From: a virus
Reading direction: 5' to 3' (one strand)
DNA length: 48,009 nt
IMG/VR virus record: IMGVR_UViG_3300050821_003180
Span: 1 to 48,009 of that record
The translations under genes were made by a program, and so were the position numbers. The notes beneath the pieces were generated by a model. It had not been told where the DNA came from, made no database searches, and saw only the letters and a list, made by a program, of their open reading frames with translations. This document shows, piece after piece, positions 1 to 48,009 of the stretch (the stretch's first letter is position 1; every line of letters begins with the position of its first letter).

Positions 1-242
1 ACTTCATACAGATCGGTCGCGGTGCCTGCAAAAGTTCGATAAGCGCCACTCAGCAATTCGCAAGTAGCCGCGCCCGTCACTTTTGCAGGAAATGCAGGAT
101 TACCAAACGGCAATGGGGATGCAGCAGACCTCATGCCGCGCACTGTAGGAACCAGATTTTGACAATTCAGCAGCGCGCCCGGAGTAGTAGGATCGACGGA
201 CGGCGTGAACCCCTTGAAAGGTACAAAAACGCCTGCTGGCAT
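1..242 (-). CDS. Virion protein, N-terminal part only (cut by window edge)
   Basis: Reading leftward from an ATG at 242-240, an open frame runs off the left edge, giving about 80 residues that begin MPAGVFVPFKGFTPSVD and contain LVPTVRGMRSA. It starts 1 bp after the stop of the adaptor gene, so it belongs to the late leftward operon. A gene here, next to the adaptor, is usually a tail-connection or DNA-stabilisation protein (P22 gp10 position). The N-terminal phrase about 'NLVPTVRGMRSA' resembles starts of such beta-rich proteins, but most of the protein is missing, so the role is inferred from position. Confidence 0.7.
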   Translation of the reverse strand, partial: MPAGVFVPFKGFTPSVDPTTPGALLNCQNLVPTVRGMRSAASPLPFGNPAFPAKVTGAATCELLSGAYRTFAGTATDLYE

Positions 243-243
243 A

Positions 244-858
244 TTAACCCGCCCGGATAGTCAGTGGGCCAGCGGGGTACTGGCTCCGCTTTTCGTCATC
301 ACTATAAGTCGCAATCTGCGAATCGCGCTTTGCCATCCAATACTGGGCCTTCTCTGCATCACGTGTATACGAAAAGGCTTCATGAAGCACACCACTCAAA
401 TAAATCAGCGGGGAATCCTCCAGCAACCAGTTAGACTCATTGGTCTCTGAGAGACCTTCAAGAATCTGGTAATAATCAAGCTGAAAAACTTGCCCAAGCT
501 GCGGTACGCTTAATGAAATATTGTTGCCAAGAATCTGGTAACCCCTGCCGATCTGCGGAATATTACCATTCGCGTAGCTCGAATCCCAGCTAATCGGGAA
601 GAAATCGATAAGCTGACCGCCCATGTACGCCTGAATCGGCGCTTTCATATCGGTAGGACCAGGAAAGACTGTTTGCGTCGGGGTCACTTGAAATGAACGG
701 CGACGAGGTACAACGTTAAAGAGTTCTTCGCATTTGTCGAAATAATCCTCAGCAAACTGAATAAAAACGGGAATCATCACGGCCAAATCGGTCCGCTTGA
801 TATACTTGGCGACATTCGAGACCAGATCGTCATAGTCTTGGATGTTTACGTTAGGCAT
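244..858 (-). CDS. Head-tail adaptor protein (SU10 adaptor / P22 gp4-like)
   Basis: A 204-residue protein with the layout of the SU10-type adaptor family: an N-terminal helical part (about 1-50, starting MPNVNIQDYDDLVSNVAKYI, a segment that binds the portal rim in this family), a central beta-rich part with FELDYY-like strands (residues 60-135), and a C-terminal helical part with LLEDSPLIYLSGVLHEAF and an Asp/Glu-rich end. The family forms a ring under the portal that closes the packaged head and connects the tail. It sits downstream of portal, scaffold and major head protein and directly before another virion gene, the expected place. Start at 858 is the only ATG near the end of the previous gene. 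Confidence 0.75.
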   Translation of the reverse strand: MPNVNIQDYDDLVSNVAKYIKRTDLAVMIPVFIQFAEDYFDKCEELFNVVPRRRSFQVTPTQTVFPGPTDMKAPIQAYMGGQLIDFFPISWDSSYANGNIPQIGRGYQILGNNISLSVPQLGQVFQLDYYQILEGLSETNESNWLLEDSPLIYLSGVLHEAFSYTRDAEKAQYWMAKRDSQIATYSDDEKRSQYPAGPLTIRAG

Positions 859-873
859 GATGATCCCGATTTA

Positions 874-1278
874 TTACGCACCAGCCGTTACGGCCGTGAG
901 AGCCCCGCTGGCCACATTAGCGACAGTGCCCGCGCTGTTCAAGCCAGACACGCCGCTCGATACGGTACCCGCGTGATTCTTCAACACGACCGCGCCGTTA
1001 TTGCTCAGGATCGTATCGGTCCCAGCAAGCGTGACGACCCCACCAACTTCAGTCAGCGTACGCTGAACGCCGCCGCCTTGCGTCTGAACCGTCAGGCTCA
1101 AGCCGACTTCGGTTGGCATAGCGCCGCCTGCCTGAATCTCAGTCCAACCAGCCGCGCGCTTGACGTACAGATTCCCCGTCACCGAATCACGTGCAATCTG
1201 GCCATTCGAGCCCTTGGTATTATCCAAGTTAGGCATGGAACCCACTTCCCGCAAATCCATCAGCATGTACATCATCAT
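874..1278 (-). CDS. Hypothetical virion-associated protein
   Basis: A 134-residue protein. Its start overlaps the stop of the upstream gene (ATGA at 1278-1275) and a GGAGGG ribosome site lies just upstream; three ATG codons follow one another, so the exact start is uncertain by one or two residues. The C-terminal two thirds are rich in Gly, Ala, Val and Thr (for example TVSSGVSGLNSAGTVANVAS), a low-complexity beta-prone composition common in minor virion or decoration proteins. No known domain recognised. It lies between a conserved small head-region gene and the adaptor. Confidence 0.7.
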   Translation of the reverse strand: MMMYMLMDLREVGSMPNLDNTKGSNGQIARDSVTGNLYVKRAAGWTEIQAGGAMPTEVGLSLTVQTQGGGVQRTLTEVGGVVTLAGTDTILSNNGAVVLKNHAGTVSSGVSGLNSAGTVANVASGALTAVTAGA

Positions 1279-1610
1279 ACCCTCCCCGGAGCAACCCGGA
1301 AGTCAGCGAACATTGGATCGTTTAACATCTTTTTGATCCACTTTTTGTCGGACCAGAATTCGGCCCACGTGATGCCCCAAACTTGGCAGCAATGCTCAGG
1401 CAACCCCGGAGGAAAAATCGCCACCAACTTCATTTCCTTCGAGCCGTGGTGTCCCTCATTCGATAGCGCCTTAACAACGTCGACTAATCCGTCGAAGCGC
1501 ATATTGTGGACAGCAACCACCGATTCGTCGTCAGGATTCGAAAAAAAATCCGTCTTCGAAACGTAGGCTGGCCCAGTGGGCATCACTTGATTTTTAGGTG
1601 TGAAGTTCAT
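1275..1610 (-). CDS. Hypothetical protein of the head operon
   Basis: A 111-residue protein starting MNFTPKNQVMPTGPAYVSKTD. It contains a Trp-rich stretch (QVWGITWAEFWSDKKW, about residues 76-91) and FPPGLPEHCCQ. I do not recognise the family. Its stop overlaps the next start by 4 bp, so it is likely translationally coupled with its downstream neighbour in the leftward late operon. Soluble, no membrane segment or signal peptide. Confidence 0.7.
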   Translation of the reverse strand: MNFTPKNQVMPTGPAYVSKTDFFSNPDDESVVAVHNMRFDGLVDVVKALSNEGHHGSKEMKLVAIFPPGLPEHCCQVWGITWAEFWSDKKWIKKMLNDPMFADFRVAPGRV

Positions 1611-1626
1611 GGCGGTGAACGATGAA

Positions 1627-1938
1627 TTACAGCGATTCGAACAGTTTGCGGGCCTTGTCGACTTGAGCGATAATCTCGGTCTTGGACATATGAATCATGC
1701 CCTCCAGATCAGCAAGCAGCATGCTCAGTACCGATTGGTGGCTATGCTGCGGATCGACCGGCTCATCGGTACCAGCAGCATCCAAGTCCGTCGCGCCAGT
1801 ATCGGCAGATGCATCGCCGTTTCCCGGCTCACCGTCGGAACCATCGGGCAATACCTCCGATTGCTGCAAACCAGTTTCGGCTCCGGTAGCGGGTTCCAGC
1901 GGCTGCTCGGAGCCTTGCGGCAAATTTTGATCTTCCAT
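1627..1938 (-). CDS. Small acidic hypothetical protein
   Basis: A 103-residue protein. The start is placed at 1938 because GAGGGG lies 7 bases upstream; the frame is open further upstream, but that part has no ribosome site and reads into the moron promoter region. The first 65 residues are strongly acidic and Gly/Pro/Ser-rich (disordered), the last 35 form a predicted helix (VLSMLLADLEGMIHMSKTEI). This layout (acidic disordered head, short helical tail) is seen in small scaffold or accessory head proteins, but no function can be assigned. Confidence 0.6.
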   Translation of the reverse strand: MEDQNLPQGSEQPLEPATGAETGLQQSEVLPDGSDGEPGNGDASADTGATDLDAAGTDEPVDPQHSHQSVLSMLLADLEGMIHMSKTEIIAQVDKARKLFESL

Positions 1939-2029
1939 TTTGCACCCCTCAGATAGTATCATCCTGTAGCTTATTCGAGTCGATGTAGACATGTCAACGG
2001 GAATCATGCTAGAATCTTGTTGCGCCCTC

Positions 2030-2058
2030 TTGCTTAATAGAAATTGCGTTCGCATAAT
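2030..2058 (+). promoter_or_regulatory. Sigma70-like promoter of the moron
   Basis: TTGCTT (2030-2035), a 17-bp spacer and CATAAT (2053-2058) match a sigma70 promoter (4/6 and 5/6). It faces right, against the surrounding late transcription, and lies about 28 bp before the first moron gene. Confidence 0.6.
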
Positions 2059-2085
2059 GAGCGTATTCTATGAGGGATCCATCCG

Positions 2086-2412
2086 ATGAAATATCCGCGC
2101 GCCAGCTTTGCGCTGGCTGCTGGGCTGCTAGTGAGCGCTGGCGTGATCTATGAGGCTGATGCCACCCATGCCGAATCCTGCGCAGCAATGCAGAAAGAAG
2201 CAGATCGAGCCGCACAGGCTCCCAGCCGCCCAAATGCCACCATGATTCTTGGCTTTACCCCAATGAGCGAGTTTGAGAAGGTTTATCCTCCTGCTTGCCA
2301 GCCACTCGATGAAAGCGGCAATACTCTAAGCGCTCTCATCGCTGGCGCATTAGTTGGCGTTCTTTGGTATTACGTTTTCGGAATCCTTGGACGCCTTCTC
2401 CCGAAGTCCTAA
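2086..2412 (+). CDS. Small membrane or exported protein of the moron
   Basis: A 108-residue protein with an N-terminal hydrophobic segment (residues 7-22, preceded by MKYPRAS) that could be a signal peptide or anchor, a Cys-containing middle part, and a second membrane segment near the C-terminus (LSALIAGALVGVLWYYVFGI, about 82-101). Both hydrophobic ends suggest an inner-membrane protein with a periplasmic loop. It is the first of three rightward genes in an otherwise leftward block. GAGG lies 11 bases before the ATG, a little far. Function unknown; superinfection-exclusion proteins have this general shape, but that is only a possibility. Confidence 0.6.
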   Translation: MKYPRASFALAAGLLVSAGVIYEADATHAESCAAMQKEADRAAQAPSRPNATMILGFTPMSEFEKVYPPACQPLDESGNTLSALIAGALVGVLWYYVFGILGRLLPKS

Positions 2413-2424
2413 CCACATGGAGTC

Positions 2425-3102
2425 ATGATGACCCGAATTGCCCCGACTGTTGGCCGTAAGCTCTACTTCTACCCGGGCGGTGACACGAGCGTCCACAAAC
2501 TCGATGACCAGCCCGTCGATGCGACCATCATCTACGTCTGGCCGCAGAGCGATCCGAGCCAGCCCCAGTATCTGAACCTGCACGTGATCGACCATACCGG
2601 CACGCAGCAGACCAAGACTTCGGTCCCGCTGGTGCAAGACGGTGAAGGTGCCCCAGTCATCGGCAACTACGCGATGTGGATGCCGTTCCAGGTCGGGCAA
2701 GCGAAGGCGCAGAACGAACCTGCAACGTTGCAAGTGCCGATGCAAACCTTGGACCAACTGAGCGCGTCCCTGCTGCAAAACAATCCGGGTCTGTCGCAAA
2801 ATATGCAACAAGGCTCCATCATGCCGACACAGTATGCGCCGAGTTTTCAAGGGGCGCTTACTGCGTTAAAGGATGGCCGTCGCGTTGCTCGGTCCGGCTG
2901 GAATGGAAAGGGCATGTTCGCCTATATGGTACCTGCCGCCAGCTATCCGGCACAAACCGGCGCGGCTAAGGCGCATTACGGCGATAATGCACTGGTTCCC
3001 TACAACGCGTATTTTGCGCTGAAGGGCGTCGATAACACTGTCAGCACGTGGGTTCCCAGCGTTTCGGACCTGCTTGCTGAAGACTGGGAGGTACTGCAAT
3101 GA
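2425..3102 (+). CDS. Fusion protein with C-terminal Tad2-like (DUF2829) domain, putative anti-Thoeris protein
   Basis: A 225-residue protein made of two parts. Residues 1 to about 100 (APTVGRKLYFYPGGD, then TSVPLVQDG and YAMWMPFQVGQA) belong to a common phage protein type of unknown function. Residues about 138-225 match the Tad2-like family (formerly DUF2829): SFQGALTALKDGRRVARSGW, the NGKGM turn, a VP segment, and a closing SVSDLLAEDWEVLQ. Tad2 proteins bind the cyclic-ADP-ribose-type signal of Thoeris and so block that defence; this is known for the family and inferred here. A Gln-rich linker joins the parts. It shares a 4-bp overlap with the next gene, so the two are coupled. Whether the ligand pocket is intact needs structure modelling. 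Confidence 0.8.
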   Translation: MMTRIAPTVGRKLYFYPGGDTSVHKLDDQPVDATIIYVWPQSDPSQPQYLNLHVIDHTGTQQTKTSVPLVQDGEGAPVIGNYAMWMPFQVGQAKAQNEPATLQVPMQTLDQLSASLLQNNPGLSQNMQQGSIMPTQYAPSFQGALTALKDGRRVARSGWNGKGMFAYMVPAASYPAQTGAAKAHYGDNALVPYNAYFALKGVDNTVSTWVPSVSDLLAEDWEVLQ

Positions 3103-3452
3103 ATATGGCCGTTGGAAGTCAGTCCGAAGACGGACAAATCGAACTGGAGTTGCAGCGCAAGGGTAAGACCGCGCCCCGCGTGACTCCGCAGGAAATCGAG
3201 GTGTTGGCCGAGAGTCTGAGCTTCGATACCTACCATTTCCCCGGAACCGCGGCGACTGTAGCTATCGCTAAGTTTCCGAGCGGCTATGTCGTAGCTACTG
3301 GCTTTTCATCGGCCATCAGCTTGGCAAACTTTGACGCTGAGATCGGCGCGAAAATCGCCATCAAGGATGCGAAGCACAAGGCCATCGACAAGCTGTGGGA
3401 GTTGGAGGGCTATGCTCTCCGCAAGCGGCTTGACGATATCGCCAGCCGGTAA
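3099..3452 (+). CDS. N4 gp49 / Sf6 gene 66 family protein
   Basis: A 117-residue protein with the signature of this widespread phage family: KGKTAPRVTPQEIE near the N-terminus, GYVVATGFSSAIS in the middle, and NFDAEIGAKIAIKDA followed by LWELEGYALRKRL at the C-terminus. The family is found in many phages, often near immunity or host-takeover genes; its molecular function is not known to me. It overlaps the Tad2-like gene by 4 bp and is followed 3 bp later by a strong terminator, so it ends the moron. Confidence 0.8.
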   Translation: MNMAVGSQSEDGQIELELQRKGKTAPRVTPQEIEVLAESLSFDTYHFPGTAATVAIAKFPSGYVVATGFSSAISLANFDAEIGAKIAIKDAKHKAIDKLWELEGYALRKRLDDIASR

Positions 3453-3454
3453 GC

Positions 3455-3480
3455 AAAAAGCCCTCTACGGAGGGCTTTTT
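3455..3480. terminator. Bidirectional rho-independent terminator
   Basis: GCCCTC (3460-3465), loop TACG, GAGGGC (3470-3475), with five As before and five Ts after. It can stop the rightward moron and also the leftward transcript that enters from 3479. Confidence 0.9.
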
Positions 3481-3670
3481 AGTGGTTTCCCATCTTGCGC
3501 ACTGCGCTGGGCGGTGACCAGCGGGTCTTGGTCACGTTTGAGCCTGCCACGTTCTGACGCCGATCAATCATTGGCGTTTGTGGCGGCTTTCCGATCCCGG
3601 AGGGCGGCGCTACACCAGCAACCGATCCTCCGAGAGCAGACTTAGGCACTTTTGGCAGTTTGAGTGCCAT
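3479..3670 (-). CDS. Small basic hypothetical protein
   Basis: A 63-residue Pro/Lys-rich basic protein (MALKLPKVPKSALGGSVAG...). It is two bases downstream of the previous gene and its stop codon lies within the terminator tail. No good ribosome site is visible, so it is probably read by coupling. Small basic proteins after the major head gene are frequent in this phage type, without a known role. Confidence 0.55.
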   Translation of the reverse strand: MALKLPKVPKSALGGSVAGVAPPSGIGKPPQTPMIDRRQNVAGSNVTKTRWSPPSAVRKMGNH

Positions 3671-3672
3671 GA

Positions 3673-3972
3673 TCAGTTCTGGTAAATCGCGCCCAGCTTG
3701 TGACCGCCACCGAGATTCGCACCAGCATCGCCCGCGCGATCCATGCCGGAGTGAGTCTTCGTGACCGACGGCGATGATCCTTTCGAACCACCCGAGCCGG
3801 GGGAGCCCTTCTTGGTCGGAGTCGATGCCGAGCCGATATCCGGGCCAGCCGCGTCAGCACTGGCACCCTTCGATTGCTTCATCATCGAACCATTGCGGGT
3901 AGTCGAAACAATGCGACCACCGCCTTTCGGAGCGGGGGAACTGCCGCCCTTTGCACCTTGCAACTTAGCCAT
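3673..3972 (-). CDS. Small basic Gly/Ser-rich hypothetical protein
   Basis: A 99-residue low-complexity protein rich in Gly, Ser and Lys (KGSPGSGGSKGSSPSVTKT), with a GAGGTGTTGAA ribosome site before the ATG at 3972. It lies directly downstream of the major head protein. The composition suggests a disordered, possibly DNA- or capsid-binding protein. No family recognised. Confidence 0.6.
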   Translation of the reverse strand: MAKLQGAKGGSSPAPKGGGRIVSTTRNGSMMKQSKGASADAAGPDIGSASTPTKKGSPGSGGSKGSSPSVTKTHSGMDRAGDAGANLGGGHKLGAIYQN

Positions 3973-4002
3973 TTCAACACCTCGTCAAGTTAGATGGCAG
4001 AA

Positions 4003-4022
4003 CGCCCGGAATTACCCGGGCG
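4003..4022 (-). terminator. GC-rich hairpin after the major head gene
   Basis: CGCCCGG, loop AATTAC, CCGGGCG. In the leftward sense only a short weak U-run follows, so it is more likely a partial terminator or 3' stabiliser for the head-protein mRNA. Confidence 0.4.
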
Positions 4023-4048
4023 CTAATAGGCAACCGGGATATCCCCGA

Positions 4049-5008
4049 TTATGCCGTCAAGTCGCGGATTTGGGCACTCGATGCTTCGTTCCGAGCTTCA
4101 AGTGTGCCTTCGTACACGATCTGCCAGTTGCGTGCGTCGCCGGTCTGTGCGAGTTCGGTCTTTTCGAAACCGCGCAGCGTGGCAAGTGCCCACATGGAAG
4201 GATCGACGGCGTAAACCGTCTTATCCGGCGTTGACTGGGCCGATAGCACCCGGTTCGGGATCATGGCGACATTGCCGAAGTCCGAGGCGTACACGGAATA
4301 GGCCGCTTGCAGAATTGCGCCCTTGCCGTTGCCTTCGATCTCCTGCATGCGGGTCGCGTTGCCCGAGAAACCCGACGCGATGATCTTGTCCGACGGCGTC
4401 ATATGGACTTGCGACACGTTGCCGCCAGCCTGATACGCCAGCATCAGTGCGGTTTTCAGCATCGTTTCCGTAAACGCAGCAGCCGTTCCGGCGACCGGGC
4501 CGGTATTCGTCGACGGAACTGGAGCAGCACCACCAGCGCCACCTTGCCAATTCGTCGCAATCCAGCCAGCCAGACCGCGCATCGTACGGCCGACCGAGGT
4601 CGAACCCACCGTCGCGACTTGGCTCGATAGCGCCGCTGCTTCAACGTCCTTCTTCAGTTCGACGGACTTCTTCGCAGCCAAACGCGCAACTTCTTTCGGG
4701 CCTGCCTTGCGTACCGCATCTTGCGTGTTCGACACCGAAAAAGTATCTTGCACGATCTGCGTACGGTTGCCGATACGGGTCGTCGGCGTTTGCGCGGCAT
4801 ACGAAGCGTCCGCACCTTCGACCGCGGCGTTTGCCGCATTCGGAGCGCGCAGCGCGTCGGTTTGCCATTCGTGGTAGACCGCTTCGGCCTTGGTCTTCGC
4901 AATCGAGGACGTGAACGGCGTGTCCGACGGCGAGATCATGAAGACCTTGTCAATCAGGTCTTCGCGGTTGCCTACCACGCTGTACGTGGTGAGGGTATTC
5001 GTGGGCAT
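4049..5008 (-). CDS. Major head (capsid) protein, SU10 type
   Basis: A 319-residue protein of the SU10 major-head family (DUF5309): it starts MPTNTLTTYSVVGNREDLID and has the family phrase VFMISPSDTPFTSSIAK at residues 22-38, then TRIGNRTQIVQDTFSVS, a lysine-rich stretch, and a C-terminal RNWQIVYEGTLEARN. The family folds as an HK97-type shell subunit. It is preceded by TAGGAGT eight bases from the ATG and follows the scaffold gene as expected. Length is normal for the family. No sign of a cleaved N-terminal scaffold domain, consistent with a separate scaffold protein upstream. Confidence 0.85.
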   Translation of the reverse strand: MPTNTLTTYSVVGNREDLIDKVFMISPSDTPFTSSIAKTKAEAVYHEWQTDALRAPNAANAAVEGADASYAAQTPTTRIGNRTQIVQDTFSVSNTQDAVRKAGPKEVARLAAKKSVELKKDVEAAALSSQVATVGSTSVGRTMRGLAGWIATNWQGGAGGAAPVPSTNTGPVAGTAAAFTETMLKTALMLAYQAGGNVSQVHMTPSDKIIASGFSGNATRMQEIEGNGKGAILQAAYSVYASDFGNVAMIPNRVLSAQSTPDKTVYAVDPSMWALATLRGFEKTELAQTGDARNWQIVYEGTLEARNEASSAQIRDLTA

Positions 5009-5038
5009 TTCAGACTCCTATCAGGTTACTGCCGCGCC

Positions 5039-6154
5039 TTATTCGAAAAGCGCGGCCAGCGTATCAACAGATGGATTAGCGTTAAAAGCCTTCGTTGCGT
5101 TAGCCCGCGACAGATTCTGTCGGGACGCTGCGGACTGGGCCGTATTCGCTGCACCGGGACGCTCAACTCGGGACTGCTGACGCACGCCTTGCTGACGATT
5201 TGCTACGGCTGGTTGCCTTGTCGTCTGCGCTGCTGCTTGCGTACCGCCTGCTGCTTTCCGTGCTGTTGCACGAGCCATTGCTTGGTCATACAGCATGGCC
5301 TTGCGTGCGACCAACAATACCTCTGCGCTGTCAACCTGCGCCAAGACGTTCGGGTGGATACCCTGCGCCTTCAGATATGTGTCAATCGCTTGTGCGCCTT
5401 CTGCTGCCTTCTTCGGGTCCGACCACTCAGGAATGGCTGCTTTCAGTTTCGTGTACTGTTCAGCAACGTTCTGTTGGCGGGATGCCTCATTATGTTCAGC
5501 TTGCTGGCGTGCTACATTCGCCTGAACTTGCCGCGCCTGTGCCATTTCCGCCTGTTTCAAATCCCAAGCGTGGCGCTGGCGCACATATTCAGTCGGATTT
5601 TCTTCCAACAGCTTGTTCCAATCGGGCTGCTGGGCCTGAATCAACTGTTGGCTCTGGTTGATATAAAACTCCAGAACCTGACCGAGTTGCTGCTCGCGAG
5701 TATGAATCGTCTGCGCTTTCTCGGTATACTCCTTACGGATCGCCGCTGCTTCTTCGAAACGCTTGTCAGCCGCGACCGCTTTCTGGACGCCAGCCTTCAG
5801 GTCACCGAAGGTATACTCGACTTCCTTGCCATCGATCGTCAGCTTCACCTTGTGGTCATCGGGGATAGCCAACTCCACCGGTGGTGCATTCGGATCAACG
5901 TCGACAATCGGATCGCCGTTTTCATCGAGTTCGACTTCAACTTCTGCATTCGGGTCGACTACAATTGCCGGATCAACCGGGTTGCCATGTTCGTCCAGAA
6001 CGAGATCGTCTTCGCCGTTTTGCTGCGCTTGCGTGCCTTGCTGGCCTTGGTTTTGTGTCGCACTTTGAGTTGCGGAATCATCCGGCTCATCGTTAAACAT
6101 GGATTCCAAGTCAGCTACATCCGCGCCCATTCCTTGGGTAGCTTCAGTTGACAT
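5039..6154 (-). CDS. Scaffolding protein
   Basis: A 371-residue acidic and Gln/Ala-rich protein between portal and major head protein, the standard position of the scaffold. Residues 1-110 are acidic and disordered (NDEPDDSAT, DEHGNPVDPAI), followed by a long coiled-coil region (about 125-300) and a basic, Gln/Arg-rich tail that would contact the capsid. The ATG at 6154 is chosen because GGAG lies eight bases upstream; a GTG three codons earlier is less likely. Function is inferred from position and composition. Confidence 0.75.
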   Translation of the reverse strand: MSTEATQGMGADVADLESMFNDEPDDSATQSATQNQGQQGTQAQQNGEDDLVLDEHGNPVDPAIVVDPNAEVEVELDENGDPIVDVDPNAPPVELAIPDDHKVKLTIDGKEVEYTFGDLKAGVQKAVAADKRFEEAAAIRKEYTEKAQTIHTREQQLGQVLEFYINQSQQLIQAQQPDWNKLLEENPTEYVRQRHAWDLKQAEMAQARQVQANVARQQAEHNEASRQQNVAEQYTKLKAAIPEWSDPKKAAEGAQAIDTYLKAQGIHPNVLAQVDSAEVLLVARKAMLYDQAMARATARKAAGGTQAAAQTTRQPAVANRQQGVRQQSRVERPGAANTAQSAASRQNLSRANATKAFNANPSVDTLAALFE

Positions 6155-6235
6155 GTTGTACACTCCGTTTATGATGTGAATATAAAGTACCGCATGGCGG
6201 GAATCAACGGGAAGATTGTACCTCCCCGCCGAATT

Positions 6236-8935
6236 TTACTTCTTGCTCGGTTGCTGCTTGGCCACATTAGCCGCTTGCTTGGCCTGCTGTTCGCGCTGGG
6301 CTGCTGCATTTTGCTGCTGCGCGGCCAAATCCTGCGCGTGGTGCTGATCTTGCTGCTGACGATCCAAATGTCGATGCTGCGAGTCGATATTCTGCTGGCG
6401 CGTCTGCAACAGCGTATCGACTGGCATATGCGTAACGCTACCATCCTCATTCTGCGTGATCGCGGTGTTCAGTGCGATCTCTTGCTGAGCATCGACCCCA
6501 GCCTTTTCTGCGTTGCCGGTGCGGGTAGCAGCCAGATTCGCGTAGAACTTCTCTTTCTCCCACGCAAGATTTTGAGCCGATTCCTGCGTCTGACGTTGAG
6601 CCAGCAAGTTTTCGCGGAACAGCGCAATCTCCTTTTCTTGCTGCAAACGCTGTTGCTGCATCTGCTGCTCGAACTGGAATTTTTGCTGTTCCATCTGCGT
6701 ATCGTGCTGGAACTTCGCTTGGTCCAATTGTTGCTGACCTTGCACCTTGACCATGTCCGGCGTCGGTGGGGGCGGCGGCGTCGGAGTTCCCGGAGGGGGA
6801 GGTGGCGGCGGCTGCGTCAGGAATTGATCCGGGCTACCGATCTGCATGGCTTCGCAGAGTTCTTTCGCTGCATTGTAAATATTTTGCGGCGTGACGATGC
6901 CAAGCTGGCCTTGCATCAGCAATTGCATAACTTGCATGAACTGCTGGATCAGCATAGCCTTTTCACCCATATCGCCGGTGCCAAGGCCAACCTTCACCTT
7001 CATATCAAACTGCGTATTCCAGACCTCAGGATCAACATCGACCCAGCTTCCGTTCAACTGGAAGGTCATTCGGCGGTCTTGATGCTTCACCAACTCACGT
7101 TGGATCAGGCGAACAAGCTCTTTCACGCCGGTCTCAGCAAAAATCCGTGCAATGAGCTTGGTGCGGAGGTCAGCCCGCTGCGTCACACCCTTATAGGCAG
7201 TGGCGGTAGGATTCAGGAAGTCAGCATCCGTACCTTGGCTATACTTGGTAACCCCCGTCTTTTCTTGACCCGAGGCATCAAGGTATTCCAGAAGTTGGTA
7301 AGCGCCTGCGCTATCAGCCATCCCTTGCTGAAGCATCCCCACTGATTGCGAACTCTTGACCCGCACCACGCCACCCGGCCGATTGGTGAGCAAGTCATCG
7401 ATATTCACCTGTCCTTCAATAGCCCACGTGCGGCCATTGACTTGCACGTTCATATTGTCGACCAAAGCGCGCAAAACGCCTGTTTTGGCCAACTGGAGCG
7501 GCATGCCAAGTTCTGCAATCGAACGGCCATAGAACAGACCCGGGATCGGCACCGGGCAGAGCGCAGCGAATGGAGGCCCTTCAACGACTACGTTTTCCAG
7601 AAGCGCATTACCAGCACGCGTAATCTTCCGCCATTCAGAGAATCCGTCGCCGTCGCAATCGATAGGCAGGTAGCACTCGTAGAGGAATACCTTACGCTGA
7701 CTCTCGTCACCGTAATCTTCGACTTCTTGTGGCTTGTATACCGTTTGAAGACTTTCACGGGCATACATAACCTCCGAATTCTGTACCGTCTCAGCAAGCG
7801 GATCGCTCGATAGCTGATCCACGTCGAACATTTCAGCGGAAGTATAAGTCGCACGGATTTCGCTGATTGTCTTGACCAAGCGATGAGCACAGAACCCATC
7901 CTCGATACGCCGTGAGCGTTCATCGATAAGGAAGTCTTCCGGGTTCATTGCTGAGATAGCAACGCGGCCCGACTTGCGCGAACGTAGCGCAATCACGTTA
8001 TGCAATTGCGGCAACTTGCTGAAGTCGATCTTCTGCGGCGGCTGCGGAGGCGGCAACGGCTGGGGCACTGCTTGCGGTGGTTGCTGGCGTCCAAAGGGTT
8101 GCGGAGGCGCGCCCGCTGCTGGCTCATTTGGATGAGCGGGAGGGGGAGGCGGCAGTTGACCGGGCTGGGGAGGTGCTGGCGGCGGCATCCCACCTGTAGC
8201 CACATATTGCTCAAGGGCTTGCCGATACTGCTCCATCGCTTGGTGAAACTGTTCGAGGGCCTGACGTTCGGCCATCGGATCGACGTAACTCGTGATTTTG
8301 GTTATTTCGATCTCGGGATTGTCCGACATTATGGCTAACTGCTCGTCGGTTATACCCTTGATATCGTGCCGAACCGTCTCGTCGAAATGCTCCCACCATA
8401 CCTTGGCTACGCCGACCTTATTCAGTAGCGAATTCTTGAACCAATCCAAGAAGAACTGGAAGCCCGGATTAACGTCATTGATGATATAATTCACCAAATG
8501 CGTCATCTGCTGCGCACCGGCCTCGTCACCCGGCTTGCGTGGGCCGAAACGCACGATATTGCCGGATGCAAAGAAAATCTCCATCAGCTGCGGCATCAGC
8601 CACTCGATCTGATCGGATACCGTGGTATCTACAATCTGCGAGCGTCCTTGAATGCCGGGAGGCGAAAGGTCGCCTTCAGGCAAGCCGAGGTAGAATTGCA
8701 TAGCCTTGGCTTGCGAGGTACTGATCTGCGAGCCCATCCAGTTGGTCGAATTCTGGATATGGCGTTGAAGGATAGAGTCGATTGTCGAGTCATCCATCAC
8801 CAAATCTTCATTGGTGTCATCTTCGCCTTGTACCTGAATTTCTTGCACAGGTACTCCTGGCTCAGGTACCCCAGCGGGCGATGAATCAGGATACATCGTC
8901 TGTTCAAACAATTCTTCCAAATCTTGCTGATCCAT
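6236..8935 (-). CDS. Portal protein
   Basis: An 899-residue protein of the large P22/SU10-like portal family. Family features: an acidic N-terminus, STNWMGSQISTSQAKAMQFY, QIVDTTVSDQIEWLMPQLMEI, and NSLLNKVGVAKVWWE (about residues 55-185); then the wing region, with a proline-rich insert (about 240-300), and the RADLRTKLIARIFAETGVKELV clip/stem region. The C-terminal 230 residues hold a second proline-rich stretch and a long Gln-rich coiled coil, as in the barrel of P22-type portals. Twelve copies form the DNA entry channel and TerL dock. It follows TerL by 9 bp. Ribosome site weak (AAGG). Confidence 0.85.
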   Translation of the reverse strand: MDQQDLEELFEQTMYPDSSPAGVPEPGVPVQEIQVQGEDDTNEDLVMDDSTIDSILQRHIQNSTNWMGSQISTSQAKAMQFYLGLPEGDLSPPGIQGRSQIVDTTVSDQIEWLMPQLMEIFFASGNIVRFGPRKPGDEAGAQQMTHLVNYIINDVNPGFQFFLDWFKNSLLNKVGVAKVWWEHFDETVRHDIKGITDEQLAIMSDNPEIEITKITSYVDPMAERQALEQFHQAMEQYRQALEQYVATGGMPPPAPPQPGQLPPPPPAHPNEPAAGAPPQPFGRQQPPQAVPQPLPPPQPPQKIDFSKLPQLHNVIALRSRKSGRVAISAMNPEDFLIDERSRRIEDGFCAHRLVKTISEIRATYTSAEMFDVDQLSSDPLAETVQNSEVMYARESLQTVYKPQEVEDYGDESQRKVFLYECYLPIDCDGDGFSEWRKITRAGNALLENVVVEGPPFAALCPVPIPGLFYGRSIAELGMPLQLAKTGVLRALVDNMNVQVNGRTWAIEGQVNIDDLLTNRPGGVVRVKSSQSVGMLQQGMADSAGAYQLLEYLDASGQEKTGVTKYSQGTDADFLNPTATAYKGVTQRADLRTKLIARIFAETGVKELVRLIQRELVKHQDRRMTFQLNGSWVDVDPEVWNTQFDMKVKVGLGTGDMGEKAMLIQQFMQVMQLLMQGQLGIVTPQNIYNAAKELCEAMQIGSPDQFLTQPPPPPPPGTPTPPPPPTPDMVKVQGQQQLDQAKFQHDTQMEQQKFQFEQQMQQQRLQQEKEIALFRENLLAQRQTQESAQNLAWEKEKFYANLAATRTGNAEKAGVDAQQEIALNTAITQNEDGSVTHMPVDTLLQTRQQNIDSQHRHLDRQQQDQHHAQDLAAQQQNAAAQREQQAKQAANVAKQQPSKK

Positions 8936-8944
8936 GATGTGGCC

Positions 8945-10234
8945 TTAGACGGTGGCTAGCTTCGGATAATTCAGTGGTCGACCCCATGAGCTATTAAGGC
9001 TACCCATGATTGCGGTTTGCATGATATTTGCGTGGACTCCAACATAGCGCACGCCATCTGCGCCGTGTGAGTGCTCATCGTGAATTGGATGGCCGTGCTT
9101 GTTTCGAGCATAGCGCTTCAAGTGCTCAATCAAGGGCGCGCAACGTATCTTATCGATATACATCTGCGCCATCAGTTCACGAGTTACACGAATGCCATTT
9201 TCGACTCCGATATTATCAACAATTTCAACCATCCATCCGTATGCTGACATGATTTCTTGTGGCGACAATCCTGTCTGCAAACTCTTATGGCGACCGTCAT
9301 GTGGTAAAACTATGATGCCATCTTGGTAATTTTTAAGGCGAAGTTCCTCGTCAAACCATGCGAGGGCTACCCGGTTATTTTCGAGATAGTCCAAAAGGCG
9401 GATATCGTCTTTGGTACGCTGCACTACCGTGCAGGTCATCGCGTCATTGAAGCCCAAGTCGAATACGAGGTAAATCTGAAGGTTCGGATCGAACGTCATC
9501 GGGCGAATACGCCCTGACGTTTCCATCGCCATGATCTCTTGGAAGTAAATTGCACCTTCCACGGCGGGGAGTGGCTCACCCAGCCAGATATGACGGTGCT
9601 TGACTGGATCACGCCCCTTCATATGCTGTTCTTCGAGTCGCAGCACTTCAGGGAACCACGGATTTTGATCGAAGTTGACGAAAAGATTTGCGCACATCGG
9701 CAAACCTTCTTTCACCACCATTTCATAAATTGGATCGGTCTCAAGTTCCGGATTCCAACTCATCCAAATTTGTGAATTATCCGCACGAATTGTCGGAAAA
9801 AGCATTTCGAACGATTTCCGCGAAACCGCTTGTGCTTCTTCAATCCACGCAATGTCGATATCGGCGAGCGACTTAATGGAGTCGATCGTTTCAGACGCGA
9901 GACCGCGGAAAATGAACGATCCGCCTTTCTTCGAACGTATTTCATTGCTAAGAATCTCGAACTGGCTCTCCAGTCCAAGTTCTCGAATCTCGTTGACGAT
10001 CGTCGCATAGACTGATTCACGGATCGACAATTGAACTTCACGTGTACAGAGGACACGGAGTTTCTCCACCGTCGAGCGCAGGACCAGAGCCCGCGCGAAA
10101 TTCTTGGTTTTACCCGAACCGCGGCCACCCCGTACGCTGATATAGCGCCACTGAGGCTCAAACAATACACTGCACCAAGCGGGCATTTGATTGCCCGACT
10201 TTTTTACCGGTGCGTTAGGCGGTCGAAGTTGCAT
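8945..10234 (-). CDS. Terminase large subunit
   Basis: A 429-residue packaging motor of the PBSX/Terminase_3 type. Walker A is GGRGSGKT (residues 36-43), Walker B is DIDIAWIEEA (about 125-134) with the catalytic Glu pair, and WMSWNPE follows as the coupling motif. The nuclease half starts at LVFDLGFNDAMTC (about 245), with the first metal-binding Asp, and continues through LPHDGRHK. ATP hydrolysis drives DNA into the prohead and the nuclease cuts the concatemer. Start at 10234 overlaps the previous stop (TAATG). Confidence 0.92.
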   Translation of the reverse strand: MQLRPPNAPVKKSGNQMPAWCSVLFEPQWRYISVRGGRGSGKTKNFARALVLRSTVEKLRVLCTREVQLSIRESVYATIVNEIRELGLESQFEILSNEIRSKKGGSFIFRGLASETIDSIKSLADIDIAWIEEAQAVSRKSFEMLFPTIRADNSQIWMSWNPELETDPIYEMVVKEGLPMCANLFVNFDQNPWFPEVLRLEEQHMKGRDPVKHRHIWLGEPLPAVEGAIYFQEIMAMETSGRIRPMTFDPNLQIYLVFDLGFNDAMTCTVVQRTKDDIRLLDYLENNRVALAWFDEELRLKNYQDGIIVLPHDGRHKSLQTGLSPQEIMSAYGWMVEIVDNIGVENGIRVTRELMAQMYIDKIRCAPLIEHLKRYARNKHGHPIHDEHSHGADGVRYVGVHANIMQTAIMGSLNSSWGRPLNYPKLATV

Positions 10235-10710
10235 TAGCTATACTGTGCGTCGGCCCACTTCACCCAGCCGTGCTTGACGTGGCGAAGCTCGCAGGTTTCG
10301 TATGTAAAGCAGGTTACGCCGCGCCAGATAGTATCAACGGCAATCCCACGAGGTTGCGGGTGGCGGACTTGGATAATCACGTCGCCGTGCTTCTGCACGA
10401 AACGGACCAGATCGCCCCATAGTGGAGCATCGCCCATCTCGAACTTTTCCGGCTCCGGTGCGGTCTTGGGTTTCGGCGGCGGCGCGAATGGGCTTGCCTG
10501 CTTCTGTACCTCGCCGCTGAAAGGAGATTCTGCTGCTCCTGCCGGATCGGAACCGGTAGGAGGGGCAAAACTCGGAGCAACATCGGGCATCTGCTCGAAT
10601 GCGTCAGCAGCGTCCTCAAGCAAAGGGTCCGCTGGCGGCTGGCCCCAAGGCACCTGTACCTGCGCCGGTTCGCCGGTTCGTTCAACTTTCTTGGTCATTT
10701 TGCTCACCAT
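10234..10710 (-). CDS. Hypothetical protein upstream of TerL
   Basis: A 158-residue protein: a Pro/Ala-rich disordered N-terminal half, then a folded C-terminal part (from about 95: DLVRFVQKHGDVIIQVRH...WRGVTCFTYETCELRHVKHGW). No family recognised. It overlaps the previous gene by 29 bp and TerL by 1 bp. Start uncertain: the ATG at 10698 has a slightly better upstream GGTGAG than the one at 10710. Confidence 0.65.
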   Translation of the reverse strand: MVSKMTKKVERTGEPAQVQVPWGQPPADPLLEDAADAFEQMPDVAPSFAPPTGSDPAGAAESPFSGEVQKQASPFAPPPKPKTAPEPEKFEMGDAPLWGDLVRFVQKHGDVIIQVRHPQPRGIAVDTIWRGVTCFTYETCELRHVKHGWVKWADAQYS

Positions 10711-10993
10711 TCATGCGACGTTCGAGTTCAAGCTGGCTGTGGGCCATCTTACCGGTGTCGATAAGAGATTTCAACACGCCAATGAACTCTTGCAGGCCGA
10801 GGGCACGCTGCCACAACAACTCGCGCGCTTCCCGGTTCGTTTCACCCAACCACTCATTCTGTACCCCATGCAGTAGACCATCGAGAGTCGACTTCACGAT
10901 AGTATTGTTCAGCAGCGCCGAGATTTCAAGACCGACACTCACTTCATGCCGCAACTTACCAATGCGGGCTTTGGTTTCGTCATCCATCACCAT
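10682..10993 (-). CDS. Hypothetical helical protein
   Basis: A 103-residue, mostly helical, charged protein (MVMDDETKARIGKLRHEVSV...). GAGGT precedes the ATG at 10993, and the gene overlaps its neighbours on both sides. Position between TerS-like and TerL suggests a packaging accessory role, but nothing in the sequence identifies it. Confidence 0.65.
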   Translation of the reverse strand: MVMDDETKARIGKLRHEVSVGLEISALLNNTIVKSTLDGLLHGVQNEWLGETNREARELLWQRALGLQEFIGVLKSLIDTGKMAHSQLELERRMNGEQNDQES

Positions 10994-11205
10994 TTACCTC
11001 GTAGGAAGTCAAAGAGGCCGCTGGCGATGACCACATAAGCGATCCCGGCAATGATGGCCGCGCAACCGAATCCAAGAATGAAGTTCATCTTACGGCTCCG
11101 TTCGACGGGCATCATTTCCATAGGACATGGTCCGTCTTCGCAAAAGAAAACGTGCCTAGCAGGATACTCTTTTACCCGCCCGCATCGAGTGCACTGATAG
11201 TTCAT
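10987..11205 (-). CDS. Small zinc-ribbon membrane protein
   Basis: A 72-residue protein beginning MNYQCTRCGRVKEYPARHVF, with CxxC at residues 5-8 and a second Cys pair further on (FFCEDGPCP), so a likely small zinc ribbon. A C-terminal membrane segment follows (FILGFGCAAIIAGIAYVVIA, about 42-61). The start at 11205 is chosen because its ATGA overlaps the stop of the 41-residue gene upstream; a longer open frame upstream is the shadow of that gene. Soluble zinc head facing the cytoplasm is likely. Function unknown. Confidence 0.6.
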   Translation of the reverse strand: MNYQCTRCGRVKEYPARHVFFCEDGPCPMEMMPVERSRKMNFILGFGCAAIIAGIAYVVIASGLFDFLRGKW

Positions 11206-11327
11206 ATCAGCCACCAAATCAGTAGCAATCCGAAACACCATTCGCCATGATCCGTGCAAATGAGCGCAACCGCGGCTGCAATCACGGCAACGATGACGAG
11301 CGCTAGAGGGAAGTCTTTCTGGTTCAT
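11202..11327 (-). CDS. 41-residue membrane protein
   Basis: A short gene, easily missed: MNQKDFPLALVIVAVIAAAV..., 41 residues, with a membrane segment at 7-23 and a hydrophobic, Trp-rich C-terminus (CFGLLLIWWLI). It overlaps the upstream stop by ATGA (11327-11324) and the downstream start in the same way (11205-11202). Both overlaps support it as a real coupled gene. No family known. Confidence 0.55.
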   Translation of the reverse strand: MNQKDFPLALVIVAVIAAAVALICTDHGEWCFGLLLIWWLI

Positions 11328-11890
11328 ACTGGATCCCAAGGCTTGCGCTGCTCGGGCACCCGTACGGTTTCCAGTTGCATATCGATGACTTCACCTACTT
11401 TGTCGGTAAGCTGGGCGTCGACCGTGGCACGAATCGGCGGCTGACCAACGAACTCGATGGTGAGCTTGGTCTGGATATCGCCACCGTCGAAACCGCCGAT
11501 CTCGGTGATCTGCTTGGCTTTACCGTGGGCACGGTCGAGGATGGCGTTGGCTGCTGCATTTCGGTCTGACCAGTTCGCGTCCTTGTCTTCCATGCACTCG
11601 ACCAGCGTAGCGAGTGCACGCAAGCTGAACATGCCAGCCATCTTGCGGATATCGACCCGGGCGACCTTATTCGGCGTGCCTTTCTGGCGACCGCCGGTCT
11701 TGGTACGCTTTTCGGATTGGTCTTCGTCGTTGTCTGCCGCGTTAGCGGCTTCCAGTTCTGCGAGGGCGGCGTTCATAGTCGGCGGGGCAAAGTTGGCTTG
11801 AAGAGTATGAGTCGGCATAACCCGATCTGCTGAGAGAACAGAGTTATCGTCCAATTCGGCGTTTGAGGTACGAGAAGTATAGTCACCCAT
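11324..11890 (-). CDS. Putative terminase small subunit / DNA-binding protein
   Basis: A 188-residue protein. The N-terminal 65 residues are Ala/Asn/Asp-rich and disordered; a basic motif KTGGRQKGTPNK follows (residues 65-76), then a helical part with the phrase WSDRNAAANAILDRAHGKA (about 107-125), both typical of small terminase-like proteins found before TerL. The small subunit recognises the packaging site. GGAG lies eight bases upstream of the ATG. It is the first gene of this overlapped set, separated from TerL by four small genes, which is unusual, so the call is tentative. Confidence 0.6.
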   Translation of the reverse strand: MGDYTSRTSNAELDDNSVLSADRVMPTHTLQANFAPPTMNAALAELEAANAADNDEDQSEKRTKTGGRQKGTPNKVARVDIRKMAGMFSLRALATLVECMEDKDANWSDRNAAANAILDRAHGKAKQITEIGGFDGGDIQTKLTIEFVGQPPIRATVDAQLTDKVGEVIDMQLETVRVPEQRKPWDPV

Positions 11891-11962
11891 GAGTTGCTCC
11901 AGTTGCTATATTTCTATCTTGGATTGTATCAGCAACTGAAGCACGGGCGATTCTGTAGCGAC

Positions 11963-12280
11963 TTAGCTACCCCATTCCTTCGCGGTGAATGCGTGGCCTG
12001 CGGAGGCCGCATAAACTGAGACGAGACCCGGATCGGCGTACTCAGGAATCATCAGAATTCCACCAGCCGCTGGAATCTGGATGCTCGGTTGAGCCGCCGC
12101 TGCGTCAGTACCAGTTACCGACTGAAAGCGCACCCACAGTACCTCAGTGGCATGCTGGTTCTGGATCAGAATACCGGTGCGATTATTGTTGATCGGCATC
12201 AACTGTTGAGCAGTTGCGGCGACCGCGATAGTACCAGAATGATCGGTCCAAGGAAAGACCGGAGGGCGATTGAGAGACAT
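11963..12280 (-). CDS. Hypothetical beta-rich protein
   Basis: A 105-residue protein with beta-strand pattern and many Ala/Pro/Gly (PINNNRTGILIQNQHATEVLWV, IQIPAAGGILMIPEY). This shape is common in small phage coat-attached or decoration proteins. The ribosome site GGAG is eight bases from the ATG. No exact family recognised. Confidence 0.65.
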   Translation of the reverse strand: MSLNRPPVFPWTDHSGTIAVAATAQQLMPINNNRTGILIQNQHATEVLWVRFQSVTGTDAAAAQPSIQIPAAGGILMIPEYADPGLVSVYAASAGHAFTAKEWGS

Positions 12281-12310
12281 GAGTGGCTCCAGAGTGGGCT
12301 TATCTCAGGT

Positions 12311-12339
12311 CTTATAGCAGAGTATGTGGTCAGAAGGAA
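12311..12339 (-). promoter_or_regulatory. Possible leftward sigma70-like promoter
   Basis: On the minus strand TTCCTT, a 17-bp spacer and TATAAG lie about 35 bp before the gene starting at 12280 and just after the 12.35-kb terminator. The -10 box is good (5/6) and the -35 poor (3/6). Confidence 0.4.
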
Positions 12340-12350
12340 CTTATAGGTAC

Positions 12351-12375
12351 AAAAAAAGCCCTGACGAATCAGGGC
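12351..12375 (-). terminator. Rho-independent terminator (leftward)
   Basis: GCCCTGA, loop, TCAGGGC with seven Ts in the leftward sense. It ends the transcript of the gene at 12405-13802 and separates it from the packaging operon. Confidence 0.88.
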
Positions 12376-12404
12376 AAAGATACAACCACTCAGGAGATAA
12401 ACTT

Positions 12405-13802
12405 TTACTTGCCGATATAGGCGACACCTAGCTTCTCGAGTTTCTTTTTGAGCTTAGTGATGGTTTTTTCGTTGGCTTCCAGTGCCGACTGCAACTTGGC
12501 GACCCGAGCAAGTTCGTCAGCAATGTTTTGCTTCTGCGTCTCGTACATGACGCCGAGCTTGGCGAACTTTTCGAGCCAGTCGGTGAGAGTATCGATCAGG
12601 CTTGAGACTCCACCCTGTTCCCAACCGTGCCTGATAGCAAGCGCTCGGATCGCACCGAGTTCTCCCTGTACTTCGCCAAGCAAGCGGTCAACTGTTGCCG
12701 CCGCCTGCGACTCATAGATTTGTGCCAAATCGTCGATAGCTTGACCCGGCTTTGAAACGTCGACGACATGTTCTGCCAAGTAATCTTCAAGCCACTGCAG
12801 GATCGGCTGCTTGCATTCGACGGACCAGCCATAGTTGCTCATCAGAGCGCGGAAGTCGCGGCCCCATTGTACTCCATGATAGGCATCTTCATGTTGCTTG
12901 GGCACAGGTTTGACCCAGTCCATGGTAGTACAGTCAAAAGAGAACTCGGCCTCGTGCAGCAGATCGGATGCACGCTTGTACTTATTGTAGAGCTTGGAAA
13001 CATCTGCGAATGCGGGCGTATGATACTCAGTTGCTATCCCTTCAGACTCATGCCCTTTTTGACCTGGTGCATAGCCCATTGCTGCGGCACAAATGCCAGC
13101 TATGCGCATGCGATAGAGTTCGGAGTGCTCCAGAGTATCAGGCTGTTCGAGCCAATCGTTCAACCACGAAGCCATGCTCTCGGTCATGCGCTGGAATAGG
13201 GTGGGCTCCATATTAAGGAACGGAACCTTCTGCATCATCTTGACGACTTCACCCAGCAACCATGTATTCCGGTGATGGCGAATTATTGGCGAAGTGGAGT
13301 AAGGCTCAAAGCCACTGCCTTGACTGGTTACATCGACGCCGATGACCCGACCCTCTTTGAGAGTGGCCGTTGTTCTAGGCTGGCTGGCCACATTGTCGAA
13401 TATTTGATGAAGTGGACTCGTAGCGCATGAGGGATTATACGGGCGTGCGCAATCTTCGGAGGTTTCGAGACTACCTAGCTCGCCGGTGAAGGCCCCACTG
13501 TTGAGTGAAGCGGAATTATCGCTTTTGGTATCGCTTTTGGTATCGCTTTTGGTTGCGAACGGATCGAATGGGCCGTAGTCGATATGGCACGTGCGGCCTA
13601 GCTGATTAAGCGGAGTGTCGGCTGGATTGATATTGTTGATGAGTTCGATGTTGATGGGAGAGCAGGTGGGTTGTTGAGTACCGTCATACTGGCGCACCTT
13701 CTGCATGGCGGCGTCGAACTCTGCTTCAGTATCGCCGCGAAGAGTCACATTGGCTTGCTGATCGTTGCCTAAGGGGAGCGTTGCGTAAATCTGGAAGTTC
13801 AT
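12405..13802 (-). CDS. Large hypothetical protein with C-terminal coiled coil
   Basis: A 465-residue protein. The ATG at 13802 is chosen because AGAGG lies seven bases upstream; an earlier in-frame ATG at 13838 lacks one. No catalytic family recognised. The middle has an Asp/Ser-rich linker with a tandem KSDT repeat, then a Trp-containing helical domain. The last 80 residues are a clear coiled coil (NIADELARVAKLQSALEANE...LKKKLEKL). It has its own terminator (12351-12375) and stands at the divergent control region, so it is expressed as a single gene. A structural or early regulatory role is equally possible. Confidence 0.7.
   Translation of the reverse strand: MNFQIYATLPLGNDQQANVTLRGDTEAEFDAAMQKVRQYDGTQQPTCSPINIELINNINPADTPLNQLGRTCHIDYGPFDPFATKSDTKSDTKSDNSASLNSGAFTGELGSLETSEDCARPYNPSCATSPLHQIFDNVASQPRTTATLKEGRVIGVDVTSQGSGFEPYSTSPIIRHHRNTWLLGEVVKMMQKVPFLNMEPTLFQRMTESMASWLNDWLEQPDTLEHSELYRMRIAGICAAAMGYAPGQKGHESEGIATEYHTPAFADVSKLYNKYKRASDLLHEAEFSFDCTTMDWVKPVPKQHEDAYHGVQWGRDFRALMSNYGWSVECKQPILQWLEDYLAEHVVDVSKPGQAIDDLAQIYESQAAATVDRLLGEVQGELGAIRALAIRHGWEQGGVSSLIDTLTDWLEKFAKLGVMYETQKQNIADELARVAKLQSALEANEKTITKLKKKLEKLGVAYIGK
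13517..13552 (-). repeat. Tandem 12-bp repeat, three perfect copies
   Basis: TATCGCTTTTGG three times in a row (13517-13528, 13529-13540, 13541-13552). On the coding strand it reads as the amino-acid repeat KSDT. In-frame, so copy-number change would not break the gene. Confidence 0.9.
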
Positions 13803-14126
13803 GTTGACCTCTGAGAGTGGAGTAGTTGAAGAGTGCACTGTTATACTTTTCTACCGTTGCACTAAAGGAAGTATAATCTAAAAATTGGAATTTTAAAAAT
13901 AAACAGGTACGAAAAAGTGGAGAAAGTGAACAGCTTGGAGTAGATTAGTATAAAAGTAAAAATCGTAGATTTTGTAGAAAGGTACCCGGGTACGATTAAA
14001 GGTACCCGTCTGGCTCAGCGCGGGGTGTGTAGGGGGTGCTTACGACAGTCGTCGCTGGGGATGGCGAGCGAGCTTGGCTTGCCGCGCGCCGCTCGAGTGA
14101 GGGCGCGCTGGCTGGGCTCGGCTGGC
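13803..14126. promoter_or_regulatory. Divergent control region between leftward and rightward modules
   Basis: No gene with a ribosome site found in these 324 bases. The left part (13850-13980) is AT-rich and contains TATAAT- and TATAAC-like boxes on both strands without a convincing -35. The middle holds the GGTACC repeats (13978-14008). The right part (14010-14100) is GC-rich. The GT/AC desert begins sharply at about 14100. This is the best place in the window for early and late promoters, and possibly a replication origin or physical end of the genome. Confidence 0.5.
13978..14008. repeat. Paired operator-like repeats around a GTACCCGGGTAC palindrome
   Basis: AAAGGTACCCG occurs at 13978-13988 and 13998-14008, exactly 20 bp apart (about two helical turns). 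The first copy overlaps a 12-bp perfect palindrome (13982-13993). Spacing and symmetry are those of a protein-binding site; the binder is not known. Confidence 0.55.
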
Positions 14127-14330
14127 TTAGCTTGCCTGATCCCTCATCATCCAGCCCACATCGGCTTGGCTAGGGCATCCAGCGGCGCGCCATGCTTGCT
14201 CGGGGCTCAGGCTATCCCAATGCTTCATGAAGGCCGCAAAGCTCTCAGCTGCTTGCGCCTCAAGGGCTGCTTGCTCGCGGCGCGCAATGATGGCGCGAAT
14301 GATCGGGAGGCGGCGCAGGATCGCTTTCAT
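14127..14330 (-). CDS. Small hypothetical protein in the desert, leftward
   Basis: A 67-residue basic helical protein (MKAILRRLPIIRAIIARREQ...). AAGGGG lies seven bases before the ATG at 14330, which decides the start. It contains one Val and no Thr, like its rightward neighbours, though it is read from the other strand. Ends SQADVGWMMRDQAS. No family recognised. It stands alone, leftward, at the left edge of the desert. Confidence 0.55.
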   Translation of the reverse strand: MKAILRRLPIIRAIIARREQAALEAQAAESFAAFMKHWDSLSPEQAWRAAGCPSQADVGWMMRDQAS

Positions 14331-14395
14331 TTCATTCCCCTTATCTATCCGGCCAGCGAAGCGCCAGCCCATGAGAAGAATATTAGATGAGGACG

Positions 14396-14430
14396 ATAGA
14401 CGCGTCTATTAGGGATTACCCTAGTAGACG
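14396..14430. promoter_or_regulatory. Nested palindromes, operator-like
   Basis: ATAGACGCGTCTAT (14396-14409) is a perfect palindrome; overlapping it, CGTCTATTAGGG-ATTA-CCCTAGTAGACG (14403-14430) forms a 12-bp hairpin with one G-T pair. TAGACG or its complement appears three times. Five of the few GT/AC steps in this part of the desert lie in this element, which suggests they are kept for function. An AT-rich tract and the first rightward desert gene follow. Confidence 0.55.
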
Positions 14431-14502
14431 AAAGCAATAATTTTTTATATTCTTCTATTCATGGATGCAGCAAGCCCGCTGCTGATTAATAGGAGAATCA
14501 AA

Positions 14503-14688
14503 ATGCTTCAAGCCTCTTTCCTTTTCATGGATGATTTTGGCAATGCAGAGCGCCCGATTATGCCGGGAAATTTTCTTCTCTCATGCGTCCGCTTCTGGCT
14601 TGATGGAATGATCGAGGGCATTAGCGAAGAATTGCTAGAAGGCCAAGCTGATGATTCATCGCTGCGCTTCTTTGGCCTGATTCAATAA
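14503..14688 (+). CDS. Small acidic hypothetical protein (desert)
   Basis: A 61-residue acidic protein, MLQASFLFMDDFGNAERPIM. An AGGAGAATCAAA leader fixes the start at 14503, not at the ATG further upstream. The same leader occurs before the next gene and, slightly changed, at 18.1 kb. One Val, no Thr. No family recognised. First gene of the rightward early block. Confidence 0.6.
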   Translation: MLQASFLFMDDFGNAERPIMPGNFLLSCVRFWLDGMIEGISEELLEGQADDSSLRFFGLIQ

Positions 14689-14766
14689 TCCCCTCTCAAT
14701 TGGCTTATCGGGCGCGCGGAGCGCCTTAAGCCATTAGAAGGCCCGATTAATTTTAGGAGAATCAAA

Positions 14767-15117
14767 ATGCTCGATATCATCAAGGCTTCATTGGAGCTTT
14801 CCAAAGCTCGCCAATCCATCGCTAGCCGCGCGGATGCAGCTAAAGCAGCCGCCATCAATGAAGGCGCCGAATTGCTAGAGGGCATTTTTGGCCCGAGCTA
14901 TCCGATTAGCGATCTCTGCCAGATGCTGGATTATGGCGGCCCCGATGGGGAACGCGATGATGGGATTCGAGAAATGCAATATGCGCAGATTATAGGATCG
15001 CTTGCACAACTTATGGGCATTGATTTTAATGAATATCTCAGCGAAAGCGGGCTTTGCTTAGCTAATATCCGCCGCTCGCTTTGGGCGGGCAAATTTGATG
15101 CATTCATCTATCAATAA
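14767..15117 (+). CDS. Hypothetical protein without Val or Thr (desert)
   Basis: A 116-residue acidic protein, MLDIIKASLELSKARQSIAS. It has no valine and no threonine, and all 16 codons for Asp, Asn, Tyr and His that could end in T or C end in T. This is the clearest effect of the GT/AC desert on a protein. The AGGAGAATCAAA leader precedes it. No family recognised; the layout is helical and soluble. Confidence 0.65.
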   Translation: MLDIIKASLELSKARQSIASRADAAKAAAINEGAELLEGIFGPSYPISDLCQMLDYGGPDGERDDGIREMQYAQIIGSLAQLMGIDFNEYLSESGLCLANIRRSLWAGKFDAFIYQ

Positions 15118-15132
15118 TCCAAGGGGAATATT

Positions 15133-15375
15133 ATGGCGCATCAATTATTTGATCCGCAGGAAATGCAAGCTATCAGCATTCTGGCCGCAGATAAGAATGT
15201 GCGCCTGAATAAATTTCAATTCGCCAAGCTGATGGCAATCATCGCCATCGATTATTGGAATGAAGCAGAAGCCCATGAGGATGGCGATCCGGCCGATTGC
15301 CCGCTCGCCAAGCGCATCGAAGATTTCGGGATCTATCTAAGCGAAGCCCAATTATTTGTTGAGCGCAAAGGCTAG
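15133..15375 (+). CDS. Hypothetical protein (desert)
   Basis: An 80-residue acidic helical protein, MAHQLFDPQEMQAISILAAD. AAGGGG lies upstream of the ATG. Two Val, no Thr; all NAY codons end in T. It lies 15 bp after the previous gene, so the two are one transcript. No family recognised. Confidence 0.65.
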   Translation: MAHQLFDPQEMQAISILAADKNVRLNKFQFAKLMAIIAIDYWNEAEAHEDGDPADCPLAKRIEDFGIYLSEAQLFVERKG

Positions 15376-15681
15376 TACAATCCTCTGAAGAATAAGCCCG
15401 CTCATAGCAGCGGGCTATCAGCCTTGGCGAGAACATCATTGCCAGCTATTTACCATAATGAAGATTATCACCCGATCCTTATTCCATAAGGCTTTGCGGG
15501 GCGCGGCCCATTTCATGATCTGAAATGCTGCAGTGCAATATGGCACGATGCTTGCTTATGAAAGCTAATTGCAAGCTCTTATGCGGCCTAGCACGCAGAC
15601 TATCATCTAATGAACGCAAATAGCATTTTGGCCTATCATGGAATTGCGCAATCGAGCGCAATCCACTCATAGGAGAAAATT
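15376..15681. other. Non-coding stretch in the desert with a hairpin
   Basis: These 306 bases contain no convincing gene; two 21-codon frames lack ribosome sites. A hairpin AGCCCGCT-CATAGC-AGCGGGCT lies at 15395-15416, without a T-run. The rest shows the same GT/AC depletion although it is non-coding (four-fold or more below normal), which argues against a codon effect. It may hold a small RNA or regulatory site; I see no clear promoter. Confidence 0.5.
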
Positions 15682-15993
15682 ATGGAAGTGCTGAGCTTCA
15701 TAGACGAGAAAGGCGGCAAGCTCTATGCCATCGGGCCATTCCGTGATAAGGCGGATGCCAGCCGCGCAAGCGCTGGGCTAGATCGCATATCCGCTGCGCC
15801 GCGCGATCTGCCCAGCGGAGCGATCACTGGCCGATGCTGGCAGATTTATGATCTGCTGCAAGGCAAGCCGCGCCATGAATTGATCGCAGAAGCCTCGCGG
15901 CAGGGCATCAATGCGGGCACTGCTGCAACGCAATATCAGCGCTGGCGCAAGGCAAGGGGCCTGATCAGGGAGGGGGCAAGCGCAGCAGCCTAG
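15682..15993 (+). CDS. Small protein with 'GTAxTQY..W+KA.GL' domain (paralog 1)
   Basis: A 103-residue protein. Residues 1-45 form a small alpha-beta part (MEVLSFIDEKGGKLYAIGPF). Residues about 50-95 carry a domain that recurs in three other proteins of the window: CWQIYDLLQG, then INAGTAATQYQRWRKARGL. The order of helices and the conserved Thr-Gln-Tyr-x-x-Trp-(Arg/Lys) end suggest a compact helix-turn-helix-like fold. AGGAG precedes the ATG. One Val, three Thr; two of these Thr lie in the conserved motif, so they may be kept for function. Confidence 0.6.
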   Translation: MEVLSFIDEKGGKLYAIGPFRDKADASRASAGLDRISAAPRDLPSGAITGRCWQIYDLLQGKPRHELIAEASRQGINAGTAATQYQRWRKARGLIREGASAAA

Positions 15994-16183
15994 TTCTCGA
16001 AGCGCTTAACTAGGCAAGCTGGGGGAATAAGCGCTTCAAAGAGCTAGTAGTTATCGTCTATCGATAAGCATGAGGATAATACAAATAATCAACTAGACTA
16101 AAAATAGCGCCGCGCCTAATATTCTTATCAAGGGCGCGGCGCAATCCAGCGCAAAGCCCTCCGACCTCTAGGAGATTCAAATC

Positions 16184-16834
16184 ATGGCTTTCGCTTCGAA
16201 TATCCAAGCAATGAATGCAGCCCGCGCCATGCTCAAGGCGCAAGGCATCGCAGCCGCCGCCCTCAAGGAATATTTCTCGATTGAGAAGCACGATGGCGAA
16301 TGGCATGCGATGCATATCCAAGCCTTTCCCGCGCCTCGTGATCCGCTTTCCTGCCTGATCTTAGAGCGCGATGGGGCCATCACATTCCCGCTCGCCTCGG
16401 ATGCCCCTGCAATCGCGCTCACTGCATCCCAAGCAGAATGCGCGGCCTATGATGAATCGGGCGATGAATTCTATGCGCAAGATGAGGCCGAATTCGATGA
16501 AGCGCAGGCCAATCGGCAAAAGGCGGCGGATGCGCTGGCTGATTCGTTGCAGAGCGCAAGCAACTTGCCCAATGGCAAGGAATGGATTCGCATTAGCTCG
16601 GTGGAGAAGCCAACAAAATTTGTCTGGCATGTGGCGGATCGCATGGTGGGCGCTGCGCTCGCCGCTGGCCTCCCCGCCCCCTCGCGCAAAGAGGTGCAGG
16701 ATGAGTGCATTCGCCTCGGCGTAGCATCAGGCACTGCCCGCACCCAATATCAGGCGTGGAAAAAGGCCAACGATGAAACGGCCCTGAACGCACAACGAGC
16801 CGCAGAGCTTTCAAAGCGCTTCAATAAGGCTTAG
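16184..16834 (+). CDS. Hypothetical protein with C-terminal 'TQY..W+KA' domain (paralog 2)
   Basis: A 216-residue protein. The N-terminal part (1-130) has an Ala-rich helix and an acidic middle (DESGDEFYAQDEAEFDEA). The C-terminal part (about 143-200) is a copy of the shared domain: FVWHVADRM, GVASGTARTQYQAWKKAND. GT and AC rise again over this C-terminal domain (about 16.57-16.80 kb), where Val and Thr belong to the conserved pattern. GGAG leads the ATG. Not matched to a named family. Confidence 0.65.
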   Translation: MAFASNIQAMNAARAMLKAQGIAAAALKEYFSIEKHDGEWHAMHIQAFPAPRDPLSCLILERDGAITFPLASDAPAIALTASQAECAAYDESGDEFYAQDEAEFDEAQANRQKAADALADSLQSASNLPNGKEWIRISSVEKPTKFVWHVADRMVGAALAAGLPAPSRKEVQDECIRLGVASGTARTQYQAWKKANDETALNAQRAAELSKRFNKA

Positions 16835-16845
16835 TCTACGTTTCT

Positions 16846-16890
16846 GCCTTATCCTGTTACTGGAACTAATCCATTGTAATAGGATAAGGC
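16846..16890. repeat. 15-bp inverted repeat with 15-nt loop
   Basis: GCCTTATCCTGTTAC (16846-16860) pairs with GTAATAGGATAAGGC (16876-16890), with one G-U pair in RNA. No T-run follows. A related TATCCTA...TAGGATA arrangement stands before the gene at 17225, so this leader structure recurs between small genes and may control translation or processing. Confidence 0.6.
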
Positions 16891-16919
16891 GCATTTAGCC
16901 TATTACTGGAGCTATCCAC

Positions 16920-17186
16920 ATGGATATCGGATCACTCAGCGCGGCCAAGCTGCAAAAGGCCATCGATGCAGCAGATAAGCGTTGCCGTACTTTCGTTGAT
17001 GCGATGATTGATTCAGGGCGCGGCCATGAATTGATGAACGAGACGCGCGCCAATGCAGCAAAAGGCCACGATTCGCTCGCCATCGACTATTGCGATGCTA
17101 TGGATGATAGCGCAGCGCTGGAACGCGAAAAGCAAGCGCGAATCCGCTATCACGGCTCCATGAAGCCAATCAAACGTCAAGCTTAG
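16920..17186 (+). CDS. Small charged hypothetical protein
   Basis: An 88-residue charged helical protein, MDIGSLSAAKLQKAIDAADK. GGAG lies eight bases upstream. No family recognised. It is followed by the repeated leader element of the next gene. Confidence 0.6.
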   Translation: MDIGSLSAAKLQKAIDAADKRCRTFVDAMIDSGRGHELMNETRANAAKGHDSLAIDYCDAMDDSAALEREKQARIRYHGSMKPIKRQA

Positions 17187-17224
17187 CCTAGCACAATTTA
17201 TCCTAGCACTGGGAGTAATAGGAT

Positions 17225-17326
17225 ATGGCACACAAACATCATTCCCCGCTTTTCCTCATCCTAGCCGCCCTCGGGCTGGCTTGGCTTTTTCGCCTGATCT
17301 GGCCTAAGGGCAAGCGCGGGCATTAA
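17225..17326 (+). CDS. 33-residue membrane protein
   Basis: A very short gene: MAHKHHSPLFLILAALGLAW..., with a membrane segment at residues 8-25 and a basic tail (KGKRGH). GGGAG lies about nine bases before the ATG and the leader resembles those of the neighbours. A His-rich N-terminus and a basic C-terminus suggest a single-pass inner-membrane protein. Function unknown. Confidence 0.5.
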   Translation: MAHKHHSPLFLILAALGLAWLFRLIWPKGKRGH

Positions 17327-17341
17327 ATCGGAGCTAGCCAC

Positions 17342-17500
17342 ATGAAGGTCATTTATCGCCAGCGCGAATACGATTATCTGGCTGATGGGATTGGCCCGCG
17401 CAAGGGTTGGATATTTGTGCATTGGAGCTTATGCGATGGCTATCAGCCCGCTAGCCGCTGGGCTTGGCTCCCCGCGCATGATTGCCAGCCGATAGACTAA
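17342..17500 (+). CDS. 52-residue hypothetical protein
   Basis: A short gene, MKVIYRQREYDYLADGIGPR..., rich in Trp and Tyr (GWIFVHWSLCDGY). GGAG lies seven bases before the ATG. The composition fits a small folded beta protein. No family recognised. Confidence 0.5.
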   Translation: MKVIYRQREYDYLADGIGPRKGWIFVHWSLCDGYQPASRWAWLPAHDCQPID

Positions 17501-17540
17501 AACACTATCATCGCCCGCGCGCCTGTAGCTACATTCACAT

Positions 17541-17558
17541 AGCCCTTCGGGGCTCTTT
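17541..17558 (+). terminator. Short hairpin, possible weak terminator
   Basis: AGCCC-TTCG-GGGCT followed by CTTT. The TTCG loop is very stable but the T-run is short. Confidence 0.4.
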
Positions 17559-17622
17559 CGTCTATACTAGATTCATGCCTAGAGCAATTCGGCGCTAGGC
17601 GACCCTTCAGGAGAGATTTAAA

Positions 17623-18018
17623 ATGCAAATCGAAAATCTGGACCGCGATTCCGTTAAGCGCCTCGTTGATCTGCTGAATGCTGATCTGAAGTCCCTTGCA
17701 GAGAAGTATGGGATTGCGCTGCGCATCAATGGCGGCAAGCTCGTTTCCGATGCTGCCTGCACCCTCAATCTTGAGGTGACCAAAGAGGGCACCGGCTCTG
17801 TGCGCTCGCAGCGCTTGGCCGCTGATCTGGAGGCCTATGGCGCGGCCTATCTCCCCGGGATCGATCTCACCAAGCCTATCAAGCATTTCAAGCTCGGGCC
17901 GATGATGATTGTCGGCTTCAATGCCCGCGCGCATAAGACGCCAGTCATTGCAGAGGCGCAAGATGGCAAGCGCTATCGCTTTGAGATCGACCAAATCAAG
18001 CGCCTAGCTGCTACCTGA
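17623..18018 (+). CDS. Hypothetical protein
   Basis: A 131-residue protein, MQIENLDRDSVKRLVDLLNA, with a helical first half and a beta-rich second half (KHFKLGPMMIVGFNAR, then YRFEIDQIKRLA). AGGAGAGAT leads the ATG. Val and Thr return to the sequence here, as GT/AC depletion weakens. No family recognised. Confidence 0.65.
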   Translation: MQIENLDRDSVKRLVDLLNADLKSLAEKYGIALRINGGKLVSDAACTLNLEVTKEGTGSVRSQRLAADLEAYGAAYLPGIDLTKPIKHFKLGPMMIVGFNARAHKTPVIAEAQDGKRYRFEIDQIKRLAAT

Positions 18019-18117
18019 TTTTTTCTATTCAGCATTCTATTCAGACCGCGGGGTTTGGCTAGCACCAGCCCCTTCTCATCACTCATCACTCATCGACTAA
18101 TTTTAGGAGAATTCCAA

Positions 18118-18423
18118 ATGCAAGCAATCATCACCAAATATTTCAGCCCCACCAATTCTAAGCCTGCCCGTATCAAAGCCTCATGCCCTGCCGGGACGAT
18201 CTACGCCGCATTCGATCATGGTCTATCGGATCGGGATAATCATGCCGTCGCTGCAATGACGCTCGTCCGCAAGCTGGGGTGGCATCCACAAGCCACTGAA
18301 AAGAACCTCTATGATGCCTTATGGGCTTGTGGAGAAATCACAGGAGGTTATGCATTCGCTATGCACAATTTCGATTCATTCAGCTACGCTTTTCGTGCGC
18401 CCGCCAATTGGCCAAAGCGCTAA
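18118..18423 (+). CDS. Small phage protein, common type of unknown function
   Basis: A 101-residue protein. The AGGAGAATTCCAA leader fixes the start at 18118; an open frame from 18055 is just leader. The beginning MQAIITKYFSPTNSKPARIK matches a common small phage protein in which a TK[FY]..PT...G.RIKA phrase is followed by a helix with NHAVAAMTLV. Function not known. It overlaps the end of the opposing VRR-NUC gene by 4 bp. Confidence 0.7.
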   Translation: MQAIITKYFSPTNSKPARIKASCPAGTIYAAFDHGLSDRDNHAVAAMTLVRKLGWHPQATEKNLYDALWACGEITGGYAFAMHNFDSFSYAFRAPANWPKR

Positions 18424-19001
18424 GGCAACACCCACTCTTTCGAATGCTCAAAGCCCAAGTACCACATCAGGGCTTTGAGCGCCGCATGCCAGCTATCAAA
18501 TACCGCGTATAGATAGCCACGCTTGGCTAGGTACGCGCCGTAGCGCTTTTGGTCATCACTCTCCCCTTTGAGCTTTCCCGGCGCTTTCATTTCGATGTAG
18601 AAACCATGATAGCCATGCGCTGCATAGGGCAGGCAGGTATCACTCACTCCCGGCTTCGCTCCCTCTGCTTTCATATTCGCCCCGGCTATCATCGCTGAAC
18701 GCTTATCGCTCCCTCTCGTTCCCCCATTCGGAATCGCATGGAACCACTCGAGCGCTTCTGCGATATCTACCAATCGCTGGCCCGCATCGAACATGACCTG
18801 AGCATCAACGATCGGGCTCTTACCATTCTTTTCCCACCATTCCAGCAGATTATTGGGGAACAGACTTCCTAGCTGCAAATCCTCCCCCTCTTTGCGAAAT
18901 GAGAACGCATACTGAGCCACCGCTGCAAACAACGCCACCTGCTGCGAATGCTCGCTAGCCCCCGCAAACTTACCCGGATCACCAATCACTTCTTCACCCA
19001 T
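18420..19001 (-). CDS. VRR-NUC domain nuclease
   Basis: A 193-residue protein; GGAGGTGG before the ATG at 19001 decides the start over the one six codons earlier. The C-terminal half carries the VRR-NUC signature: GTRGSDKRSAMIAGANMK, KPGVSDTCLPY, GFYIEMKAPGK (the catalytic D...ExK core of PD-(D/E)XK enzymes) and RGYLYAVFDSWHAALKALM. The N-terminal helical part (about 20-95) is an extra domain. VRR-NUC nucleases act on branched DNA in replication or recombination. It is the last gene of the leftward regulator-primase operon. Confidence 0.85.
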   Translation of the reverse strand: MGEEVIGDPGKFAGASEHSQQVALFAAVAQYAFSFRKEGEDLQLGSLFPNNLLEWWEKNGKSPIVDAQVMFDAGQRLVDIAEALEWFHAIPNGGTRGSDKRSAMIAGANMKAEGAKPGVSDTCLPYAAHGYHGFYIEMKAPGKLKGESDDQKRYGAYLAKRGYLYAVFDSWHAALKALMWYLGFEHSKEWVLP

Positions 19002-19135
19002 TTTTCCACCTCCAATCATTTTTAAAAATTTCGCTCCGCAAATTGCCGCATATTTCGAATTTTAGATTCGAAATGCTATGCGAGGGCGCGCAGGAAAAAG
19101 CGGGAAAACTCAGCCACAAGCCTTATTCACCAAGG

Positions 19136-19173
19136 GCGGGAAAAAGGAAAAAATATAATTTCCCGCATTTTTT
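19136..19173 (+). terminator. Possible rightward terminator
   Basis: GCGGGAAA, a 15-nt loop, TTTCCCGC, then ATTTTTT. It lies in the gap between the primase-helicase and VRR-NUC genes, both leftward, so it would stop antisense transcription. A perfect TTTCGAA/TTCGAAA inverted repeat is at 19053-19073 in the same gap. Confidence 0.45.
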
Positions 19174-19220
19174 CAACCTTTCATTTTGCCTAATTTCCCT
19201 CACCAGCAATTTTTTCCCGT

Positions 19221-21455
19221 CTATCCCATAGCCCATACCCACTGAATCCACTTCCCCGAATTTTCCTCATTCTTACTTCCCAATTTTCCCGCATCCACCA
19301 TATCCTTTAACACTTTCTTTAGATCGCGCTTAAGCTGGGTCGGGTCACCTGCGTCGGGTCGCGCACGCATTGCTTCTTCAACTACCGCGTCCGCAGGGGA
19401 GCAAGGTATTCCAGGTGGAGCGCCATGGCTACCCACATTATGATTACCTGCCTTGGCACAGTCATTGACGATTGCGTCCAAGATGGCCCGCTGGTTCTTA
19501 CCGCCACCCATCGGCGCTTGCCGACTTCCAGCCTGCTTTTTGCTGCGTGCGCCACCAAATGGGGGTCGGGTCGATTGATGGCTATTACTAGCACTATAAT
19601 CATAAGTCGGCGTGTTGCTCGCAATTGGTGCCACGGGGCTGTTGACCATTTCGCGTTCAGGCTGGATATAGCAACTAGACAACTGGGTGCCGAAATTATC
19701 GAATCTATCGAGCATGACTTTCGATAGCTCGAAATTATGGAATCCTTTGTCGTCCCCCTCTTTGACTTTATTGGCGCGCACAAAGCGTTGATAGCCAATA
19801 ACGCGGTCCTCATTATCAGGATCGGTGATCGCCAGCTTAGCCACTTCAAAGACGCCCTCGATACCAGCTTGAAGTGATCCGCTCCCACGCATGCTACCTG
19901 CAATGCCGGTTTTGGGGTCGGGTTTCGTCGAATGGTGAACAATCACGACGCACGCATTAAGCTGTTCTTTCAGTAGTTCTAGCGCCTCGACTGCTTTACC
20001 CATATCCGTCGCGCTATTCTCATCCGAGCCAACGATTGCTTTAGCGAAAGTGTCGATGATTATCATACCGCCCGTCCAGCCGCTTTGCTTGCGTGCCAGA
20101 ATGAAGTCGGTAATTAATTCAATATCAGTGAGCTTGAATCGACCGCGATAGAATTCCACATTCTCCGGGTAATCATGGCCGTTGCCTTTCTCGAATGCGC
20201 CAAGGCGTTGATTAAGCGCGTTGCCGCCCTCAATAGCCACATAAAGCACTGGCATCTGGAGCGTCTTGTATCCGAACCATTCCACCCCATCGGCTACCGC
20301 TGCTGCCATGTCGAGCGCAATAAATGATTTGCCGACGCCGGACCACCCATATATGGCATTCACCGCATGCGATTGGAATAGGTCTTGGACCGCCCATTCA
20401 ATCGCGGGCTCTTGAAGTACCTCTTTGGCCGTCTTGGTATTGAATCTATTCGACGCTGGCACTGGAGCCACGGCGCTATTAGCTATGGACGCACTTTGCG
20501 CAGGTGCCGCAGCCTGTAGCTTGTCAGCCAGCATTTTATCAGCCGCGCCACGAAAATCGTAGTCTTTGCTCCGCTTCTCATCCATCGCAACGCGCGCCTT
20601 GGCTGATATCAAGGTGCGGTGTACATATTGGCGCGAGTCTGACTTGCGGCCTAGTAACTGTGCACGCGGGCAATGCAGGAACATGCGCACCGCGGATTCA
20701 TCCGGGTACTTTCGATTGCGCGTAAATTTAACGAACAGCTGCATTACTTTGAGGTCGATCTGGCTTCGATCGTCTCCCGGGGTGTCGTTCATCCATCCAT
20801 CGATGGTCGCGCGATTGGCCCATCCATCCGTCCATTCTGCGAATTTGTTGTCCAGCGCTAGTTCTTCAGCGCTCGCATTATTCACTTGCTCGGGATCGAG
20901 CTTAGAGTCTGCGAACTGGGCGTCATCCACCGAGCGGGGATATTTCGCTACCAGATAATCGAGCCAGCCTTGTTGTTTGCTGATCTCGTTAGTAGCGCTT
21001 TCCATCCTACCGGTGATGACAACGAAACCCTTGTTGCCATAGCACTCAATGCCCGCGGTTTGAGCATTGAAGTCGTTAGGCAGCTTGCCCTCTACAATAA
21101 TGTGGGCACCTTTGCCACTCAGGCTGCGCTCGACATAGGTCGTACCTATCGCTGCATTGTACAGACCAATCTTGATATCATTTGCATCAACATCGTAGAC
21201 CTTGGTGTCTTTCCAGTCTAGATCAATGATGCTGAACGGATCGTCGGGCAATGGGACGTAGCCCATGTACATACCCAACTCCATCGCCCAAAAGCGTGCT
21301 TGCTCATACTCCATCCATTGTGATGGATTGTTCTTTGCCCCCGGATAGGTCGACTCATTTGCAAAATCAACGGCTTGCGGTGCCTTATCTGGCCCAGCAA
21401 GCATCCATTGCTTTCGTCCCCGCATTGCATGGGGAATATTGTCTAGGTATCCCAT
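19221..21455 (-). CDS. Primase-helicase (prim-pol plus RepA-type helicase)
   Basis: A 744-residue replication protein. The N-terminus (about 1-170) resembles primase-polymerase domains: DDPFSIIDLDWKD has the metal-binding Asp pair near 78-83 and RSLSGKGAHIIVEG (110-123) is the matching downstream motif. The C-terminal half is a RecA-fold helicase: Walker A GWSGVGKS (370-377), Walker B MIIIDTF (464-470) and the VIVHHSTKP sensor (504-512). The last 130 residues are disordered, then form a winged-helix-like end. It would load at the origin, unwind DNA and make primers. It is 4 bp from the Cro-like gene upstream, so both are one operon. Confidence 0.85.
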   Translation of the reverse strand: MGYLDNIPHAMRGRKQWMLAGPDKAPQAVDFANESTYPGAKNNPSQWMEYEQARFWAMELGMYMGYVPLPDDPFSIIDLDWKDTKVYDVDANDIKIGLYNAAIGTTYVERSLSGKGAHIIVEGKLPNDFNAQTAGIECYGNKGFVVITGRMESATNEISKQQGWLDYLVAKYPRSVDDAQFADSKLDPEQVNNASAEELALDNKFAEWTDGWANRATIDGWMNDTPGDDRSQIDLKVMQLFVKFTRNRKYPDESAVRMFLHCPRAQLLGRKSDSRQYVHRTLISAKARVAMDEKRSKDYDFRGAADKMLADKLQAAAPAQSASIANSAVAPVPASNRFNTKTAKEVLQEPAIEWAVQDLFQSHAVNAIYGWSGVGKSFIALDMAAAVADGVEWFGYKTLQMPVLYVAIEGGNALNQRLGAFEKGNGHDYPENVEFYRGRFKLTDIELITDFILARKQSGWTGGMIIIDTFAKAIVGSDENSATDMGKAVEALELLKEQLNACVVIVHHSTKPDPKTGIAGSMRGSGSLQAGIEGVFEVAKLAITDPDNEDRVIGYQRFVRANKVKEGDDKGFHNFELSKVMLDRFDNFGTQLSSCYIQPEREMVNSPVAPIASNTPTYDYSASNSHQSTRPPFGGARSKKQAGSRQAPMGGGKNQRAILDAIVNDCAKAGNHNVGSHGAPPGIPCSPADAVVEEAMRARPDAGDPTQLKRDLKKVLKDMVDAGKLGSKNEENSGKWIQWVWAMG

Positions 21456-21459
21456 GCGC

Positions 21460-21651
21460 TTAAAGCTCCAGTTGTTTCCCGCTCAAACGGACGTACAACT
21501 TTTCACAGAGTTCGACGCTGGGGATGTTCTTGCATCCATTGCGGATGTTGCTCAAGGTTTGAGCCGTTGTACCTAGCTCTTTCGCCAGATCAACGAGCGT
21601 CACCGGGCTTGCCTTGAGTAGGCTAATGGTCTTATCTAATAGGATTGACAT
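21460..21651 (-). CDS. Cro/CI-like HTH regulator
   Basis: A 63-residue protein starting MSILLDKTISLLKASPVTLV; GGAGAGG precedes the ATG at 21651. The body is a Cro/C1-type helix-turn-helix (LVDLAKELGTTAQTLSNIRNG). It should bind the divergent region 21.65-21.76 kb and control its own leftward operon and the rightward genes from 21.76 kb. No dimerisation domain is present. Confidence 0.75.
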   Translation of the reverse strand: MSILLDKTISLLKASPVTLVDLAKELGTTAQTLSNIRNGCKNIPSVELCEKLYVRLSGKQLEL

Positions 21652-21764
21652 GCTGACCTCTCCAAAGTGAAGCGCCAGATTAAGCCTTTTCAGGCAGCAG
21701 CGCAATAAAAAATATTGGTGCGCAAAATTTATTTTCAGCTATAATGAAGTCATGGAGTTTAAAC

Positions 21765-21881
21765 ATGAGGTCTGTTATGGATGCCAAGAAATATGAGGAT
21801 TACGTAGCAGCTTGCGAACAGCAGGGAGTACGCCCTCTTTCCTACGCTGCTTGGTTCAATCTGCAAGCGCCTACGTTTTAA
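21765..21881 (+). CDS. 38-residue hypothetical protein
   Basis: A short gene starting MRSVMDAKKYEDYVAACEQQ and ending LSYAAWFNLQAPTF. GGAG lies seven bases before the ATG at 21765; an internal ATG at 21777 also has a site (GAGG). It is the first rightward gene after the divergent promoter region, where TATAAT (21740-21745) may serve as -10. No family recognised. Confidence 0.5.
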   Translation: MRSVMDAKKYEDYVAACEQQGVRPLSYAAWFNLQAPTF

Positions 21882-21908
21882 TCATCGGCTGACATTCAGG
21901 AGAAAGCC

Positions 21909-22544
21909 ATGAACGCAAAGCAAGTCGCAAAGAAGTATCCGGAGCTTCACGCTTGGTTTCTTGCTGGCAAGACTGATTGGGCGCGCAAGATGATGGATAA
22001 TCTGCGTCGCTACGATCGACTGACGGATGGCCAGATTGACGCATCCATCCGTATTAAGGCTGACGACGAACGCAAAGCCGCAATGGCCGTGCTCGACCAA
22101 GTTAACGCTGAGGCTCTTCAGGCTTGCGAGCGTTATCACGTCAGCGTTGATAAGATCGAGCGGCCTAAACTGGAAATTGCCAAGATTGAAGAAGCGTTTG
22201 ATAAGGCGCGCGAAAATGGCGTTTCCATGCCGAAAATGTCGCTCGACAAATTTCACTTCAAGGCAGCAGGTGCGCATTCTGCGAATCCGGGCGCAATCTA
22301 TATCACGCGCGGCAAGGGTGGCGAGTACCTCGGTAAGGTGCTGGGTGGAGTTTTGACAACTTCCCGGACCTGCACTCAGGATGATGTTAAAGAGATTCAG
22401 GACGTAGTAGCTGATCCCGAAAAAGCAGCGAACGCCTATGGCATGCGCACCGGCATTTGCTGCATTTGCAGCCGTACGTTGACTGCGAAAGAATCGGTGG
22501 ATGACGGAATTGGCCCGATCTGCCGCGAAAAGTTTGGATGGTGA
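21909..22544 (+). CDS. DUF6011-type zinc-finger protein
   Basis: A 211-residue protein. The C-terminal end (GICCICSRTLTAKESVDDGI then GPICREKFGW) has the cysteine pattern CxxC...C of DUF6011-like phage proteins and likely binds zinc. The middle (about 100-160) is beta-rich (AIYITRGKGGEYLGKV), and the N-terminus helical. Probably nucleic-acid-linked, unknown role. AGGAG leads the ATG. Confidence 0.7.
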   Translation: MNAKQVAKKYPELHAWFLAGKTDWARKMMDNLRRYDRLTDGQIDASIRIKADDERKAAMAVLDQVNAEALQACERYHVSVDKIERPKLEIAKIEEAFDKARENGVSMPKMSLDKFHFKAAGAHSANPGAIYITRGKGGEYLGKVLGGVLTTSRTCTQDDVKEIQDVVADPEKAANAYGMRTGICCICSRTLTAKESVDDGIGPICREKFGW

Positions 22545-22550
22545 ACAATA

Positions 22551-22570
22551 AGCCCGGAGCGCTCCGGGCT
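22551..22570 (+). terminator. 20-bp perfect palindrome, possible terminator
   Basis: AGCCCGGAGC followed by its exact complement, then TTTA. Very stable, but the T-run is only three bases, so it may only attenuate. Confidence 0.5.
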
Positions 22571-22584
22571 TTACGAGGAACATC

Positions 22585-22716
22585 ATGTCACTCCTAGCTC
22601 AAGACTTGCGCGATCTGCGCAGCATGCCCCAAGACTCCAACATTCAGCGCGAAATGCGCAAGCTCGCACTTAATCTCATTGCACCCGGTGTTGCCGATCA
22701 ACGAGGTGGATTGTGA
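22585..22716 (+). CDS. 43-residue hypothetical protein
   Basis: A short gene, MSLLAQDLRDLRSMPQDSNI..., with GAGGAACATC before the ATG and a GTGA overlap with the next gene. Basic and helical. No family recognised. Confidence 0.5.
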   Translation: MSLLAQDLRDLRSMPQDSNIQREMRKLALNLIAPGVADQRGGL

Positions 22717-22907
22717 GCGATATCGACGGCAAAGCGAAGCGTATGTACTGGGTGAGCGCCTACAAGGACCGCCAGCACTTGCAGTTGACGCTCTTTCATT
22801 ATTCAGTAGAGGAATTGGTTGAACTGCTGGAATGTACGGGCTTTACCAACGTGCTTGCTATTCCCGCTGGCCCCATTAGCCATCGGCACATCGAAAACCT
22901 CGACTAG
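22713..22907 (+). CDS. Small hypothetical protein (GTG start)
   Basis: A 64-residue protein starting at GTG (22713), which overlaps the stop of the previous gene. Contains RMYWVSAYKDRQHLQLTLFH. Small alpha-beta protein, no family recognised. Start supported by the 4-bp overlap. Confidence 0.6.
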   Translation: MSDIDGKAKRMYWVSAYKDRQHLQLTLFHYSVEELVELLECTGFTNVLAIPAGPISHRHIENLD

Positions 22908-23043
22908 ATTTTAGGTGCGAGATTAGCTGTAGAGACTTAAAATAGATTCATGGAGTCAGGGCTAGCATCTAAAGATGGATGCGCTGAATACAGAGGCGAG
23001 CTAGACAGACTCCTCCCTTTTACGACCTTTCAGGAGATTTATC

Positions 23044-23337
23044 ATGACCGACTTCAAGAAAGCTGTGCTCACTGGTGCAATTCTTGGCCTTTCGCTGGGC
23101 CTTATTGCTAATTATGCGCACGCCTCTGTCGCTAGGGGTGATTCGGGCCACCACGGCTATGGCGCAGGCGTATCCGGCTCTCTGAAGGGCGCGGCAAGCT
23201 CCAATAATGCCAGCGCTGGGGCGGCTGGGCAGAGCGGCCAAGGGGGCGCTTATTTCGCCCCTGACTTGCATAGCTCGCTGATCGATGGCTATCAGCCGTG
23301 GCCCGAGGCCGAAATGAAGCAGTTCCAGAAGAACTAG
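23044..23337 (+). CDS. Exported Gly/Ser-rich protein
   Basis: A 97-residue protein with an N-terminal signal peptide (KKAVLTGAILGLSLGLIANYAHA, cleavage likely after AHA, residue 27) and a Gly/Ser/Ala-rich mature part (GAGVSGSLKGAASSNNASAG). Suggests a small periplasmic or envelope protein made early in infection. AGGAG leads the ATG. Role unknown. Confidence 0.65.
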   Translation: MTDFKKAVLTGAILGLSLGLIANYAHASVARGDSGHHGYGAGVSGSLKGAASSNNASAGAAGQSGQGGAYFAPDLHSSLIDGYQPWPEAEMKQFQKN

Positions 23338-23338
23338 C

Positions 23339-23497
23339 ATGGACAATCGGCTCCGCGCTCAGTTCGATCCGTTCTTGGAGCGGGATAAACGAGCAACTGA
23401 ATTGAAGCGCCTACTCTCACTGGCCCGTGCTGCTCGTAATAAGCCTGAAATCAGGCGACTGGAAAAGATGCTTAAGTGGTGGGGAATTCCTGTTTAA
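23339..23497 (+). CDS. 52-residue basic hypothetical protein
   Basis: MDNRLRAQFDPFLERDKRAT..., very basic, helical, rich in Arg and Lys, ending MLKWWGIPV. It starts 1 bp after the previous gene, so it is read by coupling. It may bind nucleic acid; not recognised. Confidence 0.5.
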   Translation: MDNRLRAQFDPFLERDKRATELKRLLSLARAARNKPEIRRLEKMLKWWGIPV

Positions 23498-23501
23498 AGT
23501 C

Positions 23502-23529
23502 TTGACTTTCGTCAGGATTCCTCTATAAT
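23502..23529 (+). promoter_or_regulatory. Strong sigma70-like promoter
   Basis: TTGACT (23502-23507), a 16-bp spacer and a perfect TATAAT (23524-23529). It is the best promoter in the window by eye and drives the genes from 23559 on. Confidence 0.8.
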
Positions 23530-23558
23530 TGAATCAATCGCAGACAAACAGGAGAGCG

Positions 23559-24272
23559 ATGATGACCGAAGACAAAATTCTCAGCCGCATTCAGAAAATG
23601 CTGGCGCTTGCCAACGACCTCGCAGCAACCGAGGGTGAGCGCGATAATGCGCTCCGCATGGCATACAACCTCATGGCCAAACATAACCTCGACATGGCAA
23701 CTGTCGAGGCGCATGGCAAGAAATCCGACGAGCCGCGCATCGACTTCAAGAACGTTTCCTGGTCATGGAAATGGGCTGTTAGCGTCAACCACATCGTTGC
23801 CGGCCTTTTCTTCTGCAAGTACTATTACTTCGAAAAGATCAACGGCACGCAGATCACCCATCATTTCGTCGGGCGTGAATCCAACGCGATGACGGCCGCG
23901 GTAATGGCTGACTGGATCGTCAATTCGATTCTGAAAGAGGCCCGCAAGCTCTATAAGAGCAACACGAGCCCGGAGACACGCAGCTTTGCAGTTGGCGCAA
24001 TGCACAAGCTATCGTTGCGCGTTGATGAGATCAAGCGCACGACTGCTCAGCAGTTCGAAGCAACGCCGGGTACGGCTATCGTACTCGCCAGCCTTTACGA
24101 TACGGAGGCCCAAGCAAACGAGGAACTGATGCCAGCCAACCTCAAGGTCATTAAGAGCAAGCAGGCAAAGGTCAAATATGATGCTTATGTGGCCGGTCAG
24201 GAATTCGGCGCAAAGATCAACCTTTCGGCGCAGGTGGCTGATCAGACTAAGGCCGCTGCGAAGCTCAAATGA
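23559..24272 (+). CDS. DUF2786 family protein
   Basis: A 237-residue protein. The first 60 residues carry the DUF2786 signature (ILSRIQKMLALANDLAATEG, then NALRMAYNLMAKHNLDMATV). The rest is a larger domain often attached to it, with FFCKYYYF and HHFVGRESNAMTA. The function of DUF2786 proteins is unknown; they are common in phages and plasmids. AGGAGAGCG before the ATG pair at 23559/23562 decides the start, and the consensus promoter lies 30 bp upstream. Confidence 0.85.
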   Translation: MMTEDKILSRIQKMLALANDLAATEGERDNALRMAYNLMAKHNLDMATVEAHGKKSDEPRIDFKNVSWSWKWAVSVNHIVAGLFFCKYYYFEKINGTQITHHFVGRESNAMTAAVMADWIVNSILKEARKLYKSNTSPETRSFAVGAMHKLSLRVDEIKRTTAQQFEATPGTAIVLASLYDTEAQANEELMPANLKVIKSKQAKVKYDAYVAGQEFGAKINLSAQVADQTKAAAKLK

Positions 24273-24466
24273 GTTATCAAGGCAAGGATGCTGCGCGCTT
24301 CTCTCGCGCGCAGTGGCTGCAAAGATTCGAGACGGAGTGCATTCGGCTCCGTCCGACTATCCGGGGTCGGGTCGATTGGAACACGGCCCACTTCTACTAC
24401 AACAAGGGCTACACGCCGAAAGCAGCAGCCGACGCGTGGCTCAATCATAAACTCGTCGAGGCTTGA
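24269..24466 (+). CDS. Small hypothetical protein
   Basis: A 65-residue basic protein, MSYQGKDAARFSRAQWLQRF, with aromatic residues in NTAHFYYNKGYTPKAAADAW. 4-bp overlap with the DUF2786 gene. No family recognised. Confidence 0.65.
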   Translation: MSYQGKDAARFSRAQWLQRFETECIRLRPTIRGRVDWNTAHFYYNKGYTPKAAADAWLNHKLVEA

Positions 24467-24468
24467 AA

Positions 24469-24714
24469 ATGGCTGGCATGTTCGGCAAGCAGGGATTGGT
24501 TGATTTTGCGCTTGGCTACGATGATGACGCTGGCCAATCGACCGAAACCCAGCGCGGAGTATACTTCTTTCACTTCAGCGGATTCAAAGCTCACCCCGGC
24601 TTCATGTTGCAGCTTCGCAGCGTCAAGCCGGTGATTCGTCCGCCTGCCAACGAGGGCGAGCATATCGTAGCAAAGATCGTTGAAGCCACTCTTAAGCGCA
24701 TGATGCGCCCCTGA
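24469..24714 (+). CDS. Small hypothetical protein
   Basis: An 81-residue protein, MAGMFGKQGLVDFALGYDDD, with a beta-rich centre (GVYFFHFSGFKAHPGFMLQL). GAGG lies eight bases before the ATG. No family recognised. Confidence 0.6.
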   Translation: MAGMFGKQGLVDFALGYDDDAGQSTETQRGVYFFHFSGFKAHPGFMLQLRSVKPVIRPPANEGEHIVAKIVEATLKRMMRP

Positions 24715-24730
24715 CCACATAGGAGAAGCA

Positions 24731-25171
24731 ATGAACCAGCCGCAAAATCCCGTCATCAAGCCCGGCACCCTCTCACTTCCGCCCAAGCAGGTGAGCCTGA
24801 CTCCCAAGCAGCCGCCAGCCAAAACTGCTGAGCCCCAAGCTACGCGCGAAATGGCACGCTTGTCGATGCCCGAAAGCCATGCGCTCATCCAGTGGCTTCT
24901 AAGCTACAAGATGCAACCGGGCGATACGTACAATACGTTGGCACTGGCCGCTGCATCGGCGCTTGGCAACGTGCGCATCAACAAGAACCACATTCAGCAG
25001 CGATGCGAAGAGTTCAGCATCGAGTTGCCGCGCCGTCCCAGCAATTTGCCGGTGATCGAGCGCCTGAACAAACTCGAGGCGGTACTGGCGACGGCTATTC
25101 GTGAACAGATTAAGGTCTGTCGTGATATGGGCGTCGAAGTGCATCCTGACTTGGTAGCTTTCGCTGAGTAG
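24731..25171 (+). CDS. Hypothetical protein
   Basis: A 146-residue protein: Pro/Lys-rich disordered N-terminus (1-40), then a helical domain (YKMQPGDTYNTLALAAASAL, then a helix near 110-140). The centre resembles a helix-turn-helix-like helical bundle, but the family is not recognised. AGGAG leads the ATG. Confidence 0.6.
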   Translation: MNQPQNPVIKPGTLSLPPKQVSLTPKQPPAKTAEPQATREMARLSMPESHALIQWLLSYKMQPGDTYNTLALAAASALGNVRINKNHIQQRCEEFSIELPRRPSNLPVIERLNKLEAVLATAIREQIKVCRDMGVEVHPDLVAFAE

Positions 25172-25188
25172 CCAATCCGGGAGGATGT

Positions 25189-25446
25189 ATGGTCAGCAAT
25201 AGCAACTTCTACAGCGCGGAGATTATCGAACCGACGACTCGCCATGGGCGGCGAATCAGAGTTCGTAATCGTCGTACTGACGAAACCTACTATCGGCCGT
25301 ACGTTCTCCAGCCCAGTATCAACACGGCTAATCAACTTGAACAGCGGGTGAGGGAGATTCACACCTCCCCATTTCTCGACGTTAAGATTCTCTGGTATGA
25401 TCGTCCGCTAGAGATGTTATTTTTCGAAGTTATTAGGAGAGAATAA
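25189..25446 (+). CDS. Small hypothetical protein
   Basis: An 85-residue basic protein, MVSNSNFYSAEIIEPTTRHG, with RIRVRNRRTDETYYRPY. GGGAGG leads the ATG, and the stop shares a base with the next start (TAATG). No family recognised. Confidence 0.6.
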   Translation: MVSNSNFYSAEIIEPTTRHGRRIRVRNRRTDETYYRPYVLQPSINTANQLEQRVREIHTSPFLDVKILWYDRPLEMLFFEVIRRE

Positions 25447-26009
25447 TGGCTGCACGACTCCCGATTGATCCGCTCCCGTTTCAAGCTGATGCGGAGATAA
25501 GTACTCACTTCATGCCCGACGGCGAAGAATTCGAGGGCACCAAGCGTCAGTTCTTCGACAAACTGATGGCCTTGTGGTATCCGGTGGCCAATGAGGCCAA
25601 GGCCGCAGCGGAGCGCGAAAAGGAAATACGCGCTGCAGTCGTTGCGCTGATCTATCCGACCTCATTCGATACCGAGGGTACCGATAAGTTCGAGCTTGGC
25701 GGCGGCTGGGTTTTCGAAGTGAAACGGCGCATGAACGATAAGATCGACGAGGCCGCACTAGGCGCGGTACGTGAGGAAATCGCCAAGTTGCCGGTCGATC
25801 CTGACTCGGGCGAAATGCCCAGCATCGACGCATGCATCAAGTACAAGCCCGATTTCAGTATGAGCGGCTACAAAGCGTTGCGTGATGATGTGCGCGTTCT
25901 GCTGAATCAAGCCCTCACTCTCACTCCGGGTACTCCGGGCGTCGCTATCATCCCACCGAAGGCTAAGGCGGCAGTTAAACCATCGGATCAGAAGGCGGTG
26001 GCGAAATGA
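25446..26009 (+). CDS. Conserved phage protein (DUF7173-like)
   Basis: A 187-residue protein whose layout matches a conserved phage protein: an N-terminal Lys-rich helix with EREKEIRAAVVALIYP, then a GGGWVFEVKRRMNDKIDEA turn, an acidic middle, and a C-terminal KPDFSMSGYKALRDD and ALTLTPGTPGVAII. Such proteins stand next to the Sak4-like/recombination genes in many phages, which fits here. Function unknown. It overlaps its neighbours. Confidence 0.65.
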   Translation: MAARLPIDPLPFQADAEISTHFMPDGEEFEGTKRQFFDKLMALWYPVANEAKAAAEREKEIRAAVVALIYPTSFDTEGTDKFELGGGWVFEVKRRMNDKIDEAALGAVREEIAKLPVDPDSGEMPSIDACIKYKPDFSMSGYKALRDDVRVLLNQALTLTPGTPGVAIIPPKAKAAVKPSDQKAVAK

Positions 26010-26320
26010 CCTACCTCAACCGCTTACTCGCGCGGCAGAAGATCGATGTGCGCGATGTTGATTACGAGCAGATGAAGAAGATCAGGCGCGAGAAGAATGT
26101 GGTCAATGCGTCCGAAATTCTGCGACGGAATGATATCGCTTTCAGCGAAACTAACTCTACGCAACCGGAGCTAGGAGTGTGCTGGGTTATTCCGTTCCCG
26201 TCGGTTCCAGATCGGCCAATTTTGTACCATCCTGAAACTGGGGAATGGGGGCATTCTGGTGGTATCCGGCATTTCGGTTGTCGCAACCTCGTCAAGTATC
26301 TCAAAGGAGAATGTTTGTGA
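26006..26320 (+). CDS. Hypothetical protein
   Basis: A 104-residue protein, MTYLNRLLARQKIDVRDVDY, with a helical first third and a Trp/Pro-rich second part (CWVIPFPSVPDRPILYHPET). 4-bp overlap with the gene before it. No family recognised. Confidence 0.6.
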   Translation: MTYLNRLLARQKIDVRDVDYEQMKKIRREKNVVNASEILRRNDIAFSETNSTQPELGVCWVIPFPSVPDRPILYHPETGEWGHSGGIRHFGCRNLVKYLKGECL

Positions 26321-26607
26321 TAAAATTCCCTTTCGTCGCTGGCCATGCGCCTGTTCATCATTGCAGGCAGATCGGCAAGCACGAGGACCATCAAGCGCTA
26401 CGCCGCCGCAATGAACTACGCCTGATGCGACTCAAAGCCGCCAACCGCCTCTACGAGGACAAGAATGAATCCGTTGCCACCGGGCATAGCTCCACCGCCA
26501 TCTACTCCAACCAATTCGGGTGCTCCTGTTTCGGCGCAATCCTCGGCCTCTGCAGTTGCTCCAACCACGGGTCCGGGATCAGAACTGGTCTTTTCGACGG
26601 TGGGTGA
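26317..26607 (+). CDS. Possible small basic protein overlapping the ATPase gene
   Basis: Reading from a GTG at 26317 (GGAG seven bases upstream, GTGA overlap with the previous stop), the frame stays open for 96 residues, overlapping the start of the Sak4-like gene by 143 bp. The first 50 residues look normal (basic, HHCRQIGKHEDHQALRRRNE); the overlapping remainder is odd. Either a real gene, or the 144-bp gap is untranslated leader. Confidence 0.35.
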   Translation: MIKFPFVAGHAPVHHCRQIGKHEDHQALRRRNELRLMRLKAANRLYEDKNESVATGHSSTAIYSNQFGCSCFGAILGLCSCSNHGSGIRTGLFDGG

Positions 26608-27337
26608 CCAATGCGGTGCTGATGCCGGGGTCAAGATCATGACCTACGGCGAAGCGGGTATGGGTAAGACCGTGCTTTGCGCCACGTTGCCGCAGCCGTT
26701 CGTTATCATTAGCACGGAGAACGGCTTGCTGTCGCTGTCGGTCAAGAATCTGACCAAGATTTTCATTGGACTGGGGCTCGACCCGGAGCAAGCTGAACAG
26801 CGGGCTATTGGCGTGAAGCAACAGCGTGTCATCATTGTGCGAAATGGCATCCAGTTGCGGAAGTCAGTCGAATGGTGCGCTAGCCACATGGGCGAGTATC
26901 GGTCGGTGGCATGGGATTCCGCCAGCGAAACAGCTGAAGTGATGATTAACGCGGCCAAGGCAGTCAAGGCTGACGGTCGTCAGGCATACGGTGAGGTTGC
27001 AGACCTCATCAGTAAGCACTTCAAGGAATTCCGCGATCTGCTACCGGGCAAGCACGTCCATGTCGTTACCAAGCAGGTCAGTATGCAGGATATGGTGACG
27101 GGCGGCGTCAAGTACGGCCCCGATTTTCCGGGCAAGCAACTAGGCCCAGCTACGCCGTATTGGTTGGATGAGACCTTTCGTATCGGAGTCGGTATTGATC
27201 CGGCAACTAATCAGACATTCCGATACTTGCAGACCCAGCCTGATCCCTCGTATACTGCGAAGGACAGGTCGGGGATGCTCGATCAGTGGGAAAGGCCCGA
27301 TCTGGCCGCGATTATCGCAAAGATTACCGCGCAGTAA
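26465..27337 (+). CDS. Sak4-like RecA-fold ATPase (AAA_24)
   Basis: A 290-residue ATPase. A Pro/Ala-rich leader (1-45) precedes the core. Walker A is GEAGMGKT (residues 61-68), then IISTENG, and a Walker B-like SVAWDSASE. A Lys/His stretch near HVHVVTKQVSM and PDFPGKQLGPATPYWLDET are typical of Sak4-like single-strand annealing/recombination ATPases. It is followed by the DUF669 single-strand-binding candidate and a RecB-like exonuclease, a normal recombination set. GAGG seven bases before the ATG supports the start. Confidence 0.8.
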   Translation: MNPLPPGIAPPPSTPTNSGAPVSAQSSASAVAPTTGPGSELVFSTVGDQCGADAGVKIMTYGEAGMGKTVLCATLPQPFVIISTENGLLSLSVKNLTKIFIGLGLDPEQAEQRAIGVKQQRVIIVRNGIQLRKSVEWCASHMGEYRSVAWDSASETAEVMINAAKAVKADGRQAYGEVADLISKHFKEFRDLLPGKHVHVVTKQVSMQDMVTGGVKYGPDFPGKQLGPATPYWLDETFRIGVGIDPATNQTFRYLQTQPDPSYTAKDRSGMLDQWERPDLAAIIAKITAQ

Positions 27338-27370
27338 ACCACCAACGACTCCTCTAGGAGAGAAGCTACA

Positions 27371-28075
27371 ATGAATCCGATCCAGTACGCATTTGATATC
27401 ACGAACATTGACCCTTTCGTCGCCGGTAGTGCGCCGCTGCCCGGTGGCACGTACGCCAACAAGATCACGAACATGGAGTGCCGCGCGAACCGCGATGCAT
27501 CGTCCGGCCATAATCTGTGGATCGAGCGCACCGTCATGGAAGGCGAGCACAAGGGCCGGAAGTTCTACGAGAACCTGAATCTCTGGTACAAAGGCGCTGA
27601 CGCTGACAAGATGGCAAAGACGATCGAGATCGCCGAACGGCAATTGTCGTCCATCGGCCACGCGGTCGGGGTGCTCGCTGGCACGGACCTGACGCAACTT
27701 GCCGACAAGCTGATGCTTACCGAACTCGAGTTGCAGGAACAGCAGCCGGATCGTCAGAACCCGAATACGGGCGAAACCATCAAGGGTCGTGGTCCGTCGA
27801 ATCGCATCTTGCGCAACGATCCGTACATGCCCCAAGCGCAAAACTCGGGTGCTGCGCCGGTCTTCAATCAACAGCAGCAAGCTCAGCAAGCAAGCTCGGC
27901 TCCCACGTTCAATCCGGCGGCTGGCCAGCAAATCCACGCGGGCGCACCGGCTCAGAGCGCCGCCCCTGCGCAATCGGCTCCCCCTTTCGCCGCGCAAGCT
28001 GGAGCGCCTGTTAACGGCGCTGGCGCAGCCCCTGCGGCAACCGGTGGAGCGGCTACGCCTCCGTGGCAGCGCTAA
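27371..28075 (+). CDS. DUF669 protein, putative single-strand DNA-binding protein
   Basis: A 234-residue protein. Residues 1-135 carry the DUF669 pattern (PLPGGTYANKITNMECR, RTVMEGEHKGRKFYENLNLW, LAGTDLTQLADKLM). The rest is a Gln/Pro/Ala-rich tail ending PPWQR. DUF669 proteins stand beside Sak4-like ATPases and behave as single-strand-binding partners; the disordered tail fits that. It lacks an OB-fold motif I can point to, so the DNA-binding role is inferred. AGGAGAGAAG leads the ATG. Confidence 0.75.
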   Translation: MNPIQYAFDITNIDPFVAGSAPLPGGTYANKITNMECRANRDASSGHNLWIERTVMEGEHKGRKFYENLNLWYKGADADKMAKTIEIAERQLSSIGHAVGVLAGTDLTQLADKLMLTELELQEQQPDRQNPNTGETIKGRGPSNRILRNDPYMPQAQNSGAAPVFNQQQQAQQASSAPTFNPAAGQQIHAGAPAQSAAPAQSAPPFAAQAGAPVNGAGAAPAATGGAATPPWQR

Positions 28076-28168
28076 GCTCTACGCCGGGAAAATCGATTCA
28101 AAGTTAGATGAGACCGCGCTCCCTAGCGGCAACCATCGGACCACCATCCGTGAGTACCGGCACCCTTT

Positions 28169-28192
28169 AAGCCCCGCTGGTCGGGGCTTTTT
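28169..28192 (+). terminator. Rho-independent terminator
   Basis: GCCCCG, loop CTGGT, CGGGGC, then five Ts. Closes the 23.5-28.1 kb transcript. Confidence 0.9.
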
Positions 28193-28206
28193 CAATCGGG
28201 CAGAAC

Positions 28207-29166
28207 ATGAATGAACCAATCCTCGCACTGGCTACTAAAGAACGGATCGAGTCTGTTATTTACGCAGACCAGGGACGATCATATCGAAAGTTTTTGCGGC
28301 AGGTTATATTGGACGTGGATGACGCGTTCGATGGAACGAATCACGATCGATTTAGGTCGCACATGGGAGTGTCCACAAGTGGTCGAGAGTGCGCGCGAGA
28401 ACTTTGGTACAAATGGCGTTGGGCTTCCGTTGGCAAGGTTAGCGCCCGTATGCTGCGCTTGTTTAACCGCGGGCATCTTGAAGAAGCCCGCTTTGCTGCT
28501 ATGTTCCTCGCCGCAGGTTTTGAGCTATGGCGTGAAGAAGCTCCCGGTAAGCAGTTTCGCGTATCTCACTTTGGAGGACATTACGGCTCTGCTATCGATG
28601 GAGTAATGCGCGGCATCCCCGAAATGCCGAACGTCAACCTGCTAGCTGAAATGAAGACTCACAACGAGAAGTCGTTTAAGAAGTTGGCAGGGGAGAAGGA
28701 TAGCGAGGGGAACTATCTGCCCGGTAAGACTCCCCAAGGGGTCGCGGTCGCCAAGCCCGAGCATTACGTGCAGATGCAGCAGTACATGGAGTACTACAAG
28801 CTCGACTTCGGGCTTTATTGCGCAGTACATAAAGACTCCGACGAACTCTACTTCGAGATCGTGCCATTCGTCCCCAAAGTGGCCGAGGGCTACCGCGAGC
28901 GCTCGCGTAAGATAATGTGGGCAAAAGAAGCGCCCCCGAAGATCAGTACCAACGCATCCTTCTGGCGCTGCAAGTACTGCGACGTAAAAGGTGTATGCCA
29001 CTTCAACGACGCGCCCGATTTCAATTGCCGCTCTTGTGCCGCAGCCTATCCGACTGAAGACGGAAATTGGCGGTGCGCGACGCATGGTGGCGCTATAATA
29101 GATAAAGCACGCCAATTGGTCGGCTGTCAAGACTGGGCGCAACATCCCTCATTTCAACAGGATTGA
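28207..29166 (+). CDS. RecB/Cas4-like exonuclease (PD-(D/E)XK)
   Basis: A 319-residue nuclease of the PD-(D/E)XK superfamily. GHLEEARFAAMFL supplies the His/Glu of motif I; HYGSAIDGV has the catalytic Asp (about residue 129) and NLLAEMKTHNEKSFKKL the E-x-K pair (about 149-151). A Cys-rich end (CKYCDVKGVCHF, then CRSCAAAYP and CATHGG) resembles the Fe-S or zinc clusters of Cas4/AddB-like enzymes. It would resect DNA ends for the Sak4-like annealing step. The gene starts after a terminator, so its transcription depends on read-through or an unseen promoter. Confidence 0.8.
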   Translation: MNEPILALATKERIESVIYADQGRSYRKFLRQVILDVDDAFDGTNHDRFRSHMGVSTSGRECARELWYKWRWASVGKVSARMLRLFNRGHLEEARFAAMFLAAGFELWREEAPGKQFRVSHFGGHYGSAIDGVMRGIPEMPNVNLLAEMKTHNEKSFKKLAGEKDSEGNYLPGKTPQGVAVAKPEHYVQMQQYMEYYKLDFGLYCAVHKDSDELYFEIVPFVPKVAEGYRERSRKIMWAKEAPPKISTNASFWRCKYCDVKGVCHFNDAPDFNCRSCAAAYPTEDGNWRCATHGGAIIDKARQLVGCQDWAQHPSFQQD

Positions 29167-29169
29167 ATC

Positions 29170-29364
29170 ATGGCTATTGAAATTACGCGGTATCGTGATG
29201 AAGCTAAAGTGCTGAGTGATGAACTCAAGCGGATCATCCACACCTATGTTCAGAAGGAAACAGGACGGCGAGTCCATTCGGTCGAATTACACGGCGACGG
29301 CCGCTCAGGCATCGGCGCAGCTACGGTGAAGTTCGCATTTAACGATGAGGAGTCGCCGCTATGA
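29170..29364 (+). CDS. Small hypothetical protein
   Basis: A 64-residue protein, MAIEITRYRDEAKVLSDELK, helical N-terminus and a short beta end (GIGAATVKFAFNDEE). It follows the exonuclease by 3 bp and overlaps the next gene by 4 bp. No family recognised. Confidence 0.6.
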   Translation: MAIEITRYRDEAKVLSDELKRIIHTYVQKETGRRVHSVELHGDGRSGIGAATVKFAFNDEESPL

Positions 29365-29702
29365 CTTTCGAATGGAAACGTTACGATATCCAGTTCGATA
29401 TGCAGCGCGATTGCATCGAAGAGTTCGGTTGTTCAGATGGCGACTGGGTCAAGTCCGAGGATGCAATCAACCGCGAGGCCGTGAACGAGGCTAAGATTCG
29501 CACGCTGGAGACCCAGTTGAAGGATGCAAGAGCCGCTCTCGCATCCAACAAGGCGGTAGCGGTAGCGGTAGCGGTAGCGGTAGCGGTAGCGGTGGACTTT
29601 CCGTACCAGCGCACGTTTGATGCAATTGCCGCTGCCACGAAAATTGAAGCTGGTCACATTGCCATCTCGGTGCGCGCATTCACCGAAGCCTATAATAAGT
29701 AA
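29361..29702 (+). CDS. Hypothetical protein with (Ala-Val)7 repeat
   Basis: A 113-residue protein: N-terminal 55 residues charged, a coiled-coil-like stretch with KIRTLETQLKDARAAL, then AVAVAVAVAVAVAV from a DNA hexamer repeat, and a C-terminal part with FPYQRTFDAIAAATKIEAG. The repeat may act as a hinge or a beta strand. Function unknown. 4-bp overlap with the gene before, 2-bp gap to the helicase. Confidence 0.6.
   Translation: MTFEWKRYDIQFDMQRDCIEEFGCSDGDWVKSEDAINREAVNEAKIRTLETQLKDARAALASNKAVAVAVAVAVAVAVDFPYQRTFDAIAAATKIEAGHIAISVRAFTEAYNK
29553..29594 (+). repeat. In-frame GCGGTA hexamer tandem repeat
   Basis: Six perfect GCGGTA units (29553-29588), then GCGGTG. Being a multiple of three, changes in copy number alter protein length but not frame. 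Confidence 0.92.
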
Positions 29703-29704
29703 TT

Positions 29705-31420
29705 ATGCTGCTAAAACCGCGCGACTATCAGGATTACGCGACTAATCAGCCTTTCGACTATTTTATGGGCTTCTGGCAAGCGGAGGGGGCCTTGGAGCCG
29801 AGCAAGGGTGACGGTAATCCGCTCATTGCGATGCCTACCGGCGTCGGGAAGTCGATCGTCGTAGCTGGTATCTGTGAGCGGGCCTTGCGTGAGTATCCGC
29901 AGACCCGCATCATGATGCTCACCGACACCAAAGAGCTAGTGAGTCAAAATTATGCGAAACTTAAAGCACTCTGGCCGCAAGCACCGGTTGGCATTTACTG
30001 CGACGGTCTCGACCGTAAACAGCATCACTATCCGATCACTTTTGGCACTATTGGTTCTGTCATCAATGTTGCCGCTGTTTTTGGCTTTATCGACTTTCTT
30101 ATAGTCGACGAATGTCATGGCATCAGCGAGAAAGACGATACGATGTATCGCAAGCTGATAGCCATATTAATGCTCGTCAATCCGAAGCTGAAAGTGATCG
30201 GCCTGACAGCCACGCCGTACCGAATGAAGCAGGGCTTGCTGACTCAGGGCGAAAACGCGCTATTCAGCGATATCGTGGTCGATATGACGGGGCTCGAAGC
30301 CTACAACTGGTTCTTTGAGCAGGGCTATCTGGTACCGCCAATTCCGCGCCCGACCGGCGTCGAATATGATCTGTCCAAGATCAAAATTAGCGGAGGTGAG
30401 TATGAACAGAAGTCCATGCAAGAAGAAGTCGACGAGCAAGCCAAAAATGAGGCCGTGGTTCTGGAGCTTCTTCATTACGGAGCTACTCGACACTGCGGTA
30501 TGGTTTTTGCGAGCGGCGTCGATCATTGCCGTCATCTACTGGATATATTTGAGTATTATGGCGAGTCAGCTACTTGGGTGGCCTCTCGTGGCATGAGTTC
30601 GAAAGAGCGCGACCACAACATTCGTGCTTATCAGGAGGGTGAGTTTAAATGGATGATAAACAATGGGATTTTGACGACTGGATTCGACCACCCTCCGCTG
30701 GATATCATCGGAATGGCGAGATTGACGCTCTCGCCCGGTCTGTGGGTTCAGATGCTGGGGCGGGGGACTCGCCCCTTGTATTGCTCAGGATACGATCTCA
30801 GCGAACAGGCTGGACGGTTGCAATCTATTGCCGCGAGCCAGAAGCAGAATACTTTAGTGCTGGACTTTGCCAAAAATGTAACCCGATTGGGTCCGATCAA
30901 CGATCCTCGGGTACCGAAGCCAGCGGAGCGGAAACGTTCGGGCGACGCGCCGGTAAGAATATGCGACTCCTGCGGTTGCTACAATCACGCTTCGGCTCGG
31001 ACGTGCTGGCAATGTGGATTCGAGTTCCCGCGTTTTCTGAAGATCGAGGACTCGTCGAGTACCGCTGCGCTTGTTCGAGAAGTGAACAGCGGCATAGCGC
31101 CGATCTCAGCGCCTATCTACGCCGAAGTCCCGGTTGATCGGGTGACTTTTGCGCGCTGGAAAAAACAAGGTAAGCCGGATAGCATCAAAGTCACGTTTCA
31201 TTGCGGGCGCAAAATGTATTCGGAATGGGTTTGTCTGGACCATGATAAGGTCGCGCTGGCCAAGGCTCGCAAATGGTGGAGAAAATTTAGCGGGTCGAAT
31301 GCCGAGCCGCCCGATGTAGAAACGGCCCTGACTCTGACTGATACTCTTCGCACCCCTCGCGCAATCGAGGTTGCAACTAACCTGGAGTTTGGAGAAATCC
31401 GAACTCACATATTCGAGTAG
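29705..31420 (+). CDS. SF2 DEAD/DEAH-box helicase with zinc ribbon
   Basis: A 571-residue helicase. Motif I is MPTGVGKS (about 43-50), motif II VDECH (about 135-139), motif III LTATPYR, and the C-terminal RecA domain has FASGVDHCRHLL, TTGFDHP and the arginine-finger motif LGRGTRP. A four-Cys zinc ribbon follows (CDSCGCYNHASARTCWQCGF). The last 130 residues have no match I can name. It resembles the UvsW/Hef-type phage helicases used in branch migration and recombination-dependent replication. Codons and neighbours are normal. Confidence 0.88.
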   Translation: MLLKPRDYQDYATNQPFDYFMGFWQAEGALEPSKGDGNPLIAMPTGVGKSIVVAGICERALREYPQTRIMMLTDTKELVSQNYAKLKALWPQAPVGIYCDGLDRKQHHYPITFGTIGSVINVAAVFGFIDFLIVDECHGISEKDDTMYRKLIAILMLVNPKLKVIGLTATPYRMKQGLLTQGENALFSDIVVDMTGLEAYNWFFEQGYLVPPIPRPTGVEYDLSKIKISGGEYEQKSMQEEVDEQAKNEAVVLELLHYGATRHCGMVFASGVDHCRHLLDIFEYYGESATWVASRGMSSKERDHNIRAYQEGEFKWMINNGILTTGFDHPPLDIIGMARLTLSPGLWVQMLGRGTRPLYCSGYDLSEQAGRLQSIAASQKQNTLVLDFAKNVTRLGPINDPRVPKPAERKRSGDAPVRICDSCGCYNHASARTCWQCGFEFPRFLKIEDSSSTAALVREVNSGIAPISAPIYAEVPVDRVTFARWKKQGKPDSIKVTFHCGRKMYSEWVCLDHDKVALAKARKWWRKFSGSNAEPPDVETALTLTDTLRTPRAIEVATNLEFGEIRTHIFE

Positions 31421-31424
31421 CCAC

Positions 31425-31625
31425 ATGTATAGCGCACTAAAGCATTGCGGGCAAAGCGGCCCAAACCCGCGCGTTCAAGAACTGCTGAAAATTGCTATGC
31501 GAGCGGGCCACAAGCTGGCGATCAGCACTTCCCGCAAAGTTCACGAAAGCCGTTATGAATACGATCAGTTCATCGCCATACTTGATGAATTCGAAAAGCT
31601 CATTGAGGGAGACTGGCGTGTCTAA
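31425..31625 (+). CDS. Small basic hypothetical protein
   Basis: A 66-residue helical protein, MYSALKHCGQSGPNPRVQEL. The ATG at 31425 follows the helicase gene by 4 bp. Ribosome site poor, so read-through coupling is likely. No family recognised. Confidence 0.55.
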   Translation: MYSALKHCGQSGPNPRVQELLKIAMRAGHKLAISTSRKVHESRYEYDQFIAILDEFEKLIEGDWRV

Positions 31626-31905
31626 TAATCCCCCGCCGACCGCCCCCATCCCGAAGCAGCCGGGTAAATCGAACGAGTTCGTCATCAAGTCGCAGACTGC
31701 GCTTGTCGATACTTATGCATGGCAATGCTGCCTGAATTGCGAGCATTGGTCCGAGCATCATGTCGTCAGGATCGCAGATGAAACCAAATACTCCGGCTTC
31801 CGTGAAATTGACGAAGGCCCGCGGTGCATGAAATACGAAATGCGCCCACCGACTAAAATCATCACCGTTGGCTGCGTCGAATACGAACCGGGCATTCCCT
31901 TTTGA
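31618..31905 (+). CDS. Small Cys-rich hypothetical protein (GTG start)
   Basis: A 95-residue protein starting at GTG (31618) with GAGGGAG upstream. After a Pro-rich N-terminus, CCLNCEHW and a later Cys (GPRCMKYE, then VGCVEYEPG) suggest a small zinc-binding fold. The family is not recognised. It overlaps the previous gene by 8 bp. Confidence 0.55.
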   Translation: MSNNPPPTAPIPKQPGKSNEFVIKSQTALVDTYAWQCCLNCEHWSEHHVVRIADETKYSGFREIDEGPRCMKYEMRPPTKIITVGCVEYEPGIPF

Positions 31906-31958
31906 CCTTTGGTGCGCTATCATTTAGACATTGAGTGCTAGACCTTTAGGAGATAAAC

Positions 31959-32642
31959 GTGCTGATTCTGATTGACAAAACGAACTTGCGAATGGTAGCG
32001 GCTGCGGCGACTCGCAAGTGGATCAACTTAGTTTCATATGTGGATTATCCCGACATAGATGTGGTCATCGTCGATTCGCTGGAAGGCATGACTTGGTCGG
32101 TACTCGACAAGCCGCAGATGGCAACGCTTTATACCAATATGAGCGGCCAGCCTGCGCCTGAGTACGGCGAGTGCATCACGCAACTCCGTTCCTACTCGGA
32201 AAGCTGGCCGAACTATCCGAAGACCGAGGCCGAACTCGAACGTGAGGCTGAGGCAATCTACGCCGAGGAACAGGCCGGAGTGTTTGATAATCCGCATGAT
32301 CCGCACTTGCACCCGGAGAACGTAGTACAACGGCAGGCTCATCAGGCGGCTATTCAAGCCGCTGAAGCTGCGCATGTGAGCCCGAGCCCTGCTGAGCCTT
32401 CAGAGGCCAGCCAACCCGCTCCTACCAAGCCCAAGGCAGAAGCGAAGGCTGAGCCTGCGCCGCGCCAAGGCATCACCAAGAAGATTTGGGAAATTGCTGA
32501 CGATCTGCTGGCGGTGACTGGCTCGGTCGGCAACATTAAAGAGTTCCGCAAAACCGTTATTTCGCGGGCTGCGGCTATCGGCGCGAATGAAGGTACTGCG
32601 GCGACGCAATTTGGGAAGTGGAAAGCAAGCAAGGGGCTATGA
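31959..32642 (+). CDS. Protein with C-terminal 'GTAxTQ..WK' domain (paralog 3)
   Basis: A 227-residue protein starting at GTG (AGGAGATAAAC upstream). The N-terminal part (1-75) is a small alpha-beta domain (MLILIDKTNLRMVAAAATRK). A Glu/Ala/Pro-rich linker follows (about 75-165). The C-terminal domain (about 170-227) is the shared domain: KIWEIADDLLAVTGSVGNIK...IGANEGTAATQFGKWKASKGL. This domain is probably a small DNA-binding fold (see findings). Confidence 0.65.
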   Translation: MLILIDKTNLRMVAAAATRKWINLVSYVDYPDIDVVIVDSLEGMTWSVLDKPQMATLYTNMSGQPAPEYGECITQLRSYSESWPNYPKTEAELEREAEAIYAEEQAGVFDNPHDPHLHPENVVQRQAHQAAIQAAEAAHVSPSPAEPSEASQPAPTKPKAEAKAEPAPRQGITKKIWEIADDLLAVTGSVGNIKEFRKTVISRAAAIGANEGTAATQFGKWKASKGL

Positions 32643-32902
32643 TGCATTCGCTGATTGGCTTTGTCATGGTTGAATTTGCGGCAATCGCCGTCTTTTTACT
32701 CTTTTGGAGGAGTAGCAGAATGCTTGATATCAATGGACTGTTGAAGGAAGTCGAGGTCGATCTGAACAAGGAAAAGATCGAGCGCGCCAAAAGGCAATTG
32801 AAGGATAAGTTGCGCCAGATCGACAACGCCAAGCTGATTTTGGCGAATCTCGAACGCGAGAAGGCCGACCTGATGGTCAGCATCACCGATGGTACGAACT
32901 AG
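32639..32902 (+). CDS. Membrane-anchored coiled-coil protein, possible dual start
   Basis: An 87-residue protein: membrane segment (about 4-24, LIGFVMVEFAAIAVFLLFW) then a coiled coil (DLNKEKIERAKRQLKDKLRQ). Two starts are visible. ATG at 32639 overlaps the upstream stop, while ATG at 32720 has a strong GGAGG nine bases upstream and gives a 60-residue soluble form without the membrane segment. Dual start therefore possible. Rz-like spanins look similar but sit in the lysis module, so that role is unlikely here. Confidence 0.6.
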   Translation: MMHSLIGFVMVEFAAIAVFLLFWRSSRMLDINGLLKEVEVDLNKEKIERAKRQLKDKLRQIDNAKLILANLEREKADLMVSITDGTN

Positions 32903-32903
32903 C

Positions 32904-33527
32904 ATGGTCCACGCTGACTATCTCATCAGTCAGCCTCATCGGGTCTTGTGGGCTGGTTTCGAAACCCGGACCACCTGGTTGCAGCATGCTGGGTGGAAAA
33001 TATCTTGCGAACAAGACCCGATGCAGGACGCCATTCGGCTGGCGCTACGTCATGATGACCTGAATATGACGGCTATCACGGATTCAATCAGCTACTACCA
33101 ACTCATGAGCGCGACTCGTTTGGAGACTCGCTTTATCGCGGTGAGTCCTGAAGAAAACCCGTATATCCTGACGTTTCGAATCTTGGCAATGTATCCGGGT
33201 ATCATGATTCACCATCGTGACGAGGCTTATCTGGCATCGAATTGGTTCGCGGTCGATGCTCAGACTCAGTTTGCTAGAGAAAGAGTCGATAGCCTTGAAG
33301 ACTTAGCAGTTTTTGCTGAAGCACCGCTAACTCGGACGAAAGCGCTCATCGTCGATCCGAATGATGTAAATGATTTGATGAGCCGTATCATCGACTTGCA
33401 GAGGCCGGAACAAGATGTACTACGAGCGAAGGCACGTATGCGAGAGTCGCGGGAAGGTATGTTGCTTGATGAAGTCGCCAAACCGCGTCAGATTTTCCAT
33501 GCTCAGATTTTGAGTTTGGCCGCGTAG
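32904..33527 (+). CDS. Hypothetical protein
   Basis: A 207-residue protein, MVHADYLISQPHRVLWAGFE. The N-terminal part is Trp/His-rich, the middle is beta-rich (RFIAVSPEENPYILTFRILA), and the C-terminus helical. No family recognised. An alternative ATG at 32889 would add five residues; neither has a good ribosome site. Confidence 0.65.
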   Translation: MVHADYLISQPHRVLWAGFETRTTWLQHAGWKISCEQDPMQDAIRLALRHDDLNMTAITDSISYYQLMSATRLETRFIAVSPEENPYILTFRILAMYPGIMIHHRDEAYLASNWFAVDAQTQFARERVDSLEDLAVFAEAPLTRTKALIVDPNDVNDLMSRIIDLQRPEQDVLRAKARMRESREGMLLDEVAKPRQIFHAQILSLAA

Positions 33528-33635
33528 TTCGGGCCGCAAGCGGATCGCTGACACGGTTTGTCGATAGCGCGCGGAAAGAGCCAGCCCGGGGGATGGTCCG
33601 AGAACCCCCGGAAGTTTATGGTACATGATAGGCCC

Positions 33636-33664
33636 TTGCAATAAAGACCTGTCTCGCTTAAGAT
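33636..33664 (+). promoter_or_regulatory. Possible sigma70-like promoter
   Basis: TTGCAA (33636-33641), a 17-bp spacer and TAAGAT (33659-33664), upstream of the histone-like gene. A CCGGGGG/CCCCCGG inverted repeat lies just before it (around 33586-33612). Moderate match only. Confidence 0.45.
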
Positions 33665-33731
33665 TCATTTACCCCGCACGCATACCGAGCCCGGGTATCC
33701 CGCCAAGTAACCACATAGTAAGGATTCGAAA

Positions 33732-34268
33732 ATGTCCGAGAATACCGCCGCTGAAAATACCGAAGCGCAAGCAGCCGCAGCGCCGACCGAAGTTGCTGTG
33801 AAACCGAAGAAGGAAAAGAAGGCCAAGGAACCCAAGGCCGCGAAAGAGCCGAAAGCGGAAAAGGCACCGGTCGTCAAGCCTGCCAAGGACGTGAAGAACG
33901 GCGTCAACCGTCCGTCGACGGGCGTGACTAAAGCGGTGTGGGATATGGCGGACTCCCTCAGTTCCAAGGCACCGACCGAACGCGCTCCGCTGGTCGAGGC
34001 CCTGAAGGGCAAAGTCGAAGTCGGCACGATCCATACACAGTACGGCCGGTGGCGCAAGTACTACGGTCTGACCGAGACCAAGGAACAGCGCCAAGCTCGC
34101 CTCCAGGTCGCACGCGACAAGAAGGATGCGGCGAAGAAGGCCGAAAAGGCGATCAAGGACCAGAAGAAGGCCGACGACGCGGCGGCAAAAGCCGCAGCCA
34201 AGGCCAAGGCGGCACCGGCAGCAGCCGCAGCCGAGCAGCAATCGGCAGAAGCAGCAGCGACGGCGTAA
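33732..34268 (+). CDS. Histone-like protein with central 'TQYGRWRKY' domain (paralog 4)
   Basis: A 178-residue protein. N-terminal tail (1-60) is Lys/Ala/Pro-rich (KPKKEKKAKEPKAAKEPKAE), the centre (about 62-115) is the shared domain (AVWDMADSL...VGTIHTQYGRWRKYYGL), and the C-terminal tail (115-178) is again Lys/Ala-rich (KKAEKAIKDQKKADDAAAK). The tails resemble histone H1 and bacterial H1-like proteins, so non-specific DNA binding is likely, maybe DNA compaction or coating of unmodified DNA. AAGG eight bases upstream supports the start. No such protein is known to me in this exact form. Confidence 0.65.
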   Translation: MSENTAAENTEAQAAAAPTEVAVKPKKEKKAKEPKAAKEPKAEKAPVVKPAKDVKNGVNRPSTGVTKAVWDMADSLSSKAPTERAPLVEALKGKVEVGTIHTQYGRWRKYYGLTETKEQRQARLQVARDKKDAAKKAEKAIKDQKKADDAAAKAAAKAKAAPAAAAAEQQSAEAAATA

Positions 34269-34299
34269 GGTTACGGGCGCTAGCACAGGCCCTTCTGAT

Positions 34300-34375
34300 A
34301 GGCCCTTAGCTCAGATGGTAGAGCATCGGATTTTGATTCCGGTTGTCCCTAGTTCGAATCTAGGAGGGTCTGCCA
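34300..34375 (+). tRNA. tRNA-Gln (UUG anticodon)
   Basis: Full cloverleaf: acceptor AGGCCCT (34300-34306) with AGGGTCT (34365-34371); D stem GCTC/GAGC; anticodon stem TCGGA/TCCGG with loop TTTTGAT, anticodon TTG at 34333-34335; T stem CCTAG/CTAGG with loop TTCGAAT. Discriminator G and an encoded CCA (34373-34375) fit tRNA-Gln. It is not a queuosine target. CAA is frequent in the phage structural genes, which may be why it is kept. Confidence 0.95.
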
Positions 34376-34481
34376 GCTTATGAACGCATCACGTAGTCGC
34401 CCTCGCGGAGAGGGAAGGACGCCCGGTTAGACTGACTGGGAACCGAGTCTAGTCAACTCACGCGGGATGCGTTCATAAGCT
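34375..34481 (+). ncRNA. Candidate structured RNA closed by a perfect 16-bp helix
   Basis: AGCTTATGAACGCATC (34375-34390) is exactly complementary to 34466-34481. Inside lie a GC hairpin CCCTC-GCGGA-GAGGG (34401-34415), extended by a GTC/GAC pair, and an 11-bp hairpin GTT-A-GACTGACT / AGTC-T-AGTC-AAC (34426-34457) with two bulges, giving a three-way junction. It touches the CCA end of the tRNA. No match to a riboswitch or ribozyme that I know. Next gene is queE, 70 bp on. Confidence 0.7.
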
Positions 34482-34551
34482 GTAGAAGTAAATCATTCGG
34501 CACCATTCATGCGTGAGTGACCCCTTAGTCGAAGTAGCCTAAAGGTAGGAC

Positions 34552-35307
34552 ATGATTCCCGTAAATTTTCAACAGCCGACCAAGGCTGATCGGAGCGATG
34601 ATGGATCGCTACTCGTTCATTCCGTTTTCTGGACGATTCAGGGCGAAGGCCCGAACGTCGGAAAGCGCGCCGTCTTCTTGCGACTCGCAGGATGCAATCT
34701 CCAATGCCCCGGCTGTGATACCGAGTATACCAGTGGAGCCGAGCGACTTACAGTCGACGAGATTGTGCAGCGAGTCCGAATCGCTCATATGTGCCATACT
34801 TCAGAGCCTTGTCTGGTAGTCATTACCGGCGGTGAGCCATTTCGGCAGTTCTTGCCACCATTGATCAACAAGTTGATTGGCGAGCGCTACTCGGTGCAGA
34901 TCGAGACAAATGGGACGCTCGGGCTGAGTATGAGTCATTTGATCCGCGAGGCCATCATCAGGTTAGAAATCGTGTGCAGTCCGAAAGCGGGCAAAGTGCA
35001 CGAGAGCTTGCATGATTTCATCACCGCATACAAATATGTGGTCAATCATGATGATATCGACGAAGCAGATGGCCTCCCTCTTTCAGTCCTTGGTATGCCC
35101 GCGCGACCAGCCCGTCCGCATGCGGGATTCGAAGGGACCGTTTACGTTCAGCCAGCCGAGGAATACTTCGGGGACAAAGGCTGGGAAAACAAGCTGATAA
35201 CGCGCACCCATCAAAGCGGCTTGAACTTGAAAGCCGCTATCGACTCCGTTATGCGCTTCGGATATGTTCTGTGCCTGCAAACTCATAAAATTGCTGGGTT
35301 AGAATAA
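34552..35307 (+). CDS. queE: QueE, 7-carboxy-7-deazaguanine synthase
   Basis: A 251-residue radical-SAM enzyme. It makes 7-carboxy-7-deazaguanine from 6-carboxy-tetrahydropterin. The Fe-S motif is CNLQCPGC (residues 44-51, CxxxCxxC), preceded by TIQGEGPNVGKRAVFLRLAG, and ITGGEP (about 91-96) is the SAM-binding GGEP motif. It is the first of the deazaguanine genes. A weak AGG lies upstream. Length is normal for the family. Confidence 0.88.
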   Translation: MIPVNFQQPTKADRSDDGSLLVHSVFWTIQGEGPNVGKRAVFLRLAGCNLQCPGCDTEYTSGAERLTVDEIVQRVRIAHMCHTSEPCLVVITGGEPFRQFLPPLINKLIGERYSVQIETNGTLGLSMSHLIREAIIRLEIVCSPKAGKVHESLHDFITAYKYVVNHDDIDEADGLPLSVLGMPARPARPHAGFEGTVYVQPAEEYFGDKGWENKLITRTHQSGLNLKAAIDSVMRFGYVLCLQTHKIAGLE

Positions 35308-35366
35308 TCAGTATCCAGATGAAGGCTTAAGCCCCGGCTGGCTTTTCAACCTCTAGGAGTATCCAC

Positions 35367-36107
35367 ATGAGAGCAGTTGTATGTTTGAGCGGCGGTCAGG
35401 ATTCGACCACCATCCTCGGTAAGGCATTGCACGACGGCTTCGAATGCTTTGCCATCGGCTTCGATTATGGCCAGCGCCATAGGATCGAGTTAGAGCAGGC
35501 TGCGAAGATCGCAGCGGCCCTCAACGTGCCTTATCAGGTCTTGGATATCAAGAGCTTTGGCAAGCTCGTCACGAGCGCTCTGGCGCGGCAAGAGGGCACG
35601 TTCGGCGTTCCCCATGAGCGCATGGCCAGCGTTCCGAGTTCATTCGTTCCGAATCGCAACGCGGTCATCCTGACGCTTGCGCATGCCTATACGCAGGAAG
35701 TCGGTGCAGAAGTTGTATTCGGCGGCATGTGCGAAACGGACTACAGCGGCTACCCGGATTGCCGCGAAGTGTTCATCAACTCGCTCGAAAACGCCCTGAA
35801 CATCGGCTACCTGACCAAGATCAAGTTCATCACGCCGCTGATGCATCTGAACAAAGCGGCGACGTTCAAGATGGCCGAGGAATGCGGCGTTCTCGATCTC
35901 GTAATCGAGGAATCGCATACCTGCTACAACGGCGTGCGGAATGATAAGGCCGATGATACGGGTCGGGGATTCGTTTCGGTTCCCAGGTTCGAATGGGGGC
36001 ATGGCTGTGGCGAATGCCCCGCCTGCGAGTTGCGCGCCAAGGGCTGGGATGAATACAAAGCGATGGAACATATCGCAGAAGGCCGCGTTACGGGGACTGT
36101 CGAATAA
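35367..36107 (+). CDS. queC: QueC, 7-cyano-7-deazaguanine (preQ0) synthase
   Basis: A 246-residue ATP-dependent enzyme that turns carboxy-deazaguanine plus ammonia into preQ0. SGGQDSTT (residues 8-15) is the PP-loop, DYGQRH (34-39) the second motif, FVPNRNAVIL the third, and CETDYSGYPDCREVF the substrate site. The zinc site is formed by HTC (near 187) and CGECPACELRAKG. AGGAG leads the ATG; it overlaps queD by one base. Complete, all motifs present. Confidence 0.92.
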   Translation: MRAVVCLSGGQDSTTILGKALHDGFECFAIGFDYGQRHRIELEQAAKIAAALNVPYQVLDIKSFGKLVTSALARQEGTFGVPHERMASVPSSFVPNRNAVILTLAHAYTQEVGAEVVFGGMCETDYSGYPDCREVFINSLENALNIGYLTKIKFITPLMHLNKAATFKMAEECGVLDLVIEESHTCYNGVRNDKADDTGRGFVSVPRFEWGHGCGECPACELRAKGWDEYKAMEHIAEGRVTGTVE

Positions 36108-36565
36108 TGGCCTACCGCTCGACCAAACGGTACGGGCATGACCTTGGGCTGAGCGCTTGCTTTCGCCAGCCCAAGGCGACCCACTCCCATTGCTCCCGGT
36201 TGCACGGCTACGCATTGGCGTTCACTTTCACGTTCGAAGCGGACGAGCTTGACGAACGCAACTGGGTTGCTGATTTCGGGGCGTTCAAGTGGCTGAAAGA
36301 TGCGTTGCAATATCATTTCGACCATAAGCTGCTAGTCGATGCTAATGATCCTCAGATCGACGAGATTGGCCAGCTTGGCGCGCTAGGCATCGCTGATATT
36401 ATTGTTCTGCCCGGTGGGGTCGGTTGCGAAAAGTTCGCCAAGCTCGCATTCGATCTTGCCGTGCGCTGCTTGGAGCGCGATGCGAACCTAGCGCCGCGCG
36501 TCCGCGTAATCTCCTGCGAATGCGCCGAGCATGGCGCGAACTCTGCAATCTACTCAATCGAATAA
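36107..36565 (+). CDS. queD: QueD-type 6-carboxy-tetrahydropterin synthase
   Basis: A 152-residue pterin synthase-family enzyme that makes 6-carboxy-tetrahydropterin from dihydroneopterin triphosphate. The motif SHCSRLHGYALAF (about 27-39) has the catalytic Cys and the HG of the zinc site, but reads HGY where standard QueD has HGH. WVADFGAFKWLK, YHFDHKLL and the end ECAEHGANSAIY fit the HGY subfamily known from proteobacteria and phages, so the change is a subfamily trait, not decay. TAATG coupling to queC. Confidence 0.85.
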   Translation: MAYRSTKRYGHDLGLSACFRQPKATHSHCSRLHGYALAFTFTFEADELDERNWVADFGAFKWLKDALQYHFDHKLLVDANDPQIDEIGQLGALGIADIIVLPGGVGCEKFAKLAFDLAVRCLERDANLAPRVRVISCECAEHGANSAIYSIE

Positions 36566-36566
36566 C

Positions 36567-37418
36567 ATGAGCTATTCCAAAGAAGAACTCTTGAATCAGC
36601 AAATGCAGGCTGAGATTGCCCGTCATCAAGACGGGCTCTTTGATGCCGACGAGGGCACGCGCCTTGTTCCGCATCAATGCGCCAAGTGCGGCACCGGCTA
36701 TGCGACGCCGGAGTGCCTCAAGCCTGCATTTATGGCCGATCTGAAAACCGATCCGAAGCTACTTGACGATCTGATGAGCGCTCGACCGGGTGGCATCGTT
36801 CGGGTCGGGCCGAAGTCTACTGAAGAATTTGCGCGAATGGACGTAGAGCAAGCCACGATAAACAGGCAATATGCGGACGAATTGATTGTGCGCCAGCTGT
36901 TGCGAAATATCATCGGCGAAAAAGAACGCGAAGGGTTGGCCGAGACCCCGAAGCGCGTCGTCAAGGCTTGGAAGCACTGGACCGGCGGCTATCATGTCGA
37001 TATCGCTGGATTGCTCAAAACGTTTGGGGACGGAGCCGAGGGCTACGATGAAATGGTCGTCCGTAAGAACATTCGCATTTATTCTCATTGCGAGCACCAC
37101 CTTGCTCCTATTATCGGAGATTGCACGATTGCTTACATTCCGAGCGGCCGTGTTGTGGGTCTATCTAAACTTGATAGGCTCGCTGATGCTTTTGCTCGTC
37201 GGCTGCAAGTACAAGAACGTCTCACTAATCAGATTGCTGATGCGCTCATGGAACATTTGCAGCCGAAAGGAGTAGGTGTCCACATTAATGCGCGCCATAT
37301 GTGCATCGAATCACGCGGAGTCGCCCAGCATTCATCGGATACTATTACATCGGCCCTACGCGGCGTAATGAAGGATCAACCGGAGACTCGTGCCGAATTC
37401 ATGGCGCTGGTGAAATAA
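36567..37418 (+). CDS. folE: FolE, GTP cyclohydrolase I with N-terminal extension
   Basis: A 283-residue enzyme; it makes dihydroneopterin triphosphate from GTP, the entry into the pathway. The FolE domain starts about residue 100 (YADELIVRQLLRNIIGEKER) and has the zinc/active-site motifs SHCEHHLAPI, YIPSGRVVGLSKLDRL and ARHMCIESRGV. About 95 extra N-terminal residues precede it, with VPHQCAKCGTGYATPEC, a possible small zinc finger; normal FolE is near 190-220. The start at 36567 follows queD by 1 bp. Confidence 0.9.
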   Translation: MSYSKEELLNQQMQAEIARHQDGLFDADEGTRLVPHQCAKCGTGYATPECLKPAFMADLKTDPKLLDDLMSARPGGIVRVGPKSTEEFARMDVEQATINRQYADELIVRQLLRNIIGEKEREGLAETPKRVVKAWKHWTGGYHVDIAGLLKTFGDGAEGYDEMVVRKNIRIYSHCEHHLAPIIGDCTIAYIPSGRVVGLSKLDRLADAFARRLQVQERLTNQIADALMEHLQPKGVGVHINARHMCIESRGVAQHSSDTITSALRGVMKDQPETRAEFMALVK

Positions 37419-37693
37419 TGACCAAAGCTGAAAAGAAGTACGTCCTCGCATGGACCCATGCACAAGCGCGCCATTATGCGCAGACTATGGGCTGGAAGCG
37501 GGAGGAATGGGTTTTCGTCTCGCATACCGCGATGCTGAAAGGTCTGTATGGCATCGTCCTGTATCAAGTTCGCGCGCCAAGCTACCATGCAACGAGGGGC
37601 GAAGCGGCCAAGATGGAAGACCTGTTGCGCGAGGTCGAGATCGGCTTGACTTCTGGCCGCATCGCCAAGTCCAACGTGGTGAACCTGCCATGA
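37418..37693 (+). CDS. Hypothetical protein of the deazaguanine cluster
   Basis: A 91-residue protein, MTKAEKKYVLAWTHAQARHY, mostly helical with a beta centre (EWVFVSHTAMLKGLYGIVLY). TAATG overlap with folE. No family recognised; the tight coupling suggests a role linked to the modification pathway or its regulation, but that is inference. Confidence 0.6.
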   Translation: MTKAEKKYVLAWTHAQARHYAQTMGWKREEWVFVSHTAMLKGLYGIVLYQVRAPSYHATRGEAAKMEDLLREVEIGLTSGRIAKSNVVNLP

Positions 37694-38007
37694 TTATCTT
37701 CGACCCCCTTTGCCCGGTTTTCATCCTTGCGCCGACTGACCATCTGTATCGCCATATCTGGCATTACTGTGGTTACAAGTTTGATCGCATTCCGGGTCGC
37801 CTGATTGAGCGCGGCGATTTGCTGCGGTTGGTAGGGTTGACCAAATTCCACGTCATTCAGGCAACGTCTCCCCGTGAAATGCCGCTCGAAGACGACCCCG
37901 GATACTTGGAATTGTGCGAGCTGACGCATGAACGATTCCTACTCAATATCGGACGCGGGCCGGATGCTGGCATGGGAAATAGCTGGGTTCGGGTCGTATT
38001 GCCCTAA
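37690..38007 (+). CDS. Hypothetical protein of the deazaguanine cluster
   Basis: A 105-residue protein, MIIFDPLCPVFILAPTDHLY, with YCGYKFDRIPGRLIERGDLL and an acidic second half. ATGA overlap with the previous gene. No family recognised. Confidence 0.6.
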   Translation: MIIFDPLCPVFILAPTDHLYRHIWHYCGYKFDRIPGRLIERGDLLRLVGLTKFHVIQATSPREMPLEDDPGYLELCELTHERFLLNIGRGPDAGMGNSWVRVVLP

Positions 38008-38019
38008 CAGGAGACCGAC

Positions 38020-38601
38020 GTGAATATTCGAGATTTCAAGGTAATGCTGCGTGAAATGGACCCGGCTGAAATGGCGGTTCATTCGATCCGCGATCATCAT
38101 GTCGAGGGGATAGATTATCTTTGCCTGCATCGCAGCGACAAGCTGACGGTCAAGCTCTATTTCATCGATCCTACCGCGATTGATATCGAGCCGGGTAAGT
38201 TCCTCGTCACGCCGCATACGCATCGATACAACTTCGAAAGCACTGTTCTCAAGGGGACATTGCGGCACGTGCGCTTTGAGGAAGTTCGCGGTACAGCATA
38301 TGAAGTATCTACCTATTCGCCGGAAACTCGCTCCCGCGAAAGCAGGGGCGATGCTAATCTGGTTCCATCCACAGAAGTCTATTCTGCTGGGGGCCATTAT
38401 TGGAACTCCGTGCTAGATATCCATACGCTGATAGTGCCCGCGGTGCCGGTCTTACTTGGCTTGGTCCAGTATTCGGACGTATGGCCGCGCTCGACGGTTT
38501 ATGTGCGAAAAGGCCATGAAATGAAGTTCCCGGAATCATCGACGATGACCGCAGATGAGGCCGCAAGACTGCGCGAACGTGCTTTGTCGATGCTCTCATG
38601 A
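38020..38601 (+). CDS. Cupin-like protein in the deazaguanine cluster
   Basis: A 193-residue protein, GTG start with AGGAGACCGAC upstream. PGKFLVTPHTHRYNFESTVL (about 58-77) fits the cupin metal motif G(x)5-6HxH(x)4E, and VYSAGGHYWNSVLDIHTL (about 118-135) supplies a further His. A metal-dependent oxygenase or isomerase-type role is possible. It overlaps dpdA by 4 bp, so it is in the same operon and may act on the base before or after transfer. This is inference. Confidence 0.6.
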   Translation: MNIRDFKVMLREMDPAEMAVHSIRDHHVEGIDYLCLHRSDKLTVKLYFIDPTAIDIEPGKFLVTPHTHRYNFESTVLKGTLRHVRFEEVRGTAYEVSTYSPETRSRESRGDANLVPSTEVYSAGGHYWNSVLDIHTLIVPAVPVLLGLVQYSDVWPRSTVYVRKGHEMKFPESSTMTADEAARLRERALSMLS

Positions 38602-39515
38602 ATCTATATATAGCGGGAATTTTCACGGCCAACTTCGAAAGGGGCGGCAATGGATGGGCCAAACTGGATGAGCGCGAGAAACAAGGACATGCAAGTGTTG
38701 AGAACTTCCTTGAGTCCTACCACTATATTGGGCATGGACGTTATAGTCAACGAATACGTGAAAACGGGCAGTGCGTTTTTCTTGACTCCGGGGCATTCTC
38801 CGCTTTCAGCTTGGGAGTTGAAGTTGATCTACCCGCATATTGCCGATGGATCAAAGAAAACATCGATATCGTCAGAGTCGAGGACGGTAGTCTCATGGCA
38901 TCCGTCCTCGACGGTATTGGAGACCCGCTTAAAACGTACCAAAATCAATGCGCAATGGAGCAATTCGGCGTCCGACCGTTGCCCTGCTTTCACTATGGCG
39001 AAGACGAAAGATATCTCGAATACTACATCGCCAACTACGAGTATATCACGATCGGAGGCATGGTCCCGATTTCGACGCCGCAACTCTTTCATTGGCTCGA
39101 CCGAATCTGGAATAAGTACCTCACTGACGGAAGCGGTAGGGCTCGCATTAAAGTACATGGGTTCGGATTGACTTCGATGGACCTGATGAAAGCGTACCCC
39201 TGGTATTCAGTCGATTCGAGCAGTTGGGTACAAATCGGTGCGCACGGCAACATCATGATGGAGGGCAAGACGCTAGGTTTCTCTAGCCAGTCGCCCAGCC
39301 GAAAGACCGTCAATCAACATATCGACTCGATGGCACCGATCATGCGCGAGGCAATCGAGCAAAAGCTGACTGGAATGGGGTATGATCCTGATAGACTCCG
39401 CGAGATTCAATACTCGCGCTGGGCCTTTAATGCCGAACAGTTCGCCAATATGGGCCGCGATCTGAAGGCGCAAGGGATCAAATTTGACCATCAACAACCG
39501 GAGCTGTTCTCGTGA
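38598..39515 (+). CDS. dpdA: DpdA, TGT-like DNA 7-deazaguanine transglycosylase
   Basis: A 305-residue protein of the tRNA-guanine transglycosylase fold, DpdA type. FLDSGAFSAF (residues 61-70) contains the first catalytic Asp (D63), TIGGMVP (151-157) and KVHGFGLTS (185-193) are the family loops, and YPWYSVDSSSW (200-210) gives the second Asp (D206). The enzyme exchanges guanine in DNA for preQ0. It is coupled by ATGA to the cupin gene and follows folE, queC, queD, queE, so the full set for preQ0-modified DNA is present. No known amidotransferase to convert preQ0 further was seen. Confidence 0.85.
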   Translation: MNLYIAGIFTANFERGGNGWAKLDEREKQGHASVENFLESYHYIGHGRYSQRIRENGQCVFLDSGAFSAFSLGVEVDLPAYCRWIKENIDIVRVEDGSLMASVLDGIGDPLKTYQNQCAMEQFGVRPLPCFHYGEDERYLEYYIANYEYITIGGMVPISTPQLFHWLDRIWNKYLTDGSGRARIKVHGFGLTSMDLMKAYPWYSVDSSSWVQIGAHGNIMMEGKTLGFSSQSPSRKTVNQHIDSMAPIMREAIEQKLTGMGYDPDRLREIQYSRWAFNAEQFANMGRDLKAQGIKFDHQQPELFS

Positions 39516-39901
39516 AATATTTGCTTGCGCCTCTCATGCCGATGCCGATTTACATGGCTCTGTTCGTCGATGAAAAATCGTATAGTCAATGGCTTCAGCG
39601 AGAAAAGATCAAGCCATATAAAGACTTTGTCGCTAAGGATGCAAATGGGTGTTGTCATTTCTTCGAAAATGATGAAACTTATTCAACGATAGTCGCAGTA
39701 TGTCTGAATATTAACCATATGCAGAAAAAGGATTCGATTAGCCAAGCGGCCACGATTATCCATGAGGCAGTGCATGTATATCAAGAATGCCTCAGATTTC
39801 TAGGCGAAACCAATCCGGGTGACGAGTTTGCAGCCTATTCGATTCAGCGTATTAGTGAACAGTTGATGCGCTCGTATGTGGCGCAGGTGGGGATTGCTTA
39901 A
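39512..39901 (+). CDS. Putative zinc metallopeptidase-like protein (HExxH)
   Basis: A 129-residue protein with TIIHEAVHVYQ (HExxH, about 82-92), a downstream GDEFAAYSIQRIS that supplies a Glu/Asp, and a Cys-rich middle. Such short HExxH proteins are common in phages; the zinc site is likely, but substrate and role are not known. ATGA overlap with dpdA. Confidence 0.7.
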   Translation: MKYLLAPLMPMPIYMALFVDEKSYSQWLQREKIKPYKDFVAKDANGCCHFFENDETYSTIVAVCLNINHMQKKDSISQAATIIHEAVHVYQECLRFLGETNPGDEFAAYSIQRISEQLMRSYVAQVGIA

Positions 39902-40357
39902 ATGGATCACGCTGAAAAAGTACAAGCGCTCTGCGAGATCAGCGACATGGTTGATCGGATGCAGCCATGCGGCTCGCGCGTTACCTGCGATCCGCCGCCG
40001 ATGGATACGGACGAGGATTATATTTTGTTTATTGGCGATAAATGGCCAGCGGGCGCAAACCTCGACGTAATCCCTGCCGATGAGCGCGAAATGAAACTGG
40101 AAATGCATTTGCGCGCAACCGGCTGGGAACTGGGCGGCTCGCTTCCGAACGACATTAAAGTCGAAGTGCCTTCGCACGTAAAGTTCAGTAGCTGGACAAA
40201 AGATGAGTTGAACCTTATCATCACGACCAGCGAAGAATTCTTTCGTCGGTACTTGGCTGCTACCCACATTGCCAAGCAACTGAACTTACTGCACAAGCGC
40301 GAACGGATCATGCTGTTCCAAGCCGTTCTATATGGGAATATTGTGGAGCCGTATTGA
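39902..40357 (+). CDS. Nucleotidyltransferase-like phage protein
   Basis: A 151-residue protein with CGSRVTCDPPPMDTDEDYIL (about 23-42), which fits a GS...D-x-D nucleotidyltransferase active site, and a C-terminal helix pattern SEEFFRRYLAATHIAKQLNL and RIMLFQAVLYG as in phage nucleotidyltransferase-domain proteins. It may transfer a nucleotide to a protein or RNA. It starts directly after the HExxH gene and ends at the clamp gene. Confidence 0.65.
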   Translation: MDHAEKVQALCEISDMVDRMQPCGSRVTCDPPPMDTDEDYILFIGDKWPAGANLDVIPADEREMKLEMHLRATGWELGGSLPNDIKVEVPSHVKFSSWTKDELNLIITTSEEFFRRYLAATHIAKQLNLLHKRERIMLFQAVLYGNIVEPY

Positions 40358-41346
40358 TGCTCGACGCCTTGAAATTCGTGAAAGGATCGGTCGCCAAGAA
40401 AGACCCGGTCCCGGCCCTGACCCATTTCAGCATCAAGAACGGAGTAATTCGGGGCTTCAATGGGATTATCTGCATGGCGGCTCCCATTGCCCTATCGCTG
40501 GATTGCCAGCCCAAAGCAATCCCTTTCACGAAGGCGATTGAGATTTGCGAGGGCATCGATGCGCCGCCAGCATTCTCTATGACCAAGGCTGGCAAGCTGA
40601 CGATTGCAGCGAGCAAGTTTAAAGTGCATATCGAATGCATTCAGGACGACTTCCCGCTTATCGAGCCCGAGGGCCAGCGAGTCGAGCTACAGCCGGGTCT
40701 GATGGCTGCATTCAAGACGCTTGCTCCCATGATTGCAGAAGACGCAAGTCGCCCTTGGGCGCGCGGTATCCTTTTGCGTGACGGATCGGCGTTTGCGACC
40801 AATAATATTTGCATTGGACAGTACTGGGTTGGAATTAACCTACCGTTCGATCTAAATATTCCTGAAGAATGCATTCGAGAGGTACTTCGTGTCAAGACTA
40901 GCCCCACCGCCGTATCAGCGACTACACGATCCGTCACGTTTCATTACGCCGATGGCCGCTGGATCAAGTCGCAACTGCTTAGTACCGATTGGCCGAATGT
41001 TTCACCGGTCTTGGATAAGCCAAGCAGCCCCGCACCCGTGCCACCCGATCTCTTTCCTAACCTTACCCGGATTGCACCGTACACGGATGCCTCTCGTCGC
41101 GTGTTCATTCAGGGAGATACATTGCGTACTCATGTTGAGGACGGGCTCGGGGCCAGCGCCGTGGTCGAAGGCTTACCGGTTTCAATTCGAGGGTGCTATA
41201 ACCTCGATTTACTCCGAAGTTTGGACGGATTGGTGGCTACGATCGACTTCAGTCTATACCCCAGCCCCGCTCTTTTCTTTGGTCCTGTCACAGACGCTGG
41301 CTACCCTCTACTACGCGGTGCAGTGGTAGGGATGAAAGGGGCTTAA
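40357..41346 (+). CDS. dnaN: DnaN-like sliding clamp
   Basis: A 329-residue protein with the beta-clamp pattern in divergent form: SKFKVHIECIQDDFPLIEPE (an xxFP-type loop near residues 88-103), MAAFKTLAPMIAEDASRPWARGILL, ATNNICIGQYWV, and SVTFHYADGRWIKSQLL. It ends with a short GKGA-like tail. As a dimer it would hold the phage polymerase on DNA. Homology is judged by eye, so 'DnaN-like' is meant structurally. Confidence 0.8.
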   Translation: MLDALKFVKGSVAKKDPVPALTHFSIKNGVIRGFNGIICMAAPIALSLDCQPKAIPFTKAIEICEGIDAPPAFSMTKAGKLTIAASKFKVHIECIQDDFPLIEPEGQRVELQPGLMAAFKTLAPMIAEDASRPWARGILLRDGSAFATNNICIGQYWVGINLPFDLNIPEECIREVLRVKTSPTAVSATTRSVTFHYADGRWIKSQLLSTDWPNVSPVLDKPSSPAPVPPDLFPNLTRIAPYTDASRRVFIQGDTLRTHVEDGLGASAVVEGLPVSIRGCYNLDLLRSLDGLVATIDFSLYPSPALFFGPVTDAGYPLLRGAVVGMKGA

Positions 41347-41347
41347 A

Positions 41348-41461
41348 ATGAACGATGAGCAAAAGCGGCAAGAGGAAGAACGCAAACGCCGTCAGAAGCG
41401 CGAAGAAGAACATCGACGCTATATTAAACGCCGCCGACGCGGACCAGCCGGAATGGACTGA
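41348..41461 (+). CDS. 37-residue highly charged peptide
   Basis: MNDEQKRQEEERKRRQKREE..., almost only charged residues, ending GPAGMD. AAAGGGG leads the ATG and the stop overlaps the next start. May be a real small protein, helical and RNA/DNA-binding, or a translational leader for the TGT-like gene. Confidence 0.5.
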   Translation: MNDEQKRQEEERKRRQKREEEHRRYIKRRRRGPAGMD

Positions 41462-42031
41462 ATGAAGTTTCTGATCGACGGAAGCAAAGAACGCTGTGCG
41501 GAACGCTGGCGACAATGGCCCGATGGAGTGGGCGGGCAGTTGCTCACCCCATTGACCCGATACCGGAATTGCAGCCGGGTCTACGCCATCGATAATGGGG
41601 CGTATTCGGGTTTTAAAGAAGCAGATTTCGTCAGTTTGCTGAAGCGTGAGCAACATTGCAAAGACGAATGCCTGTTCGTATGCATTCCAGATAAAGTTGG
41701 CTCCCATACGGAAACCGTCAATATGTGGGAACAATACAAGCATCTGGCGGATGGTTGGACGCGGGCATTTGTCGCCCAAGATGGTTTCTCTGGATTCCCT
41801 CCTGATGCAGAGGCGTGCTTCATTGGCGGCACCACCGCATTCAAGGATAGCAAAGCCGCAGACGAAATCGTAGTTTATGCGCTTGCCGCTGGAATGCATG
41901 TGCATATTGGTCGAGTTAATGAGAAAAAACGATTCTGGCATTTTCACGATCTAGGCGCGCATACTTGCGACGGATCGGGGATAAGCCGGTTCTCTGAAAA
42001 GTTGCCGAAGATTAGGGACGGGAGGGCTTAA
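41462..42031 (+). CDS. Second, short TGT/DpdA-like protein
   Basis: A 189-residue protein with the same motif order as DpdA in a smaller frame: YAIDNGAYSGF (41-51, first Asp D44), CFIGGTTAFKDS (119-130), VHIGRVN (147-153) and CDGSGISRF (169-177, second Asp D170). Both catalytic Asp are present. The family resembles short DpdA homologs seen in some phages. It may be a second enzyme with another base, sequence or step, or a partner subunit of DpdA. Its start overlaps the charged peptide. Confidence 0.6.
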   Translation: MKFLIDGSKERCAERWRQWPDGVGGQLLTPLTRYRNCSRVYAIDNGAYSGFKEADFVSLLKREQHCKDECLFVCIPDKVGSHTETVNMWEQYKHLADGWTRAFVAQDGFSGFPPDAEACFIGGTTAFKDSKAADEIVVYALAAGMHVHIGRVNEKKRFWHFHDLGAHTCDGSGISRFSEKLPKIRDGRA

Positions 42032-42032
42032 A

Positions 42033-42188
42033 ATGCGCTGGGACCTGTTCATCCATCACATGATTCCCCAAAAGGGATCGACTCGATATGCAATAATCGA
42101 GGCTCCGACTTACAAACTTGCTTGGCGGCTGGCCCGCAAGCTCTGTAAAGAATTGCATACTTCGAGTTTGAGGGTTGAACGTGCCTAA
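42033..42188 (+). CDS. 51-residue basic hypothetical protein
   Basis: MRWDLFIHHMIPQKGSTRYA..., basic and helical (APTYKLAWRLARKLCKELH). GGGAGGG leads the ATG. It overlaps the SLOG gene by 8 bp. No family recognised. Confidence 0.5.
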   Translation: MRWDLFIHHMIPQKGSTRYAIIEAPTYKLAWRLARKLCKELHTSSLRVERA

Positions 42189-42540
42189 GCCTAGCCGAAT
42201 TCTGGTCTGCGGAGGTAGAGACTTTACCGATCAGGCTAGGATAAATCAGGTACTGAATGAGTGCCGCCCTTTCTTTGAGCCAGAGTTTCTCTTGATTCAT
42301 GGTGGGGCGCGCGGAGCCGATATGGGCGCGCACGTGTGGGCGTTCTTTGCTGGGTGCGCGGTGATGCGCATGGATGCGAACTGGGACTTCTATGGCCGTC
42401 AAGCTGGCGCAGTTCGCAATCGGTGGATGCTAAAATGGGCTAAGCCGGACCTGGTTATAGCTTTTCCGGGCGGCAATGGAACCGCGAATATGATTGCGGA
42501 ATCTCGTAAAGCAGGGGTTGAAGTCTATGAGGTTCGATGA
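42181..42540 (+). CDS. SLOG-family (DUF2493 / YspA-like) protein
   Basis: A 119-residue Rossmann-like protein with a GTG start and GAGGG upstream. VCGGRDFTD (about 9-17) and IHGGARGADMGAHVWA (about 39-54), then VIAFPGGNGTANMI (about 93-106), fit the DUF2493/YspA branch of SLOG proteins, which bind nucleotide-related ligands. In this phage, with a Tad2-like protein elsewhere, it could also be a nucleotide-signal binder, but nothing proves it. The next gene starts inside its end. Confidence 0.8.
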   Translation: MPKPSRILVCGGRDFTDQARINQVLNECRPFFEPEFLLIHGGARGADMGAHVWAFFAGCAVMRMDANWDFYGRQAGAVRNRWMLKWAKPDLVIAFPGGNGTANMIAESRKAGVEVYEVR

Positions 42541-44581
42541 ACAAGGCTTATTCTGGAACGATACGAAGCCGATCAAAGAGAAGAAAGAAAAGATCGTTCG
42601 CACTCCGCCTGATCCGGTCTGGCTGAGTCCTGATTACTTGCCACATTATGATGAGGCCAAGGATTGGGAGCCGGACTGTTTTACTGATGAGGAACTGATC
42701 CATGCCGCGCAAAATAAAGAACGTCTTGTATGGGATACTGAGTCTTATCCTAATTATTGGTCTGCTGGCTTTACTTCCGTCGATACCGGCAAATCGCTGC
42801 TCTTTGAATGCGCACCCGAGTACGGAATTGATTTTGATAAAGCAAAACTCGACTGGGTGCTACGAAATTTCACACTTATCGACTTCAACGGCGAATCCTA
42901 CGATCGACATACTGCGGCTATTGCAGTCAAACCCGGCACCTCAGCAGATAGCATGTTTGCTGCGACGCAGCGAATAATCGAGTACGGCGAGCCGGGGTGG
43001 ATGGTCGTAAAGAGCATGGGCGCGCGCAAGGTCAAAATGGATCACATCGACTTGATCCAGTTGACGCCGCTGGCTCCGAGTTTGAAGATCATGGCGGGGC
43101 GGCTCGGGTCCACGCTTATGCTCGACCTGCCATTCAAGCCAGGTACATGGCTCAGCTACGCGCAAATCCGCATCATTCGCTGGTACATGTTCAATGATAA
43201 TCGCAACACTCAACTCGTCTACGAGGCTCACGCGGACAATATTAAGCTACGTGAAGAGTTTGGACCCAAATATGGTATTGATCTTAGAAGCGATTCCGAC
43301 GCTCAGATTGCCGAGTCCATTTTCAAAGCTGAGACTCGCAAGCGAACTGGTCGAGACCCCGGAGAATCCGTCAAAGAGCGACATAAACGATCACTGGAAA
43401 TGTCGTTTAAGTTCCAGATGCCTGATTGGGTTCAGTTCAAAACTCCAGAATTGCAGTGGCTCAGGCAACAACTCATTGATGCTGACTTTGTGGTGGGCGC
43501 GAACGGGTACGTGCAGGAACCCGCATTTTGCAAAGACCTACAGGTCCCCATCGGATCGATGAAGTACACTTTCGGAATCGGGGGCTTGCACTCGACCGAA
43601 AAGAGCGTCGCGCATTGCATATTCGTCGGCGGCAAGCAGAAGTATATTCTGCGAGATCACGACGTAGCTTCTTACTATCCGAAGCTGATTATCAATAGCG
43701 GCTACTATCCGCCAGCTATCGGGCCGATATTCATACCGATTTTCACCGAGATTTACGAGCGTCGACTGAAAGAGAAGAAGATCGACAAAAAGGGGGTTTG
43801 GGCACTGGGGCTCAAGATTGTGCTGAATGGCACTTTCGGCAAGACTTCAGACCCATTCTCAGTGCTATATTATCCGCCTCTCATGGTGCAAACCACTATC
43901 AGCGGCCAGCTTGCTTTGTTCATGATGATCGAGCGCGCCTATCTGGCTGGCATGGAAGTCACATCGGCCAATACGGACGGCGTCATCATCAAATGCAAGG
44001 TAGAGCAAGAGGCCGAGCTAGAAGCGATCGTCAAGGATTGGGAACAGGCGACCGGGCTCGAAATGGAAGGCACGGATTATGTGGCTACTTTCAGCCGTGA
44101 CGTGAATAGCTATATCGCAATCGACACGAAGTATAAATCCAAGCGCAAGGGATGGTACAAAGAAAATGGATGCACTGGACGACCCGATAACGAGCAGATC
44201 AAAAAGAATCCAACCGTTGAAATCGTTTCTGACGCAATCGAGGCTTTATTTACTCGGGGAATCCCCATCCAACAGACCATTCGAGAGTGCCGAGATATTA
44301 ATAAATTCGTTACTGTCAAGCAAGCGCAGGGTGGAGGTGCGTATGTTGAGGACGGACAGCCGCCTTACTATCTCGGAAAGGCTGTTCGGTTCTACGCGAG
44401 CGCTGGATGTACGGGGGAAATAATTACGTGCAAAAAGGGTTATCTCGTAGGCGGTTCACAGGGTTGCCGCCCGATAATGAGGTATGATGGATCATTCCCG
44501 ACAGACCTTGACTTCGAACGTTATGGTACAATTGCCGAAGCGTGCTTGGAAGAGTTGGGATTCAATCATCTAGTTTGCTAA
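42527..44581 (+). CDS. Family-B-like DNA polymerase
   Basis: A 684-residue polymerase. The exonuclease domain shows VWDTESYPNYW (Exo I, D and E near 67-69) and DFNGESYD (Exo II near 119-126). Polymerase motif A is DVASYYPKLI (379-388), motif B LKIVLNGTFGK (429-439), and motif C SANTDGV (480-486), where the usual DTD is NTD. A C-terminal thumb domain follows. It is compact compared with T4 or host Pol II. Clamp, helicase-primase and recombination genes are nearby, so it is the replicative enzyme. AGGGG leads the ATG. Confidence 0.85.
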   Translation: MRFDEQGLFWNDTKPIKEKKEKIVRTPPDPVWLSPDYLPHYDEAKDWEPDCFTDEELIHAAQNKERLVWDTESYPNYWSAGFTSVDTGKSLLFECAPEYGIDFDKAKLDWVLRNFTLIDFNGESYDRHTAAIAVKPGTSADSMFAATQRIIEYGEPGWMVVKSMGARKVKMDHIDLIQLTPLAPSLKIMAGRLGSTLMLDLPFKPGTWLSYAQIRIIRWYMFNDNRNTQLVYEAHADNIKLREEFGPKYGIDLRSDSDAQIAESIFKAETRKRTGRDPGESVKERHKRSLEMSFKFQMPDWVQFKTPELQWLRQQLIDADFVVGANGYVQEPAFCKDLQVPIGSMKYTFGIGGLHSTEKSVAHCIFVGGKQKYILRDHDVASYYPKLIINSGYYPPAIGPIFIPIFTEIYERRLKEKKIDKKGVWALGLKIVLNGTFGKTSDPFSVLYYPPLMVQTTISGQLALFMMIERAYLAGMEVTSANTDGVIIKCKVEQEAELEAIVKDWEQATGLEMEGTDYVATFSRDVNSYIAIDTKYKSKRKGWYKENGCTGRPDNEQIKKNPTVEIVSDAIEALFTRGIPIQQTIRECRDINKFVTVKQAQGGGAYVEDGQPPYYLGKAVRFYASAGCTGEIITCKKGYLVGGSQGCRPIMRYDGSFPTDLDFERYGTIAEACLEELGFNHLVC

Positions 44582-44596
44582 CCACATGGAGGCCCT

Positions 44597-45151
44597 ATGG
44601 GCGATTCACTGCAAGACCTTATCAACAAAGTAGTGCAATGGGGCAACGACCGCAACCTCAATGCGCCCGAGAATCTGAAGGCTCAGACCATGAAGCTGGT
44701 CTCGGAATTCGGGGAGATCGGGCTGGCCCTCGCGCAAAACGATGAGGCGGAAGTGATTGACGGAATCGGAGATACGATCGTCGTTGCCATTATTATCGGT
44801 CAGCAGATCGGTTTCCCGCTGCTTCCGTCTTGGCTTGATAGGTCGGATTCGCTTTCTTTTGACGGGATGCGCTACGAATATGCCGCCGGTCGACTCGGAC
44901 TGTTCGTCGACTCAGTTCTCAAAGGCCATAGCAACGCGACAATAGGGCTGCTATTGCGCGAGTTCGTCGAAGCGGCAGTTGACTTCATCAGGGATTGGGA
45001 TTTGGACGATCGACCGGAGTCCAGACCGGAGGCTTGCTTGGCATCGGCCTACAATGAGATCAAGGACCGCAAGGGAGTTATGCTTAACGGGGCGTTCATC
45101 AAAGAAGCGGACCCCCGCTATGCAGATGCGTTGCGCGAGCTAGGCCGGTAG
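44597..45151 (+). CDS. MazG-like nucleotide pyrophosphohydrolase
   Basis: A 184-residue all-alpha NTP pyrophosphohydrolase of MazG type: LVSEFGEIGLALAQNDEAEV (about 34-53) with the EFGE metal ligands and VIDGIGDTIVVAIII (53-67) with the second set of acidic ligands; the end ACLASAYNEIKDRKGVMLNG is typical. Phage MazG-like enzymes remove nucleotides or alarmones such as ppGpp during infection. GGAGG leads the ATG. Its end overlaps the lipase gene by 12 bp on the other strand. Confidence 0.8.
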   Translation: MGDSLQDLINKVVQWGNDRNLNAPENLKAQTMKLVSEFGEIGLALAQNDEAEVIDGIGDTIVVAIIIGQQIGFPLLPSWLDRSDSLSFDGMRYEYAAGRLGLFVDSVLKGHSNATIGLLLREFVEAAVDFIRDWDLDDRPESRPEACLASAYNEIKDRKGVMLNGAFIKEADPRYADALRELGR

Positions 45152-45724
45152 AGCCGCGATTACCCGAGGTAGCATGTGATCGACTAGATTCGGAATCGGT
45201 ATCCAAGGCTTACCGATTCCGATCAATTCCGCCGACTGGCTCCAGTTCGCAGGCAGATCGGTGACGAGATCGAGGCCATTGCGGTATAGCTGGACCGGGG
45301 CGTTTGCCAGAATTGTTCTGATATTTACGTCCGGGCTCACTCGCGGCGGCTCAAAGCCGTAAACCGCCGCTGGCGGCTTTTGAGCTACCGCCATGACCGT
45401 TGCGGCCACGATTGAGAGCGCTGCGCCCAGCGAATGCCCCACGAAAGTGACGGGCCTATCGCCAATGGCGTCGAGGATCGGCGCAGCGATAGCTAGCCAT
45501 GCATCCCAAAATCCCCGATGAATACTACCAATGCCGTCGATCGTAGTCGGCAATGCATTGAAGTCGGTCTGCCAGCAGTTCGCGTTATCGCTGCCCGGAA
45601 AGGCTACTACGAGACCTGCTGGCGTATCTCGTAGAATCGCGCGGGAGGCACTCTTCTCGACTCCAATATCTGGAGCCGCCGAGTAAGCCTCTAGCGCGAT
45701 AAGCGCATAATCACGCGGCGTCAT
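45140..45724 (-). CDS. Class-3 lipase-like alpha/beta hydrolase
   Basis: A 194-residue hydrolase. The nucleophile elbow is GHSLGAA (about 96-102), preceded by VVAFPGSDN and IHRGFWDAW; NGLDLVTDLP supplies the Asp and LVDHMLPRV the His of the triad. The family hydrolyses lipids. It stands as last gene of the lysis module, so it could help disrupt the outer membrane, but it has no signal peptide I can see, which argues for release after lysis starts or for a cytosolic substrate. It follows the lipoprotein gene directly. Confidence 0.75.
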   Translation of the reverse strand: MTPRDYALIALEAYSAAPDIGVEKSASRAILRDTPAGLVVAFPGSDNANCWQTDFNALPTTIDGIGSIHRGFWDAWLAIAAPILDAIGDRPVTFVGHSLGAALSIVAATVMAVAQKPPAAVYGFEPPRVSPDVNIRTILANAPVQLYRNGLDLVTDLPANWSQSAELIGIGKPWIPIPNLVDHMLPRVIAALPA

Positions 45725-46219
45725 TTAGGAACTCGCAGCGACCGGAGCCGAGGCCGGAATTGCGCCCGATGCCGGGACAGTCTTGACAGCGGCAGCCGCA
45801 ATCAGTTGATCGACGAGTCCCTGTACGATCGGGCCGAACGTATTCAAGCCGAGCAAGATCGCAGTCTGATTGGGGAATGTCGGTAGCCCTTGAATGAGCA
45901 TGACGACACTCGGTAGCAAGGTATCGTGCAAGGCTTGCATGCTGGTGACGTTCACCTGACCCCCAGCGGCACAAATCGCCTTGTTGACTGCCAGCACCCC
46001 CGGCTTGCTCGGATCACCCGGTACCCCCATGATGATCTGTTGCTGAGAGACATTGAGCAGGGGCGACGTGCCGATGGTTTGCAGATCACCGTTCACGACC
46101 GGACAGAGTTGCGTGAACTGCTCCTGCAAAGTCGGCAGGGACTTGCAGGCTCCAATGCCGATTGCAATCGATAGACCGAGGCAGATAATCAGCCCCAGTG
46201 AGAATAAAGACTTTTTCAT
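45725..46219 (-). CDS. Lipoprotein of the lysis module
   Basis: A 164-residue protein with signal peptide MKKSLFSLGLIICLGLSIAI and a likely lipobox IGAC (Cys near 25). The mature part is mainly helical and Ala/Pro/Gly-rich, with a C-terminal Pro/Ala tail. Outer-membrane-anchored spanin (o-spanin) genes sit in such places, but they are usually shorter and overlap an i-spanin gene, so it is only 'spanin-position lipoprotein'. GAGG leads the ATG. Confidence 0.65.
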   Translation of the reverse strand: MKKSLFSLGLIICLGLSIAIGIGACKSLPTLQEQFTQLCPVVNGDLQTIGTSPLLNVSQQQIIMGVPGDPSKPGVLAVNKAICAAGGQVNVTSMQALHDTLLPSVVMLIQGLPTFPNQTAILLGLNTFGPIVQGLVDQLIAAAAVKTVPASGAIPASAPVAASS

Positions 46220-46229
46220 GGCGGGTTCC

Positions 46230-46424
46230 TCAGGGTTTGGAAGTACGGGCTACGACGATATTCCCCACCGCATGGACGACCATGACCAGAAGGGATGAAA
46301 CGATGCCAGGTACAACCGGCGGCATCGGCGCTTTGAAGCCAGTCAGCGACCACGTTACTAGCGGTTCGATCTGATAGGCAGTAAGCGTCAACGCGCCAGT
46401 GATATAGGGAGAATTGGTATTCAT
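46230..46424 (-). CDS. Small membrane protein, holin candidate
   Basis: A 64-residue protein, MNTNSPYITGALTLTAYQIE, with one or two hydrophobic segments (VVPGIVSSLLVMVVHAVGNI, about 41-60). The ATG at 46424 overlaps the endolysin stop by ATGA. Small size and position directly after the endolysin fit a holin or pinholin. Alternative start three codons upstream. Confidence 0.6.
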   Translation of the reverse strand: MNTNSPYITGALTLTAYQIEPLVTWSLTGFKAPMPPVVPGIVSSLLVMVVHAVGNIVVARTSKP

Positions 46425-47170
46425 GCTTGCCATTTTCCAGTAGTGAACATTCGCTTATTGGCTTCACGCCGCAGCAATAGCCCTTCTTCGACTTTGCCGC
46501 CAGCCTTGTCCCAGGTCAGCATTTCAGACAGGGCTTCCCCAATATTATGATCGTTCAAGCGCTTCAACATAGTCGATTCAGCCAAACGCCCTTCGCCCTC
46601 ATTATAGGACCAGTCGGTGAGCGCTGCCTTCTGTTGTGGTAGCAACGGAATTGTCACGAGCCGATCAACGGCCAAGCCTTCTTCGATCAGCATGGACCGC
46701 AAGCGGGCTTCAGCCTGATCTTGAGTAAAAACGGTGGCTATCCCGACATTCGCAGTCGAACCGTATCCGGCAGTCCAAGGCCGACCATCAAGATTGATAA
46801 ACTGCGGGGCTTGAGCTACCGAACGATCTTCCAGATACTTATACCACAACCCGGCCGCTTGCAGCGCGCGAGCCCTCGGGCTAGCCGGATCGCAATATGC
46901 AGTCAGATAGCAGGCTTCAAAATGCTTGGTCATGGGCAGGCAGAGCCCTAGCCAATCAGGCACAATCGGAGGCGCATAGCTTGGCGGTGAGGGTAACTGA
47001 GTCTGGCCAGCCGGGAGAATGGGTGGATCGAGCGGCACCGGAGCGATAACAGTAGCCACATAGGATGGGCTAGGCTCAATGGGCGCAGGAGGTAGCGGTG
47101 GCATCTGCCCGGAGGTCGCTGCGCCGCTAGCATCCCTGAATAGTCCGCCGATGAAAGACCAGAATCCCAT
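46421..47170 (-). CDS. Endolysin (GH24 lysozyme) with proline-rich N-terminus
   Basis: A 249-residue T4-lysozyme-type (GH24) muramidase. HFEACYLTAYCD gives the catalytic Glu and, eight residues on, the Asp. The third residue (Thr of WTAGYGST) is about 40 residues further, so there is an insertion where T4 has five residues. The end (LLLRREANKRMFTTG) is a family match. The first 70 residues are Pro-rich and lack a signal peptide, but MGFWSFIGGLF may anchor or target. It cuts the glycan backbone of peptidoglycan. GGGCGCATC precedes the ATG (weak). Confidence 0.88.
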   Translation of the reverse strand: MGFWSFIGGLFRDASGAATSGQMPPLPPAPIEPSPSYVATVIAPVPLDPPILPAGQTQLPSPPSYAPPIVPDWLGLCLPMTKHFEACYLTAYCDPASPRARALQAAGLWYKYLEDRSVAQAPQFINLDGRPWTAGYGSTANVGIATVFTQDQAEARLRSMLIEEGLAVDRLVTIPLLPQQKAALTDWSYNEGEGRLAESTMLKRLNDHNIGEALSEMLTWDKAGGKVEEGLLLRREANKRMFTTGKWQA

Positions 47171-47179
47171 GATGCGCCC

Positions 47180-47344
47180 TTAGTGGAGGTAGAGGTGTTC
47201 TACAACCACTATATCATAATGCATGTTCGGGGCTCTTTCATATGCCCCAATTAGTGCAGACTCACGGTCGATAGCCTGCCGAACAGTAGTCTCTACAAAC
47301 TCTTGAGTTTTATAATTTACGAAAGTGATGTTCCAGACTATCAC
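47180..47344 (-). CDS. 54-residue hypothetical protein (GTG start)
   Basis: Starting at GTG (47344), which overlaps the stop of the previous gene (GTGA), the frame encodes 54 residues: MIVWNITFVNYKTQEFVETT... with HYDIVVVEHLYLH at the end. Beta-rich. It fills an otherwise empty gap of 170 bp before the endolysin. No family recognised. Confidence 0.55.
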   Translation of the reverse strand: MIVWNITFVNYKTQEFVETTVRQAIDRESALIGAYERAPNMHYDIVVVEHLYLH

Positions 47345-47706
47345 TTGCAACTCTTCAGATGGTCGAGAAAGAGCTTGTCGTTTTCACGAATCTCTTTCAG
47401 GATAGCAATGTGGTCAGATAGCATTTGCCGCTCAGCCTCAGCCATACTCATGAGGGCTGCGAGTTGCTCTTGCTGCACCTTGGCCATCTGATCTTGTACG
47501 CGCGATGAGTTCTCAGCGACCATCATTAGGACGGCACCGGCCACCGATGCTTCGATTGAGAGAGTCATATTGGTCACACCCCAATCCGCATCATATGCCA
47601 AAAGTAGGTGAGACAGGATCGATATGGCGATAAAAGCGCCTAGCACGATAAGGAATACTTTCGGATTCCTGAACTTGAGATAAGTGCGGAGAAAGAGATT
47701 ACCCAT
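47341..47706 (-). CDS. Membrane protein, DUF1003-like
   Basis: A 121-residue protein. Two membrane segments: about 14-38 (VFLIVLGAFIAISILSHLLL) and 42-62, with WGVTNMTLSIEASVAGAVLM in between; then a coiled coil (QVQDQMAKVQQEQLAALMS-type, about 65-120). This is the pattern of DUF1003-like proteins. The start at 47706 overlaps the previous gene; it may be part of the lysis or holin complex. Confidence 0.6.
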   Translation of the reverse strand: MGNLFLRTYLKFRNPKVFLIVLGAFIAISILSHLLLAYDADWGVTNMTLSIEASVAGAVLMMVAENSSRVQDQMAKVQQEQLAALMSMAEAERQMLSDHIAILKEIRENDKLFLDHLKSCK

Positions 47707-47914
47707 GATGGAAGTACTTCCAGAGTGGGATACCTTCGACAATTTCGATAATGATTAGAACGACCACGATCCATTCGAGGGTGCGGGCCTTCTTGACCTC
47801 TTTATCGCTTTCGAGCGCTAGCACGCGCTCAGCTAGCGCGTCATGCTCAGTCGTTCGGTGATCGATCTCATCGCCAATCAACTCTAAACGATCGGCGAGC
47901 GTCTTATCATCCAT
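47699..47914 (-). CDS. Small coiled-coil membrane protein (holin candidate)
   Basis: A 71-residue protein, MDDKTLADRLELIGDEIDHR, with an N-terminal coiled coil and a C-terminal membrane segment (TLEWIVVVLIIIEIVEGIPL). XhlA-type small membrane proteins and the RMD1-type tail have this layout. The ATG at 47914 overlaps the upstream stop; longer versions starting at 47926 or 47950 lie in that gene. Lysis role inferred from position. Confidence 0.55.
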   Translation of the reverse strand: MDDKTLADRLELIGDEIDHRTTEHDALAERVLALESDKEVKKARTLEWIVVVLIIIEIVEGIPLWKYFHHG

Positions 47915-48009
47915 GCGGCACGCCATGTAGATAGGTTGCAGCAAAGCCAAGCAGCGCCAGAATCAGACCGCCAATCCCGACCCATGCGCCGACCCTGGCT
48001 GGGATTGCA
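47907..48009 (-). CDS. C-terminal end of a small membrane protein (cut by window edge)
   Basis: The last 34 residues of a leftward gene enter at the right edge: ...AIPARVGAWVGIGGLILALL, then GFAATYLHGVPHG and stop. One membrane segment and a short tail are visible. Its stop overlaps the next start. Likely another holin-type or lysis gene. Confidence 0.55.
   Translation of the reverse strand, partial: AIPARVGAWVGIGGLILALLGFAATYLHGVPHG

Follow-up and report, generated by a model that had tools for sequence, protein, structure and literature searches.

A regional GT/AC desert in a phage with a predicted 7-deazaguanine DNA modification cassette and its link to the type of DpdA

The phages 9g and CAjan carry a Dpd-type cassette of FolE, QueD, QueE, QueC and DpdA, and GA and GGC are the demonstrated targets of the CAjan enzyme (cited in PMC8306585). 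The DNA analysed here, an IMG/VR virus record of 48,009 nucleotides (IMGVR_UViG_3300050821_003180; hereafter the window), shares this cassette, but its virion genes are unlike those of the Queuovirinae (9g/CAjan) and its putative target is GT, whereas that of 9g and CAjan is GA. In a keyword search of the literature, we found no account of a regional absence of the target word in Dpd phages. Motif depletion has also been studied for CRISPR PAMs (PMC4246573). In restriction-site avoidance by phages, a short word is likewise selected against at the DNA level; the desert described below differs in that it is regional, concerns a non-palindromic word of 2 bp, is linked to the phage's own enzyme and removes amino acids. 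We know of no restriction site of 2 bp. Early regions enter the cell first in T5 (first-step transfer) and T7 (leading end), and their early genes are under special DNA-level constraint, as in the window; however, no evidence of a physical end was found here, and T7 was desert-free when scanned. The nearest cases are BcepGomr (Burkholderia) and ART (Achromobacter), which have a DpdA 65% identical to that of the window, a homologous gene with a helix-turn-helix (HTH)-like domain and a GT desert that is shallower than the window's (observed/expected, O/E, about 0.3-0.45). The window DNA itself had no match among phages by blastn.

Over positions 14101-15720, 8 GT and 18 AC were observed compared to 202 expected, and 2000 mononucleotide shuffles of this stretch gave 202.2 ± 11.5 (minimum 167) against the 26 observed; the comparison stretch 24001-24300 alone holds 24. 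These counts, and that of 4 Val and 0 Thr in the 324 residues of four small desert proteins (14127-15375), repeat exactly those made by hand in the first-pass annotation. The O/E of GT/AC was 0.14 over 14101-16500; windows of 2400 bp outside 14.0-19.3 kb always reached at least 0.65 (mean 0.78, sd 0.065), so the avoidance is not genome-wide and the core lies far below all outside windows in a sliding scan. Among ten strand-symmetrised dinucleotide classes, depletion in the desert was confined to GT/AC. GT was lost about equally to GC (×1.45) and AT (×1.37), and all four NGT and all four GTN contexts were depleted to a similar degree (0.13-0.24 of background), by which a motif longer than GT was rejected; equal replacement together with depletion in every flank fits selection against the word itself. 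An extent of 14.1-18.4 kb had been proposed. The sharp left edge and the rightward gradient stood, and the gradient is now resolved into a core reaching 16500 and a tail reaching 19.2 kb (Table 1). A second, weak dip lies near the start of the rightward block that leads to the replication and que/dpdA genes.

The depletion affects both strands, rightward and leftward genes and non-coding DNA (24 GT+AC compared to 85 expected in the latter), which upholds the earlier suggestion of an effect at the DNA level. Beyond the core, GT avoidance is mainly on the RNA-like strand of the early genes. In these genes, GT on that strand is more strongly depleted than AC, and over a longer stretch, as expected if early mRNAs avoided GU owing to the action of an RNase or a transglycosylase on RNA. 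However, the core is equally empty on both strands and in non-coding DNA, and the GA desert of phage JenP1 (host E. coli K-12; desert at 55.1-56.1 kb) takes in 829 bp that have no annotated gene and are low on both strands; we therefore give an RNA-level cause hardly any credence.

Table 1. Features of the window and GT deserts of two isolates of its DpdA clade
Feature	Position	Strand	Remarks
Core GT/AC desert	14100..16500	both strands	O/E 0.03-0.3
Small leftward ORF	14127..14330	-	67 aa, V1 T0
Divergent control region inside desert	14373..14502
Palindrome TAGGGATTACCCTA (TAGGG-N4-CCCTA)	14410..14423		single copy in genome
Small ORF	14503..14688	+	61 aa, V1 T0; longer start 14461
Small ORF	14767..15117	+	116 aa, V0 T0
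Small ORF	15133..15375	+	80 aa, V2 T0
Protein with recurrent HTH-like domain	15682..15993	+	WxIAD...RKxV...GTAxTQYxxW
Second protein with same HTH-like domain	16184..16834	+
Graded desert part	16500..18560		O/E about 0.3-0.6, reaching 19.2 kb; GT lower than AC
Small ORF, graded part	16920..17186	+
Small ORF, graded part	17623..18018	+	131 aa
Small ORF	18055..18423	+	final rightward gene ahead of convergent block
Resolvase-like nuclease	18420..19019	-	phrog_824; weak phrog_5702 Holliday junction resolvase
Strand-specific tail	18560..19210	+	GT 3/30 = 0.10 of expectation; AC 31/51 = 0.61
Primase-helicase	19221..21455	-	beyond desert
Second weak dip	22900..23450	+	GT 0.39, AC 0.62
HTH-domain paralogue, near que genes	31959..32642	+	outside desert; phrog_7864
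HTH-domain paralogue	33732..34268	+	outside desert; phrog_18634
QueE-like radical SAM enzyme, preQ0 pathway	34552..35307	+
QueC-like	35367..36107	+	profile positions 147-357 of 418 matched; no amidotransferase part seen
QueD-like	36107..36565	+
FolE-like GTP cyclohydrolase	36531..37418	+
DpdA, DNA 7-deazaguanine transglycosylase homologue	38598..39515	+	phrog_887, E 7e-73
BcepGomr GT desert	48.9-50.1 kb		HTH gene gp65 at 48.4-49.0 kb
ART GT desert	75.3-76.3 kb

The desert lies between the terminase and primase genes, and its genes are small early-type ORFs for which no Pfam match was obtained. Avoidance reaches the amino acid level. The four small desert ORFs contain 7 GT+AC compared to 66.5 ± 5.9 if these proteins were encoded with the codon usage of the genome, and their proteins contain 4 Val plus Thr compared to 36.9 expected (binomial P 1e-12). 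The few GT/AC that are retained occupy constrained sites: six (14393-14428) fall in the divergent control region, in the region of the palindrome, and retention is also seen at the conserved Thr of the HTH-like domain. These data bear on whether a local mutational process, through modified G or linked to transcription, has eroded GT without selection. Replacements are mainly transitions (GT to AT or GC) and the strand asymmetry resembles that of transcription-linked mutation; however, G and T are changed equally often and so not by one lesion, a single zone is affected where genome-wide modification would be expected, GT/AC persist at constrained sites, and an amino acid cost of this kind (0 Thr, few Val) is normally opposed by selection. 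We consider mutation alone very unlikely.

The TAGGG-N4-CCCTA palindrome is also present at the desert start in the related genomes G002, G003, G008 and G011, and was absent from the deserts of BcepGomr and ART. Sigma-70 promoters were not in excess over shuffled sequence, and the minima of cumulative GC skew did not fall at the desert edge. A conserved palindrome inside the zone, its location between terminase and primase genes and the primase/resolvase genes near the BcepGomr desert would suit a replication origin or packaging start kept unmodified for binding of the initiator or terminase, with transcription irrelevant. This seems improbable, since a graded coding stretch of 2.4-5 kb far exceeds an initiator or pac site, the skew minima miss the edge, and in G008, G011 and BcepGomr the strand-specific depletion goes with the direction of the early genes.

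For the first of the two desert proteins with an HTH-like domain, a three-helix structure was predicted with pLDDT >90 over about residues 50-90. The domain had no significant match in Pfam or the PDB, and its best Foldseek matches were Lrp/AsnC-type regulators at E about 0.5. Homologues of the second protein sit in the deserts of G002, G003, G005, G008, G011 and BcepGomr, and domain copies inside GT deserts are poor in Val and Thr. By contrast, the copy inside the GA+GC desert of G017 has 0 Asp/Glu, 0 Ala and 18 Val+Thr in 57 aa, compared to 6-8 Asp/Glu and 4-9 Ala in the three other copies of that genome. This shift of composition with the desert word supports purging of each phage's own target.

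The preQ0 pathway genes folE, queD, queE and queC are all present in the window phage, and the pathway is also encoded by G002, G003, G005 and G011. The DpdA of the window aligns full-length to nine phage DpdAs, with 50% identity to CAjan-type enzymes and up to 84% inside its own clade. Judging from these genes, the phage probably rewrites G in its own DNA. No dpdA is visible in G017 because the contig stops just past queE. Five relatives have the desert at the homologous location, so the loss of signal in relatives that would have counted against it was not seen; G002 and G003 have terminal repeats of 114 and 123 bp, of the circular assembly type.

About 200 Dpd phages have been isolated. We then surveyed ten dinucleotide classes in 48 Dpd-type phage genomes, with a strong desert defined as logP ≤ -6. 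Strong local deserts affected only G-containing dinucleotides, and 34 of the 48 genomes had none, so a desert is not obligatory. No strong desert was found in 14 control sequences without the pathway (lowest logP -4.4), a small set of which 8 are contig pieces, and T7 and lambda had no dinucleotide desert of this kind. One DpdA clade (99/91 support) unites the eight GT-desert phages that have a DpdA, and every member of it has the desert, the siphophage-type isolates BcepGomr and ART included; the eight cases are not independent because replication genes are shared by descent. This clade is distinct from the CAjan GA/GGC-type clade, and its desert word points, indirectly, to GT. AG deserts (M39, G029) fall in another DpdA clade, and GA is the desert word of the CAjan/9g DpdA clade and of S0112, which has a second, unexplained GT dip. 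The depleted word thus follows the DpdA type across phages, which favours the suggestion in the first-pass annotation that the phage's own DpdA context matters. Its suggestion that the early region is kept free of host restriction sites was not supported. In a wider form of this idea, the leading genome end avoids a target of host restriction or another defence independently of the phage's own modification. Restriction sites are known to be missing from early regions of other phages, and the sharp desert edge beside the terminase-proximal block would fit; however, the word is merely 2 bp with no flanking preference, equivalent regions are emptied of different words (GT, GA, AG, GA+GC) that change with enzyme type, and T7 and lambda lack such a desert. 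We regard it as highly implausible. The first-pass annotation also proposed protection of first-entering DNA, for which the desert would have to lie at a physical genome end; those of JenP1 and BcepGomr lie inside their records.

The CAjan clade allowed the desert word to be compared with a published target. In JenP1, 9g, CAjan and yong3, the 1-kb window with the least GA/TC in the whole genome lies at the divergent early boundary (4 of 4 examined; logP -12.9 in JenP1). Together with the published GA target, these minima provide an external calibration of the desert word as the DpdA target. A follows 26.3% of G in 9g, where up to 27% of dG is replaced (PMC6884629); in the window, T follows 17% of G. 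GGC was also considered as a second depleted word after a positive first scan of yong3; blind ranking gave it no support, with TGA/GA coming out lowest, and no specific depletion of GGC was found at the early boundary of yong3 or CAjan. The GA minima of R7M and PaMx25, in or beside ssDNA-binding-protein genes, were taken as noise, and the GG minimum of 9g (52.8 kb) was set aside as a repetitive Ala/Ser-rich coding stretch, probably of a tail fibre.

We think it probable that the desert is an early control zone that selection has cleared of the dinucleotide on which the phage's own DpdA acts. FolE, QueD, QueE and QueC would make preQ0, and DpdA would insert 7-deazaguanine into DNA, presumably at the G of 5'-GT-3' in the window's clade; GT and AC vanish together because each is the reverse complement of the other. 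The zone, which would reach the next cell unmodified, appears to span a divergent promoter/operator (palindrome at 14410) as well as the first small early genes. The benefit may be that a bulky major-groove change without N7 hinders the first-acting host proteins, with host RNA polymerase, regulators and the replication initiator as candidates, and the gradient would arise because the need for unmodified DNA fades with distance. A template-strand block of RNA polymerase as the sole cause was rejected, as the strand asymmetry observed in early genes is opposite. The same avoidance of the phage's own target is needed if the zone instead keeps incoming DNA safe from a type IV-like (modification-dependent) host nuclease until the expression of counter-defence genes, where the benefit is escape from defence and not access for host proteins. 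Modified phage DNA is cut by some type IV enzymes, BrxU (PMC12409352) among them, a link to DpdA type is equally expected, and the desert genes are small, early-type and without Pfam matches. However, the remaining genome is target-rich, so that protection would be needed within minutes of entry; moreover, in JenP1 and BcepGomr the desert sits within the deposited record, at a control or replication-flank region, and the operator lies inside the desert. Nuclease evasion is therefore an unlikely reading.

With some reserve, we lean towards a wider form of the own-target explanation, in which phages with sequence-specific hypermodification keep a modification-free control island with an HTH gene for starting infection, and the desert word reveals the DpdA target. 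If this is true, the host machinery does not tolerate heavy modification equally well in all parts of a phage genome, and phages get round this by clearing the target word locally, so strongly that amino acids are lost from proteins. DpdA specificity would then be predictable from sequence alone, with GT, AG and GA+GC predicted here, and deserts would mark early control regions in uncultured phages. The first reading of modified genomes in the cell would thereby become a testable question.

The counts reported for the window in the first-pass annotation were exact: 14101-15720 contains 8 GT and 18 AC, 24001-24300 contains 24 GT+AC, and the 324 residues of the desert proteins include 4 Val and no Thr. 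Shuffling the 1620 bases gave 202 ± 12 GT+AC, with a minimum of 167. Using 2400-bp windows, the observed/expected ratio of GT/AC was 0.14 for the one at 14101 and never below 0.65 outside 14.0-19.3 kb. The core spans 14.1-16.5 kb, and a graded part then reaches ~19.2 kb; at 18.56-19.21 kb, the missing word is GT on the plus strand only (3/30, with AC at 31/51). The depletion is confined to GT/AC, as the other nine dinucleotide classes are not depleted, and it extends, as claimed, to non-coding DNA (24 GT+AC versus 85 expected). Furthermore, the genes of the desert proteins contain 7 GT+AC, whereas 66 are expected for the same proteins at the genome's codon usage; thus, the depletion does not stem from the amino acid effect. 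Directly left of the desert edge lies a GT-rich intergenic stretch (13840-14100) with direct repeats containing AAAGGTACCCG, and a GGTACCCGG stretch resembling it lies ahead of the desert in G003, a relative of the window.

Five relatives were identified via the terminase. Loss of the signal in related phages was not observed, since all five keep the desert at the equivalent place, flanked by packaging genes on one side and resolvase/primase genes on the other; its sharp edge faces the packaging genes. It is strong in G002, G003, G008 and G011 and weak in G005. The palindrome TAGGG-N4-CCCTA lies at the start of the desert in the window (14410), G002, G003, G008 and G011; it occurs once in the whole genome of the window, once each in G002 and G003, and twice in G008, and G008 and G011 each have one extra looser match elsewhere. 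Several of the few GT/AC surviving in the window core cluster at the palindrome.

The window, an IMG/VR viral contig, showed no match to isolated phages at the DNA level, and its terminase shares no more than 43% identity with those of isolates. Its minus strand carries a head and packaging block (terminase, portal, scaffold and major head protein), and replication genes are also encoded. The QueE, QueC, QueD, FolE and DpdA genes at 34.5-39.5 kb form a set shared with Escherichia phages 9g and CAjan, for which 7-deazaguanine DNA modification is described with these genes (PMC6884629). Following the argument of that paper, dPreQ0 would be the likeliest modification product; the QueC match extends over no more of the family profile than its QueC half. 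A tRNA-Gln (TTG) gene of the phage (34300-34375) lies shortly upstream of queE. DpdA, the DNA transglycosylase of the pathway, is present in G002, G003, G005 and G011, and G008 lacks this part because its sequence begins inside the polymerase gene.

One statistic served for the whole scan of 48 pathway genomes and 14 controls that lack the pathway (four phage genomes, eight contig pieces, T7 and lambda): the worst 800-bp window under a Poisson model, with correction for local base composition and for the genome-wide level. No control window fell below log10 P -4.4. Below log10 P -6, GT deserts were found in the window, its five relatives, Burkholderia phage BcepGomr, Achromobacter phage ART and the scanned genome G023, with a smaller one in phage S0112; GA deserts in S0112, JenP1 and the scanned genome G017; AG deserts in phage M39 and the scanned genomes G029 and G017; GC and CG deserts in G017; and a single GG minimum in 9g, within repetitive coding sequence. 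All classes that reached this level contain G, and 34 of the 48 pathway genomes had no GT, GA or AG desert below it. In S0112 (MK675901, 20.0-22.3 kb), the GA desert adjoins a separate GT dip (log10 P -7.0), giving two words in one phage. In G017, a 0.8-kb stretch at ~23.5-24.4 kb (L161 12500-13400) is almost without GA/TC (log10 P -34) and GC (log10 P -16). The AG deserts lie at 15.2-16.5 kb in M39 (PQ900653) and at 40.2-41.0 kb in G029, the latter also with CG; they suggest a DpdA type that recognises the base preceding G. Regional deserts of this kind were not described in the literature searched, a scope that left aside the main CAjan mapping paper.

When 46 DpdAs were placed in a tree, the eight GT-desert phages made up exactly one clade (support 99/91), every member of which has the desert, and the two AG-desert phages fell in a different clade (support 96/83). 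The GT clade takes in the isolates BcepGomr and ART, whose replication genes are related to those of the window; thus, module descent contributes to this pattern. The DNA-level effect proposed earlier is borne out as local removal of one word, conserved and tied to DpdA type. The CAjan/9g clade is an independent calibration of the desert word against the DpdA target. For the CAjan DpdA, mapping identified GA and GGC as the target (cited in PMC8306585). In each of JenP1, 9g, CAjan and yong3, the 1-kb window with the least GA/TC, first of ~1,100-1,240 windows, lies at the divergent boundary where the leftward early operon meets the rightward genes. In addition, 26.3% of G precede A in 9g, close to the 27% of dG reported as replaced (PMC6884629). 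GGC showed no clear depletion at the boundary. At the JenP1 boundary (NC_029028, 55522-56351), 829 bp without annotated genes are GA/TC-poor; the homologous stretch of 9g shows only a modest dip.

Most of the phages with modification genes that were examined carry two to five copies of an HTH-like domain of ~50 residues and three helices; the domain was not found in JenP1 and 9g, nor in any of the four control phage genomes searched (BcepNazgul, G007, G009 and G010).

Genes carrying the copies of the HTH-like domain in the window
Feature	Start	End
HTH-like domain copy	15682	15993
HTH-like domain copy	16184	16834
HTH-like domain copy	31959	32642
HTH-like domain copy	33732	34268

One copy lies in or adjoins the desert in the GT phages (adjoining in G023), S0112 (GA), G029 (AG) and G017 (GA and GC). 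In the GT phages, Val+Thr make up 48/513 residues of desert copies versus 100/625 of copies elsewhere (Fisher P 0.001). The G017 desert copy has 0 Asp, 0 Glu and 0 Ala, with 18 Val+Thr in 57 residues, and its three other copies have ordinary composition. The GA/TC/GC-poor stretch of G017 encodes this Val/Thr-rich protein; dpdA was not seen in G017 because the contig ends after queE. The domain may serve the modification system as a regulator or partner.

In the pooled cores, GC (1.53-fold) and AT (1.42-fold) replace GT/AC about equally, a pattern that favours selection on the word over decay of modified G. Bacterial tRNA transglycosylase reads U-G-U, so GT as a DpdA target would fit the transglycosylase family. 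Outside the core, the RNA-like strand shows the stronger avoidance (G008, G011 and BcepGomr). A simple template block does not account for this; RNA polymerase contacts with the non-template strand, or DpdA acting preferentially on single strands opened by transcription, are speculative possibilities. GT on the coding strand drops by half across several kb of early rightward genes in G008 (38.6-42.0 kb) and G011 (35.6-39.0 kb), with AC normal. Taken together, the window desert probably represents avoidance of the phage's own DpdA target in an early control zone. If the desert word is that target, the zone would be unmodified, which may let host proteins act there first. Why this would be of benefit is less certain: the beneficiary may instead be the replication initiator or packaging, or the gain may be escape from modification-dependent nucleases.
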